The notes under the pieces: model-generated | Databases searched by the model: none | What the model was told of the DNA's origin: nothing | Seen by the model: the letters and a program-made list of their open reading frames with translations, nothing else | Shown here: positions 1 through 46,657 of the stretch, piece after piece | Position numbering within the stretch: the first letter of the stretch is position 1 | Layout of the letters: every line of letters begins with the position of its first letter | Assembly: GCA_905479685.1 (NCBI GenBank) | Contig: CAJQNJ010000014.1 | Location: 1 to 46,657 of the forward strand | From: an uncultured Acidimicrobiales bacterium | GTDB taxonomy: Bacteria > Actinomycetota > Acidimicrobiia > Acidimicrobiales > SHLQ01 | Direction: 5' to 3' | DNA: 46,657 nucleotides | Program-made: the position numbers and the translations under genes

Positions 1-122
1 ATCCGAGTTCGCGTGTGTTCGGCCACGTGCGGCAATCCACGCAGCGCTCGAGATACCGTAGCGACCGACACACCAGACTCGCGAGCGACATCTTCGATCG
101 ATGGACCACGATTGCGTGACAT
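1..122 (-). CDS. LacI-family transcriptional regulator, N-terminal fragment
   Basis: The minus strand from an ATG at 122 reads [20 protein letters not shown] followed by [20 protein letters not shown] and runs off the window edge. SIEDVA[15 protein letters not shown] is the helix-turn-helix plus hinge start of LacI/GalR repressors. Only about 40 residues are present, so the effector-binding domain and ligand are unknown. The ATG shares one base with the stop of the upstream universal stress protein gene (TGATG), so the two are probably cotranscribed and translationally coupled. LacI proteins usually bind sugars or nucleosides and control nearby genes; the target here is not visible. Confidence 0.85.
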
Positions 123-595
123 CAGCTCGATGCTCCGCTGAGTCGGACGATCGCTGCCGAGTCGTCCTCGGGTTCGGGCGGGATGACCACAACAGGACAT
201 CGGCTATGGGAAACCACGTAGTTACTGACAGACCCCAATACCAAACCTTTGAGACCGCCCAGTCCTCGACCGCCGATCACCACGAGATCGACCTCATCTG
301 ACAGATCGACCAGCCACCGTCCGGGCTGCCCGTGGTACGACACGCGTTCAATCGCCGGCAGAGGACCATCGAACTCTGCCACCACTCGATCGACTGCGTC
401 CCTGACGAAATGGTCAGCCTGAGGACGGATCCCTTCCAACTCCGCGAGAGGAACGACATCTGGCAAGGCACCACGATAGACCTGCCAGACATAGACCGCT
501 CGAATCACGTCGCCGTCCGAGGCGTGTTCGATTGCCCAGAGCAGCGCTCTCTCAGACGGCTTCGACCCATCCACCCCAACAACAATCGTCTCCAT
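122..595 (-). CDS. Universal stress protein (single UspA domain)
   Basis: This is a cytoplasmic UspA-fold, ATP-binding stress protein of about 157 residues. It begins [20 protein letters not shown], the usual beta1 and first-loop sequence. It ends with [18 protein letters not shown], which fits the ATP motif G-2X-G-9X-G-S, then [10 protein letters not shown], the last strand. I chose the ATG at 595 because USP domains start at this strand. An in-frame start at 631 would add 12 residues but would lie inside an inverted repeat. The gene follows a membrane-protein gene and overlaps the LacI gene by one base. Proteins of this family (Rv2623, Rv1996) are members of the mycobacterial DosR regulon, which fits the rest of this block. 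Confidence 0.9.
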
Positions 596-606
596 CGTGT
601 AAGTAT

Positions 607-638
607 CGCCCGAATCCAGCGAGTCTCTCATTCGGGCG
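607..638. repeat. Perfect 9-bp inverted repeat in front of the USP gene
   Basis: CGCCCGAAT (607-615) and ATTCGGGCG (630-638) are exact inverted copies separated by 14 bases. The element lies between the membrane-protein stop (644) and the USP start (595), both on the minus strand. The 3' flank on the minus strand has no T run, so it may be a weak terminator, an mRNA-processing hairpin, or an operator. It ends only 12 bases before the USP start codon and could influence translation. Confidence 0.5.
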
Positions 639-643
639 GTTTG

Positions 644-1060
644 TCACAGCACCACGGACCAGAACACGGTGATTAGCGCGAAGCCCACCACAGTTGCGAG
701 GGCGTACCAAATCGCGAATCGCCGAAGGTCGACGCCAAGGAGCAGTGCTGCACCCAACGTCAACGTCGGCCCGAGGACAAGGCCTCCAATCGTCGCCAGA
801 CCGACGACACCCCACCGGCTGACGATTTCATTCGCCCGCGACTGTTCCACGCCGCCACCCAGACCCTTGAAGACCTTGGTGAACAAGAAGTGTTGGACGC
901 GTTTGCCGACGAGGAGGACAAGCGACATGAACCCGAGGCTTCCGACGGTCGCCGCTACGAAGACACCAATGGGGTCGAGCCCAAATTCAAGACCTGCTGG
1001 GATCGAAAGTGCACCCGCCAACAGTGTGAGCAGGAAGACGAGGACGTAGTCGAAGATCAC
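644..1060 (-). CDS. Small multi-pass membrane protein, possible small multidrug-export family
   Basis: This is a 138-residue very hydrophobic protein with about four membrane segments: an N-terminal FDYVLVFLLTLLAGALSIPA, then VFVAATVGSLGFMSLVLLVG, WGVVGLATIGGLVLGPTLTL and WYALATVVGFALITVFWSVV. The central loop contains FLFTKVFKGLGGGVEQSRAN and the following RWGVVGLATIGGLVLGPTLT. This arrangement resembles the small multidrug-export protein family (PF06695/COG2426), which itself has no proven transport role. The gene sits upstream of a universal stress protein on the same strand. The family call comes from pattern memory only; a generic conserved membrane protein is the safe reading. Confidence 0.65.
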   Translation of the reverse strand: MIFDYVLVFLLTLLAGALSIPAGLEFGLDPIGVFVAATVGSLGFMSLVLLVGKRVQHFLFTKVFKGLGGGVEQSRANEIVSRWGVVGLATIGGLVLGPTLTLGAALLLGVDLRRFAIWYALATVVGFALITVFWSVVL

Positions 1061-1107
1061 AGAAAGACGCTTCGTTGAGAACCGATCGACGTACCTTAGT
1101 GCCGCGT

Positions 1108-1129
1108 CACCACGTTCGGAAGCGTGGTG
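1108..1129 (-). terminator. Stem-loop after the DUF1876 gene
   Basis: CACCACG (1108-1114) pairs with CGTGGTG (1123-1129) around TTCGGAAG, giving a 7-bp GC-rich stem that may extend into the loop. It lies 28 bases past the DUF1876 stop and before the membrane-protein start, both on the minus strand. There is no T run after it on that strand, so termination is inferred from position and stem strength only. Confidence 0.4.
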
Positions 1130-1156
1130 TGATGGGAGCCGTTGATCGGTGTGGCT

Positions 1157-1417
1157 TCAGTCCGCGTGCCCGGTATAGGTCTCGATCATCGCACGAGCAT
1201 CGTCGGTCAGATGATTGGCGAGATCGTGAAAAGCTCGGGCCGCGGCCAACTCCTCGCCGATCTGGGGAGTGGACGGATCAGCGGGGTTCCGTCGGGAACG
1301 GCCCACACCCGAGAGGGATCGATCAACCGCATCGAGATGCACGACCATCTCGCAGTGATCGTCATCCTCATGCGACTCGATCGTGAGCTTCCAACGATGT
1401 GGCAGGAGTTCTTTCAT
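1157..1417 (-). CDS. DUF1876 protein (Rv1738/Rv2632c-like)
   Basis: This is an 86-residue cytosolic protein. The segment GVGRSRRNPADPSTPQIGEE followed by LAAARAFHDLANHL matches the hallmark core of DUF1876 (compare Rv2632c, G-x-ARLDPADEPVAQIGDELAIARALSDLANQL). The N-terminal half HRWKLTIESHEDDDHCEM fits the first beta strands of the fold. The start ATG has a GAGG ribosome-binding site a few bases upstream. The M. tuberculosis paralogue Rv1738 is one of the most strongly induced DosR-regulon genes and has been proposed, from its fold, to act like a ribosome-hibernation factor. A variant DosR-type palindrome lies 33-52 bp upstream, supporting hypoxia or stress control. The molecular function is unproven. 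Confidence 0.85.
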   Translation of the reverse strand: MKELLPHRWKLTIESHEDDDHCEMVVHLDAVDRSLSGVGRSRRNPADPSTPQIGEELAAARAFHDLANHLTDDARAMIETYTGHAD

Positions 1418-1725
1418 GCCTCAATCCTCGGACATGGCCAAGTCAGGCGGCAGGGCCGAAGGTCACCTGTGGGTACCCGAACCTCGGTCGTGGGTGTTGG
1501 CCGGGCTCAGCGTTTCTGTTGATGCGATTCAGTTGTTATCGGCGTCCTGGCGAGAACTCGTTCGGAGACTACGGATCTGGCTCGAGTTGCGAATGACATG
1601 ATTGTGCCTTTCGGGTGCGGGACTACTATGGAGTCCGACGTCCACCCCGTCACCCGGACCGGTACCAAGTGTCTTTGTACGAAACTCCAACCGAAGCGAA
1701 CCCAACAAGACAAGATGGTCCTCCA
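1418..1725. other. Intergenic region between DUF1876 and otsA
   Basis: This is about 300 bases without a convincing gene. It holds the variant DosR-type palindrome at 1450-1469 near the DUF1876 side. Near the otsA side is an inverted repeat GGACT (1620-1624) / AGTCC (1632-1636) with a 7-base spacer. In-frame upstream starts for otsA exist (GTG at 1615), but the extra 37 residues do not resemble a trehalose synthase N-terminus. Confidence 0.5.
1450..1469 (-). promoter_or_regulatory. Variant DosR-type palindrome upstream of DUF1876
   Basis: GCAGGGCCGAAGGTCACCTG has the spacing of the DosR box (GGGAC-N4-GTCCC), with GGGCC and GTCAC half-sites, i.e. one mismatch in each 5-base half. Its centre is about 43 bp upstream of the DUF1876 start. 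The 17 bases 1449-1465 are identical to 9162-9178, which lies upstream of the CBS-domain gene. A shared element in front of two genes whose homologues are DosR targets is the main evidence. Confidence 0.55.
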
Positions 1726-3162
1726 GTGATCACCCACGAATTCGTTGTTGCTGCCAACCGGCTCCCCGTTCGAGCCGATGCTGAAGGTCAGTGGCATCTG
1801 AGCCCGGGTGGGCTGGTCAGCGCGTTGTCTGCCGTCATGGCTGACCATGACGCGGTTTGGATCGGGTGGGACGGCTCCATGGATGGCGAAACGGAGGGCG
1901 CGCCACCCTCACGTCAAGGCGACATGGCGTTGCGGCCCATCGCACTGACGAACAAGGAGTTCACCGACTACTACGAAGGCTTCGCGAACGGAACGCTCTG
2001 GCCGCTCTACCACAACGGTCTCCTTTCGACGCGATTCAAACGATCCTGGTGGTCGGCGTACGTCAGCGTCAACCGACGCTTCGCCGAGGAGATCATCGCT
2101 GCCGCATCACCAAACGGCACCGTCTGGATCCACGACTACCACCTCCAGCTCGTTCCGGCGATCGTGCGCAAACAAAGGCCTGATCTCCGCATCGGGCTCT
2201 TTCTCCACACACCATTCCCCCCGTCGCAGCTGCTGATGCGCCTGCCATGGCGCGAAGAGATCCTCGAAGGTCTTCTCGCCGCCGATCTGATCGGGTTCCA
2301 GACACCCACCGATGCTCGAAACTTCTTGGCGCTGGCGCATCGTTCCGACCGTGCGCCCGAAACACTGTTCGAAGACAACACCGCAACCATCGAACTCGAT
2401 GGTCGACGCATGAAGGTCGGATCCTTTCCGATCTCGATCGATGTCGACCGAATCAACCAGATCGCAAACACGCCCGAGACAACCGCAGCGGCCGCCAATT
2501 TCCGAGCAAGCCTTGGCGACCCCGCACATCTCCTCCTCGGAGTAGACCGACTCGACTACACGAAGGGCATCAATGCGCGACTGAAAGCGTTCCTCGAGTT
2601 GTTGCGTGAAGGAACACTCGAGCCCGAATCAGTAGCGTTCGTCCAGGTGGCCACTCCAAGTCGTGACGACGTCCGAGGCTACGAGAACACACGGGCCGAG
2701 ATCGAACAACTGGTCGGTGAGATCAACGGTGACTACGCCCGCCTCGGCCGGCCCGTCGTTCACTACCTCCATCAGAATCTGCCCTTCGAGGAGTTGATTC
2801 CGCTCTACATGGCCGCCGACGTGATGGTCGTGACGCCTTTTGAGGACGGCATGAATCTTGTCGCAAAGGAATACGTTGCCTCCAGAACTGACGGCACTGG
2901 AGTGCTTGTCCTGTCCGAATTCGCCGGCACCGCGGTGGAACTACACGATGCCCTGCTCTGCAACCCGTTCGATATCGCAGGACTGAAGCGACTCCTGTTG
3001 CAAGCAATATCGATGCACCCAGACGAACAGTCAAGACGTATGGACATCATGCGACGTCAAGTATCGAATAACACGGTCTACGACTGGGCGAAACGGTTTC
3101 TCGACCAGCTCGACACCGAGCCCGATCGTCAGTCGACGACCGATGGAAGTGCCCGCGCGTAG
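1726..3162 (+). CDS. otsA: Alpha,alpha-trehalose-6-phosphate synthase
   Basis: This glycosyltransferase family 20 enzyme makes trehalose 6-phosphate from UDP-glucose (or ADP/GDP-glucose) and glucose 6-phosphate in the cytosol. It supports osmotic, desiccation and stress protection. About 478 residues, normal for OtsA. Visible motifs are NRLPVR near the N-terminus with GGL, WIHDYHLQLVP (about residue 130), GLFLHTPFP, GVDRLDYTKGI (about residue 273, phosphate- and nucleotide-binding Arg and Lys) and EDGMNLVAKEY (about residue 373, nucleotide-sugar binding). The GTG at 1726 puts FVVAANRLPV at the expected N-terminus; an in-frame GTG at 1615 is the alternative. No otsB phosphatase is adjacent. 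The 3' end overlaps the convergent gene by 34 bp. Confidence 0.93.
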   Translation: MITHEFVVAANRLPVRADAEGQWHLSPGGLVSALSAVMADHDAVWIGWDGSMDGETEGAPPSRQGDMALRPIALTNKEFTDYYEGFANGTLWPLYHNGLLSTRFKRSWWSAYVSVNRRFAEEIIAAASPNGTVWIHDYHLQLVPAIVRKQRPDLRIGLFLHTPFPPSQLLMRLPWREEILEGLLAADLIGFQTPTDARNFLALAHRSDRAPETLFEDNTATIELDGRRMKVGSFPISIDVDRINQIANTPETTAAAANFRASLGDPAHLLLGVDRLDYTKGINARLKAFLELLREGTLEPESVAFVQVATPSRDDVRGYENTRAEIEQLVGEINGDYARLGRPVVHYLHQNLPFEELIPLYMAADVMVVTPFEDGMNLVAKEYVASRTDGTGVLVLSEFAGTAVELHDALLCNPFDIAGLKRLLLQAISMHPDEQSRRMDIMRRQVSNNTVYDWAKRFLDQLDTEPDRQSTTDGSARA

Positions 3163-3773
3163 AGGCCAGACATCGAGTCGCGCAGCTTCGCCCGCCGATC
3201 GAGCCAGGCGCCGTCCTCGCAAGCCAACGGACTCGTGAGTTCGTGCAGCACGATGTGCACGGGCAGGCCTTCCACTGCCAGGTATCGGCGAACCGAAACG
3301 ACGCCAGGGATCTCGGCCATACCTGGCAGATAGTCGCAGGTGAACCAGATGTTGAACGATTGAACCTCGTCGGTCGGAACGTCGAATCGATTGACGAACA
3401 AGTGCGATGCGAATTGATGCGGGTGTGGCGACGAGACTTCTGGACCTGTCCACGCCGCGACATACCGATCCTGATCACGAAACTGTTGGTGATACAGGGC
3501 GTCGCGCGCACCGCGCTGGCCACGCAAGCCTTGGTAGGGAGCGCCGTACAGGTCGCCCAGACTCGGGGCCACATACAACGTCAGGAACTGCTGCCCGCTC
3601 CCATCGACACGATCGAAGCTTGCCGCTGGGCCAAAGCCGATGTCGAGCCTCGGAGGAAACATGTCCTCGGCAAGGAACGGCCGAAAGCCAGGCCTGTCAT
3701 CGGGGTCGAGATCGACGAACACCGCCAATAGCCCGGTTCCGCCGGTTGCTACTGAGCGTATTCGTTGAGTCAT
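3129..3773 (-). CDS. Tandem EthD/ferredoxin-like alpha-beta barrel protein, function unknown
   Basis: This protein of about 214 residues has two similar halves. Half one contains LLAVFVDLDPDD and FLTLYVAPSLGDLYGAPYQG. Half two contains FNIWFTCDYLPGMAEIPGVV followed by SVRRYLAV and HIVLHELTSP. The pattern FN-x-W-(8)-P-x-M-x-x-x-PGV-x-S-x-RRY is typical of EthD/DUF4286-like dimeric alpha-beta barrels, which include small-molecule-binding and oxygenase-like proteins. I took the ATG at 3773. A start at 3827 has a better ribosome-binding site (GGAG) and would add a Cys-rich stretch, RECRCHNCE. The catalytic role is unknown. It is convergent with otsA and divergent from the secreted-protein gene. 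Confidence 0.7.
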   Translation of the reverse strand: MTQRIRSVATGGTGLLAVFVDLDPDDRPGFRPFLAEDMFPPRLDIGFGPAASFDRVDGSGQQFLTLYVAPSLGDLYGAPYQGLRGQRGARDALYHQQFRDQDRYVAAWTGPEVSSPHPHQFASHLFVNRFDVPTDEVQSFNIWFTCDYLPGMAEIPGVVSVRRYLAVEGLPVHIVLHELTSPLACEDGAWLDRRAKLRDSMSGLYARALPSVVD

Positions 3774-3885
3774 CTCGCAATTGTGGCACCTGCATTCGCG
3801 CAATCGAGGCTCCTCGTGAGTTCTCATCTTCGCCGCTCCGCAGCCGATGGAAGCCCGAGTAGAGAGCTCCAGGTGGGAGAACACC

Positions 3886-4638
3886 ATGGTTCGAATCATT
3901 CGTGCGCTTACGTTGAGTGCCGCCATCACGCTTGCCGTCGGCCTTTCCGTCTCCTCGACGGCCGGCGCCCAGGACAGCCCGAGCGACGACATTCCGCAAA
4001 CGATTCCGCCCGGCGAGCCAGGTGACCTCGACCTGACCGAAGAGGACGAACGATTCGGACGTCTGGTCGAGGACTTCGGAGCAACGACCGACATCTCGGA
4101 TTTCGGGGATGACTCGAAACTCACCGGGCCGTGTGGCGGTCAAGCCTTCAGCTATGACGCTGACGGAGTCCTGATCGACGCCGTGATCGACGTTGGCGAC
4201 GACGGCCCCCCGCTCGACCTCCTCGACGGTGGCCAGGCTGCCACCGCAAGCAACCCCTTCAAGGTCGATAGCGAGGGGACGGTCAACTACTTCGGCTTTT
4301 ATCCTCGCACAGGAGATGGTCCACGAAACCACACGTGGGAGATCACAACCGGCGGCATCAGTCTCGATTCGGGCGGCGACGACAACCCGAACGGAAACAA
4401 CCGTAATGCCGGCAGCGTCAACCTCGGCGACGAACTCCCCTTCGGGCTGTCGTTCAAGACGAAGATCGAAGGTTCGATCATGTCGGATCTCGAACCATGC
4501 TTCGGCCATGGGTACATCGAGTTCGAAGGACCCTTCCCTCCCACGACACCGGCGGGCATCCTCGGTGGCGCCGCAATTCTGGCCGGGATCTTTGGCCTCT
4601 TGTTCAATGCCCGACCAGCCGTGACATGGAAGGTCTGA
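3886..4638 (+). CDS. Secreted, C-terminally membrane-anchored protein of unknown function
   Basis: This 250-residue protein has a clear Sec signal peptide: MVRIIRALTLSAAITLAVGL, then SVSSTAGAQD with an AGA-Q cleavage site. The exported part is acidic and Gly/Asn/Asp rich (SGGDDNPNGNNRNAG). A C-terminal hydrophobic helix, GILGGAAILAGIFGLLFNA, is followed by a short tail, a likely membrane anchor. Two cysteines (PCGG, PCFGHG) could form a disulphide. The start is supported by GGGAG six bases before ATG; an in-frame start at 3847 would put 13 residues before the signal. It is followed after 2 bp by a small membrane protein, so the pair probably act together at the envelope. No domain family was recognised. 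Confidence 0.8.
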   Translation: MVRIIRALTLSAAITLAVGLSVSSTAGAQDSPSDDIPQTIPPGEPGDLDLTEEDERFGRLVEDFGATTDISDFGDDSKLTGPCGGQAFSYDADGVLIDAVIDVGDDGPPLDLLDGGQAATASNPFKVDSEGTVNYFGFYPRTGDGPRNHTWEITTGGISLDSGGDDNPNGNNRNAGSVNLGDELPFGLSFKTKIEGSIMSDLEPCFGHGYIEFEGPFPPTTPAGILGGAAILAGIFGLLFNARPAVTWKV

Positions 4639-4640
4639 TC

Positions 4641-4850
4641 ATGACCGAAAGCACAACCACCCAATCGATCGAACGCCACACGATTCGCGGCGCGCTCTGG
4701 GGCCTTCTGCTCGGCCTCGGACTTGCCATCTACCTGATCATCTTCAAGGTGGTCACCATCGGTCTGGGCGTTCCGATCGCGGTCATCGTGCTCGGCGTCG
4801 CTGTCGGCGTCGGCTGGGCCCGATTTGCGCCGCCGCGCACAAAACGCTGA
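4641..4850 (+). CDS. Small two-helix membrane protein
   Basis: A 69-residue protein, MTESTTTQSIERHTIRGALW followed by two hydrophobic helices (GLLLGLGLAIYLIIFKVVTI and GVPIAVIVLGVAVGVGWARF) and a basic tail PPRTKR. GAAGG precedes the ATG, and the upstream gene stops 2 bp earlier, so the two genes form a short operon. Small proteins of this kind are often partners of exported or ABC-transport components. No named family was recognised. Confidence 0.8.
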   Translation: MTESTTTQSIERHTIRGALWGLLLGLGLAIYLIIFKVVTIGLGVPIAVIVLGVAVGVGWARFAPPRTKR

Positions 4851-4900
4851 CGAAACGCAGCAACGGTTGTTTCAACCCATCGAGGATGCCAAGACATCGA

Positions 4901-4924
4901 GTATCGACAGGGGACCTTCGATAC
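4901..4924. promoter_or_regulatory. Inverted repeat upstream of the DrrAB-type exporter
   Basis: GTATCGA (4901-4907) and TCGATAC (4918-4924) are exact inverted repeats around a 10-base spacer, 33 bp before the ATP-binding protein start. The spacer contains a lone GGGAC half-site. The position suits a repressor operator for the exporter. It is a candidate only. Confidence 0.4.
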
Positions 4925-4956
4925 GGTAATCCGTTCGACAAGTCTGAAAGGCCCCA

Positions 4957-5925
4957 ATGAGCACCGCAGCGGTCCGTGCCGAGGGAGTGATCAGACACTT
5001 CGGCGATGTCAAAGCACTGAACGGCGTATCGATCGAGTTCGAGCCCGGAATGATCTACGGCCTGCTCGGACCGAACGGGGCAGGTAAGACCACCCTCATC
5101 CGAGTGCTCACCACACTTCTGCGACCCGACGCTGGGACAGCGCACGTGGCCGGAGTCGACGTCCTCGCAAACCCAACGGAAGCACGTCGCAGACTCGGTC
5201 TCGCAGGTCAGTCCGCTGCAGTCGACGAATTCTTGACCGGCGAAGAGAACCTTCACATGATCGGGCGCCTGTACGGGCTTTCGAAGCGAGACGCTCGCAA
5301 GCGCGCCGACGAAGTGCTCGAGCGGATGACGTTGACCGACGCCGCAAACAGACAGGTGAAAACGTACTCAGGCGGCATGCGACGCCGACTCGACCTCGCC
5401 GCGTCGATGGTCGGCCGTCCCGAGGTTCTGTTCCTCGACGAGCCCACAACCGGGATCGACCCTGGCAGCAGAATCGACATCTGGGGCCTCATGGCCGACC
5501 TGGTCGACGACGGAACCACGATTCTGATGACCACGCAATATCTCGAAGAGGCCGACCAGCTAGCTGATCGCGTCGGGGTCATCGACGACGGGATCCTGAT
5601 CGCTGAGGGAACAGCCGACGAACTGAAGGACGAGATGGGTGGTTCGATCGTCGAGCTCTCCGTCCGCGACGCCGACCTCGAGAACACACTTGGGGCGCTC
5701 ACCTCCGCGCTTGGGGCTGGCATCTCGTTCGACGCTGGCCGAAAACTCATCTCGGTCCCTGCCCCCAACGGACCCCTGGAGCTGATGGCCGTCTCTCGGA
5801 CGCTCGACGCAGCCAGTCTGATCCCCACACAGCTCGAGATCCGGAAGCCGACCCTCGACGACGTGTTTCTCAAGATCACCGGAAATGGCGAATCAGCGTC
5901 CACGGCTGCTGGAGGTGAATCGTGA
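4957..5925 (+). CDS. ABC transporter ATP-binding protein, DrrA (daunorubicin-resistance) type
   Basis: This 322-residue ABC ATPase powers an export permease encoded next. It shows Walker A GPNGAGKTT (about residue 36), the Q-loop region LAGQSAAVDEFLTG, the ABC signature YSGGMRRRLDLA, Walker B VLFLDEPTTGID and the H-loop region MTTQYLEEAD, where Gln replaces the switch His, as is common in DrrA proteins. A C-terminal extension of about 90 residues (DUF4162-like) is normal for this subfamily. GAAAGG lies before the ATG. It overlaps the permease start by 4 bp. The substrate (drug, lipid or natural product) cannot be told. Confidence 0.93.
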   Translation: MSTAAVRAEGVIRHFGDVKALNGVSIEFEPGMIYGLLGPNGAGKTTLIRVLTTLLRPDAGTAHVAGVDVLANPTEARRRLGLAGQSAAVDEFLTGEENLHMIGRLYGLSKRDARKRADEVLERMTLTDAANRQVKTYSGGMRRRLDLAASMVGRPEVLFLDEPTTGIDPGSRIDIWGLMADLVDDGTTILMTTQYLEEADQLADRVGVIDDGILIAEGTADELKDEMGGSIVELSVRDADLENTLGALTSALGAGISFDAGRKLISVPAPNGPLELMAVSRTLDAASLIPTQLEIRKPTLDDVFLKITGNGESASTAAGGES

Positions 5926-6758
5926 CCACGAGCCTGGTCCACACTCGCGGGGTCGGTCTGAAACAGGCCACGAGAGACACCGGCATCATTGTGAAGCGCA
6001 ACGCGATGCGCAATGTCCGCATACCGCAGCTTGTCCTGTTCGCCACTGTCCAGCCGGTGATGTTTCTCCTGCTCTTCAACTACGTATTCGGCGGTTCCAT
6101 CGGTCTCGCGCTCGGCGACGCCTACGGAGGTAAGTACATCAACTATCTGCTGCCCGGCATGCTCGTCCAGACCGCACTTTTCTCATCGATCCAGACCGCC
6201 GTTGGCCTCACCGAGGACCTCGCCGCAGGTGTGATCGATCGGTTCCGGTCGTTGCCGATTGCTCGTTCGGCAGTGCTCGCCGGAAGAACACTGGCCGACA
6301 TGACCCGAACGCTCGTCGTGATGACCTTGTTGTTGGCCGTTGGATTCTTGGTGGGCTTCGACGCCCCTGGCGGACTACTCCGTACCTTGGCCGGGATCTG
6401 TCTCTGCGCCCTCTTCGGGTTCTCCATGTCGTGGGTGATGGCTCTCGTTGGCCTGGTCGTCAAGACGCCCGAGGCCGCGAACTCGGCAGGGTTTCTTCCC
6501 CTCTTCCCACTGATGTTTGCCAGCTCGATATTCGTCCCACCCGAGACCCTCCCGTCCTGGATGAAGGGTTTCGCCAGCAATCAACCGGTCACCGTGTTGT
6601 CGGACACGTTGCGCGGCCTGATCCTGGGTGATGAATTCTTGGCCACCCAATCGCGCTCGCTCTCGGAGTTGATCCTCTACTCACTGTTCTGGATTGGCGC
6701 GATCATCGCGGTGTTCGCTCCATTGGCCGTGCGCAAATACCGTCGCACCGTGTCCTGA
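5922..6758 (+). CDS. ABC-2 type export permease, DrrB type
   Basis: This 278-residue integral membrane subunit forms an exporter with the preceding DrrA-like ATPase. It has about six membrane segments. Characteristic ABC-2 features are LVLFATVQPVMFLLLFNYVF, YINYLLPGMLVQTALFSSIQ, GVIDRFRSLPIARSAVLAGR and SAGFLPLFPLMFASSIFVPP, with a C-terminal RKYRRTVS tail. The GTG start overlaps the upstream TGA (GTGA), showing translational coupling. Export of hydrophobic compounds, or membrane-lipid handling as in mycobacterial DrrABC, is the family role; nothing here fixes the cargo. Confidence 0.93.
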   Translation: MTTSLVHTRGVGLKQATRDTGIIVKRNAMRNVRIPQLVLFATVQPVMFLLLFNYVFGGSIGLALGDAYGGKYINYLLPGMLVQTALFSSIQTAVGLTEDLAAGVIDRFRSLPIARSAVLAGRTLADMTRTLVVMTLLLAVGFLVGFDAPGGLLRTLAGICLCALFGFSMSWVMALVGLVVKTPEAANSAGFLPLFPLMFASSIFVPPETLPSWMKGFASNQPVTVLSDTLRGLILGDEFLATQSRSLSELILYSLFWIGAIIAVFAPLAVRKYRRTVS

Positions 6759-6815
6759 GGCGCGCTCGCTTGTCCGCTAGACCAACCACCCGCGTCGTAG
6801 GGCACAATTGAGCCC

Positions 6816-7736
6816 ATGAGCAACGACGACGCCGCTCTCGGGTTGGACACACTCCCGAACAGGGAGCGATCGAAGCTCGTCGACGCGCTCCGCGAAGGAC
6901 CTGTCATACCGGCTGGACTGGTCGATGAGCTGACCACAGACCTTGGAATCATCATCGACCAGTTGATGATCGCACTCCTTCCGGCGGCGTCATCGCATGC
7001 ACGAATACCACTGTCGGGCTTTCCCGTCGGAGCGGTTGCTCTCGGTAGCACAACTGGAAACCTGTATTTGGGCGCCAACATGGAGTTTCCCTCCCATGCG
7101 CTGAGCTTTTCTGTGCACGGTGAACAATCGGCGACGAACAATGCATGGCTCCACGATGAACGGGCACTCGACGCCATAGCCGTGAACGAAGTTCCCTGCG
7201 GGCATTGCAGACAATTTCTCAACGAGTTGGCCACGTCAGCGGACTTGAAGATTCTGCTGTCGAGCAAGACGGGCACGCTGACGAACTTCGCACACAGCAC
7301 CAAACCGCTCTCCCACTACCTCCGTGACTCATTCGGCCCAGCAGACCTCGGGATCACCGACGGACTCATGGATCCGCAGTCGAATGGCTTGTCTCTCGAC
7401 TCAACGGATCCACTCGTCCAACACGCTCTTGACGCCGCGAATGCGAGCTACTCGCCCTACACCCGCAATTTCGCGGGCGTGGCTGTCCGTACGTTGGCTC
7501 GAAAGACGTACGTGGGTAGGTATGCAGAGAACGCCGCCTTCAACCCGAGCATGTCTCCACTCCAATCTGCGTTGGCATCGTTGAACATGCACGAGCCCGC
7601 CCAAACCCCATATGCCATCGAGGCAGCTGTGCTCGTCGAAGCGTCCGAATCGATGATCAGCCAGCTGAGCACAACGCAGGCGGTCCTCTCGTCGGTTGCT
7701 CCCGATGTCGAACTTCAACATGTGCTTGCTCGCTGA
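6816..7736 (+). CDS. cdd: Cytidine deaminase, long two-domain (E. coli-type)
   Basis: This enzyme hydrolyses (deoxy)cytidine to (deoxy)uridine in pyrimidine salvage. At 306 residues it is of the dimeric E. coli class, with an N-terminal catalytic domain and a degenerate C-terminal copy. The zinc site is intact: VHGEQSA (His101, catalytic Glu103) and PCGHCRQF (Cys128, Cys131), matching E. coli His102, Glu104, Cys129 and Cys132 almost position for position. The C-terminal domain shows AANASYSPYTRNFAGVAV and GRYAENAAFNPSMSPLQSAL, as in E. coli. Most actinobacteria carry the short tetrameric form of about 130 residues, so this class is unexpected. No clear ribosome-binding site precedes the ATG. 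Confidence 0.93.
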   Translation: MSNDDAALGLDTLPNRERSKLVDALREGPVIPAGLVDELTTDLGIIIDQLMIALLPAASSHARIPLSGFPVGAVALGSTTGNLYLGANMEFPSHALSFSVHGEQSATNNAWLHDERALDAIAVNEVPCGHCRQFLNELATSADLKILLSSKTGTLTNFAHSTKPLSHYLRDSFGPADLGITDGLMDPQSNGLSLDSTDPLVQHALDAANASYSPYTRNFAGVAVRTLARKTYVGRYAENAAFNPSMSPLQSALASLNMHEPAQTPYAIEAAVLVEASESMISQLSTTQAVLSSVAPDVELQHVLAR

Positions 7737-7765
7737 CGCAACAGCGAGTGCGTACAATTACCCCG

Positions 7766-7785
7766 GTGGGGACATAGGTCCCTGC
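7766..7785 (+). promoter_or_regulatory. DosR-type palindrome upstream of the tandem USP gene
   Basis: GTGGGGACATAGGTCCCTGC contains GGGAC-N4-GTCCC with perfect half-sites and the spacing of the DosR/DevR consensus TTSGGGACTWWAGTCCCSAA. Its centre is about 71 bp before the USP start codon. A weak -10-like CGATAT lies at 7808-7813, which would put the box near -42, the usual place for this activator. Confidence 0.75.
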
Positions 7786-7846
7786 CTGAGCAAAGGACGA
7801 CGACGCACGATATGTGCAGCATCGTCGATCGAGAGAGGGCAATCCC

Positions 7847-8692
7847 ATGACCACACGCAAGGTCGTCGTTGGCGTCGACGCGTCGCCGAGTTCAGTGCAT
7901 GCGCTTCGATGGGCGTGTCACAACAGTCAAGATGGTGATGAAATCGTTGCCGTTCTTGCATGGGAGGTACCCACCCTTTCGTTGTTGCCACCACCTCCCG
8001 GGGCGACAGGGCGACCTGGAGGTTCGGCGAGCGACGTCGCGAACGAGACACTTCGACGAGCGGTGTCCGACGCCACGACTGGCTACAACGTGTTGGTCAC
8101 AAAGGAGGCAATCCAGGGATCGTCTGCACACACGATTCTCGAAGCGAGCGAAGCCGCTGACTTGATCGTGATGGGCACGCGTGGCGGCGGAATGACAAAG
8201 GCGCTGCTCGGAAGCGTGAGCCGTCGAGTGCTCCATCAGGCAAAGATTCCCGTTGTCATCGTCCCCGATGGGGCACCCATCGATTACCGCGAGGCGGTCG
8301 CCGTCGCGGTCGACGGTTCGGATCACTCCATGTCAGCGCTGAGATGGGCGCGAGAACTCGATGTAGAACGAATCGATGTGATCCACGCATGGCACCCGAT
8401 GCGGTCATATTCACCGTACGTGCCGCCAATCAGCGATGCGGAACTCGAAGCGGTCGCAGGCGAGACGATCGAACGCATCATGGGCGAAACGCTCGATGGC
8501 GAGACCGACGAGCGGCTACACCCATTGGTGCTGAGCGGTGATGCTCGGACGATCCTCACTGACGACGAGTTCGAGCCCGGACTCCTGATAATGGGATCTC
8601 GCGGGTTCACCGGGTTCGTTGGTGCGTTCATCGGAAGCGTGACCGACTACGTCGTGACGCATAGCAACGTCGCCGTGGCAGTGATCCCGTAA
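7847..8692 (+). CDS. Tandem universal stress protein (two UspA domains)
   Basis: This 281-residue cytosolic protein has two USP domains. Domain one starts MTTRKVVVGVDASPSSVHAL and ends with MGTRGGGMTKALLGSVSRRV. Domain two starts VAVAVDGSDHSMSALRWARE and ends with MGSRGFTGFVGAFIGSVTDY. The second ATP motif has the canonical G-2X-G-9X-G-S spacing; the first is one residue short. The start at 7847 follows GAGAGAGGG; an earlier in-frame ATG at 7814 is less likely. The arrangement is that of mycobacterial Rv2623, Rv1996 and Rv2005c, all DosR-controlled. A near-perfect DosR-type box lies upstream. It is convergent with the CBS gene. Confidence 0.93.
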   Translation: MTTRKVVVGVDASPSSVHALRWACHNSQDGDEIVAVLAWEVPTLSLLPPPPGATGRPGGSASDVANETLRRAVSDATTGYNVLVTKEAIQGSSAHTILEASEAADLIVMGTRGGGMTKALLGSVSRRVLHQAKIPVVIVPDGAPIDYREAVAVAVDGSDHSMSALRWARELDVERIDVIHAWHPMRSYSPYVPPISDAELEAVAGETIERIMGETLDGETDERLHPLVLSGDARTILTDDEFEPGLLIMGSRGFTGFVGAFIGSVTDYVVTHSNVAVAVIP

Positions 8693-8698
8693 ACCTGG

Positions 8699-8738
8699 TC
8701 CCTACTCGACGAGCCCGGTCTCTATTCGACGAGCATGG
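8699..8738. repeat. Imperfect 20-bp tandem duplication at the CBS gene 3' end
   Basis: 8699-8718 and 8719-8738 align at 16 of 20 positions, both containing CTAYTCGACGAGC. The second copy encodes the last residues and stop of the CBS gene (minus strand); the first lies just beyond the stop, between two convergent genes. It looks like a small duplication of the coding end rather than a regulatory site. Confidence 0.45.
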
Positions 8739-9096
8739 CCAGTAGGTCGTAGCTCGACAAGAGCCCAACAACGGTGCGGCGATTACCTTGGGTCACGATC
8801 AAGTGATGTACGTAGTTGGACCGCATCATCTCGGCCGCGTTCGACACACTCGCTTCGACGTCGATCAGGATCGGTGGTCCCGCCATGATCTCTCCGAGCG
8901 CATCGTCTGGATCACGACCTTGACAATCGGCCAGCGTGACCATGCCTAGTGCCTCGTCGTTTTCAACGATCGGAATCGCATGTAATCCTGATGCGGTGAG
9001 CATCGAGCGCGCTCGATCCATTGACTCATGTGGTCCGAGGGCGAGTAAATCGCCCGTCATGAGGTCTCCGATGTTGTGAATCGACAGCGCGGACAT
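8722..9096 (-). CDS. Two-CBS-domain protein (Hrp1/Rv2626c-like)
   Basis: This 124-residue protein is made only of a CBS pair. Motifs are IGDLMTGDLLALGPHESMDR, SGLHAIPIVENDEALGMVTL for CBS1, and ILIDVEASVSNAAEMM with HHLIVTQGNRRTVVGLLSSY for CBS2. Stand-alone CBS pairs bind adenosine nucleotides or related ligands and act as sensors. Mycobacterial Hrp1 has this size and layout and is DosR-induced. I chose the ATG at 9096, which has GGAAGG upstream; a longer frame to 9192 has no domain support and would run through the regulatory palindrome at 9163-9182. The gene is divergent from the aldehyde dehydrogenase. Confidence 0.88.
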   Translation of the reverse strand: MSALSIHNIGDLMTGDLLALGPHESMDRARSMLTASGLHAIPIVENDEALGMVTLADCQGRDPDDALGEIMAGPPILIDVEASVSNAAEMMRSNYVHHLIVTQGNRRTVVGLLSSYDLLAMLVE

Positions 9097-9162
9097 GATG
9101 ATCGAACCTTCCGAAATCGAATGTGCAGTTGATCGAACCGTAAGTCTCGTCACTCCTGTCCG

Positions 9163-9182
9163 GCAGGGCCGAAGGTCATGAG
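9163..9182 (-). promoter_or_regulatory. Variant DosR-type palindrome between the CBS and aldehyde dehydrogenase genes
   Basis: GGCAGGGCCGAAGGTCATGA has GGGCC-N4-GTCAT, the DosR spacing with one and two mismatches in the half-sites. Bases 9162-9178 are identical to 1449-1465 upstream of DUF1876. The centre is about 76 bp before the CBS start and 77 bp before the dehydrogenase start, so it could serve either divergent gene. Confidence 0.5.
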
Positions 9183-9249
9183 GCGGACGCACGTGTCACG
9201 AACAGTACGATCACGCTACAGCCAAACGAAATTGAAGAGGACCCCAATC

Positions 9250-10704
9250 ATGATTCTGAATGACCCTTCGTTGTTGAAGTCGCAGGCCTACATCGGTGGT
9301 GCGTGGATCGACGCCGACTCCGGCGCAACGTTCGATGTGGTCAATCCTGTCGATGGTGTCGTCGTCGGCTCGGTTGCCGATCTGGGCACCACCGAAACAC
9401 GTCGTGCGATCGAAGCTGCTCGTGATGCCATGCCGGCATGGGCCGGGCTCACCGCCAAACAACGTGGCGTGATCATGCGCCGTTGGTACGACCTGTTGCT
9501 CGAGAATCAAGAAGACCTCGCTCAGATCATGACCGCCGAAATGGGCAAGCCCATCCGCGAGTCACGCGGGGAGGCCGTCTTTGCGTCGAACTTCGTCGAT
9601 TGGTTCGCTGAAGAGGGCAAACGTGCCTACGGAGAGATCATTCCGACCCACGACATGTCGAAAAGACTGCTCGTGCTCCAGCAGCCAATCGGTGTCGTCG
9701 CAGCCGTGACACCATGGAATTTCCCCATGGCGATGATCACTCGGAAGGTGGCCCCGGCGATGGCCGCTGGATGCGCATCAGTTGTGAAGCCGGCACAAGA
9801 CTGCCCGATCACAGCACTGGCGATCGCTGATCTCGCGGAGCGCGCGGGAGTTCCTGCAGGAGTGTTCAACGTGGTGACATCTCTCGACCCCGTCGACATC
9901 GGCCTCGAACTCTCAACCAACCCGATCGTCAGAAAGATCTCGTTCACGGGGTCCACAGCGGTCGGCAAGCTACTCATGAGCCAAGCAGCAGGTACCGTCA
10001 AGGCCGTCTCGATGGAGCTCGGCGGAAATGCCCCGTTCATCGTGTTCGACGACGCCGATATCGACGCAGCGGTACAGGGTGCAATCGCATCCAAGTACCG
10101 GAACTCGGGGCAGACGTGTATCTGCGCCAACCGGCTGTACGTCCAAGACTCGGTCTACGACGAGTTCGCTGCGGCTTTTGCCGACGCTGTCTCGAAGCTG
10201 AACGTCGGCCCATCGGCCGAGGACGAGACCGAGATCGGCCCACTCGTCAACAGCGCCGCCATCGAAAAGGTGGAAGGTCTCGTCGACGATGCGCTCTCGA
10301 AAGGTGCAACGGCGCTCACCGGAGGAGGACGTCACGAACTCGGAGGAACATTCTTCGAAGTGACGGTGCTCGCCGGGGTCGATGCAAGCATGCGGGTGGC
10401 GAGCGAAGAGATCTTCGGCCCTGTCGCACCCCTGTACCGATTCTCGACCGAGGAAGAAGCGATCCAACTCGCCAACGACACTCCATACGGACTGGCGTCC
10501 TACTTCTACGCTGGCGATCTGGGACGAATCTTTCGCGTCAGCGAAGGCCTCGAGTACGGCATGGTCGGGGTGAATACCGGCCTCATCTCAACTGAGATTC
10601 ACCCATTCGGCGGCGTGAAGGAGTCGGGCATCGGCCGCGAGGGCTCACATCACGGTCTCGAAGAATATCTCGAGACGAAGTACGTCTGCTTGGGCGGCGT
10701 CTAG
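9250..10704 (+). CDS. gabD: NAD(P)-dependent succinate-semialdehyde-type dehydrogenase
   Basis: This is a 484-residue aldehyde dehydrogenase that oxidises an aldehyde to the acid, most likely succinate semialdehyde to succinate. It shows PWNFPMAMITRKVAPAMAAG (cofactor domain), FTGSTAVGK, MELGGNAPFIVFDDADID containing the general-base Glu, and NSGQTCICANRLYV with catalytic Cys290. The C-terminus FGGVKESGIGREGSHHGLEE is typical of the GabD branch, as is PWNFPMAMITRK. The start at 9250 follows GAAGAGG. Succinate-semialdehyde oxidation links glutamate/GABA or 2-oxoglutarate to succinate and can run with an interrupted TCA cycle. The substrate call is by subfamily resemblance. Confidence 0.87.
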   Translation: MILNDPSLLKSQAYIGGAWIDADSGATFDVVNPVDGVVVGSVADLGTTETRRAIEAARDAMPAWAGLTAKQRGVIMRRWYDLLLENQEDLAQIMTAEMGKPIRESRGEAVFASNFVDWFAEEGKRAYGEIIPTHDMSKRLLVLQQPIGVVAAVTPWNFPMAMITRKVAPAMAAGCASVVKPAQDCPITALAIADLAERAGVPAGVFNVVTSLDPVDIGLELSTNPIVRKISFTGSTAVGKLLMSQAAGTVKAVSMELGGNAPFIVFDDADIDAAVQGAIASKYRNSGQTCICANRLYVQDSVYDEFAAAFADAVSKLNVGPSAEDETEIGPLVNSAAIEKVEGLVDDALSKGATALTGGGRHELGGTFFEVTVLAGVDASMRVASEEIFGPVAPLYRFSTEEEAIQLANDTPYGLASYFYAGDLGRIFRVSEGLEYGMVGVNTGLISTEIHPFGGVKESGIGREGSHHGLEEYLETKYVCLGGV

Positions 10705-10730
10705 CCAGCGAACCGATCGCGAGATCGACG

Positions 10731-10750
10731 TTTGGGACCGAAGTCCCTAC
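10731..10750 (+). promoter_or_regulatory. DosR-type palindrome upstream of the dikinase operon
   Basis: TTTGGGACCGAAGTCCCTAC fits the DosR/DevR consensus TTSGGGACTWWAGTCCCSAA closely, with perfect GGGAC and GTCCC half-sites four bases apart. The centre is about 62 bp before the ppdK start codon in a 98-bp intergenic region. It probably controls the four-gene ppdK operon. Confidence 0.78.
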
Positions 10751-10802
10751 TTCGAGGACGCAGAGCAGCACAGTCTGGACCCGTGAACCTGGGACCAAGA
10801 CA

Positions 10803-13580
10803 ATGACGATGGAAAACGTGCGTGAGCACGACGCAGAAGCTGCGACAACAGACGACCAGTGGGTCTATGGCTTTGACGAACTCTCCTCCGCGGAGCGTTC
10901 AGTCGACGGGTCGTGGGACCGCGTGCGAGGACTTTTGGGCGGGAAAGGAGCGAACCTCGCCGACATGACACGGATCGGCGTACCGGTCCCACCCGGTTTC
11001 ACCGTCACCGCCCGAGCGTGCAACGAATACCTACGGCGCGGCGGGGAATTCCCGCCGACCTTGTGGGAGCAAGTGCTCGAGAGGCTCCACTCGATCGAGG
11101 AGAAAACCGGCAAGACACTCGGAGACCCGTCCCGCCCGCTTCTGGTCGCGTGTCGTTCGGGAGCCAAGTTCTCGATGCCGGGGATGATGGACACCGTTCT
11201 CGACATCGGCCTCAATGACGCGGTCGTTGCGGGCATGATCGCGTCCTCGGGCAACGAACACTTCGTCCTCGACTCCTATCGTCGCCTCATCCAGATGTTC
11301 GGCTCGGTTGTCCTTGGAGTACACGACGAGTACTTCGAGGATGTGCTTTCCGCCGCACGAGCAGCGATCTCGACCTCGAGCGATGCGGACCTGGACATCG
11401 ACGCACTGAGGTCGGTGATCGAGTCGTTCAAGTCGATCGTGGCTCAGCGAGCCTCGATCCCGTTTCCCACAGATCCACTCGACCAGTTACGGATGGCGAT
11501 CGAGGCCGTCTTCGAGAGTTGGGACGGCAAACGCGCGAGGGATTATCGAGCCGCCGCCCACATTGCCAACGATCTGGGGACCGCCGTCAACGTCGTGTCC
11601 ATGGTCTTTGGAAACACTGGCGACGAATCCGCGACGGGGGTCGCGATGTCTCGAAACGCCACTAATGGAGCTCCTGGACTCGAAGGCGACTTCCTGATCA
11701 ACGCCCAAGGCGAAGACGTTGTCGCCGGGACTCGGCCCACCCGACCGATCAGAGAGCTCGCCGACGAGATGCCAGAGATGAGCGAAGAGTTCGCTCGAAT
11801 CGCTCAGATGCTCGAGTCGCACTATCGCGACATGCAAGACATGGAGTTCACCATTGAGAACGGTGTGCTCTGGTTGCTGCAAACACGCGACGGCAAGCGC
11901 ACAGCTCAGGCCGCGGTGCGTATCGCCGTCGATCTCGCGAACGAAGGAATGATCAGCCGGTCAGAGGCCGTCAGTCGGATCTCCCCCGAACAGATCGAGG
12001 CCTTCCTTCATCCTCGGTTCGATGCCGCTGCCCTCAGCGCAGCCGAAGTCATCGCCACGGGCCTGAATGTTTCTCCAGGGGCAGCGACGGGAGTAGTCGC
12101 CCTCGACCCTGACTTGGCAGAACGTTGGGCGTCGGAAGGGCGAGACGTCATCCTCGTTCGACCCGAGACGAAACCAGACGATGTGCACGGGATGCTCGCT
12201 GCTCGAGGCATCTTGACATCAAGCGGGGGACGTACGAGCCACGCGGCTCTCGTCGCACGTCAGTTCGGGCGGCCCGCTGTGGTCGGCGCCGAAGGCGTGG
12301 ACATCGATCTGTCCGACCGGACCGTTACCTTCGAGACGCTGACAATTCAGGAGGGTGACTACGTCTCCATCGATGGCACAACCGGCGACGTCTACAGCGA
12401 GAAGATCGCCTTGATCGAAGGCGACATGGATGACCCCTATCTCACCGAGTTGCTCTCCTGGGCCGATGAGATGAGCGTGCTCGACGTTCGGGCAAATGCA
12501 GATACGGGACCTGACGCCACGCGCGCCGCACGATTCGGTGCTCTGGGGATCGGGCTCTGTCGAACCGAGCACATGTTCTTCGACCCCGATCGACTGCCGA
12601 TCATGCAGCAGATGATCATGGCTGACACAAGGACAGAGCGCGATCAAGCAATTGCGGCACTGTTGCCATTCCAGCGGGCTGATTTCACCGAGCTGTTTCG
12701 AGCGATGAACGGCAAGCCGGTGATCATTCGGCTACTCGATCCTCCGCTTCATGAGTTCCTCCCGGATCGGGACGAGTTGCTCCGGGAGATCGCTGATCTG
12801 CAGATCAAACTTCTGCGAGCCACCCACCTGACCGAACTCGAGTCGCATGTCGATTCGATCGAGCACGCCAACGCGTTGATGGCTCAGATCGACGCTCACC
12901 GCGAGACGAACCCGATGCTGGGCACGCGGGGCGTTCGACTCGGGGTCCTCATACCCGAGCTGACGACCATGCAGGCCACTGCGATATTCGAAGCGGCAGC
13001 CGATGTGATCGACGAGGGAATCCCTGTCTACCCCGAGGTGATGGTGCCACTCGTCAGCGATGTCGAGGAGTTCGTTCGCCAGCGGAGGGTCATCGAAACA
13101 GCAGCCGCTCAAGTACAAGAGGCTCGGGGCATCACGCTGGCGGCGGTCGTCGGAACGATGATCGAAGTGCCACGCGCGGCACTCACCGCTGGTGAGATTG
13201 CCGAGCACGCCGATTTCCTTTCGTTCGGAACGAATGACCTCACCCAGATGACCTACGGCATGAGTCGCGACGACGCCGAGTCAGGATTCCTCCTCGACTA
13301 CCTCGAAGCGGGCGTGTTCTCAGAGAATCCGTTCGCAACACTCGACGCCAAGGGCGTGGGCCGGTTGATCGAACTCTGCCTCGAAGGAGCCAGAGCAGCA
13401 AAACCCGACATGGAAGCCGGGATCTGTGGCGAACATGGCGGCGATCCGACGTCGATCGGACTCGCCCGTCAACTCGGACTGACGTACGTGAGTTGTTCGC
13501 CGTTTCGTGTACCGGTCGCCCGACTCGCTGCCGCACACGCCGAATTGGCAATCAAGTCGTCAACCGAGAGGCCATCATGA
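10803..13580 (+). CDS. ppdK: Pyruvate, phosphate dikinase
   Basis: This cytosolic enzyme interconverts pyruvate + ATP + Pi and phosphoenolpyruvate + AMP + PPi. At 925 residues it is slightly longer than usual because of about 25 extra N-terminal residues. Domain order is normal: N-terminal nucleotide-binding domain (LLGGKGANLADMTRIGVPVP, PGFTVTARACNEYL), central phospho-histidine domain (SGGRTSHAALVARQFG, His480), and C-terminal PEP/pyruvate barrel (FGTNDLTQMTYGMSRDDAES, GICGEHGGDP carrying the catalytic Cys). In the PEP-to-pyruvate direction it yields ATP from AMP and PPi, useful under oxygen limitation. It overlaps the next gene by ATGA and has a DosR-type box upstream. Confidence 0.96.
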   Translation: MTMENVREHDAEAATTDDQWVYGFDELSSAERSVDGSWDRVRGLLGGKGANLADMTRIGVPVPPGFTVTARACNEYLRRGGEFPPTLWEQVLERLHSIEEKTGKTLGDPSRPLLVACRSGAKFSMPGMMDTVLDIGLNDAVVAGMIASSGNEHFVLDSYRRLIQMFGSVVLGVHDEYFEDVLSAARAAISTSSDADLDIDALRSVIESFKSIVAQRASIPFPTDPLDQLRMAIEAVFESWDGKRARDYRAAAHIANDLGTAVNVVSMVFGNTGDESATGVAMSRNATNGAPGLEGDFLINAQGEDVVAGTRPTRPIRELADEMPEMSEEFARIAQMLESHYRDMQDMEFTIENGVLWLLQTRDGKRTAQAAVRIAVDLANEGMISRSEAVSRISPEQIEAFLHPRFDAAALSAAEVIATGLNVSPGAATGVVALDPDLAERWASEGRDVILVRPETKPDDVHGMLAARGILTSSGGRTSHAALVARQFGRPAVVGAEGVDIDLSDRTVTFETLTIQEGDYVSIDGTTGDVYSEKIALIEGDMDDPYLTELLSWADEMSVLDVRANADTGPDATRAARFGALGIGLCRTEHMFFDPDRLPIMQQMIMADTRTERDQAIAALLPFQRADFTELFRAMNGKPVIIRLLDPPLHEFLPDRDELLREIADLQIKLLRATHLTELESHVDSIEHANALMAQIDAHRETNPMLGTRGVRLGVLIPELTTMQATAIFEAAADVIDEGIPVYPEVMVPLVSDVEEFVRQRRVIETAAAQVQEARGITLAAVVGTMIEVPRAALTAGEIAEHADFLSFGTNDLTQMTYGMSRDDAESGFLLDYLEAGVFSENPFATLDAKGVGRLIELCLEGARAAKPDMEAGICGEHGGDPTSIGLARQLGLTYVSCSPFRVPVARLAAAHAELAIKSSTERPS

Positions 13581-14017
13581 CTTCGGAACCCAGTGCCCCT
13601 GGCGGCCGCGACCAACGGACGGGCCTGCTCGTCCTGACACCAGATGAATGCTCCGAGGTGCTCTCGAGCACCTCGATCGGACGAATTGTGTTCGTCGATG
13701 GCGAATACCCATTGGCGCTGCCGGTCAACTTCGCTTGGGTCGAAGACTCGATCGTCTTCAGGACGGGCGAAGGCCAAAAGCTCCGCGCGGCAACAATCGA
13801 GAAGCCTGTCTCGTTCGAAGTCGACCGAATCGACGAAACCACTCACAGCGGCCTCAGCGTGATCGTGAAGGGGACCGCCCGGGCCGTCACCGATTGGGCC
13901 GAGCAGGAGCAACTCGAACAGCTGCCTGTTCGACCGTGGCAACGCCAGCCGTGGCGTCAAGGATGGGTCCGCATTGACCCAACGGAAATCTCGGGTCGGA
14001 AGCTCGATGTGCAATGA
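13577..14017 (+). CDS. Pyridoxamine 5'-phosphate oxidase-like flavin/haem-binding fold protein
   Basis: This 146-residue protein has the split-barrel PNPOx fold: LTPDECSEVLSSTSIGRIVF, YPLALPVNFAWVEDSIVFRT, GEGQKLRAATIEKPVSFEVD and SGLSVIVKGTARAVTDW. The K-L-x-x-A plus VSFEVD pattern is typical of the PNPOx-like family found in actinobacterial stress regulons (compare Rv0080, a DosR-regulon member). These small proteins bind FMN, F420 or haem, and their reactions are largely unknown; it is not a true PdxH by length. The start overlaps the ppdK stop by 4 bp and the stop overlaps nifJ by 4 bp, so it is translated as part of the operon. Confidence 0.88.
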   Translation: MTSEPSAPGGRDQRTGLLVLTPDECSEVLSSTSIGRIVFVDGEYPLALPVNFAWVEDSIVFRTGEGQKLRAATIEKPVSFEVDRIDETTHSGLSVIVKGTARAVTDWAEQEQLEQLPVRPWQRQPWRQGWVRIDPTEISGRKLDVQ

Positions 14018-17000
14018 CACAAGACAACCTGCCTGAGACGATCACCGTCGACGGAAACGAAGCAGCCGCCAAGGTCGCATATCAGCTGTCGGATGTCGTT
14101 GCCATCTATCCGATCACGCCGGCATCGCCAATGGGTGAACTGTGCGACGCCTGGGCGGCCACAAACCGTCCGAACCGCCTGGGAGCCGTGCCTCGCGTGA
14201 TCGAGATGCAGAGCGAAGGTGGGGCAGCTGGCGCGGTCCATGGATCGCTCCAGGCCGGGGCGATGACCACGACGTTCACGGCGTCACAGGGTCTACTCCT
14301 CATGATCCCGAACATCTACAAGATGGTCGGGGAGCTGTCCCCATGCGTGATCCACGTTGCAGCGCGCGCACTCGCGACCCATGCGTTGAGCATCTTCGGC
14401 GATCACAGTGATGTGATGGCAGTCCGCCAAACGGGCGCGGCTCTGCTTGCATCATCGTCGGTGCAAGAGGCCCAGGATCTTGCGCTCGTCGCCCACGCAT
14501 CCACCCTGCGCACGCGGGTTCCTTTCATCCATTTCTTCGACGGGTTTCGCACGAGTCATGAGGTGGCAAAGATCCAAGCACTCCCCCCGGCTGCATATGA
14601 CGCACTGATCGAGCACGATCTGACCCTCGAACACTTGATGCGTGGCCTCGATTCGAACCGGCCCGTGCTTCGCGGAACAGCGCAGAACCCCGACGTGTTC
14701 TTTCAGGCGCGGGAGGCGGCAAACCCCTTCCATGCCGCAGTGCCAGAAGCCGTGCAGAACGCCATGAACCAATTTGCGACCGTTACGGGTCGGGCGTATC
14801 AACTGTTCGATTACGAGGGTGCAGCCGACGCGGAAGACGTACTCGTCATCATGGGCTCGGGTGTCGGAGCTGCGAGCGACTGGCGACGAATGGCGCAGTC
14901 TCACGGTCGTAAGGTTGGCGTGTTGAACGTCCGCCTCTTTCGACCGTTCTCGAGCGAACACTTCGTTGCCGCGCTCCCCCCGACCACCACTCGCATCGCA
15001 GTGCTCGACCGCACAAAAGAACCGGGGTCCGTCGGCGAGCCGCTCTACACCGACGTCTGTACGTCGTTGATGGAGTCATGGCCTGGCTCACTGCCACTGG
15101 TCATCGGTGGTCGATATGGTCTCGGATCCAAGGAGTTCACCCCGGCAATGGTCGACGCGGTGTTTGGCGAGCTCCACCACGAGAGTCCACGCAAGCACAT
15201 CACCGTCGGTATCACCGACGACGTCACGCACACGAGCGTTCACGTCGATCCCTCCTTCGAATCACCACGCTCGGATTTCGAAGCGGTGTTCTTCGGACTC
15301 GGCAGCGACGGGACGGTCGGAGCGAACAAGACGACAGCAAAAATCGTCGGCGACGAAACGGCACTTCATGTTCAGGGCTATTTCGTCTACGACTCGAAGA
15401 AGTCTGGCGCCGTCACGGTCTCCCATCTTCGATTCGACTCCGAGCAGATCACCTCGACGTACCTGATCGACACGGCAGACTTCGTGGCGTGTCATCGGTT
15501 CTCGATCCTGGAACGGGGCGACGTAACGGAGCGCTGCCGGCACGGCGGCACACTCCTGCTCAACACACGGTTCGAATCTGACGCGCTGTGGGCCCAACTC
15601 CCCGAGCAGGTTCGTCACGACATCATCGAGAAGGAATTGACGGTGTGGGCGATCGACGCCGACGCAATCGCTGCTTCGGCCGGACTCCGCGGGCGGGTCA
15701 ACACCGTCCTCCAGGCTTGCTTCTTCGCACTCACCGAGGTGCTCGACACCGAGCGCGCGGTCGATGCGATGAAAGCGCGTCTGTCCAGTTCGTATGGACG
15801 TCAAGGGGCAGTCATCGTCGAGCGTAATGTCGCAGCGATCGATCAAGCGATCGACGCACTTCGGCCGATCGATGTCCCAGAGCTCGTCGAAGATGCACCT
15901 CCGCGGATCGTCACGACGAACGCGAGCACGCTCCTCGACACACTGCTTGCCGGAAAGGGTGACCTCCTCCCCGTGAGCGCCCTACCCGTCGACGGCACAT
16001 TCCCGACCGGCACGTCCAAGTTCGAAAAGCGCAGCATTGCTGCATCGATTCCCATCTGGGATTCCGACATCTGTATCGATTGCGGAAGATGTGCGCTGGT
16101 GTGCCCCCACGCGGCCATCCGTATGAAGGCCATGGTCGATGATGACCTCACGTCTCAACCTGACTCATTTCGATCAAAGCTCTGGAAAGGACCAGAAGGC
16201 GACCGCATGACCATTCAGGTCGCCCCCGACGACTGCACGGGCTGTGGTGTCTGCGTCGATATCTGCCCGGCAAAAAGCAAAACAGAAGTCAAACACCAGG
16301 CGATCAACATGGAGCCGATCGGCGATCACCTCCTCGTCGAGAGAACCAACTTTGCGTTCTTCGAACAGATCCCTGAGGCAAATCGGACCGGTCTCAAGCT
16401 CACCTCGGTCAAAGGCTCACAACTGGCGCAACCGCTGTTCGAATTCTCAGGTGCATGCGCTGGCTGCGGCGAGACCCCCTATCTCAAGTTGCTGAGCCAG
16501 TTGTTCGGCGACAGAACCATCATTGCCAACGCAACGGGATGTTCCTCGATCTACGGCGGCAACCTGCCCACCACACCATGGACAACCGATAGCAATGGAC
16601 GGGGACCCGCATGGGCCAACTCGCTCTTCGAGGACAATGCAGAATTTGGCCTCGGTATGAGATTGGCGCTCGACAGCCACGAACGTCGGGCACGCAGTCT
16701 TCTCGCCGACCAAGCCGATGGTCTCGGTTCGCTCGCTGAACAACTCCTCGGTCCGGCGCCGTCGGATGAAGGGCCCATCGCAGCCCGTCGCGACCAGGTC
16801 GAAGCGCTTCGGTCAATCCTGGCCGATCGAACCGATCCTCAGTCACGTGAGCTCCACGCTCTTGCAGATCACCTCCTCCGCCAGAACGTGTGGATCGTTG
16901 GTGGTGATGGCTGGGCCTACGACATCGGCTTCGGCGGTCTCGATCACGTACTTGCCTCAGGCCTCGACGTGAACGTTCTCGTGCTCGATACCGAGGTGTA

Positions 17001-17565
17001 CTCCAATACTGGTGGGCAGACGTCGAAGGCAACGCCCAGAGCCGCGGTCGCCAAGTTCGCCACCGGGGGAAAGACCGGCCCGAAGAAGGATCTCGGGATG
17101 CTCGCAATGGCATATGGGGACGTCTTCGTCGCTCAGATCGCAATGGGAGCGAACATGACACAGACCGTCCGGGCCTTCCACGAGGCGGCTGCCCACACCG
17201 GTCCATCGCTGATCATTGCATACAGTCCATGTATCGCCCACGGCATCGAGATGAGCACGATGATGCAGCACCAGAAACGAGCTGCTGAGTCGGGCTACTG
17301 GCCGCTCTACCGGTTCAATCCCGAACGCGAGTTGGTCGGCGAACACGCACTCGAACTCGACTCGCGGCCACCCACACTCAGCTTCCGGGACTTCGCCAGA
17401 ACCGAGGGCCGATTCGCGTCACTCGAACGCAGCGACCGTGCCACCGCGGACCGCCTCTTCGATGCCGCCCAGACAGATATCGACAACCGATGGCACCTCT
17501 ACGAGCAGATGGTGAACGTCGAACGAACCGCCAAATACTCCGATCTCCACGAGGACGACTCATGA
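14014..17565 (+). CDS. nifJ: Pyruvate:ferredoxin (flavodoxin) oxidoreductase, single-chain
   Basis: This enzyme converts pyruvate + CoA to acetyl-CoA + CO2 and reduces ferredoxin or flavodoxin. At 1183 residues it is a normal full-length homodimeric PFOR. In order: domain I with AIYPITPASPMGELCDAW and TASQGLLLMIPNIYKMVGEL, domain II (VLVIMGSGVGA), gamma domain (FGLGSDGTVGANKTTAKIVG), two 4Fe-4S motifs (CIDCGRCALVCPHA; CTGCGVCVDICPA), the Cys pair of the proximal cluster (ACAGCGETPY), and the thiamine-diphosphate site (GGDGWAYDIGFGGLDHVL, LDTEVYSNTGGQTSKATPRA). It sits in the ppdK operon with ATGA overlaps on both sides. Such an oxygen-sensitive enzyme suggests anaerobic or microaerobic capacity. 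No ferredoxin gene is in the window. Confidence 0.96.
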   Translation: MTQDNLPETITVDGNEAAAKVAYQLSDVVAIYPITPASPMGELCDAWAATNRPNRLGAVPRVIEMQSEGGAAGAVHGSLQAGAMTTTFTASQGLLLMIPNIYKMVGELSPCVIHVAARALATHALSIFGDHSDVMAVRQTGAALLASSSVQEAQDLALVAHASTLRTRVPFIHFFDGFRTSHEVAKIQALPPAAYDALIEHDLTLEHLMRGLDSNRPVLRGTAQNPDVFFQAREAANPFHAAVPEAVQNAMNQFATVTGRAYQLFDYEGAADAEDVLVIMGSGVGAASDWRRMAQSHGRKVGVLNVRLFRPFSSEHFVAALPPTTTRIAVLDRTKEPGSVGEPLYTDVCTSLMESWPGSLPLVIGGRYGLGSKEFTPAMVDAVFGELHHESPRKHITVGITDDVTHTSVHVDPSFESPRSDFEAVFFGLGSDGTVGANKTTAKIVGDETALHVQGYFVYDSKKSGAVTVSHLRFDSEQITSTYLIDTADFVACHRFSILERGDVTERCRHGGTLLLNTRFESDALWAQLPEQVRHDIIEKELTVWAIDADAIAASAGLRGRVNTVLQACFFALTEVLDTERAVDAMKARLSSSYGRQGAVIVERNVAAIDQAIDALRPIDVPELVEDAPPRIVTTNASTLLDTLLAGKGDLLPVSALPVDGTFPTGTSKFEKRSIAASIPIWDSDICIDCGRCALVCPHAAIRMKAMVDDDLTSQPDSFRSKLWKGPEGDRMTIQVAPDDCTGCGVCVDICPAKSKTEVKHQAINMEPIGDHLLVERTNFAFFEQIPEANRTGLKLTSVKGSQLAQPLFEFSGACAGCGETPYLKLLSQLFGDRTIIANATGCSSIYGGNLPTTPWTTDSNGRGPAWANSLFEDNAEFGLGMRLALDSHERRARSLLADQADGLGSLAEQLLGPAPSDEGPIAARRDQVEALRSILADRTDPQSRELHALADHLLRQNVWIVGGDGWAYDIGFGGLDHVLASGLDVNVLVLDTEVYSNTGGQTSKATPRAAVAKFATGGKTGPKKDLGMLAMAYGDVFVAQIAMGANMTQTVRAFHEAAAHTGPSLIIAYSPCIAHGIEMSTMMQHQKRAAESGYWPLYRFNPERELVGEHALELDSRPPTLSFRDFARTEGRFASLERSDRATADRLFDAAQTDIDNRWHLYEQMVNVERTAKYSDLHEDDS

Positions 17566-18608
17566 GCCGCGACACGGACCCGCCGGCACTGCCATGGCGC
17601 CACGATGGGTCGATAGACCTCAACACGTCGTACCTTGGCCTCGAACTTCGCAATCCGGTTGTTGCATCAGCCTCTCCCCTCACTGGGCGGATTGACGACC
17701 TCGTGCGGATCGAGCATTCGGGAGCGGGAGCAGTGGTCCTTCCCTCCCTGTTCGAGGAGCAGATCGAACAAGAGGCAATGCTCATGGATGTCATGGGAGG
17801 CTTCGACCTGGGTCCGGAGGCGATCGGCGGTCACGTCCCTCAGGTCGAGCACCTGACCGGCGGCCCAGACCAGTACCTGTCTCTCGTCGAAGAGGCGGTC
17901 GAGGCTCTTCACATCCCGGTGATCGCAAGCCTGAACGGCACAACGCCGGGTGGTTGGACGAGCTTCGCCGAACTCGTGCAGGACGCCGGCGCACACGCAC
18001 TCGAATTGAACATCTATGACGTCGCCGCCGATCCCGATGTCACGGGCGCGGAACTCGAGGATCAGTACGTCCGGCTCGTGTCATCGGTCAGATCGATCGT
18101 TGAGATTCCGCTGGCGGTCAAACTCGGTCCACACTTCAGCTCGATGGCAAACCTTGCTCGCAAGTTCGAAGACGCCGGAGCCGACGGCCTGGTGCTGTTC
18201 AATCGCTTCTATCAGCCCGACATCGACCTCGATGACTTGACCGTTGCGCCAAATCTGACTCTCAGCAACTCAGGTGAACTGCGATTCATCCTTCGATGGA
18301 TTGCCATCCTGCGAGGGCAACTGTCATGTTCGTTAGCCGCGACCACGGGGGTGCATACCTCCGAGGACGTCGTGAAATCCCTGCTTGCTGGTGCCGACGT
18401 CGCCATGATGACCTCGGCACTACTCGCGAACGGACCCACACATGTGCAGACGGTGCTCGATGAGACCACTATCTGGTTCGAATCTCGAGGGTACGAGTCG
18501 TTGAATCAAGCTCGAGGAAGCCTGAGTCAGCGCGCCGTTCCCAACCCATCCGCATTCGAACGATCCAACTATGCAAAGACCTTGGCGTCGTATCACCCGT
18601 CACGCTGA
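17562..18608 (+). CDS. Dihydroorotate dehydrogenase-like FMN protein, PFOR-associated
   Basis: This 348-residue TIM-barrel protein is related to class 1 dihydroorotate dehydrogenase: DLNTSYLGLELRNPVVASAS, HIPVIASLNGTTPGGW, IPLAVKLGPHFSSMANLARK, GADGLVLFNRFYQPDIDLDD, LSLAATTGVHTSEDVVKSLL. True DHODs carry a catalytic Cys or Ser in the N-x-SCPN loop. Here that loop reads ELNIYDVAADPDVTG, without the Cys, so orotate formation is unlikely. This subfamily is often encoded next to PFOR genes, and a role with reduced ferredoxin is an inference. The start is the ATG overlapping the nifJ stop (ATGA). It ends 8 bp from a convergent gene. Confidence 0.88.
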   Translation: MSRDTDPPALPWRHDGSIDLNTSYLGLELRNPVVASASPLTGRIDDLVRIEHSGAGAVVLPSLFEEQIEQEAMLMDVMGGFDLGPEAIGGHVPQVEHLTGGPDQYLSLVEEAVEALHIPVIASLNGTTPGGWTSFAELVQDAGAHALELNIYDVAADPDVTGAELEDQYVRLVSSVRSIVEIPLAVKLGPHFSSMANLARKFEDAGADGLVLFNRFYQPDIDLDDLTVAPNLTLSNSGELRFILRWIAILRGQLSCSLAATTGVHTSEDVVKSLLAGADVAMMTSALLANGPTHVQTVLDETTIWFESRGYESLNQARGSLSQRAVPNPSAFERSNYAKTLASYHPSR

Positions 18609-18616
18609 GTAAATCG

Positions 18617-19507
18617 TCAGCTCGGCGGAATGCGGCCGATTCCAGCACGACGCCGCATCAGCTCCATCACCGAGGAGTTGTCGGCATCGGCGAGGCCAGT
18701 GCTCTCGGCCTCAACGAGCGCGTCGCGGACCACTTCGACGAGCGCGTGTGAGGCGCCGATCGACTCGGCGTGCCCGTTGATCAGTCGTGAATCCTTGAGA
18801 CTCTGGCGCACACGAGAAGCAGGCGGATAATGGTCACCGTCGACCATACGTTGGCCCCAGATGTCCATTGCCTTGGAATACGCAGCGCTATCGCGCAGCA
18901 CCTCGAACATCGATGTCAGATCGAGCTCCGCCTTTTCGGCGACCGCCAGGCCCTCAGCGACAGCAGCCCTGTTGATCGACAGCACGTGGTTGACCACGAG
19001 TTTCGCAGTCGATCCGGCCCCGAGAGGACCAACGGCGTACACCCGTCTTCCCAGAGGCTCCAGCAGTGCTGTCGCCACCTCGACGTCGTGGTCATCGCCG
19101 CCCACCATGAAGATCACGTCCTTGCGGGCAGCTTGCGCGGCGTTGCCCGACACGGTCGCATCGACATAGGCGTGGCCGGCATCTGCAAGAAGCGATGCCG
19201 CCGTAATCGAGTCAGCGGGTGCGCCTGTGGTGGTGTCGATCACCAATACTCGGCCGGGCTCGGCCGCGATGATCTCTTCGCAGACCTCGAGCATCACCAC
19301 GCTGTTCGGGAGCGACAAGACGACCCGATCGGCCTCAGCAACAGCTTCACCGACCGATGCAAAGGACTCCCCGCCTCGGGCGGCGAGTTCGCTCCGGCGG
19401 TCCGGGTCAGGGTCATACCCCAGGACGCGATGACCAACGTCGAGCAAATGACCCGCAATTGTGCCACCCATGAGTCCGAGGCCGAGGACTGCGACATCGG
19501 TGCCCAT
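18617..19507 (-). CDS. 3-hydroxyisobutyrate dehydrogenase-family oxidoreductase (a)
   Basis: This 296-residue NAD(P)-dependent beta-hydroxyacid dehydrogenase begins with a Rossmann motif, VAVLGLGLMGGTIAGHLLDV. It has the substrate-binding signature VDATVSGNAAQAARKDVIFM and the catalytic Lys segment GAGSTAKLVVNHVLSINRAA. Such enzymes oxidise 3-hydroxyisobutyrate, tartronate semialdehyde, glucarate-pathway intermediates and similar acids. The specific substrate is unknown. It is the second gene of a minus-strand pair behind a LigI-like lactonase, sharing one base with it (TGATG), so the two probably act in the same pathway. Confidence 0.9.
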   Translation of the reverse strand: MGTDVAVLGLGLMGGTIAGHLLDVGHRVLGYDPDPDRRSELAARGGESFASVGEAVAEADRVVLSLPNSVVMLEVCEEIIAAEPGRVLVIDTTTGAPADSITAASLLADAGHAYVDATVSGNAAQAARKDVIFMVGGDDHDVEVATALLEPLGRRVYAVGPLGAGSTAKLVVNHVLSINRAAVAEGLAVAEKAELDLTSMFEVLRDSAAYSKAMDIWGQRMVDGDHYPPASRVRQSLKDSRLINGHAESIGASHALVEVVRDALVEAESTGLADADNSSVMELMRRRAGIGRIPPS

Positions 19508-20391
19508 CAGAAGCGGTACAACTGGGCTGGGGTGTCGACCAGGATCTTTTGTCTCAACGCTTCATCGGTCACCCATTCGCCGAGCGCATCGGCGAGGTCT
19601 CCATCGTTGGGGTTGACCTCGTACTTGTTGGGGTGTGGCCAATCGGTACCCCACATGATTCGATCCTCGGCGGCTTCGATCAGTGCGTGCGCCATGGGCT
19701 TGACATCGTCGTAGGGCGGCAGATCGGTGGCGCTGACACGGTTGGCGCCCGAGATCTTCATCCACGTGTTGCCCTCACGCATGAGGCCGAGTAGAGCCTG
19801 GAATCCTGTCGCGCTCACCCCGTCAGCGGCCTTTTGATAGGCGAAGTGTCCAATTGTCATCGGGACCGTGACCGACTCGAAGGTTGGCATCAGATCGATG
19901 ATGTGCGAACCCGGGAACAAGAACTCGATGTGCCAACCGAGATCACGGATCCGATCGCACAGCATGGGTATCTCGTCCATGGTGACCGGCATCCCACCGA
20001 GGTTGTCCGTGTTCAGCCGGACCCCACGCACACCCAATCCGTCAAGCCTGACGAGCTCGTCGTCGGTGATGTCGAGTCCGCACGCAATCACGGCTCGCGC
20101 TCGATCGGGCGTCTCGGCGTTCAGTGCGGACATCCCGTCGAGGATCGCTGAGTTGTCCACTCCGTAGGTGCTGGGTTGTGTGAAGACCACCCGATCGACA
20201 CCCAGTGCCGTGTGAAGATTCCGAAGGTCACCCAGCGTGGATTCTGGAGGGTTGTACCCACGATCGGGTGACAACGGGTAACGATCTTCGAACACGTGCA
20301 CATGGGTATCGATGGTGCCGGTCGGCATTGTCCAATTCGGAGTTTTCGGATGCCTATCAGGGGCAATACAGTCGCGAATCATGGCAGTCAC
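19507..20391 (-). CDS. Amidohydrolase, 2-pyrone-4,6-dicarboxylate lactonase (LigI)-like
   Basis: A TIM-barrel hydrolase of about 294 residues of the COG3618 group, which includes LigI and sugar lactonases. The N-terminal PTGTIDTHVHVFEDRYPLSP carries the H-x-H motif. TLGDLRNLHTALGVDRVVFT and QPSTYGVDNSAILDGM follow, as in LigI, then LGVRGVRLNTDNLGG. The C-terminal metal/general-base motif is IMWGTDWPHPNKYEVN. The family hydrolyses lactone rings formed from aromatic or sugar breakdown. I chose the GTG at 20391 because GAGAGG lies 9 bases upstream; an ATG at 20382 is also possible. It is divergent from the ACMSD-type pseudogene, with a candidate operator between. Substrate is inferred, not shown. 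Confidence 0.85.
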   Translation of the reverse strand: MTAMIRDCIAPDRHPKTPNWTMPTGTIDTHVHVFEDRYPLSPDRGYNPPESTLGDLRNLHTALGVDRVVFTQPSTYGVDNSAILDGMSALNAETPDRARAVIACGLDITDDELVRLDGLGVRGVRLNTDNLGGMPVTMDEIPMLCDRIRDLGWHIEFLFPGSHIIDLMPTFESVTVPMTIGHFAYQKAADGVSATGFQALLGLMREGNTWMKISGANRVSATDLPPYDDVKPMAHALIEAAEDRIMWGTDWPHPNKYEVNPNDGDLADALGEWVTDEALRQKILVDTPAQLYRF

Positions 20392-20439
20392 AGGTCTGGT
20401 CCTCTCACAATTTGCGGCCACGCCGCATCACACAGCCGA

Positions 20440-20458
20440 ATCATATATCATGCACGAT
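20440..20458. promoter_or_regulatory. Candidate GntR-type operator in the divergent lactonase/amidohydrolase region
   Basis: ATCATATATCATGCACGAT matches its own reverse complement at 13 of 19 positions. Its right half, ATCATGCACGAT, resembles 32158-32169 (ATGATGTCAGAT) and 37791-37802 (ATAATGTCAGAT). It sits between two divergent catabolic operons, 48 bp before the plus-strand start. The family of the regulator is a guess from symmetry and AT-rich centre. Confidence 0.45.
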
Positions 20459-20505
20459 GTACGGCACCCACCTGAGCCGTAACCAATTAAGGAGACCCAC
20501 ACCGA

Positions 20506-21524
20506 ATGCGAGCGACACGAACCGACGGACCGGTGATCGACATCCATTGCCACCGAGAGTGCGGACCGGCAACCGAGATCATGGCCATTGAAGAGGAACG
20601 AGTCGGCCGAGTCCGCCTCCAATACGGCAGCGACCTGACCCGCAAGGTGAACAAGGAGCAACTGCAGTACCTGCGCCCGAAGATGGACTTCCTCGAGGAA
20701 CGCATAAAGGACATGGACGCCATGGGCGTCGACATCCAAGCGATCGCAGTTGCCGTGTACCAGTACTACTACTGGGCAGAAGCCGAAGTCGGGGCACGCG
20801 TCAGCCGGGTCGCCAATGAAGAACTGGTCGAGAGCACGTCGAAGTTCAACGGACGATTCAGCCCGCTCGGCACCGTCCCGTTGCAGGACACCGATGCTGC
20901 GATCGCTAACTTCGGTACTGCGTCGAAGAGCTCGGAATGAAGGGTCTGGAGATCGGCACTCATGTCGACAGCACCGAAGAGATCTCGAGCCCACGTCTCG
21001 ATCCCTTCTGGGCCGAGGTCGAACGACTCGGGGCGCTCATCGTGGTGCACACCAACGGCCACACGCACAGGGACCGGTTGCAGGACCACAACTTCCTGAA
21101 CATCATCGCTCATCCATACGAGGCGACACTTGCGACAGCACATCTCATCTTCAATGGTGTGATGGAGCGTTATCCCGATCTCAAGATCGTCGTCGTCCAC
21201 GGCGGTGGCTACCTTCCCGCCTATGCAGGTCGAATCGATCACGCATGGCGAGCCAGGGAAGACGTTCGCGAAGGCGTTCCCCTCCAGCCCAGTGAGTACT
21301 TGAAACGGTTCTTCTTCGACACGATGGTGTTCGAGCCTGATCAGTTGAAGTTCCTCGTCGACAAGTACGGCGCCGAACACGTCATGTTGGGCACGGACTA
21401 CCCCTATGACATGGGTGACGACGATCCTCTCGAGTTCATCGGCAGCGTCCCGGGCCTCACCCAAGACCAGATCGATCTCATCAGCGGCGGAAATGCTGCA
21501 CGACTCCTGGGGTTCACACAATGA
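20506..21524 (+). pseudogene. ACMSD-type amidohydrolase with a -1 frameshift
   Basis: Two adjacent frames together make one ACMSD-family amidohydrolase/decarboxylase. Frame one (20506-20940) begins with GPVIDIHCHRECGP (H-x-H) and runs to VPLQDTDAAIAN before going out of frame. Frame two (20937-21524) holds MKGLEIGTHVDS, VVHTNGHTHRD, VVVHGGGYLPAYAGRIDHAW and HVMLGTDYPYDMGDDDP (metal Asp). Restoring one base near 20910/20911 gives A-N-LRYCVEELGMKGLEIG, exactly the joining sequence of intact homologues, including those at 41118 and 42978. AAGGAG precedes the first ATG. The break leaves an ATGA overlap, so two polypeptides could be made. Sequencing error or true mutation cannot be separated here. 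Confidence 0.85.
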
Positions 21525-22636
21525 GCGGAATCGGACTAGCTGTCATCGGCTGCGGGACAATCGGACGAATCCGAGCAGTGCTCGCTCGCGAACACCCCGG
21601 CGTTACCTGGCTCGGTCTGTGCGACCGACATGCCGAGACGGCAAACAAACTCGCCGAAGACACCGAAGCAGACTTCGTGACCACCGACGTGGCCTCACTC
21701 CTCGCGCGCCCCGAGGTCACCGCAGTGATCGTGGCAACCGATGAACGTGAGCACGTCGACCCCATCATGCAATCGGTTTCGCATGGCTTCCCGATGTTCA
21801 TCGAGAAGCCCTTGGCCACCGATCCACTCGACTCCGCTCGAATTCTGGCCGCTATCGAAGACAACAACGTCGATGCTGTCGTGGGCTACACCAACCGGTT
21901 CAGACGACGTTTCCTTGGCGTGAAACAGAAGCTTCGCGACGAGCAGATCGGCGAGGTCACGAGCGTGGTGACCCGCGCGTTCATGAACCGCATGGTGGTG
22001 TACGCAACACTGGCCAAGGCCGATGATCGGACGAACCTGACACCGATGGTCGTATCGGGAACGCACAGCCTCGACATGTCCATGTGGCTCATGGAGGGCA
22101 AGAAACCTGTCGAGGTGTACGCACGATCGAACGACAAGCTGCTCGGTGAGTGGGGCACAAAGGATTCGACCTTTGGGCTCTTCACGATGGACGATGGCAC
22201 GTTGTTCAGCATGAACATCTCATGGGCCCTGCCGGTCGTCTGGCCCGGCGCCGTGTACGGCCTCGAGATCGGTATCGTCGGCACGAAGGGCGTGATCGAC
22301 ATCGAAGACACCCATCGCGATGTCATCATCGCGTCGGAGGTACCGCAACCAGCCGGCTACACCAGCCGAGGTTTCGAACCACCCAACGAACGAAACGTGG
22401 ACTTCATGGGCAGCTATCCGCCGGGCGATGTGTCCGACGGAATGTTGTGGGGTCCCATGCGCGAGGAAACACTCACGTGGTACAACCGTTTGGCGAAGGG
22501 TTTCAATACCCCTCATGCCACGGCTGCTGAGGGTCACAGCAATCTCATCCTCACCATGGCCATGGACTATTCAGCAAAGACCGGAAAGCCCGTCCAGCTA
22601 CCCATCGAACCCGAACAACTCCTGGAGCTCAACTAA
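21521..22636 (+). CDS. Gfo/Idh/MocA-family oxidoreductase (a)
   Basis: A 371-residue NAD(P)-dependent oxidoreductase. The N-terminal Rossmann fold shows LAVIGCGTIGRIRAVLAREH, and FIEKPLATD carries the EKP motif with the catalytic Lys. The barrel half contains VVSGTHSLDMSMWLMEGKKP with the catalytic His, but Val replaces the Asp four residues before it. FTMDDGTLFSMNISWALP and VGTKGVIDIEDTHRDVII follow. Family members oxidise or reduce sugars, inositols and cyclic acids; LigC of the protocatechuate 4,5-pathway is also one. The start overlaps the amidohydrolase stop by 4 bp. The substrate is unknown. Confidence 0.92.
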   Translation: MSGIGLAVIGCGTIGRIRAVLAREHPGVTWLGLCDRHAETANKLAEDTEADFVTTDVASLLARPEVTAVIVATDEREHVDPIMQSVSHGFPMFIEKPLATDPLDSARILAAIEDNNVDAVVGYTNRFRRRFLGVKQKLRDEQIGEVTSVVTRAFMNRMVVYATLAKADDRTNLTPMVVSGTHSLDMSMWLMEGKKPVEVYARSNDKLLGEWGTKDSTFGLFTMDDGTLFSMNISWALPVVWPGAVYGLEIGIVGTKGVIDIEDTHRDVIIASEVPQPAGYTSRGFEPPNERNVDFMGSYPPGDVSDGMLWGPMREETLTWYNRLAKGFNTPHATAAEGHSNLILTMAMDYSAKTGKPVQLPIEPEQLLELN

Positions 22637-23703
22637 TGAATCAATTGAATGTTGCCGTCATCGGCACCGGCTGGTGTGGTGGAATCCGCGCCGTAGCCTG
22701 TGCCCAACACCCAATCTGCGGCGATCTGCATATCGCCGAGTCCAACCCGGAACGTCTGGCCGAAATGGCCGCAGAGACCAACGCCGTTTCCGCGACCGAT
22801 GACTGGGAGAGCCTCATTGGTCGTAGCGATATCGATGTCGTGATGATTTCTGCGACACCCGAGACGTTGCACTACCCGATGGCCAAAGCCGCGCTCGAAG
22901 CCGGCAAACATGTGCTGCTGGAAAAGCCAATCGCGCTTCGACTGGAAGAAGCTGACGAACTGATCGAGATCGCCGAGGAAAAGAACGTCAAGTTCACGGT
23001 CGGGTATTCACAACGGTTCAATGCGAAACAAGCGCTGGCCAAGCGGTCGTTGGTCAACGGCGACCTCGGCGAGCCGAGCTCGATTCTCGTGAGCCGCCAC
23101 ATCGGGCGCAACCTCGGTGCAAAGATCGGCAATCGCATCAAGCTCTCCCCCGCCGCCATGGAAGCCACCCACGACATCGACTTCGCCATGTGGTGCCTCG
23201 AGCCTCGCCGACCGGTCCGCGTCTATTCGCAGAACTCCTTCGGCGTTCGCCGCGAGATGGGCTTGCCGGACTCACAGATCACCGTCATCACGATGGACGA
23301 TGGCGTCGTCGTCACGATCAATGCCGGGATGTCGCTACCGAATCACTACAAGAACGCTGCGACCACATGGATCGAAGTGATCGGGACCAAGGGCTCGATC
23401 ATCGCCGACGACAGCCACCGCGACATCGTCGTCAACACGACCGAACGTGGCATCGAGTTCCCACTGTCGACCATGCCGGGCGAAGCGGTAGACCAGATGT
23501 ACGCCGGTCCAATGGAGCGAGAGACGATCTCGTTCCTCGAAGCGGTGTTGTACGACCGACCAGCGATGGTCGATCCACGACTCGCTCGCATGACGATGGA
23601 GGTCTACATGGCCGCTGATCTGTCCGCTGACCTCAACGAACCCATCGAGCTGCCACTTTCAGCAGACCAGATGGGCCTCGCTCTGGCGGCTTCGGTCAAG
23701 TAG
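22636..23703 (+). CDS. Gfo/Idh/MocA-family oxidoreductase (b)
   Basis: A 355-residue paralogue of the preceding gene, sharing one base with it (TAATG). Rossmann motif VAVIGTGWCGGIRAVACAQH, LLEKPIALRLEEADELIEIA with EKP, VGYSQRFNAKQALAKRSLVN, and AMEATHDIDFAMWCLEPRRP with the catalytic His retained. The C-terminal barrel carries VITMDDGVVVTINAGMSLPN and VIGTKGSIIADDSHRDIVVN. Two adjacent Gfo/Idh/MocA genes often act on successive or epimeric intermediates (for example oxidise-then-reduce racemisation). The 3' end overlaps the convergent cinA-like gene by 8 bp. Confidence 0.92.
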   Translation: MNQLNVAVIGTGWCGGIRAVACAQHPICGDLHIAESNPERLAEMAAETNAVSATDDWESLIGRSDIDVVMISATPETLHYPMAKAALEAGKHVLLEKPIALRLEEADELIEIAEEKNVKFTVGYSQRFNAKQALAKRSLVNGDLGEPSSILVSRHIGRNLGAKIGNRIKLSPAAMEATHDIDFAMWCLEPRRPVRVYSQNSFGVRREMGLPDSQITVITMDDGVVVTINAGMSLPNHYKNAATTWIEVIGTKGSIIADDSHRDIVVNTTERGIEFPLSTMPGEAVDQMYAGPMERETISFLEAVLYDRPAMVDPRLARMTMEVYMAADLSADLNEPIELPLSADQMGLALAASVK

Positions 23704-24865
23704 CGATCGCCTTGCGGAGCAAGTGAATCGCACCAACAGCTGCAAACGCACGAGCTCGCTCGTCGTTGCCCAACGCACGAACTGACGTCACCAGCTCGAC
23801 CTCTGGTGTCCTGATCGCCACTCCGATCTGCCGTGAGGCCGCGCCATCGGCCGAACGCTGTTCGGTGATTTCGCCGACGACCACCGAGACATCGGCTCGA
23901 TCGGTCAGTGACGCCATCAACGAACCTGCATGTGCCTCGACATCGGTGACCGGAGATTCCCCGGTCGGTCGAATCACGCCTCCGGCGAATCCCGTAATCG
24001 CCGCCAGCCGCGACGCCACGAGCCCATGCGTGCAGATCTCGAGCGAACCGACAGACCATCCGCGCTGGGCCAGGGATGCTTGCACGAGACCGTCGACGGT
24101 CTCGTCATCGGTCGCGAAGATCGCATCACCCAACCGATCGCGAACAACCGCCTCTACCTCAGCGATCATCGCGGACGTCTCCCCGACCGAGCTCGCCTTC
24201 GCAGTTATCCGGACGCGTACTTCTGGTCCTTTGATCAAGAACGCAACAGACGGGTTGGTGGTCGCATACAGATCATCGAGCTTTTCTGCGATCTGGGACT
24301 CACCGAGTCCCCAGCAGTGCAGAAGTCGGCTCGACAGCACCGCTGGCTCTCCCGACACCTCTCGCAACCGGGGTCTGACCTGATCATCGATCATTGGTCG
24401 CATCTCCGTCGGCACACCAGGCACAGCGAAAATGGGCGTGCCCTTGTGAACCGCCGCAATCCCCAATGCCACTCCAGCGCTGTTCGGTAACGGATCCGAT
24501 CCCTCGGGGTAATCGGCCATCTTCAACGCGGTGTCGGCGACGACGCCACGTTCTGCGAGACGAGCTCGGATGGCCTCCGCGTGGTCACGGTCGGTCACCA
24601 CGCCAACACCAAGGAGCGCACAGATTGCGTCTCGTGTCTGATCATCTTGAGTCGGACCGATTCCGCCCGTCATGATCACGGCGTCGGACCGATCGCATGC
24701 TGTTCGTATCGTCTCGACCAGGCGATCGAGATTGTCTCCTACGGTGACTTGGTGGTGGACGTCGAAGCCGTCCTCGGCAAGTCGTTTACCGATGTCAGCC
24801 ACATTCGTGTTGATGATCTCTCCGAGCAGGAGCTCGGTCCCTACGGCGATGACCTCGACGATCAT
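23696..24865 (-). CDS. CinA-family protein with degenerate amidase domain
   Basis: A 389-residue CinA-type protein. The N-terminal MoCF-like domain is well conserved: IVEVIAVGTELLLGEIINTN, DAVIMTGGIGPTQDDQTRDA, GTPIFAVPGVPTEMRPMIDD. The middle KOW-like part includes IKGPEVRVRITAKA. The C-terminal region aligns to the nicotinamide-nucleotide amidase domain (PncC), but its ESCTGG active-site motif reads EICTHG and the GPGG region is missing, so deamidase activity is probably lost. Intact CinA removes non-canonical NMN or ADP-ribose products. Here it follows an FAA-hydrolase gene with a 4-bp overlap, an unusual partner. Confidence 0.85.
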   Translation of the reverse strand: MIVEVIAVGTELLLGEIINTNVADIGKRLAEDGFDVHHQVTVGDNLDRLVETIRTACDRSDAVIMTGGIGPTQDDQTRDAICALLGVGVVTDRDHAEAIRARLAERGVVADTALKMADYPEGSDPLPNSAGVALGIAAVHKGTPIFAVPGVPTEMRPMIDDQVRPRLREVSGEPAVLSSRLLHCWGLGESQIAEKLDDLYATTNPSVAFLIKGPEVRVRITAKASSVGETSAMIAEVEAVVRDRLGDAIFATDDETVDGLVQASLAQRGWSVGSLEICTHGLVASRLAAITGFAGGVIRPTGESPVTDVEAHAGSLMASLTDRADVSVVVGEITEQRSADGAASRQIGVAIRTPEVELVTSVRALGNDERARAFAAVGAIHLLRKAIAT

Positions 24866-25740
24866 TCGACGACCGGATTCGTGAGAACACCAACACCCTC
24901 GATGTCGACTTCAACGACGTCGCCGTCCTTGAGGAACTTCGGTGGGTCGAACCCGAGGCCGACACCCGCCGGAGTTCCGGTCGCGATGACGTCACCGGGT
25001 TCGAGTCGGACAGTTCGTGAAATGGTCTCGATCAACGTCGGAATGTCGAAGATCAACAATGAGATCTCGGACTCCTGACGAAGCTCACCGTTCACCCGGG
25101 TGCGCAGCATCATCTTCGTGATGTCTGGGATCTCATCTCGGGTGACGATCGCTGGTCCCATCGGACAGAACGTCGCCGGGCTCTTTCCGAGAAAGAACTG
25201 CACATGTTGATGCTGGACTTCGCGAGAGGTGACATCGTTGATCACCGTGTAGCCATACACGTGGTCGAACGCCTCCTCGGCACCGATGTTCATCCCGCCT
25301 TCGCCGATGATGACGCCGAGTTCGCCCTCGTAGTCGCTCGTACCCGTGGGATCTGACGAGAGCTCGATTGCCTCGCCATCGGCGATGATCGACGTCAGGG
25401 CCTTCGTGAAGACGATTGGGTATTCAGGGATGGCGGTCGTTTCGGATGCGTCGAACCCACTGGCCGAGAACTCCAGTGCGTGTGCGTGGTAGTTCTTTCC
25501 GATGGCCATGATGTTGTTGCGCGGTCGTATCGGTGCGCTCAGTCGTGGTTCGGGAACCGTCGTCGATGCCGAATCATCGAGCACACGTTGAGCTGCTGCA
25601 CGTCCGGATTCCCCGAGCGCTACGAACTCGGCCATATCGGTGGGAAGCCCAGGGTCACTTGCAAGGTCGACGACCGCGCCGTCGTCGCGAATGACCCCGA
25701 TCCCACTTCCGATCGCAGACGTGAACGTTACGAGTTTCAT
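24862..25740 (-). CDS. Fumarylacetoacetate hydrolase-family protein
   Basis: This 292-residue FAH-fold enzyme cleaves or decarboxylates acylpyruvate-type 2,4-diketo acids with a divalent metal. Motifs: NNIMAIGKNYHAHALEFSAS (FAH core start), SDYEGELGVIIGEGGMNIGA (metal-binding Glu in YEGELG), TSREVQHQHVQFFLGKSPAT, FCPMGPAIVTRDEIPD and GDVIATGTPAGVGLGFDPPK. Homologues serve in homoprotocatechuate, gentisate and sugar-acid pathways, including 2,4-diketo-3-deoxy-L-fuconate hydrolase. It starts 68 bp from a divergent glyoxalase gene, and its stop overlaps the cinA-like start by 4 bp. The exact substrate is open. Confidence 0.92.
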   Translation of the reverse strand: MKLVTFTSAIGSGIGVIRDDGAVVDLASDPGLPTDMAEFVALGESGRAAAQRVLDDSASTTVPEPRLSAPIRPRNNIMAIGKNYHAHALEFSASGFDASETTAIPEYPIVFTKALTSIIADGEAIELSSDPTGTSDYEGELGVIIGEGGMNIGAEEAFDHVYGYTVINDVTSREVQHQHVQFFLGKSPATFCPMGPAIVTRDEIPDITKMMLRTRVNGELRQESEISLLIFDIPTLIETISRTVRLEPGDVIATGTPAGVGLGFDPPKFLKDGDVVEVDIEGVGVLTNPVVE

Positions 25741-25808
25741 AGTTTCTTCCTTTGGGTCATTGGTCGTTTTGGGGCATTGTCTTGTTGAAAATCTTCTAGA
25801 ATCAGGGA

Positions 25809-26210
25809 GTGCTGCTCACCGAAATAGACCACGTCGCAATCGCTGTTCATGACCTCGACGCCGCCATCGAATTCTACGAATCCGCTCTGGGCGCAACCGT
25901 CGAGCATCGAGAACGGGTCGATCGCGACGGCGTGGACGAGGCCATGCTCAAGGTGGCTGAATCGTACATCCAGCTCCTCACGGGCACCCGGGACGACTCG
26001 CCGATCACGAAGTATCTCGAGAAGCGTGGTGAGGGCCTGCATCACGTGGGGTATCGCGTTGACGACTGCGCCGAGGCCCTCGCCTCGATGGTCAAAGCGG
26101 GTGCACGGCCGATCGATACCGAACCTCGACCAGGGTCGCGTGGCTCGACAATTGCGTTCATCCATCCAAAGGGTGCTCTCGGCACGCTCATCGAACTCGT
26201 GCAGGAGTAA
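25809..26210 (+). CDS. VOC/glyoxalase protein, methylmalonyl-CoA epimerase-like
   Basis: A 133-residue vicinal-oxygen-chelate protein. The likely metal ligands are all present: IDHVAIAV (His), SYIQLL (Gln), GLHHVGYRV (His) and LIELVQE (Glu), the H-Q-H-E set of methylmalonyl-CoA epimerase. FYESALGATVEHRE and GSTIAFIHPKGALGT fit the same family. The GTG start has no spaced ribosome-binding site, and TAGAAT lies 7 bases upstream, which suggests a leaderless transcript. No mutase gene is nearby, so a different VOC reaction in this catabolic cluster is possible. It is followed by an SDR gene 6 bp later. Confidence 0.85.
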   Translation: MLLTEIDHVAIAVHDLDAAIEFYESALGATVEHRERVDRDGVDEAMLKVAESYIQLLTGTRDDSPITKYLEKRGEGLHHVGYRVDDCAEALASMVKAGARPIDTEPRPGSRGSTIAFIHPKGALGTLIELVQE

Positions 26211-26216
26211 CCAATC

Positions 26217-26969
26217 ATGGCCAACGTAACGTGGGATTTCACCGACCGAGTTGTTGTCATCACCGGCTCGGCGATCGGGATGGGCGAGTGTGCAGTCGAG
26301 TTGTTCTCCAACGCTGGGGCGAGCGTGTTCGGACTCGATGTCGATGTCGAACGGGGAGCGGCAGTAGCCGAGCGAACCGGGACGACCTTCGTCGAGTGCG
26401 ACATCACCTCCTCGACGGTGGTGCGCTCGACGTTTGCTGCGATCGAGCAAGAGCATGGACGGCTCGATGTCCTGGTCAACAATGCGGGCGGGTTCTGGGA
26501 ACAGAACACCACTGAATCGTTGTCCGAAGACGAGTGGGATCGAGTGATCGATCTGAACTTGAAGGGTGTCTTCCTCTGCGCACAGAGCGCGATCCCACTC
26601 CTGCGCAAGTCCACGGCGGGACGTATCATCACGATCGCTTCGCTCGCTGGGCAAACGGCGATGTACCGGTCGTCTCCCCCGTATGCGGCCGCAAAGGCTG
26701 CAGTCCTCTCTCTGGCTCGTGTGCTTGCCTACGAGCTTGCAGCCGATGGCATCACCTCCAACGCAATCTCGCCAAGCGCAGTGATGACCGACCGAATCAG
26801 AGTCGTTCGGTCCGAAGAGGAGCGCGCGAAGACCCAGGCCACGATCCCACTCGGGAGGTACGGTGAGGTCGACGATCTCGTCGCATGGATGATGTTCCTG
26901 GCGTCCGAAGAGGGCGGGTACATGACGGGCGAAACGCTCAACGTCAATGGTGGCCGCTTCATGGTCTGA
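26217..26969 (+). CDS. Short-chain dehydrogenase/reductase
   Basis: A 250-residue classical SDR. The cofactor motif TGSAIGMGECA (T-G-x3-G-x-G) starts near residue 16, followed by GLDVDVERGAAVAERTG with an Asp that favours NAD(H). DVLVNNAGGFWEQ is the NNAG motif. The catalytic triad is in IASLAGQTAMYRSSPPYAAA followed by KAAVLSLARVLAYELA (Ser, Tyr-x3-Lys). The end GGYMTGETLNVNGGRFMV is typical. The ribosome-binding site AGGAG overlaps the stop of the glyoxalase gene. The substrate is unknown; the neighbours suggest a hydroxyacid or cyclic alcohol. Confidence 0.93.
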   Translation: MANVTWDFTDRVVVITGSAIGMGECAVELFSNAGASVFGLDVDVERGAAVAERTGTTFVECDITSSTVVRSTFAAIEQEHGRLDVLVNNAGGFWEQNTTESLSEDEWDRVIDLNLKGVFLCAQSAIPLLRKSTAGRIITIASLAGQTAMYRSSPPYAAAKAAVLSLARVLAYELAADGITSNAISPSAVMTDRIRVVRSEEERAKTQATIPLGRYGEVDDLVAWMMFLASEEGGYMTGETLNVNGGRFMV

Positions 26970-26992
26970 CTCGGTGCGGGCAACTGCAACGG

Positions 26993-27847
26993 TCATGACT
27001 GAGAACGTTGTTCCACGATCGTGATCAACGCCGCGAGGTCTTCATCGCCGAGTCCGAGGTCGCTCGTCGCCTCGACGATCTCGTGGGCGGCGGTTGCAAG
27101 CGCAACTGGAGCCAACTCGTCGGCAGCCAAGCGCAGATCTTTGCGCATGAGGTCGACGGTGAACATCGGGGTGAAGTCACGGGTGGCAAGCGGGCCAGCC
27201 TTGTAGTCGAGGAGTCGCGGCACTGCACCGGCGCGAAGCAGGTCGATACATTGGTCCATCGAGAGGGAGGTCTTTTCGATCGACACGATCGCTTCGGCTA
27301 TTGCAACGAGGTGCGTCGTGAGCAATCGATTGGTGATCAACTTGAGCTCGAGCCCTGTCCCGTTTCCACCCACATGGGCAACCTCTGTGGCAAAGCAGTC
27401 CAGTACCGGGCGCGCCACATCGAACGCCGAGTCGGCGCCGCCCACCATGACAACAAGTGTCGCGGCTTCGGCATGAATGGATGTTCCGCTGACCGGAGCA
27501 TCGAGAAACGACACCCCTCGTTCTTCACATTCGTCAGCAATCGCCCGAGAGCCAGCGATCGAGATCGTCGACATGTCGGCACACACCGTGCCAGGACCGA
27601 GCAGAGACGCAAGTCCATCGTCGCCGAGGAAGACGGCTTCGACGTGTTCAGTCGCAGGAAGCGAAGAGCAGACAAGTTCTACGTCGGCCAGTTCGTGGAG
27701 CCCACTGGCGACGTCGATTCCAGCTTCTTTGGCTCTCGTGCGCGCCACATCCGAAAGATCGAACCCGACCACATCGTGGCCCGCAGCCATGATGTGCGAA
27801 ACCATCGGGAAACCCATTCGGCCCAGTCCAACAAATCCAACTCGCAT
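26993..27847 (-). CDS. 3-hydroxyisobutyrate dehydrogenase-family oxidoreductase (b)
   Basis: A 284-residue beta-hydroxyacid dehydrogenase: VGFVGLGRMGFPMVSHIMAA (Rossmann start), SFLDAPVSGTSIHAEAATLV (substrate-binding DAPVSG motif) and GNGTGLELKLITNRLLTTHL (catalytic Lys region). It is better conserved in DAPVSG than the copy at 18617. It directly abuts the stop of the upstream Gfo/Idh/MocA gene and is the last gene of a five-gene minus-strand operon (enolase-superfamily enzyme, flavin hydroxylase, PhyH, Gfo, this gene). It probably oxidises a 3-hydroxyacid or reduces a semialdehyde late in that pathway. Confidence 0.9.
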   Translation of the reverse strand: MRVGFVGLGRMGFPMVSHIMAAGHDVVGFDLSDVARTRAKEAGIDVASGLHELADVELVCSSLPATEHVEAVFLGDDGLASLLGPGTVCADMSTISIAGSRAIADECEERGVSFLDAPVSGTSIHAEAATLVVMVGGADSAFDVARPVLDCFATEVAHVGGNGTGLELKLITNRLLTTHLVAIAEAIVSIEKTSLSMDQCIDLLRAGAVPRLLDYKAGPLATRDFTPMFTVDLMRKDLRLAADELAPVALATAAHEIVEATSDLGLGDEDLAALITIVEQRSQS

Positions 27848-28918
27848 CTACGTTCCCTCCTGAAGGGTGATGATCCTGCCTGATGCGGCAGCCTCGTCGA
27901 TCGCCAACGTGACCGCCAGAGTGGTTCGCGCTTCGGCGGCAGTCGTGAGGTGACAGGGACCACCCACCGCGAGATGATCGAGCCACGCTCGCGTTTCGTC
28001 TGCGACCCGTCCGAACATCGTCCCCCCCGCCCACTCGCCCGAGGTCCTACTCCCCAGGTACGCGAAGTTCAGGGTCTGATCCACGTAGGCATTCTCAAAC
28101 CCGGCATCGCTGTACAGGACTTGGTCGCCATGGTCCTCACTGATGAAGAGCACTCCATTTGTTCCCAGGAGCTCGAACCGCGTCGACATGCCATTGCTCG
28201 GGTATCCCGCGGGCAGCGAATAGCTGGTTGCAAAATCGAAGATCGCACCGTCGTCGTACGTCACGACTGCGAACGTGAGATCGTCGACGTCATGTCCTCT
28301 GGAGCGGAGGATGGACCCATTCGAACGTGCGGACACCTCGATCGGCCGAGCGTTTGGGTGATACCAGCCGATCACATCGACGAGATACGTCAAGATGTCC
28401 ATGACAGGCGTCGCAGTAGGAGAACGTCGCAGAATCGCCTCAGCGACGGCCAAGGTGTCGTAGGTCCGGGCGAGGCCACCGATCAGCTGGCCGATCTGCT
28501 TCTGCTCCAGTTGCTCCTTGGCCACGGCATATCGCTGGGCATACCGCATCGAATAGCCGACTCGTAGGTCGACTCCATGCTCTTTTGCCACTTCGATGAC
28601 TCTGTCAGCCTCGGCAAGATCCAACGTCAGCGGTTTCTCGACAAGCGTCGGCTTCCCGAACGGGAGTGTGAGAAGGAGCGGCTCGGTATGGGCCATCTCC
28701 TGGGTGGAGATGACCACCGCATCGACATCGGTCGACCCAACGATGGACGCAACATCGGTTGTCCACATGTCTGCGTTGACCTCTTCGGCAAGGGCGCGGG
28801 CTGCGTCCTCGTTGATGTCGGCAATCGCGAGGAAGGACACGCCTGCGTGTTGTCGTGCGAGCCGAGCGCGGTGGCGCCCGATCTTTCCCGCTCCCACGAT
28901 CGCCAGACCGATACTCAT
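27848..28918 (-). CDS. Gfo/Idh/MocA-family oxidoreductase (c), catalytic His replaced by Tyr
   Basis: A 356-residue family member. Rossmann motif LAIVGAGKIGRHRARLARQH; TLVEKPLTLDLAEADRVIEV carries the EKP Lys. The catalytic D-x3-H segment reads TPVMDILTYLVDVIGWY, so Asp is kept but His is Tyr. The paralogue at 36648 has the same change (LTYYVD) and the same upstream sequence (RSPTATPVMD / RNPDATPVVD), so the two form a subfamily. VVTYDDGAIFDFATSYSLPA and LGTNGVLFISEDHGDQVLYS complete the barrel. The chemistry may differ from the usual hydride transfer with proton relay. It overlaps the PhyH gene by 4 bp. Confidence 0.9.
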   Translation of the reverse strand: MSIGLAIVGAGKIGRHRARLARQHAGVSFLAIADINEDAARALAEEVNADMWTTDVASIVGSTDVDAVVISTQEMAHTEPLLLTLPFGKPTLVEKPLTLDLAEADRVIEVAKEHGVDLRVGYSMRYAQRYAVAKEQLEQKQIGQLIGGLARTYDTLAVAEAILRRSPTATPVMDILTYLVDVIGWYHPNARPIEVSARSNGSILRSRGHDVDDLTFAVVTYDDGAIFDFATSYSLPAGYPSNGMSTRFELLGTNGVLFISEDHGDQVLYSDAGFENAYVDQTLNFAYLGSRTSGEWAGGTMFGRVADETRAWLDHLAVGGPCHLTTAAEARTTLAVTLAIDEAAASGRIITLQEGT

Positions 28919-29811
28919 GACGATTCCTCGTTGGTTCGGTTGGCCTCTGGAAAGTGAGACGTGTTCATCAATCGTTGGGTGTCGAACAAGCCAAGCGCAG
29001 CGGTCACGGGCAACGGAATGCGAACAGGAGTCTCGTCGAGCCTGGCATGTGTTGTCGGCTGGCCACGAACAAGCCGTTCATCCCACTCCGGCCAATCAGA
29101 CGGTTGGTGTTGGGCCATGATCGGCCACGCATCCGCGGCTGCATACCCCTGGAGAAGGAGGCGCCGCTGGCCATCGGTCCGATTCGGCCCACTCCCATGC
29201 AGCAGACACACATGATGTATCGAGATGTCACCTGGGTTGAGGACCAGCGGTTCGGTTTGGTCCAGATCGAAGCTTCCTCTCGGCACTGCACCGACGAAGG
29301 TTCCGTTCTCCGTGTGGTCGAGGGCCGGCCCGAGATGTGAGCCAGGCAACGCGTGCAAACATCCGTTCTCGATCGTCGACGGATCCAGCGGGATGCCGAT
29401 CTCGAGCAGGTCGCTGTTGGTGTGGGGGTAATACCCCCAGTCGGTGTGCCACTCGACGTGTCCTGAACCATGTGGCTGTTTCGCGTTGAGTTTCGTGTGG
29501 TGCCAGCGGATGTTCGGGCCGATCAGTTGCTCGACCATGTCGAGAAGGGTCGCGTCGCGGAGTTGTGCTGCGAAGTCGTCATGGTGAAGATGGGGACTCT
29601 TGATCCGGCGGATCCGTTGCTCGCCGAGTGCGCGGCCTGCGACATCGTCAAGCTCGATGACGCTCGAACTCTGCTCGAGTCCACGGGCGATCTCCTCGAA
29701 ATGCTCCGCGGCCATCTGCAGTTGCTCGATCCGGTCAGCGCTCAGAACATCACGCAGGATCAGATAGCCGGTTCGGCGATATTGCTCGATGTCGTCTGTG
29801 GTCAGTTTCAT
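28915..29811 (-). CDS. Phytanoyl-CoA dioxygenase-family protein
   Basis: A 298-residue Fe(II)/2-oxoglutarate oxygenase of the PhyH family. It begins MKLTTDDIEQYRRTGYLILR. The facial triad is visible as H-x-D in GHVEWHTDWGYYPH and the distal His in ISIHHVCLLHGSGPN. The 2-oxoglutarate-binding Arg is in NRTDGQRRLLLQGYAAADAW. The family hydroxylates diverse small molecules, not only phytanoyl-CoA. GAGGCGAAG lies directly before the ATG, overlapping the stop of the upstream flavin hydroxylase. With that hydroxylase it supplies two oxygenation steps in one operon. Confidence 0.9.
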   Translation of the reverse strand: MKLTTDDIEQYRRTGYLILRDVLSADRIEQLQMAAEHFEEIARGLEQSSSVIELDDVAGRALGEQRIRRIKSPHLHHDDFAAQLRDATLLDMVEQLIGPNIRWHHTKLNAKQPHGSGHVEWHTDWGYYPHTNSDLLEIGIPLDPSTIENGCLHALPGSHLGPALDHTENGTFVGAVPRGSFDLDQTEPLVLNPGDISIHHVCLLHGSGPNRTDGQRRLLLQGYAAADAWPIMAQHQPSDWPEWDERLVRGQPTTHARLDETPVRIPLPVTAALGLFDTQRLMNTSHFPEANRTNEESS

Positions 29812-29818
29812 CTTCGCC

Positions 29819-31039
29819 TCAATTCCCCGGACCGAACAGTCCGAACCGCCACGAGGGATCTCCTGGCGCCATGGTTCCCAATGTCTGCGCCGCCTCACCC
29901 ATGGAACGCGATCTCTCCGCTGCGCTGCGGGCCACACCGAGTTGTTGCGCTTCCCATGCCGAGAGCGCCGTGCGTAGGCCGACGTCGTCGATGCCTCGAT
30001 CGCGAAGGTGGTCTCTCAAGGCCCAAGCGTCAGCGCATGCCTTGGCTGTACCGGCAGCCACGTGCGGTCGCATGACCGTCGCCGCATCACCCAACAAGAC
30101 GATCCGATCGTGCACGAACCGTTCGGCGGCCATGTCGAAGATCGCTTGGATGAACGGTTCGGCACATCCGAGAACGAGTTCCCGCAGCTGTGGAGCCAGA
30201 CCGGTTCGTGCTGCCGAATGTAGTTCATCGACGAATCGATCTTGGAGAAGGCCAGGAGGCATGGTTGTCGGGCGGACGTCTCCATGGCGGTCGGTCATCA
30301 AGTCGTCGAAGTCGGTCCCCTCGACATTGCGGTACCACACGAAGTTGACCGCTCGTTCCCCTCGTTCAATCGAGTCGTCTGGTCCGGGAATCGCATAGGC
30401 GAGAATGTGCGAGTCATCGAGCACTTGGTACACCATGGCGTCGTCGAGGATCTCTGCGGTCGACTCGTGGAGATCACGCTCGAGGATGGTGCCCCGATAT
30501 GCAACGTACCCTGCGTACACCGTGGTCGTCTCGGGCGACACGATCTCGCGGACCGTGGAGCCCATCCCGTCGGCGCCGATCAAGAGATCGCACGAGTACT
30601 CGTCTCCGTTCGTGAAGGAGACCCGAACGGGCTCTTCGTCATCTCCACCTTGCTCCACCCGCTCGACCTGATGCCCGAGGTGATATCGATCCTGGGGCAG
30701 CGCGTCCAGTAGTGCCCGGTAAAGCGTGTTCCATGCTGTGAACCGGTTGTAGGTCGGCGACGCATCGATGATCGTGCCTGCACGATCGATATAGCTCCAG
30801 TTGGTCAACGTGAGCGCAACTTCGGATGCCTCGCGATCGCTTGACCCGAGGCCACCGCCACGCTCGACGAAGTAGCGTTCCGTTATCGGCAGCACGACAA
30901 TTCCGGCACCGCGTCCGTCGAGTGCGCTCAGAGATCGCTCGAATACCTGCACATCTTCACCTAGCTCGTGGAGAAGCACTGCCGTTGTAAGGCCACCAAT
31001 CGAGCCACCTGCAATACCTATCCGGAGCGGAGGATTCAT
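29819..31039 (-). CDS. FAD-dependent monooxygenase, 2,6-dihydroxypyridine hydroxylase-like
   Basis: A 406-residue group A flavoprotein hydroxylase. Motifs: GIAGGSIGGLTTAVLLHELG (GxGxxG FAD-binding), DLLIGADGMGSTVREIVS (DG motif) and IVLLGDAATVMRPHVAAGTA followed by KACADAWAL (GD motif). The HVAAGTAKA variant of the GD region, with RGAGIVVLPI near the N-terminus, recalls 2,6-dihydroxypyridine 3-monooxygenase of nicotine degraders rather than PHBH. It uses NAD(P)H and O2 to hydroxylate an aromatic or heteroaromatic ring. It overlaps the enolase-superfamily gene by 4 bp. Substrate identity is inference from resemblance. Confidence 0.87.
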   Translation of the reverse strand: MNPPLRIGIAGGSIGGLTTAVLLHELGEDVQVFERSLSALDGRGAGIVVLPITERYFVERGGGLGSSDREASEVALTLTNWSYIDRAGTIIDASPTYNRFTAWNTLYRALLDALPQDRYHLGHQVERVEQGGDDEEPVRVSFTNGDEYSCDLLIGADGMGSTVREIVSPETTTVYAGYVAYRGTILERDLHESTAEILDDAMVYQVLDDSHILAYAIPGPDDSIERGERAVNFVWYRNVEGTDFDDLMTDRHGDVRPTTMPPGLLQDRFVDELHSAARTGLAPQLRELVLGCAEPFIQAIFDMAAERFVHDRIVLLGDAATVMRPHVAAGTAKACADAWALRDHLRDRGIDDVGLRTALSAWEAQQLGVARSAAERSRSMGEAAQTLGTMAPGDPSWRFGLFGPGN

Positions 31040-32115
31040 CCGTCGATGTTGTCGACGTCGATCCCGAGGCCAGGCCCGGTTGGGAGCAGATAATGTCCGT
31101 TCTCGATCACCAGGGGTTTCGTGGTCACGTCACCACTCAGACCTTGATTGCCAGGGCTACAGCCGAAGTCGATCGCAGACATGGCGGCCGCACAGTGGAT
31201 GTTCGCAGCCGCAGCAACACTGGACTCAGCGATCTTTCCAGCAAGGTTGACCGACAATCCCAATGCGTCGCAGAGATTTGCGCCGCGCATCACACCCGTG
31301 ATTCCGCCGAGCTTCACGAGCTTCAGGCTGACTCCGGCTACTCCGGTCCTCCAAAACGATGCAATGTCGCTGAATGAGTGGACGCTTTGATCTGCGCAGA
31401 TCGGGATCGGCGATGCGTGTGTAACGCGGAGCATCGCACCGAGGTCACCTTGTCGAATGGGTTGTTCGATGAAACGAACGTTTTGACCAGCGAGTGCTTG
31501 CAAGAAACGGATCGCTTCAGGCTCGGACCAACCCTGGTTGGCATCGCCACATACGATTGCATCATCGGGGAGTTCGGCGCGGATGCCGAGCACCGTTTGC
31601 AGTTCGTCGGCCACGTCACCGATACCAAGCTTGACCTTGAACCAGCGATATCCGGCGTCGTACTTCGTGCGGGCAGCCGCGATGTCGTCGGCGGGCACAC
31701 CACTTCCGACCATCGTCAATGCGGGTACCTCCCGGCGCACCACTCCACCGAGGAGCTCGGCGACGGGAACATCGAGCACCTTGCCTGCGATGTCGTGCAA
31801 GGCAATGTCGATCGCGCCCGCAGCGGTCTCGTTCGCGTACATCATCGACGACATGTCGGCCCAGATCGAGCTGCGACGCATGGGGTCCTCGCCGATGATC
31901 CGCTCGCCGAGGAACTCGATTGCCGAATGGATGCTCCGTTGGGTCTCACCGGTGAGGTCGGTGGCCTCGACCCCTTCCCCCCAACCGACAACGCCGTCAT
32001 CGGTTGTGACCTTCACCAAGACGTTGTCAGACTGATACACCGTGATGTGCGACATCACGATGGGCTTGATCAGCGGTACCCGTACCGGAATTGCCTCGAC
32101 ACTGGCGATCTTCAT
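31036..32115 (-). CDS. Enolase-superfamily enzyme, muconate lactonizing (MLE) subgroup
   Basis: A 359-residue mandelate racemase/MLE-type enzyme. MKIASVEAIPVRVPLIKPIV starts the capping domain. The barrel has FKVKLG (K-x-K base), CGDANQGW, RFIEQPI and ICADQSV (the Asp-Glu-Asp Mg2+ ligands), and VSLKLVKLGGITG (second Lys). The Lys-Lys arrangement defines the MLE subgroup (cycloisomerases, racemases, some dehydratases), not the Lys-His mandelate racemase or acid-sugar dehydratase group. GGAG precedes the ATG at 32115; an in-frame ATG at 32148 is less likely. It is the first gene of the five-gene operon and is divergent from the DctP-like gene. Confidence 0.92.
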   Translation of the reverse strand: MKIASVEAIPVRVPLIKPIVMSHITVYQSDNVLVKVTTDDGVVGWGEGVEATDLTGETQRSIHSAIEFLGERIIGEDPMRRSSIWADMSSMMYANETAAGAIDIALHDIAGKVLDVPVAELLGGVVRREVPALTMVGSGVPADDIAAARTKYDAGYRWFKVKLGIGDVADELQTVLGIRAELPDDAIVCGDANQGWSEPEAIRFLQALAGQNVRFIEQPIRQGDLGAMLRVTHASPIPICADQSVHSFSDIASFWRTGVAGVSLKLVKLGGITGVMRGANLCDALGLSVNLAGKIAESSVAAAANIHCAAAMSAIDFGCSPGNQGLSGDVTTKPLVIENGHYLLPTGPGLGIDVDNIDG

Positions 32116-32150
32116 GGCCGTTCTCCGTCTCTCGATGGCGTGATGCACTC

Positions 32151-32169
32151 ATCTGATATGATGTCAGAT
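32151..32169. promoter_or_regulatory. Candidate GntR-type operator between the MLE and DctP-like operons
   Basis: ATCTGATATGATGTCAGAT is a near-perfect 19-bp palindrome: ATCTGA and TCAGAT arms around TATGATG. It lies in the 42-57 bp between divergent starts and touches or overlaps the possible DctP-like start codons. Its right half is nearly identical to 37791-37802. Symmetry, size and position suit a GntR-family (FCD) repressor. Confidence 0.6.
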
Positions 32170-33090
32170 CTTATGGCACGAACGGAACTCCGCGTCGGGG
32201 GTTATGCGCCCATTGGTTCCGTGCATAGTCTCGCACTTGAACACTTTCGAGACTTCATGCACGATCAGTCGGATGGCTCTGTCCATGTGGACATCCTCTA
32301 CAACATCATGGACCTCGATCGGCCGGTCGGCGCCCTGATCGACATGGCCGGAACCGGCGAACTCGACCTGACGTACATGTCGGCGAGCTACTTCGGAGAT
32401 GACGTGTCTGAGATGAACGCGCTGGAGATCCCGTATCTTTTCCCCAGCCTCTCTGATGCCCATCGCGCATTGGACGGAGAACTCGGTCGCGAACTCACCG
32501 ATGCTGTCTCACGAAAGATCAACCTCTCGGTCCTCGGGTTCTGGGACAACGGCTTTCGCCATCTCACCAATTCGGTCCGACCAATCCGGTCCCCTGCGGA
32601 CTGCCAAGGCCTCACCATCCGGCTGCAGCCCAACCAGATTCACGAAGCGCTCGCCCGGTCGTGGGGCATGACACCCATCACTGCGGAACTGAGTGAGGGC
32701 ATTGCCATGATCACCAGCGGTGCCGTCAACGCACAAGAAAACCCGCTCGCCAACTCCGTCGCGTACGGCGTCCCTCACACCCACATAACGATGAGCGCGC
32801 ACCTGTACGGCGCGCGAGCGGTGCTCGCTGGACCCGACTGGCAGGATCGCTTCGACGCTGAGACCGCAACGATGATCCGCGACGGCGCCCGTTCTGCAAT
32901 CGAATTTCAACGAGGTGCAGCAGAAGCGTACGAAGCGGTACTCCGGAAGAATCTTGAAGACGAAGGTCGCCAGTTCGTCGATCTCTCACCGGAAGAGAAC
33001 GAGGCGTTCCGAAGCGCGGCGTCTGACGTCATCGCCGATGCCTACGCCGAACTGCCAAGCGAACTTCGTGCCGCACTACCGAAGACATAG
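32158..33090 (+). CDS. DctP-like TRAP solute-binding domain protein without a signal peptide
   Basis: A protein of about 310 residues with the TRAP solute-receptor fold. Key pieces: ELRVGGYAPIGSVHSL (mature-type N-terminus), NALEIPYLFPSLSDAHRALD, LGFWDNGFRHLTNSVRPIRS and GLTIRLQPNQIHEALARSWG carrying the conserved carboxylate-binding Arg region, then ITSGAVNAQENPLANSVAYG. Normal DctP proteins have a Sec signal; here the frame begins MMSDLMARTELR with no hydrophobic segment, and no earlier in-frame start supplies one. No DctQ/M permease is in the window. It may be a cytosolic binding or sensor protein. Starts at 32158, 32161 or 32173 are all possible; none has a clear ribosome-binding site. 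Confidence 0.85.
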   Translation: MMSDLMARTELRVGGYAPIGSVHSLALEHFRDFMHDQSDGSVHVDILYNIMDLDRPVGALIDMAGTGELDLTYMSASYFGDDVSEMNALEIPYLFPSLSDAHRALDGELGRELTDAVSRKINLSVLGFWDNGFRHLTNSVRPIRSPADCQGLTIRLQPNQIHEALARSWGMTPITAELSEGIAMITSGAVNAQENPLANSVAYGVPHTHITMSAHLYGARAVLAGPDWQDRFDAETATMIRDGARSAIEFQRGAAEAYEAVLRKNLEDEGRQFVDLSPEENEAFRSAASDVIADAYAELPSELRAALPKT

Positions 33091-33117
33091 CTCAGAGTGA
33101 CCGAAGGGGTCCCACGA

Positions 33118-33513
33118 ATGGAATCAATCATCGAGTTCGGACAACAGGGCACCGTTGCCCGAGGCGACGGGATCGAAACCGTGAAGTTCTCCGACCCGCC
33201 CCTGCCAGGCCAATCGTTCATCATGGGGATCACGTCGTTCCCTCCAGGCGCCGGGCTCGACATGCACAGCCACAACACGATCGAACAAGTCACGCTTCTC
33301 GAGGGCAGTGGCCTGTTCGAGATCGATGGTGAGAAGATCTCGATGCGCCAGTACGACTGCACCAAGGTGCCCGCCGGAGCTCCACATCGCTTCGAAAACA
33401 ATGGTGAGACGCTCATGCGAATTCTCTGGGTCTACGGCTCGACGGATGTGACGAGAACGTTCACGGCCACAGGTGAGACCGTGTCAAACCACGGAAGTCC
33501 TACGATCTCGTGA
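33118..33513 (+). CDS. Cupin-domain protein
   Basis: A 131-residue single cupin barrel. Cupin motif 1 is GLDMHSHNTIEQVTLLEGSG (His, His, Glu metal ligands) and motif 2 is VPAGAPHRFENNGETLMRIL (His). I chose the ATG at 33118 because GAAGGGG lies about 9 bases upstream; a GTG at 33097 would add seven residues. Small cupins in catabolic operons act as isomerases, dioxygenases or binding proteins. It lies 27 bp after the DctP-like gene and overlaps the next gene by 4 bp. Confidence 0.88.
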   Translation: MESIIEFGQQGTVARGDGIETVKFSDPPLPGQSFIMGITSFPPGAGLDMHSHNTIEQVTLLEGSGLFEIDGEKISMRQYDCTKVPAGAPHRFENNGETLMRILWVYGSTDVTRTFTATGETVSNHGSPTIS

Positions 33514-34562
33514 CGAGCGCCCGCTATCCCAAAGAGGCACTCGAGGCCTTCTGTGCATCCGCGCTTCGTGCGGTCGGTGTTCTGCCCGACCACGCAGAAA
33601 CCACAGCGATACGACTCGTGGAAGCCGACGCCCGAGGCCGCACAGGACATGGCCTGATCCGACTGGGGCCGTACATCGAACGCATCGAGGCCGGCGGCGT
33701 CACGCTCGATCCGTCGATCGAGGTCCTACGAGAGACGCCTACGAGCGCTCTGGTCGATGGAGACAACGGACTGGGTCAGGTGATCATGACCCAAGCCACC
33801 GAGCTCGCCATCTCGAAGGCCAAGACGTCTGGCATGTCGTGGGTGGGTACGGTGCGCTCGAACCACGCTGGTGCCGCAGGCCTCTATCCGATGATGGCAG
33901 CTCGCGAAGGACTGATCGCGATGTACTTCGCTGTGGCAAATGCCAATGGCATGCCGCCGTGGGGTGGTACGGATCCTCTCCTCGGTACGAACCCCATCGC
34001 AATCGCCATACCGGCGAAGGACTCGGCACCCTTCCTCCTCGACATCGCCACGACGATGACCAGCCACGGCAGCATCAAGGTCGCTGCACAGAACGGCGAG
34101 CAGATGCCGGTTGGATGGGTAATCGACAGCGACGGCAATCCGATCACCGACCCGAATCGAGCGCACGAGGGCACCCTGGTCCCGATCGGCGGATACAAGG
34201 GTTCAGGGCTGAATATCGCCATTGGTCTCCTCGCAGGAGCGATGAACGGCGCGGCGTTCCTCAGCTCGGTGATTGATCATCGAGTCAAGCTGTCCACGCC
34301 AACGAACACCGGTCAGGCCTTGTTCGTGATGCGATCCGATCTGTTTCAACCCGCAGACATGGCGCTCGAATCGATGGCCGCTCACCTCGACGAGCTACGA
34401 ACCTCGAGTACCACCAGTGGAGATCCCGTTCGACTGCCCGGCGATACTGCCGCAGAGATGGAGCGAGAAAGCGACCGTCTGGGTGTCGCAGTATCCAACG
34501 TCCTCGTCGGCCAACTGAACGCATTGGCCATCCGCCTCGACCTACAAACCCTCGATAGCTAA
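33510..34562 (+). CDS. Ldh2/malate-lactate-type NAD(P) oxidoreductase
   Basis: A 350-residue enzyme of the Ldh2 family (malate/L-sulfolactate/ureidoglycolate dehydrogenases), unrelated to Rossmann-type lactate dehydrogenases. Family features: EADARGRTGHGLIRLGPYIE, VGTVRSNHAGAAGLYPMMAA (catalytic His in SNH), GTDPLLGTNPIAIAIPAKDS, FLLDIATTMTSHGSIK and GGYKGSGLNIAIGLLAGAMN. It reduces 2-ketoacids or oxidises 2-hydroxyacids with NAD(P). It overlaps the cupin gene by 4 bp and is followed by a zinc alcohol dehydrogenase, giving two redox steps in this operon. Confidence 0.92.
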   Translation: MTSARYPKEALEAFCASALRAVGVLPDHAETTAIRLVEADARGRTGHGLIRLGPYIERIEAGGVTLDPSIEVLRETPTSALVDGDNGLGQVIMTQATELAISKAKTSGMSWVGTVRSNHAGAAGLYPMMAAREGLIAMYFAVANANGMPPWGGTDPLLGTNPIAIAIPAKDSAPFLLDIATTMTSHGSIKVAAQNGEQMPVGWVIDSDGNPITDPNRAHEGTLVPIGGYKGSGLNIAIGLLAGAMNGAAFLSSVIDHRVKLSTPTNTGQALFVMRSDLFQPADMALESMAAHLDELRTSSTTSGDPVRLPGDTAAEMERESDRLGVAVSNVLVGQLNALAIRLDLQTLDS

Positions 34563-34592
34563 TCCACCTCTTCAGCCATACAGAAAGAAGTC

Positions 34593-35606
34593 ATGCCGAT
34601 GCGTGCCCTAGTCCTTGTAGAACCAGGTCGAACAGAAGTCCAAGACGTCGCCATCCCCGAAGCTGAGAGCATCGGAAACGCGCTCGTTCGAGTCCAGACC
34701 GCTGGGCTCTGTGGTACCGACTCGAGCATCGTCGCTGGAAAGATCCCAGCCGCGCTCCCGCGCATCATGGGTCACGAAGCGGTCGGCATTCTGGAAGCCC
34801 CTGGCCGTCAGGGTTCGATTGCATCCGGCCAGCGGGTGCTGATCGATCCCGCGGTGTCGTGTGAGCTGTGTGATCTCTGTCGGCGCGGGTTTCCCAACAT
34901 CTGCCGAAATGGTGGATTGCTCGGGCGGGACTTCGACGGGGTCTTTGCCGACTACGTCTCAATTGACGAGAAACAACTTCTGGTCGTTCCCGAATCCATC
35001 GGATCGGATGAGGCTGGAATCTTGCAGGTCCTGGGGACGTGCGTCCACGCCATGTCGACGGCATCCGTGCGACCTGGTGACATCGCTGTCGTGCTCGGCT
35101 TGGGAGTCGGTGGCCAACTGATCGCGCAACTCCTCACCAAACAGGGAGCAACCGTTCTTGGAGTCACCCGCTCGGAGTGGAAGAGGGAACTGGCGCTGAA
35201 GCTGGGCATTCATGCCGCCGTCTCCCCCGACGAGATCGCCGACCTCGTGGCGACCACGACCAGCGGCCGTGGCGCCGACGTCGTCGTCGAGGCTGTTGGC
35301 ACCGAGGCAACTTTTGCGCAAGCCATCGACCTCGCAGGTGCCGCCGGAACGGTCGTCTTGTTCGGTACTGCAACAGGCGGAAACGAAGGGCTTCCCTACT
35401 ATCAGCTCTACTTCAAGGAGCTGACGATCAAGAACCCCCGCGCCGCGACAAAGGCCGACTACCAACGAGCCATCGATCTCGTTGCTGCAGGCACGATCAA
35501 CGGCGCCCCGATCGTGTCGAGAAGCTTTTCGCTACCCGACGCGAACGATGCGCTCGATGCCGTTCGCGAATCCAGCACCTTGAAGGTTCTGATCGACGCC
35601 ACCTGA
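34593..35606 (+). CDS. Zinc-dependent medium-chain alcohol/polyol dehydrogenase
   Basis: A 337-residue MDR enzyme. The catalytic zinc site is shown by GLCGTDSSIVAG (Cys) and IMGHEAVGILEAPG (His-Glu). The structural zinc lobe has four Cys: CELCDLCRRGFPNIC. The cofactor fold is VVLGLGVGGQLIAQLLTKQG with VTRSEWKRELALKLG, where Arg after the second strand may favour NADP(H). It is of the sorbitol/threonine dehydrogenase-like type. It is last in the DctP-like, cupin, Ldh2 operon and ends 7 bp from a convergent gene. Confidence 0.92.
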   Translation: MPMRALVLVEPGRTEVQDVAIPEAESIGNALVRVQTAGLCGTDSSIVAGKIPAALPRIMGHEAVGILEAPGRQGSIASGQRVLIDPAVSCELCDLCRRGFPNICRNGGLLGRDFDGVFADYVSIDEKQLLVVPESIGSDEAGILQVLGTCVHAMSTASVRPGDIAVVLGLGVGGQLIAQLLTKQGATVLGVTRSEWKRELALKLGIHAAVSPDEIADLVATTTSGRGADVVVEAVGTEATFAQAIDLAGAAGTVVLFGTATGGNEGLPYYQLYFKELTIKNPRAATKADYQRAIDLVAAGTINGAPIVSRSFSLPDANDALDAVRESSTLKVLIDAT

Positions 35607-35613
35607 ACCGGTT

Positions 35614-36609
35614 CTAGCTGCGGCCTCGCACCTCGTCGAGGTCGACAACCGTGCCTCGCTGGGCGCTCTCGACAATCCCTTCGAGCACCGCGACGACTTC
35701 GATCGCCTCTGGGCCACCAGTTTCGGGCGCCGATCCAGACCGAACGTTGCGAGCAAACTCTTCGAGTTCGTCCTTCACCGTGTCGAGGGTCTCGATCTCC
35801 TGCGGCGTCTTGTCCATCTCTCCCGATGCCTGAAGGAAGAACTGTTCGCCATCTAGCTCGTTCATCGCGGCGGCCTTGGTGCCCCATACGGAGACGCGGG
35901 CAATGGTGGGGATGACCATCGAGGTCGCCAGATAGGCGAGCGCACCGTTCTCGAACTCGAGGTTTGCCGTTGTCACGTCGTCGAGCTTGCCGACTCCAAT
36001 CGTCCGGCGACTGAACGCTTGAACTCGGGTTGGCGTGCCCAAGAGGTAGATGAGGTTGTCAGCCATGTGGACACCGAGACCCGTCATACCACCGGCTGGG
36101 CTCTCCTCGGGCTCGCCGCGCCAGCCGCTGCGAGGAGTGAGTCCCTTGGGGTACGAGAGGTTCGCCTCGGCGTAGTGAACCATGCCGAGTTCGTCATCGT
36201 CGATCATTTGCTTCAGTCGACGATTTGCTGGTTGACGGCGTCGGTTGTGACCAACTTGGAGCACGACGCCGGCTTCGGCAGCGGCATGGGTCGCCCGCTT
36301 GGCCTCGGCGACGGTGAGCGTGAATGGCTTGTCGCAAAAGACATGTTTGCCTGCCGCCGCTGCCTGGACAACGAGATCGGCGTGCGTCGAGTGTGGGGTC
36401 GCGATCAGCACACCCTCGACATCGGGGTCGGACAAGACCTCTTCGTATGACGAGGCCGGGCGAGCGCCGTGGGTCTCGGCGAAGGCATCGCGGGATTCCG
36501 CTGACCTCGCAAAGCAACGAATCACGTCGGCGCCGCCAGCGGATGCCTTCTCCGCGAGGACACCACCCCACCAACCAAGTCCTATCGATGCTATGCGTAC
36601 TGGTTCCAC
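35614..36609 (-). CDS. Gfo/Idh/MocA-family oxidoreductase (d)
   Basis: A 331-residue family member that starts at a GTG with a strong AAGGAG site (minus strand, bases 36610-36625). The frame can be extended further upstream, but that stretch overlaps the neighbouring gene and has no domain. VRIASIGLGWWGGVLAEKAS (Rossmann), HVFCDKPFTLTVAEAKRATH (DKP in place of EKP, Lys kept), GGMTGLGVHMADNLIYLLGT (catalytic His present). It is more distant from the other four copies. It is the second gene of a minus-strand pair with the paralogue at 36648. Confidence 0.9.
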   Translation of the reverse strand: MEPVRIASIGLGWWGGVLAEKASAGGADVIRCFARSAESRDAFAETHGARPASSYEEVLSDPDVEGVLIATPHSTHADLVVQAAAAGKHVFCDKPFTLTVAEAKRATHAAAEAGVVLQVGHNRRRQPANRRLKQMIDDDELGMVHYAEANLSYPKGLTPRSGWRGEPEESPAGGMTGLGVHMADNLIYLLGTPTRVQAFSRRTIGVGKLDDVTTANLEFENGALAYLATSMVIPTIARVSVWGTKAAAMNELDGEQFFLQASGEMDKTPQEIETLDTVKDELEEFARNVRSGSAPETGGPEAIEVVAVLEGIVESAQRGTVVDLDEVRGRS

Positions 36610-36625
36610 TGTCTTCTCCTTTGTG

Positions 36626-36652
36626 TCGTTCTCAAGCTGTATCGTTCTCAAG
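36626..36652. repeat. Short direct repeat between two oxidoreductase genes
   Basis: TCGTTCTCAAG occurs at 36626-36636 and 36642-36652, a 16-base period. The second copy includes the stop of the upstream gene. It looks like a small slippage duplication of the gene end; a regulatory role is not indicated. Confidence 0.4.
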
Positions 36653-37760
36653 CCGCGGTGAGCGGAAGAGTAACCGTTGCGCCGCTGGAGGCAGCGCGCT
36701 GAATTGCGAGGGTTACCTCGAGGGTATGACGGGCGGTCTCGGGAGGTGCAATGTTGCACGACGTACCGACCGACAGATGGTCGAGCCAGGCCCGCGTCTC
36801 GGCTGCGAGCGGACCGATGAACTCACCCAGCGCCCAGTCCCCGGGTGTTCCGCTCGATAGGAACACTGCATTCACATCGTGGTCCGGCAGGTATACGTGG
36901 GGAATCCCCTTGTTGCTGTACATGACCTGATCGGTGTGATCATCATCGATCAATACGACACCTTCCGTGCCGAGGAGTTCGAGCCGAGCCGCATGTCCGA
37001 GCGCTGGGTACTTCTCTGGCAGCGCGTAACACACCCCGAGACTAATGGCGGCTCCACCGTCGTAGCGAAGCATTGCCCATGTCAGGTCGTCGGTCTCGTG
37101 CCCGGCCTCTTCGAGCACACCCCGTTGACCGATCGCACTGACTTCGACGATGCGTTGCCCCTCGAAGAACCAGTTCATCAGATCGACGTAATACGTCAGC
37201 GCGTCGACCACAGGGGTCGCGTCCGGATTACGCCCCAACATCGCCAGAGCCTGCGAGCGAGAGTTGTACACCCGTGCGGTCGCTCCGATGAGGCGCCCGA
37301 GCCGTTCTTGGACGATCTGCTCTTTGGCGATGTGGTACCGCTTGCGAAACCGCCTGCTGTACCCGACATGGAGTGTGCCAGTGCTCTGCGCTGCAGCCGC
37401 GAGGATCGTGTCGGCGTCATCGAGCGTCAGTGCGATGGGCTTTTCGACGAGCACGTCCTTCCCCAACCGAAGAGCCTCGACCACCGGCTCGACGTGTTCG
37501 CCCTCGCTCGTCGCGACGACAACAGCAGTGACCGACGGATGGCCGATGATCTCGGCGTTGTCCGTTGACACGAGTTCAGCTCCGACCGCTCGAGCAAGTT
37601 TGCTTGCAGCATCCTCGTTCGCGTCGGCCACCCCGATGAATCGCACCGCTGGATGGTCGGCGGCCAATCTCGCTCGGAAGCCACCGATTCGGCCTGAACC
37701 AATAATTCCGAGCCCGATCTCTTTGCGTACTGCCCGCGCTCGCTCTGCATGTTCGGACAC
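36648..37760 (-). CDS. Gfo/Idh/MocA-family oxidoreductase (e), catalytic His replaced by Tyr
   Basis: A protein of about 370 residues. LGIIGSGRIGGFRARLAADH (Rossmann), VLVEKPIALTLDDADTILAA (EKP), VGYSRRFRKRYHIAKEQIVQ. The active-site segment TPVVDALTYYVDLMNWF keeps Asp but has Tyr where His is expected, exactly as in the copy at 27848. The end matches too (AAETRAWLDHLSVG / ADETRAWLDHLAVG). The GTG at 37760 follows AAGGAGG by 8 bases; an upstream GTG at 37778 lies inside this ribosome-binding region. It is divergent from the MFS gene. Confidence 0.9.
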   Translation of the reverse strand: MSEHAERARAVRKEIGLGIIGSGRIGGFRARLAADHPAVRFIGVADANEDAASKLARAVGAELVSTDNAEIIGHPSVTAVVVATSEGEHVEPVVEALRLGKDVLVEKPIALTLDDADTILAAAAQSTGTLHVGYSRRFRKRYHIAKEQIVQERLGRLIGATARVYNSRSQALAMLGRNPDATPVVDALTYYVDLMNWFFEGQRIVEVSAIGQRGVLEEAGHETDDLTWAMLRYDGGAAISLGVCYALPEKYPALGHAARLELLGTEGVVLIDDDHTDQVMYSNKGIPHVYLPDHDVNAVFLSSGTPGDWALGEFIGPLAAETRAWLDHLSVGTSCNIAPPETARHTLEVTLAIQRAASSGATVTLPLTAA

Positions 37761-37783
37761 CGACTGCACCTCCTTCACTCCGG

Positions 37784-37802
37784 ATGCTACATAATGTCAG
37801 AT
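37784..37802. promoter_or_regulatory. Candidate operator at the MFS transporter start
   Basis: ATGCTACATAATGTCAGAT shares its right half, ATAATGTCAGAT, with 32158-32169 (ATGATGTCAGAT, one difference). The left half is degenerate. It overlaps the MFS start codon at 37794, in the 33-bp gap from the divergent Gfo gene. Because ATGTCAGAT also encodes Met-Ser-Asp at the start of both genes, coincidence is possible. Confidence 0.4.
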
Positions 37803-38963
37803 GTGGGCAAACGGTCGCTGATCGGATCTCCGATTCCATTGATGGTCGCCCTCAACGTCATCGGGGTGAACCTGATCACACCGGTCCTACCTTCCTATGC
37901 CGCGCACTTCGATGTTGGGATCGCCGCTGCGTCGTTCCTGATCACCGTCTTCGCGCTTGCACGAATGTCGTTCCGGTTACCGGCTGGTTCTCTGTCCGAT
38001 CGATATGGGTCGAGAGTCGTCTGCATGGGCGGTGGGCTTGTACAGGCCTGCGGTGCGCTGCTGGCGACGGTCGCTCCGGGCCTCGGGGTCCTTCTCGTCG
38101 CTCGTGCGATTCAAGGAATAGGGTCGGCACTCTTTGGCACCTCGGTCAATCGTTATCTCCTTGTCGTCACCGACAAGCAAGATCTCGGTCGGTCGATCGC
38201 CGGATTCCAAGGCGGGATTGTTCTTGGGGGAACGTTGGGGCCGCTGATCGGCGGAGTGGTCGCACAAGAGTTCGGCATCTTTGCTCCGTTCTTCGTGCAA
38301 GCCGCCGTCGCGTTCGCGCTCGTAGGCGTGAGCTGGATCGTGATCAAACCCAACGACGGAAGCCACTCGGCCGCGAATCGAGGTGCTCCCCGTCCAACGC
38401 TGCGCAGCATTCTGGCGGTTCCAGGATTTCGCGTCGTCATGCTGAGCGGGTTCAGTTTGTTCTTCGTTCGGGCCGGAGCGATCAACGTCGTGGTGCCTGC
38501 ATTCGCAGATGAGGTGCTCGCCCTCTCACCAGCTCAGATCGGTGCCGTGATATCACTCGGCTCGATCGTCTCCTTGCTCTTCATGCCTCTGGCCGGGAAG
38601 CTCGCTGACTCCATCGGGCGTTGGCAAGTCGCTGTGGCGGGTGCGTTGACGACATCAGGAACCGTTGCGCTCTACGGTCTCGTCGATACCGCCCTTCAGC
38701 TCTACCTTGTCGCCGCGCTGACTGGCGTGGGCATCGGCCTTGCTGCGGTTGCCCTTCCGACCATGATCGGTGACATCGCCCCCCCAGGAACCGAAGGTCG
38801 CGCATCGGGCGTCTACCGAATGGCGAACGATCTCGGTTGGATCTTTGGTCCCGCCACGCTCGGCCTCCTCGCTGATCGATCACAATACGGATTGGCCTTC
38901 GTGGTGGCTGGCCTTCCGTTCGTGCTCGCTGCCGCTCTGCTCAGCCGAAGTCGAAGCAGCTAG
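37794..38963 (+). CDS. Major facilitator superfamily transporter
   Basis: A 389-residue inner-membrane transporter with about 12 helices in two halves. MFS motif A is seen in the first half as LPAGSLSDRYGSRVVCMGGG, and its copy in the second half as LAGKLADSIGRWQVAVAGAL. GIVLGGTLGPLIGGVVAQEF resembles the drug-efflux motif C (G-x3-G-P-x2-G-G). The DHA1-like pattern suggests drug or metabolite efflux, but uptake of the island's substrate cannot be excluded. The ATG at 37794 has no clear ribosome-binding site and may be leaderless. The stop overlaps the stop of the convergent DUF3179 gene (shared CTAG). Confidence 0.9.
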   Translation: MSDVGKRSLIGSPIPLMVALNVIGVNLITPVLPSYAAHFDVGIAAASFLITVFALARMSFRLPAGSLSDRYGSRVVCMGGGLVQACGALLATVAPGLGVLLVARAIQGIGSALFGTSVNRYLLVVTDKQDLGRSIAGFQGGIVLGGTLGPLIGGVVAQEFGIFAPFFVQAAVAFALVGVSWIVIKPNDGSHSAANRGAPRPTLRSILAVPGFRVVMLSGFSLFFVRAGAINVVVPAFADEVLALSPAQIGAVISLGSIVSLLFMPLAGKLADSIGRWQVAVAGALTTSGTVALYGLVDTALQLYLVAALTGVGIGLAAVALPTMIGDIAPPGTEGRASGVYRMANDLGWIFGPATLGLLADRSQYGLAFVVAGLPFVLAAALLSRSRSS

Positions 38964-40177
38964 TCATGAACAAGCGTCTCGGGATAGAACTGCGTCCAGG
39001 CGAACCAGAAATCGTTGCGATGGGTGATCGTCTCGAGCTGGGCGCCGGCCAGCGGTCCGTCGAGCGCCTGGCCCAGGATCGTCCACACCGAACCGGTCTC
39101 GGTATCGATGAAGCGTTCACCCTCTACCGAGAACGTCAACTTCCTCCCGTCGACGACAGGATCGAGCACCAGCGCTGATCCGATTGGCCGGCCATCGGCG
39201 ACTTGTGATCGGTTCAGCGCGTCTGCGGTGTCCGGAGACCCCCAGAACACCACGAGGTCCCGATCTCCAACTCGATCATTCACCACAGGCGACTCCACGA
39301 GAACACTGAATGGATAGGCCTTGTGCACATCGCCGACGGAGACCCCGACCACTCGCTCCATCGCAAAGTATCGACCATCCCTGTTTCGCTCGAACAAGAT
39401 CAATGGAGCAAATCGTCCGCTGAGCCCCTCATAGGGATTCCTGCCGTACGAAAGGTCGAAACCGGTGTCTCGGGACAGCGAAACACCATCAGGAAATCCC
39501 GCCCGGAAGTCACCGAAGCTCACGATCGACGTCGGCGCCATGTCGAGCTCGGTTCCTGCGAAGTCTCCGACGATCGCCTCCCCAGTTGCCTGTTGCCAGA
39601 GCGAGACGGACCTGTCATCCCACATGACCAGATCGTTGTTTCGCAGCAGCCCGGACACTCCGAATCGTAGGACCTCGCCATCAACCCGCCGCTCGAACGC
39701 AACCGCAGAATTGCAGAGGGGGCAGAAGGTGACCGAAATCGCCACTCCCCCGATTTCATCGTTGACGATCTCGTGGCGGGTGAGGATCGAGAGTGGAAAG
39801 AATCGCACGTCACCGTTCAACTGCAAGAGGACCCCTGGCTCCCGATCGAGCATCCACTCTGCTGCTGCTTCGGGCGATTCGTAGAGCGGCGCATCGAGAG
39901 GTGGGATCGCGTCGCGCGGCTCACTTGCTCCGACGGCCAGAACCAGTTCCGAGAGTTCAACGGTCGAGTTGGTCCAATCGGTGGGCCAAGCTCGCGTCGC
40001 GAACTCCGCGTTCTTCTGCAGGGCGGCACGAGCCTCATCACGCTCTACCGAGTCATTGGCGCTCTGTGTCACAGATTCTGCGAGACCCGACGAACACGCA
40101 GCCGACACGAGACTGACGGCAAGAACTGCCGCCACCCACGTCCACGATGCAGGCCTCATGTACATGAAAGGCCGCAT
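38960..40177 (-). CDS. DUF3179-domain lipoprotein
   Basis: A protein of about 405 residues with a lipoprotein signal (WTWVAAVLAVSLVSAACSSG, lipobox SAAC). The DUF3179 core is clear: LTRHEIVNDEIGGVAISVTF, CPLCNSAVAFERRVDGEVLR, FGVSGLLRNNDLVMWDDRSV, SLWQQATGEAIVGDFAGTEL. The conserved C-P-L-C pair and His-Glu suggest a metal or redox site, but the function of the family is unknown. Possible starts are ATGs at 40177, 40165 and 40159; all keep the signal. It is the last gene of the long minus-strand operon, 8 bp after the CMD fusion. Confidence 0.9.
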   Translation of the reverse strand: MRPFMYMRPASWTWVAAVLAVSLVSAACSSGLAESVTQSANDSVERDEARAALQKNAEFATRAWPTDWTNSTVELSELVLAVGASEPRDAIPPLDAPLYESPEAAAEWMLDREPGVLLQLNGDVRFFPLSILTRHEIVNDEIGGVAISVTFCPLCNSAVAFERRVDGEVLRFGVSGLLRNNDLVMWDDRSVSLWQQATGEAIVGDFAGTELDMAPTSIVSFGDFRAGFPDGVSLSRDTGFDLSYGRNPYEGLSGRFAPLILFERNRDGRYFAMERVVGVSVGDVHKAYPFSVLVESPVVNDRVGDRDLVVFWGSPDTADALNRSQVADGRPIGSALVLDPVVDGRKLTFSVEGERFIDTETGSVWTILGQALDGPLAGAQLETITHRNDFWFAWTQFYPETLVHD

Positions 40178-40185
40178 CGGTCTGT

Positions 40186-41121
40186 CTACATTCCCGAAAG
40201 GTCGTCCTGCACTCCGTCTCGTCGGGCAACTCGTGCGGCCACGATGCGCAAGACGGCCTCGCATCTGTCTTCAGGTACGAGCTCGGTCAGCCGACCCTCG
40301 TCATCGAGGATTCGGATCAAATCATCGAACGCGGCGGGCATGACGTAGGGATGACCGAAGAATGCCGTCGTGTGAAACACCACCTCGAGGACCTCTCGCG
40401 GTGCTGCTCCTGCGCGGAGCGCGGCGCGCATGTGCCGCCTCGACTGATGCGTCTCGCCGAGCGAAAGCGTGGCACCAACAACACACAACAATCTGGTGCG
40501 GTCATCGAGCACGCCACGGCCGTACATTCCGTCATAGACGGCGTCTTCCCAGATCTGGAGAAACTCTGGATCGAGCGCATCGAGCACATCGATCATGTTG
40601 ATGTGGTGACCGGGACGGAGTCGAAGCCCATTCGAGATCCCATGCCAGCCGTATCGATCGATCAACGTAGCGAGACGAGGATCAGAAGCATCGGCAGGCG
40701 ACCACCCGCGACGTTCGTCCTCGACGACGCGAGATGAACGATCGACAATCCGCCCGCTCAGGTCAGGAAGATGCTCGCCACGACGGTCGAGTACTCGTTC
40801 GAACGCTTCACACGCCTGTGCCACCACCCACGGGCCGGTGTACACGTATGCCTGGAGCATCACCTCGAGCAACTCTCCGGCGTCGACGCCATCTGACAAC
40901 GCAGCGTCGAGGTTTTCCTCGAGCGGCTCGGTCTGTCTGGTCACCGTGTACTGGCAGGTCAGAACCAAGTAGCGGGTGCGTCGATCGAGTTCGGTACGTG
41001 CGAGCAGTCGCGAAATGTGGTTGCGCCAGGTGTGTGCGAACTCTGGATCAAGGCGACCGAACAAATCGCCCAGCCGTTCGGACGAACTCGGAAGGAAGTC
41101 CCCCAACTCCTGGCCGGTCAC
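40186..41121 (-). CDS. Tandem carboxymuconolactone decarboxylase-like (CMD) protein
   Basis: A 311-residue protein that is two CMD/AhpD-like helical domains fused head to tail. Domain one: LDRRTRYLVLTCQYTVTRQT, then SDGVDAGELLEVMLQAYVYT. Domain two: LDDRTRLLCVVGATLSLGET with HQSRRHMRAALRAGAAPREV and LEVVFHTTAFFGHPYVMPAA. The R-T-R-L start and the RAGA-x-x-x-E-L/V-LE-V pattern are diagnostic. Neither domain has the AhpD CxxC, so it is not a peroxidase-type member. It starts at a GTG overlapping the amidohydrolase stop (GTGA). A lactone decarboxylase or isomerase role is inferred from the family. Confidence 0.87.
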   Translation of the reverse strand: MTGQELGDFLPSSSERLGDLFGRLDPEFAHTWRNHISRLLARTELDRRTRYLVLTCQYTVTRQTEPLEENLDAALSDGVDAGELLEVMLQAYVYTGPWVVAQACEAFERVLDRRGEHLPDLSGRIVDRSSRVVEDERRGWSPADASDPRLATLIDRYGWHGISNGLRLRPGHHINMIDVLDALDPEFLQIWEDAVYDGMYGRGVLDDRTRLLCVVGATLSLGETHQSRRHMRAALRAGAAPREVLEVVFHTTAFFGHPYVMPAAFDDLIRILDDEGRLTELVPEDRCEAVLRIVAARVARRDGVQDDLSGM

Positions 41122-42113
41122 AGGCCCAGGAGCGCTGCTGCGGTGTCGCCGAGAACTGCGGCCCGCTCAGCATCGTTCAGGTCACTTCCGTTGAGCCACT
41201 CGACAGGATCAGCCTGCCCCATGTCAGCGGGGAAGTCTGTACCGAGCATCACTTTGTCGATTCCGACGACATCCACCAGTCGGCGCAACATGGCGTAGTC
41301 GTAGACGAGGGAGTCGTACCACAATCGGTTCAGGTACTCCGATGGGAACATCGAGATCTGTGTCCGAGCCTCGCGACGGACTTCGAACCCATGATCGAAA
41401 CGGGCGGCGCCACAACATGCATACCCGCCGCCGTGAGCGAACAACAGCTTGAGGTTCGGCAGCCGGTCGAGAACTCCGCCATGGATGATCGACGCGATCG
41501 CAATCGTGGTCTCCGTCGGGTTCGCGATCGAGTTGTGCAAGTGATAGCGCGGCAAGTGTTTCTCGAGCCGACGGTCAGATGGGTGGATGAAGACGAGCGC
41601 CCCGAGGTCTTGCGCGGCTTCGAGCACCGGGAACAGGTGTGGCTCATCCCAGTTCGCTCCATCGACGTGGGTCCCCACACATGCGCCGATCATGCCGTCG
41701 ATGGTCATGACCCGTTCGAGCTCGGCGATCGCCATATCGGTGTCTTGCATCGGAAGTGCCCCGTAGCCAGCAAAACGCGTCGGGCGTTGCTCGATGAAAC
41801 CTGCTATCTCATCGTTGACCGCAACCGAGGCGGCCGCGCCGTTGTCTGCGTCGAGATAGTGGCGAAAAAAGATTGGGTTGAGGGAAAGGACTTGCATGTC
41901 GACGCCCATCTCATCCATCCGTTCGATACGTCGCTCCATTGACTCATAGTGAGCCTTGCCCCCCATTCCTTCCCGTCGTTCACCAGTGATGATTACGGGA
42001 CGACCGATGTCGTCGTTCTCGATGGTCGACCCGAACCATGTTCCACCCGACTCTGCCGCGGCGATCGCTGAACGAGGAAGCAGATGTGCATGTACGTCGA
42101 TCACGCGGGTCAT
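41118..42113 (-). CDS. ACMSD-type amidohydrolase/decarboxylase (a)
   Basis: A 331-residue TIM-barrel metal enzyme of the amidohydrolase_2 family (ACMSD, 5-carboxyvanillate and gamma-resorcylate decarboxylases, LigJ-type hydratases). VIDVHAHLLP carries the N-terminal H-x-H, CVGTHVDGANWDEPHLFPVL and LVFIHPSDRRLEKHLPRYHL follow, LLFAHGGGYACCGAARFDHG has the barrel His, and VMLGTDFPADMGQADPVEWL holds the metal Asp. The start is the ATG at 42113 overlapping the upstream CMD gene (ATGA); longer frames run into that gene. It is very similar in layout to the copy at 42978. Confidence 0.9.
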   Translation of the reverse strand: MTRVIDVHAHLLPRSAIAAAESGGTWFGSTIENDDIGRPVIITGERREGMGGKAHYESMERRIERMDEMGVDMQVLSLNPIFFRHYLDADNGAAASVAVNDEIAGFIEQRPTRFAGYGALPMQDTDMAIAELERVMTIDGMIGACVGTHVDGANWDEPHLFPVLEAAQDLGALVFIHPSDRRLEKHLPRYHLHNSIANPTETTIAIASIIHGGVLDRLPNLKLLFAHGGGYACCGAARFDHGFEVRREARTQISMFPSEYLNRLWYDSLVYDYAMLRRLVDVVGIDKVMLGTDFPADMGQADPVEWLNGSDLNDAERAAVLGDTAAALLGL

Positions 42114-42523
42114 TTCGCAGCCACCAAAGCGCCATCGGCGGCAACAGTCCAGCCTTCGTCTTCGAGTTGCGCGATCGCCTCGAGCATGCATGTCACGCCG
42201 TACGTGATGACCCGAGCGCCCGCAGGATTCACGGCGACCATGAGCGCTTCTGCGATCTCCTCAGGATGCGCTCCCAGGGTCAGCGCCTTTTTGATATGGG
42301 CTGTCAGGTGAGGCTGGTTGTGCGGATTGGAACCGAGAACGGCCAGCGCCACGATGTGGAACAACTCGTGTTCTTTCTCATCGAACCGTCGGGGCCTCTT
42401 GCGGATGATCTCGTCGAGTTGGAGCATCGTTTCGACGTACTCGGGAAACCGTTCGGCGATCCATCCGTGTGCCGGGTACGTCTTGCCCCGTCTCGCTGCA
42501 AACTCCTCTGCCAACGAACTCAT
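42110..42523 (-). CDS. Carboxymuconolactone decarboxylase-like protein (a)
   Basis: A 137-residue single CMD-type helical protein. Core: KEHELFHIVALAVLGSNPHN, QPHLTAHIKKALTLGAHPEE and IAEALMVAVNPAGARVITYG. There is no CxxC, and several His line the usual active-site helix. GGAG lies before the ATG. It is coupled by 4-bp overlaps to the CMD gene before it and the amidohydrolase after it. It probably forms an oligomer, perhaps with the neighbouring CMD subunit. Confidence 0.87.
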   Translation of the reverse strand: MSSLAEEFAARRGKTYPAHGWIAERFPEYVETMLQLDEIIRKRPRRFDEKEHELFHIVALAVLGSNPHNQPHLTAHIKKALTLGAHPEEIAEALMVAVNPAGARVITYGVTCMLEAIAQLEDEGWTVAADGALVAAK

Positions 42524-42963
42524 GATGGCTCTTCTCCAAACTTCTGGTCGGCATGATCAGGACGGTCTGAAATCCGGTAGCCCACGTCGGGTGGCACATA
42601 CTCGCCACGATCCGTGAGGACGTCTACGAGCGAGCGCAGACCATGGATCAGCGTTCGCGAACCCGATGGTGTCCAAGCCACCAGAATCGCATCGATCAGT
42701 TCGGTGGTTGTCGCACCAGCGTCGAGCGCCTTGTGCATGTGGTTCTTCGCCACCGTGCCTTCGCCGAGCACCGACGCTGTGGTCGCGTACACGAGCTCGC
42801 GGTACTTGAGTTCCAGACCGTCGGGGCGATCGGTGTTGACTTGTGTCCACGTCGCATCGAAGGCTCGAAGGAACTCCGGTGCTTCGCTCGCGAGCAGAAC
42901 TTGCCACTCGAACAAGTAGCCACGTTTCTCGTACATCTCGTCGAGAAGTCCCTGATCGGCCAT
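42520..42963 (-). CDS. Carboxymuconolactone decarboxylase-like protein (b)
   Basis: A 147-residue CMD-type protein: LEYKYRELVY-like start LELKYRELVYATTASVLGEG, TVAKNHMHKALDAGATTTEL and IDAILVAWTPSGSRTLIHGL. The AhpD Cys pair is replaced (GEGT), and the helix His of NHMHKAL is kept. I chose the ATG at 42963, which has GGAGG six to eight bases upstream; an in-frame start at 43020 would run into the upstream amidohydrolase. It follows that gene by 14 bp and overlaps the next CMD by 4 bp. The two single-domain CMDs together mirror the two-domain fusion at 40186. Confidence 0.87.
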   Translation of the reverse strand: MADQGLLDEMYEKRGYLFEWQVLLASEAPEFLRAFDATWTQVNTDRPDGLELKYRELVYATTASVLGEGTVAKNHMHKALDAGATTTELIDAILVAWTPSGSRTLIHGLRSLVDVLTDRGEYVPPDVGYRISDRPDHADQKFGEEPS

Positions 42964-42977
42964 CTTTGCCTCCGAGG

Positions 42978-43988
42978 CTATGCGAGCAACGTAGTGAGAT
43001 TCTCCGACAGAATCTTCCACTGGTCCTCGTCTGAGAGCGTGGGGTGCGACCGGATGAAGTCCACCGGCCGGGGCTCTCCCATGTCGGCTGGATAGTCACT
43101 GCCCAACACGACCTGGCCGATTCCAGCGAGATCGATGACCTGGTCGAGGGTGCGATGTCCGTGGACCAACGAGTCGAAGTACAAGTCGCGCAGGTAGTCC
43201 GAAGGCAACTTCGAGATCCCTTGCGCTTCAGCTCGAATCGAATAGCCGTGATCCATCCGGGCGATTCCCAGGCAGCCATACCCTCCACCATGAGCGAAAC
43301 ACAGCTTCAGGTCAGGGAGGCGATCGAGTACTCCGCCAAAGATGAGACTTGCGATCGAGATGGTGGTCTCGAGTGGATTCCCGACCAAGTTCTTGAGGTG
43401 GTAGTTCTGCAGGAACGACTGGGCGCGCCCTCGAGTTGGATGCACGAACAGCAGCACTCCGAGGTCATTGGCTGCCTGCAACACGGGAAAGAGGTCCGGC
43501 GAGTCCCAGTCAGTCCCGTCGACGTGGGTACCGATGATCGCCCCATCGAAGCCAAGGTCGCGGACGCAACGTTCCAGCTCGTCGACCGACGCCTTGGGGT
43601 CCTGCAGTGGGAGATGGGCCAATCCGCGATATCGATCGGGATGTTCGCGGATGACATCGGCGATGTCGTCGTTGGTCTCGACGGCCATTCGCAGTGCGTC
43701 GGCCGGAGGTGTGGTGTACCAGATCAGGCTCGGGCTGAGCGACAGCATGTGCACGTCCACCCCGATGTCGTTCATCGACCCAACGCGTTCGGCAGGAGTT
43801 TCGAGCGGAGTCGGCCAGGGGAGCGCAAATGGCGGCTTTCCACCCACCGAACTCGTGATCTTCCCACGCTCGTCTCGACTGAATTCAATGCCGTAGTGCA
43901 AACCACCCGCAGCGGCATTGTGCGCGAGTCGTGTGGGAACGATGTGGCTGTGTACGTCGATTACTTGACCTTGCATGTCTGACCCCAT
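42978..43988 (-). CDS. ACMSD-type amidohydrolase/decarboxylase (b)
   Basis: A 336-residue paralogue of the 41118 gene. VIDVHSHIVPTRLAHN (H-x-H), HLPLQDPKASVDELERCVRD, IIGTHVDGTDWDSPDLFPVL, LLFVHPTRGRAQSFLQNYHL, LCFAHGGGYGCLGIARMDHG and VVLGSDYPADMGEPRPVDFI (metal Asp). The shared THVDG-x-WD-x-P-x-LFPVL block shows close kinship within the cluster. Starts at 43988 or 43976 are possible. It lies directly after the ABC permease genes, so import and first processing are likely coupled. Confidence 0.9.
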   Translation of the reverse strand: MGSDMQGQVIDVHSHIVPTRLAHNAAAGGLHYGIEFSRDERGKITSSVGGKPPFALPWPTPLETPAERVGSMNDIGVDVHMLSLSPSLIWYTTPPADALRMAVETNDDIADVIREHPDRYRGLAHLPLQDPKASVDELERCVRDLGFDGAIIGTHVDGTDWDSPDLFPVLQAANDLGVLLFVHPTRGRAQSFLQNYHLKNLVGNPLETTISIASLIFGGVLDRLPDLKLCFAHGGGYGCLGIARMDHGYSIRAEAQGISKLPSDYLRDLYFDSLVHGHRTLDQVIDLAGIGQVVLGSDYPADMGEPRPVDFIRSHPTLSDEDQWKILSENLTTLLA

Positions 43989-43991
43989 TGG

Positions 43992-44885
43992 CTACTTGCC
44001 ACCACCGGATGTCAATCCGGCCACGACGTACCGTTCCACCCTCGAGTAGACGAGGATGAACGGCAGCACGGTGAGAATCGCGAACGCGGCCTCAGCCGGG
44101 AAGTTCGATATCCCTTCGCTCTGCCCCAATTTGAAGAGTGCGAATGGCAACGTTCTCGTGTCTGGTGTGGTCGTGAGCACGAGTACCAACGTGAACTCGT
44201 TCCACGCTTCGCGGAAGGCCAGGACACCGATCGTGATCAGGGCGGGTGCCGCCAAGGGCATCACGATGTATCGAATTCGTTGGAAGAGGCTTGCGCCGTC
44301 GACTGCGGCGGCCTCTTCGATCTCACGCGGAATCCCCTGGAAGAATCCGACCATCAGCCACACTGCCAACGGCGCCAAAGTTCCGGCGTACACGAAGATC
44401 AGCGTGATCCGCTTGTCGAGAAGGCCCGCCGATACCGCCAGACGATAGATCGGCACCAGAACCCCGATACTCGGAACGAGTCGAGGAAGCAGGGTGAACA
44501 AGAGCAAGAGGTGGCGGCCGCGGAAATTGAATCGAGCGAAGGCATACGCGGCAGGCAAGCTGATCACGATGGTGACGATGGTCGTGCCGATGCCAACGAT
44601 CACACTGTTGATGAACGCTGACGTGAAGTTGGGGTCCGTGATGACCTCGTTGTACGCATTGAGCGTCGGGTCCTCTGGGATCAGACTCAGGTTGGAGAAC
44701 GTCTCGACGCGGGTCTTGAACGAAACCGAAAGGGTCACCAAGAAGGGTAGAAATGTCCAGATCATGAGGAGCACGAGCGGCACAGCCGAGAGCACCCTGC
44801 GAAGTTTGCGCACCAAAGGCGTCCGCGGCTTTTTCCCTACGGCTTCGGTTCGACCGGTTTCTGGTGGCATTGTTGCAGTAGTCAT
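43992..44885 (-). CDS. ABC carbohydrate-type importer permease, MalG-like
   Basis: A 297-residue inner-membrane subunit of a CUT1-type importer. About six helices, first PLVLLMIWTFLPFLVTLSVS. The cytoplasmic EAA loop that contacts the ATPase is clear: EIEEAAAVDGASLFQRIRYI followed by VMPLAAPAL. SLPAAYAFARFNFRGR is also typical of MalG. The gene for the ATPase is not in the window. It shares one base with the MalF-like gene (TGATG). CUT1 systems carry sugars and glycosides, but relatives also take up other polar compounds. Confidence 0.93.
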   Translation of the reverse strand: MTTATMPPETGRTEAVGKKPRTPLVRKLRRVLSAVPLVLLMIWTFLPFLVTLSVSFKTRVETFSNLSLIPEDPTLNAYNEVITDPNFTSAFINSVIVGIGTTIVTIVISLPAAYAFARFNFRGRHLLLLFTLLPRLVPSIGVLVPIYRLAVSAGLLDKRITLIFVYAGTLAPLAVWLMVGFFQGIPREIEEAAAVDGASLFQRIRYIVMPLAAPALITIGVLAFREAWNEFTLVLVLTTTPDTRTLPFALFKLGQSEGISNFPAEAAFAILTVLPFILVYSRVERYVVAGLTSGGGK

Positions 44886-45844
44886 CAGCTCGGGATCTCA
44901 AATCGCTTGGCAATGCGGACATACATCAGCGTCAGTACTGCATTGAGCACTAGAATAACGGTGGCGAGCGCGAGCGCTTCGTTGAATTTGAGGGCTCGGA
45001 AGGCAATGTTGTACATCTCCATCGCCATCGTCGTGGTGGAGCCGAGCGGTCCACCACCGGTGAGGGCAAGAACCACGCCGAGCCCGGTGAGTGTCGAGTA
45101 ACTCAGCCACACGGTTGCGATGACCAACTGCGGGACGAGCAGAGGTATGGTCACGAACCTGGCTCGTTCGAGGGGTGACGCCCCATCGACGAGCGCCGCG
45201 TCGAAGTAAGACTTGTCGATCGTCATCAACCCGCCCAGTAGGAGGAGGACCGTCAGTGGGAGGTCGGTCCACACCTGGGTCATAATCACGACGATCATCG
45301 CGGTTTTTGTGTCCGAGAGCCATAACGGACCATCGATGCCGAACCACGCCAGGAAGCTGTTGATGACTCCGAGGTCCCCATTGAACATCAGTCGAAACAT
45401 CACTGCGGCTGCGACATTCGAGATGAGGTACGGAGCCAATGTGGCTGCTCGCATCCAGCGGAACTTTCCCACCGCCCGGTACAAGGCAAACGAGAAGAAC
45501 AGGCCCAAGGTGAGCCCTACGGTGACGTTGCCGGCAACGAAGATTCCGGTGCGATACAGCGAAGCCCAGAAGTCGCTGCCTTTGAAGAGGTCTGTGTAGT
45601 TGTCGAGCCCGACCCATTCCTCGTCTAAACCGAGCTCTGGAGCCCTGAAGAGGCTCTGATAGATCCCTGCCAGCACGGGGTAGGCCAGAATTGCGCTGAC
45701 CACCATGACGGCGGGAAACGAGAAGAGGTAGGGAAGCGCTTTGTTCTGGCCAATCAGGCCAGGTTGGCTCCTGTTCTCGGTCGCCGTATTCGCCGACTTC
45801 TTCTTTTTCTTCGGCTTCTTCGACGATGCTGCTACAGCCGTCAC
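44885..45844 (-). CDS. ABC carbohydrate-type importer permease, MalF-like
   Basis: A 319-residue partner permease. A lysine-rich cytosolic N-terminus (KKPKKKKKS) precedes the first helix, LFSFPAVMVVSAILAYPVLA. The EAA loop reads YFDAALVDGASPLERARFVT followed by IPLLVPQL. GLTLGLFFSFALYRAVGKFR and GVVLALTGGGPLGSTTTMAM are standard for MalF/UgpA-type proteins. It begins at GTG with GGGGTGG upstream. It is separated from the substrate-binding gene by two strong hairpins. Confidence 0.93.
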   Translation of the reverse strand: MTAVAASSKKPKKKKKSANTATENRSQPGLIGQNKALPYLFSFPAVMVVSAILAYPVLAGIYQSLFRAPELGLDEEWVGLDNYTDLFKGSDFWASLYRTGIFVAGNVTVGLTLGLFFSFALYRAVGKFRWMRAATLAPYLISNVAAAVMFRLMFNGDLGVINSFLAWFGIDGPLWLSDTKTAMIVVIMTQVWTDLPLTVLLLLGGLMTIDKSYFDAALVDGASPLERARFVTIPLLVPQLVIATVWLSYSTLTGLGVVLALTGGGPLGSTTTMAMEMYNIAFRALKFNEALALATVILVLNAVLTLMYVRIAKRFEIPS

Positions 45845-45889
45845 TAAACCACCCCGGTCGTTCCCGTCGTGCGTACTTACACGGTGCGG

Positions 45890-45923
45890 GTGTGCCGGAT
45901 CATCGATCGATGATCCGGCACAC
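45890..45923 (-). other. 34-bp perfect palindrome (17-bp stem) between binding protein and permeases
   Basis: GTGTGCCGGATCATCGA (45890-45906) is followed at once by its exact reverse complement, so the RNA could form a 17-bp hairpin. It lies 60 bp past the substrate-binding-protein stop and 46 bp before the MalF-like start. Hairpins at this position in importer operons commonly stabilise the upstream message or partly terminate it, giving more binding protein than permease. Confidence 0.75.
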
Positions 45924-45942
45924 TCACTCCATTCAACTCAAC

Positions 45943-45968
45943 CACCCAGGAGGCTTCGCTCCGGGGTG
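45943..45968 (-). terminator. Second stem-loop after the substrate-binding-protein gene
   Basis: CACCCAGGAG (45943-45952) pairs with CTCCGGGGTG (45959-45968) with one mismatch around the loop GCTTCG. It starts 15 bases past the stop. There is no long T run, so it is a partial terminator or RNA-stabilising element rather than a strong terminator. Confidence 0.55.
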
Positions 45969-45982
45969 TACTTCATCTGTGA

Positions 45983-46657
45983 CTACAGGCCATCCAGAAT
46001 CGGCTGATACTTGTCAGCCAGAGCCTGAGGATCACTCGCTGATCCAGAGATGATCTCCTGCCACATGTCCTCGAGTGTGAGCTCGACCTCGCCGCCGTTC
46101 AGACCCGAAGGCGTGGCATCGCTGCCAAGGTAGGCCGCCCGAAGGTTGTCGTCGAAGAATGGCCAAATCTCATCAAGGCGTGGGTCGGCAAGCATGTCAG
46201 TGTTACGTGCGGGCACAGAGCCACCAGCAGCATTCTCCACGAGGATGTCAGCTTGAGACAGATGACGAATAGCAAGCATCGCCTCATACGGGTTCTCGCT
46301 TGCGCTCGTCACCGCCCAGGTGCGTGCAGCCGAGACCTGGTTGCCGTCACCACGGGTTGGCGATGGGACAACGCCCCAGCCAGTTCCAAGGTTGAATCCA
46401 TCGATCTCGTTGAACTCACCAGCAACGGTGAAGCCATCGAGGATGAATGCAGCACGCTGGCCAGCAAATGCGCCACGTGCCTCATCTTCGCCCCAGGACA
46501 CAGCTTGTTCTGGGAGAAGTCCCTCTGCAGATGCGGTGAGGAACCAGTCCAACGTGTAGAGGCCACCCTCGGACTGCAGATCAGGAACTGCGCCGTCGAA
46601 TGGCGCTCCTGCAGCGGCGAGGAAGGTCTTCAGCGTCGTGATGCCTGTTCCAGGCAG
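45983..46657 (-). CDS. ABC extracellular substrate-binding protein, C-terminal part
   Basis: The minus-strand frame runs from the window edge to a TAG at 45983, giving about 224 C-terminal residues; the signal peptide and N-lobe are cut off. The sequence is typical of family 1 (MalE/UgpB-like) solute receptors: EARGAFAGQRAAFILDGFTV, WGVVPSPTRGDGNQVSAART, WAVTSASENPYEAMLAIRHL, GSVPARNTDMLADPRLDEIW and a final ADKYQPILDGL. It is the first visible gene of the importer operon. The ligand-binding residues cannot be placed. An open frame continues across the boundary with no start seen. Confidence 0.9.
   Translation of the reverse strand: MPGTGITTLKTFLAAAGAPFDGAVPDLQSEGGLYTLDWFLTASAEGLLPEQAVSWGEDEARGAFAGQRAAFILDGFTVAGEFNEIDGFNLGTGWGVVPSPTRGDGNQVSAARTWAVTSASENPYEAMLAIRHLSQADILVENAAGGSVPARNTDMLADPRLDEIWPFFDDNLRAAYLGSDATPSGLNGGEVELTLEDMWQEIISGSASDPQALADKYQPILDGL

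Follow-up and report, generated by a model that had tools for sequence, protein, structure and literature searches.

What does a run of two amidohydrolase (AH) genes, two single-domain CMD genes and a CMD-CMD fusion gene do behind a sugar-type importer in an uncultured Acidimicrobiales bacterium? The initial annotation of the window (the whole of contig C14, 46,657 bp, from a 3.2-Mb genome bin that is 85% complete) had seen in it a repeated AH plus CMD module and a candidate undescribed pathway. To our knowledge, CMD proteins are widespread, and most of the family, PcaC and AhpD apart, has no known function. Here such proteins are paired twice, in a conserved operon, with zinc decarboxylase-like enzymes and an importer. 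This provides a concrete, small gene set within which a CMD function could be assigned, and it points to a compound that uncultured Acidimicrobiia use as a carbon source. The reading that we prefer, at roughly even odds (a probability of about 0.5), is a catabolic operon combining CUT1-type import with decarboxylation by AH1 and AH2 of related intermediates, in which each AH would act with its own CMD partner or partners.

Organization of the locus

We analyzed the order and junctions of the genes, and all five ORFs were found on the minus strand with the order, coordinates and family assignments that had been claimed (Pfam PF04909 and PF02627). In minus-strand order, an SBP gene cut by the contig end (45983-46657, the C-terminal part of a CUT1-type SBP_bac_1 protein) is followed by permease A (permA, 44885-45844, BPD_transp_1, UgpA-like), permease B (permB, 43992-44885, BPD_transp_1, MalG-like), AH1 (42978-43988), CMD1 (42520-42963), CMD2 (42110-42523), AH2 (41118-42113) and the CMD-CMD fusion (40186-41121). 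Orthologues favour the ATG at 42963 as the start of CMD1; an alternative GTG start is possible at 43020. The two permease genes share 1 base, gaps of 3 bp and of about 14 bp (with the CMD1 start taken at 42963) separate permB from AH1 and AH1 from CMD1, and the description of the junctions as mostly 4-bp overlaps holds for CMD1/CMD2, CMD2/AH2 and AH2/fusion. The shared base, the short gaps and the three overlaps make it very likely that the genes from SBP to fusion form one operon.

By family (SBP family 1 plus two permeases), the first three genes encode a CUT1 sugar ABC importer, in agreement with the importer that had been placed beside the cassette. No gene for its ATPase was seen among the importer neighbours scanned in the window, on contig C237 or in L038, one of the related loci described below; the importer may be served by a shared ATPase encoded elsewhere. 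The right end of the window and the left end of C237, a contig from the same genome, share exactly 141 bp within the SBP gene; the N-terminal part at the start of C237 completes this gene across the overlap. The gene cluster thus extends beyond the limits first drawn for it, with further pathway genes on C237: MocA, MR_MLE, EamA, MFS, D-2-hydroxyacid dehydrogenase, TauD, SDR, ApbA (64%), two further AH genes (AHx), HpcH, MocAx and an FMN dehydrogenase. At the other end, an MFS transporter gene (37749-38963, plus strand) is convergent with the cassette and syntenic in L037, L038, L039 and L091, and a Gfo/Idh/MocA oxidoreductase gene, MocA4 (36648-37778, minus strand), is syntenic in L038 and L091 at 74% identity.

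Conservation of the cassette in other genomes

A contig scan with both AHs yielded four close loci at 69-79% identity, each counted once: L037 (G701:C170), L038 (G457:C7), L039 (G639:C291) and L040 (G678:C117). The named close relatives include Acidimicrobiia MAGs. The series from SBP to fusion is complete in L037 and L038, where permA is 70-76%, permB 75% and AH1 73-74% identical to the window's genes; L039 begins inside CMD2 and continues with AH2-fusion, and L040 holds AH2-fusion. Because the same gene order recurs at 65-88% identity in other genomes, the arrangement is not due to chance. In L038, a 214-aa ORF that lies between permB and AH1 was rejected as a cassette gene: its codon-position changes fit an ORF of the opposite strand, which encodes a universal stress protein.

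In a class-wide profile search, the fusion was detected in 7 of 395 genomes, namely the window's genome, three from a single genus of family f135 and three from family f65. CMD2 was present in 6 of 390, all among the seven with the fusion (hypergeometric P about 1e-12, taking the genomes as independent, which they are not fully). Single-protein searches of the order and phylum samples gave no match beyond the window, where the class-wide profile search found more; in the phylum-wide sample of 376 genomes, matches came only from the window's own genome and from one distant CMD protein with a single domain. In the sampled data, the operon is restricted to a few genomes of the class Acidimicrobiia.

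The whole layout is kept in the three f135 genomes. In G678, of family f65, AH1-CMD1-CMD2 lies on contig C455 and AH2-fusion-ApbA on contig C117, so that the repeated AH plus CMD module does consist of two separable parts. In G604, an unrelated CAP/SLH gene separates AH1 from AH2-fusion-ApbA, and SBP-permA-permB-MocA is on the other strand; CMD1 and CMD2 were not found there, although AH1, AH2 and the fusion are present, which counts against the preferred reading. Both genomes are draft bins in which binning errors are possible. Since G678 separates the modules and G604 has AH2-fusion with no CMD1 or CMD2 found, AH2-fusion is the constant core and AH1-CMD1-CMD2 a second unit.

The pairing of AH with CMD is not shown to be general. 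Among 39 other genomes of the order, at least 5 adjacent pairs were seen against 3.0 expected (P 0.18; pairs counted by eye among the matches listed), and a general linkage across the order was set aside, adjacency being near chance level. Three distant ACMSD-like genes on plasmids adjoin genes for FAD-dependent oxidoreductases, FAH or aldehyde dehydrogenase, not CMD, and three plasmid relatives of CMD1 have no adjacent AH. A pairing beyond chance is thus not shown outside this clade. This near-chance adjacency would suit genes that are merely neighbours with no shared pathway; the overlapping order conserved across families and the near-perfect co-occurrence largely disfavour that explanation, which we consider highly improbable.

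AH1 and AH2 are ACMSD-like paralogues

Both AHs matched PF04909 (AH1, 2.5e-38 and 132.9 bits; AH2, 3.3e-39 and 135.8 bits; gathering cut-off 26.4). They are 43-45% identical and form one clade with support of 99/98 in a tree of 49 ACMSD-like sequences, which upholds their proposed paralogy and makes an origin by duplication most likely. The top PDB match of both was ACMSD (2e-61 and 1e-55), followed by 5-carboxyvanillate, uracil-5-carboxylate and dihydroxybenzoate decarboxylases.

We then compared individual residues, using human ACMSD numbering. The zinc ligands H6, H8, H174 and D291 and the catalytic H224 are kept in AH1, AH2 and their orthologues, and an Arg occupies the intersubunit R235 position in all AH1/AH2 rows of the alignment. 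The W191 position is Asn in all these rows, Trp occurring only in human ACMSD and L049, and the R47 position, in a poorly aligned stretch, is aligned to Leu in AH1 and to Met in AH2. The roles of the zinc-ligand, catalytic-His and Arg residues of ACMSD have been described: Arg51 and Arg239 (human 47 and 235) bind the two carboxylates, and kcat is 142-fold lower in H228A and 26-fold lower in W194A (PMC11650718). Judged by these positions, AH1 and AH2 are not ACMSD, because the Trp is absent and the second Arg probably absent. With the zinc and catalytic residues kept, W191 replaced and R47 not clearly matched, the zinc chemistry is likely retained on a substrate different from that of ACMSD. 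No kynurenine-pathway gene (3-hydroxyanthranilate dioxygenase or others) was found among the scanned neighbours.

PF04909 also includes hydratases and lactonases, and decarboxylation by the AHs is therefore not proven. They could instead hydrolyse or hydrate lactones or oxo-acids, as do the PDC lactonase LigI and the oxalomesaconate hydratase LigJ, and leave decarboxylation to the CMD proteins alone. The structures of LigJ and LigY are among the weaker AH matches (about 1e-7 to 1e-11), and the linked MLE-like enolase could make lactones. Set against this, the AH sequences stand much nearer to ACMSD and other decarboxylases (1e-55 to 1e-61) than to LigJ; they also retain the catalytic His and intersubunit Arg of ACMSD. 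We regard this alternative as possible, if somewhat unlikely.

Two kinds of CMD proteins

All three CMD proteins matched PF02627 above the gathering cut-off of 23 (CMD1, 8e-11 and 42.2 bits; CMD2, 4e-9 and 36.8; fusion, 1.2e-16 and 60.9 over two stretches, one in each half). None reached the cut-off of the PcaC equivalog TIGR02425 (155.7 bits), the fusion scoring 56.8, CMD2 14.3 and CMD1 remaining unmatched. The C half of the fusion aligns to 2AF7 over 91 residues with no gap and bears the conserved His, at which position the N half has Asn in most orthologues. The AlphaFold model of the fusion (pLDDT 76.8, pTM 0.76) retrieved 4G9Q in a fold search (E 8e-5, TM 0.59/0.75), with 2AF7 next; the model of CMD2 (pLDDT 78.7) gave weak matches to CMD-fold entries such as TM1620. 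By sequence, CMD2 was closest to 2Q0T (1e-8) and CMD1 to 2QEU (3e-5).

CMD2 has five invariant His (52, 56, 68, 72 and 76). The CxxC redox motif is absent from CMD1, CMD2 and both fusion halves, as had been noted. This absence, together with the strict co-occurrence of CMD2 and the fusion with the cassette, argues against the CMD proteins being passengers of the operon with an AhpD-like antioxidant or regulatory role and no enzymatic part in the pathway. In favour of such a role, the nearest single-domain PDB relatives of CMD2 include TM1620, annotated as possibly antioxidative; we consider it very unlikely.

The initial annotation had explained the two modules by duplication and divergence of one cassette. 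This fits the AHs, which are sister paralogues. For the CMD proteins, the closest relative of CMD1 is CMD2 (25-27% identity, 1e-10), that of the fusion N half is its own C half (30%, 1e-11), and CMD1 and the fusion match weakly. When PDB sequences were included in a tree, the fusion grouped with the PcaC-like 2AF7 and 4G9Q and the single CMD proteins with 2Q0T, 2QEU and 1VKE (split support 86/90, not decisive). We accordingly rejected the idea that AH-CMD-CMD was duplicated as a unit; the one-cassette explanation fits the amidohydrolases alone. The placement of the two CMD pairs in different branches suggests that a composition of one AH plus two CMD domains was probably reached twice.

Gene neighbours and the proposed pathway

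In the f135 genomes the order is MR_MLE-MocA3-ApbA-SBP-permA-permB-AH1-CMD1-CMD2-AH2-fusion, and past the fusion come MFS (opposite), MocA4, HpcH (opposite), AHx (another AH), MocAx and an FMN-dependent dehydrogenase. The nearest match of MR_MLE is a muconate cycloisomerase entry, and HpcH is near 2-dehydro-3-deoxy-galactarate aldolase. The neighbours common to the relatives (MLE-like enolase, MocA dehydrogenases, ApbA-like reductase and HpcH aldolase) suggest degradation of a carboxylated substrate, and the mixture fits the breakdown of a carboxylated compound of the ring or sugar-acid type, which it does not name. Neither a ring-cleaving dioxygenase nor a known substrate signature is present in the cluster; both absences weigh against the preferred reading, as does the score of the fusion under the PcaC cut-off.

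From the operon-like spacing, the conserved layout, the co-occurrence of CMD2 with the fusion, the ACMSD-like residues, the PcaC-like C half and the kept neighbours, we infer a shared pathway of the following kind. The importer would take up a probably carboxylated, ring- or sugar-acid-like compound, and AH1 and AH2, as zinc amidohydrolases of the ACMSD group, would catalyze non-oxidative C-C cleavage (decarboxylation) of related intermediates. The fusion would partner AH2, its C half acting as a PcaC-like decarboxylase of a lactone-type intermediate and its N half being probably structural, and the CMD1-CMD2 pair would partner AH1; the CMD sets may perform PcaC-like decarboxylation or lactone handling. 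The MLE-like enolase, MocA, the ApbA-like reductase, the HpcH aldolase and the FMN hydroxyacid dehydrogenase would supply preceding and following steps, MocA and ApbA carrying out the oxidations and reductions and HpcH the aldol cleavage.

A part of the neighbourhood points elsewhere. In G678, two enoyl-CoA hydratase genes come after AH1-CMD1-CMD2 (the first overlaps the module by 4 bp), with a CoA-transferase III gene nearby; this arrangement points to CoA-thioester chemistry. Elsewhere in the window's genome (C76), another run of AH-CMD-AH follows ECH and CoA-transferase III genes, and C237 also bears thiolase and CoA-transferase genes. Under this reading, the modules would act on CoA-thioesters: CoA-transferase and crotonase enzymes might prepare or cleave the substrate while its ring or chain is modified by AH and CMD. 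However, CoA genes neither adjoin the cassette in the window nor were seen in the f135 genomes, and the AHs and CMD of C76 are not close relatives of those of the cassette. We judge this route unlikely.

A further reading, which we put forward as a doubtful conjecture, is more specific: a new pathway with two carbon-removing steps, each performed by a dedicated ACMSD-like AH in complex with CMD-fold partners, the CMD pairs having been recruited independently from two CMD subfamilies and CMD2 bearing a His-rich, possibly metal-binding site where AhpD has its cysteines.

Overall, the operon is real, conserved and composed of known enzyme families, and it apparently lacks a description: in the literature searched (open-licence papers), we found neither an AH-CMD pairing nor a pathway with such a layout. 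The proposal of an undescribed pathway stands to that extent; as the reactions of its enzymes are predicted, it is plausible as a candidate only, every protein belonging to a known family.

Comparison with known systems

The AHs share full-length homology with ACMSD (PDB 4IGM/2WM1/2HBV; 211 and 192 bits). They differ from it in not belonging to the branch of human ACMSD and in being paired with CMD genes and not with kynurenine-pathway neighbours. LigI and LigJ, enzymes of protocatechuate 4,5-cleavage with weak sequence similarity to the AHs, are two PF04909 enzymes that act in sequence in one pathway; we know of no CMD partners for them. AhpD alkylhydroperoxidase has the all-helical CMD fold in common with the cassette's four CMD domains, none of which carries CxxC, the redox centre of AhpD. 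The remote relatives of CMD2 and CMD1, 2Q0T and 2QEU (the latter from Burkholderia xenovorans), are structures with no assigned function. The fusion departs from PcaC (4-carboxymuconolactone decarboxylase; 2AF7, 4G9Q) in its score far under the cut-off and in an N half devoid of the His, and no beta-ketoadipate pathway genes were seen among its neighbours. It resembles PcaC in the ungapped alignment and conserved His of its C half, and in its double-domain form, which exists in 4G9Q as well.

Genomic continuity and flanks of the cassette

The last 141 bp of the window (46517-46657, its right end) recur without any difference as positions 1-141, the left end, of contig C237 of the same genome. 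This common stretch falls inside the gene of the CUT1-type solute-binding protein, and the two contigs adjoin each other in the genome. At the other end of the cassette, a DUF3179 gene (38960-40179) lies immediately downstream of the CMD-CMD fusion. A truncated DUF3179 match occupies the equivalent position in L039, a relative's locus that starts inside CMD2; in the f135 loci, from three genomes of one genus, the fusion is followed directly by an MFS gene. In L038, which carries the complete cassette, a universal stress protein gene (5518-6015), on the strand opposite to the cassette, lies between permB and AH1, an arrangement seen in f135 genomes.

Other amidohydrolase loci and window genes

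A second AH-CMD-AH run is present in the window's genome (contig C76, locus L019, 754-5421), preceded by an enoyl-CoA hydratase gene and a CoA-transferase III gene and without close kinship to the window's cassette. Within the window, HIBDH2-AH3-(split AH)-MocA1-MocA2 (18617-23703) is syntenic with the Ilumatobacter locus L050 at 69-83%, and apparently represents a further conserved AH/MocA cluster. Its split amidohydrolase gene (20491-21521, forward strand), adjoining MocA1/MocA2 and AH3, is read in two frames (20491-20937 and 20910-21521). The uninterrupted syntenic copy in L050 (2803-4131) marks the split gene of the window as a pseudogene or an assembly error. Elsewhere, a full-length pyruvate:ferredoxin oxidoreductase gene (14014-17565, 1183 aa) adjoins a pyruvate phosphate dikinase-like gene (10803-13580).

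In Alphaproteobacteria (L043, L046, L047, L048, L051 and L054-L057), distant ACMSD-like genes are convergent with a FAD monooxygenase gene, whose product shares 34-39% identity with that of window 29819-31039; these two genes form a separate recurrent pair.
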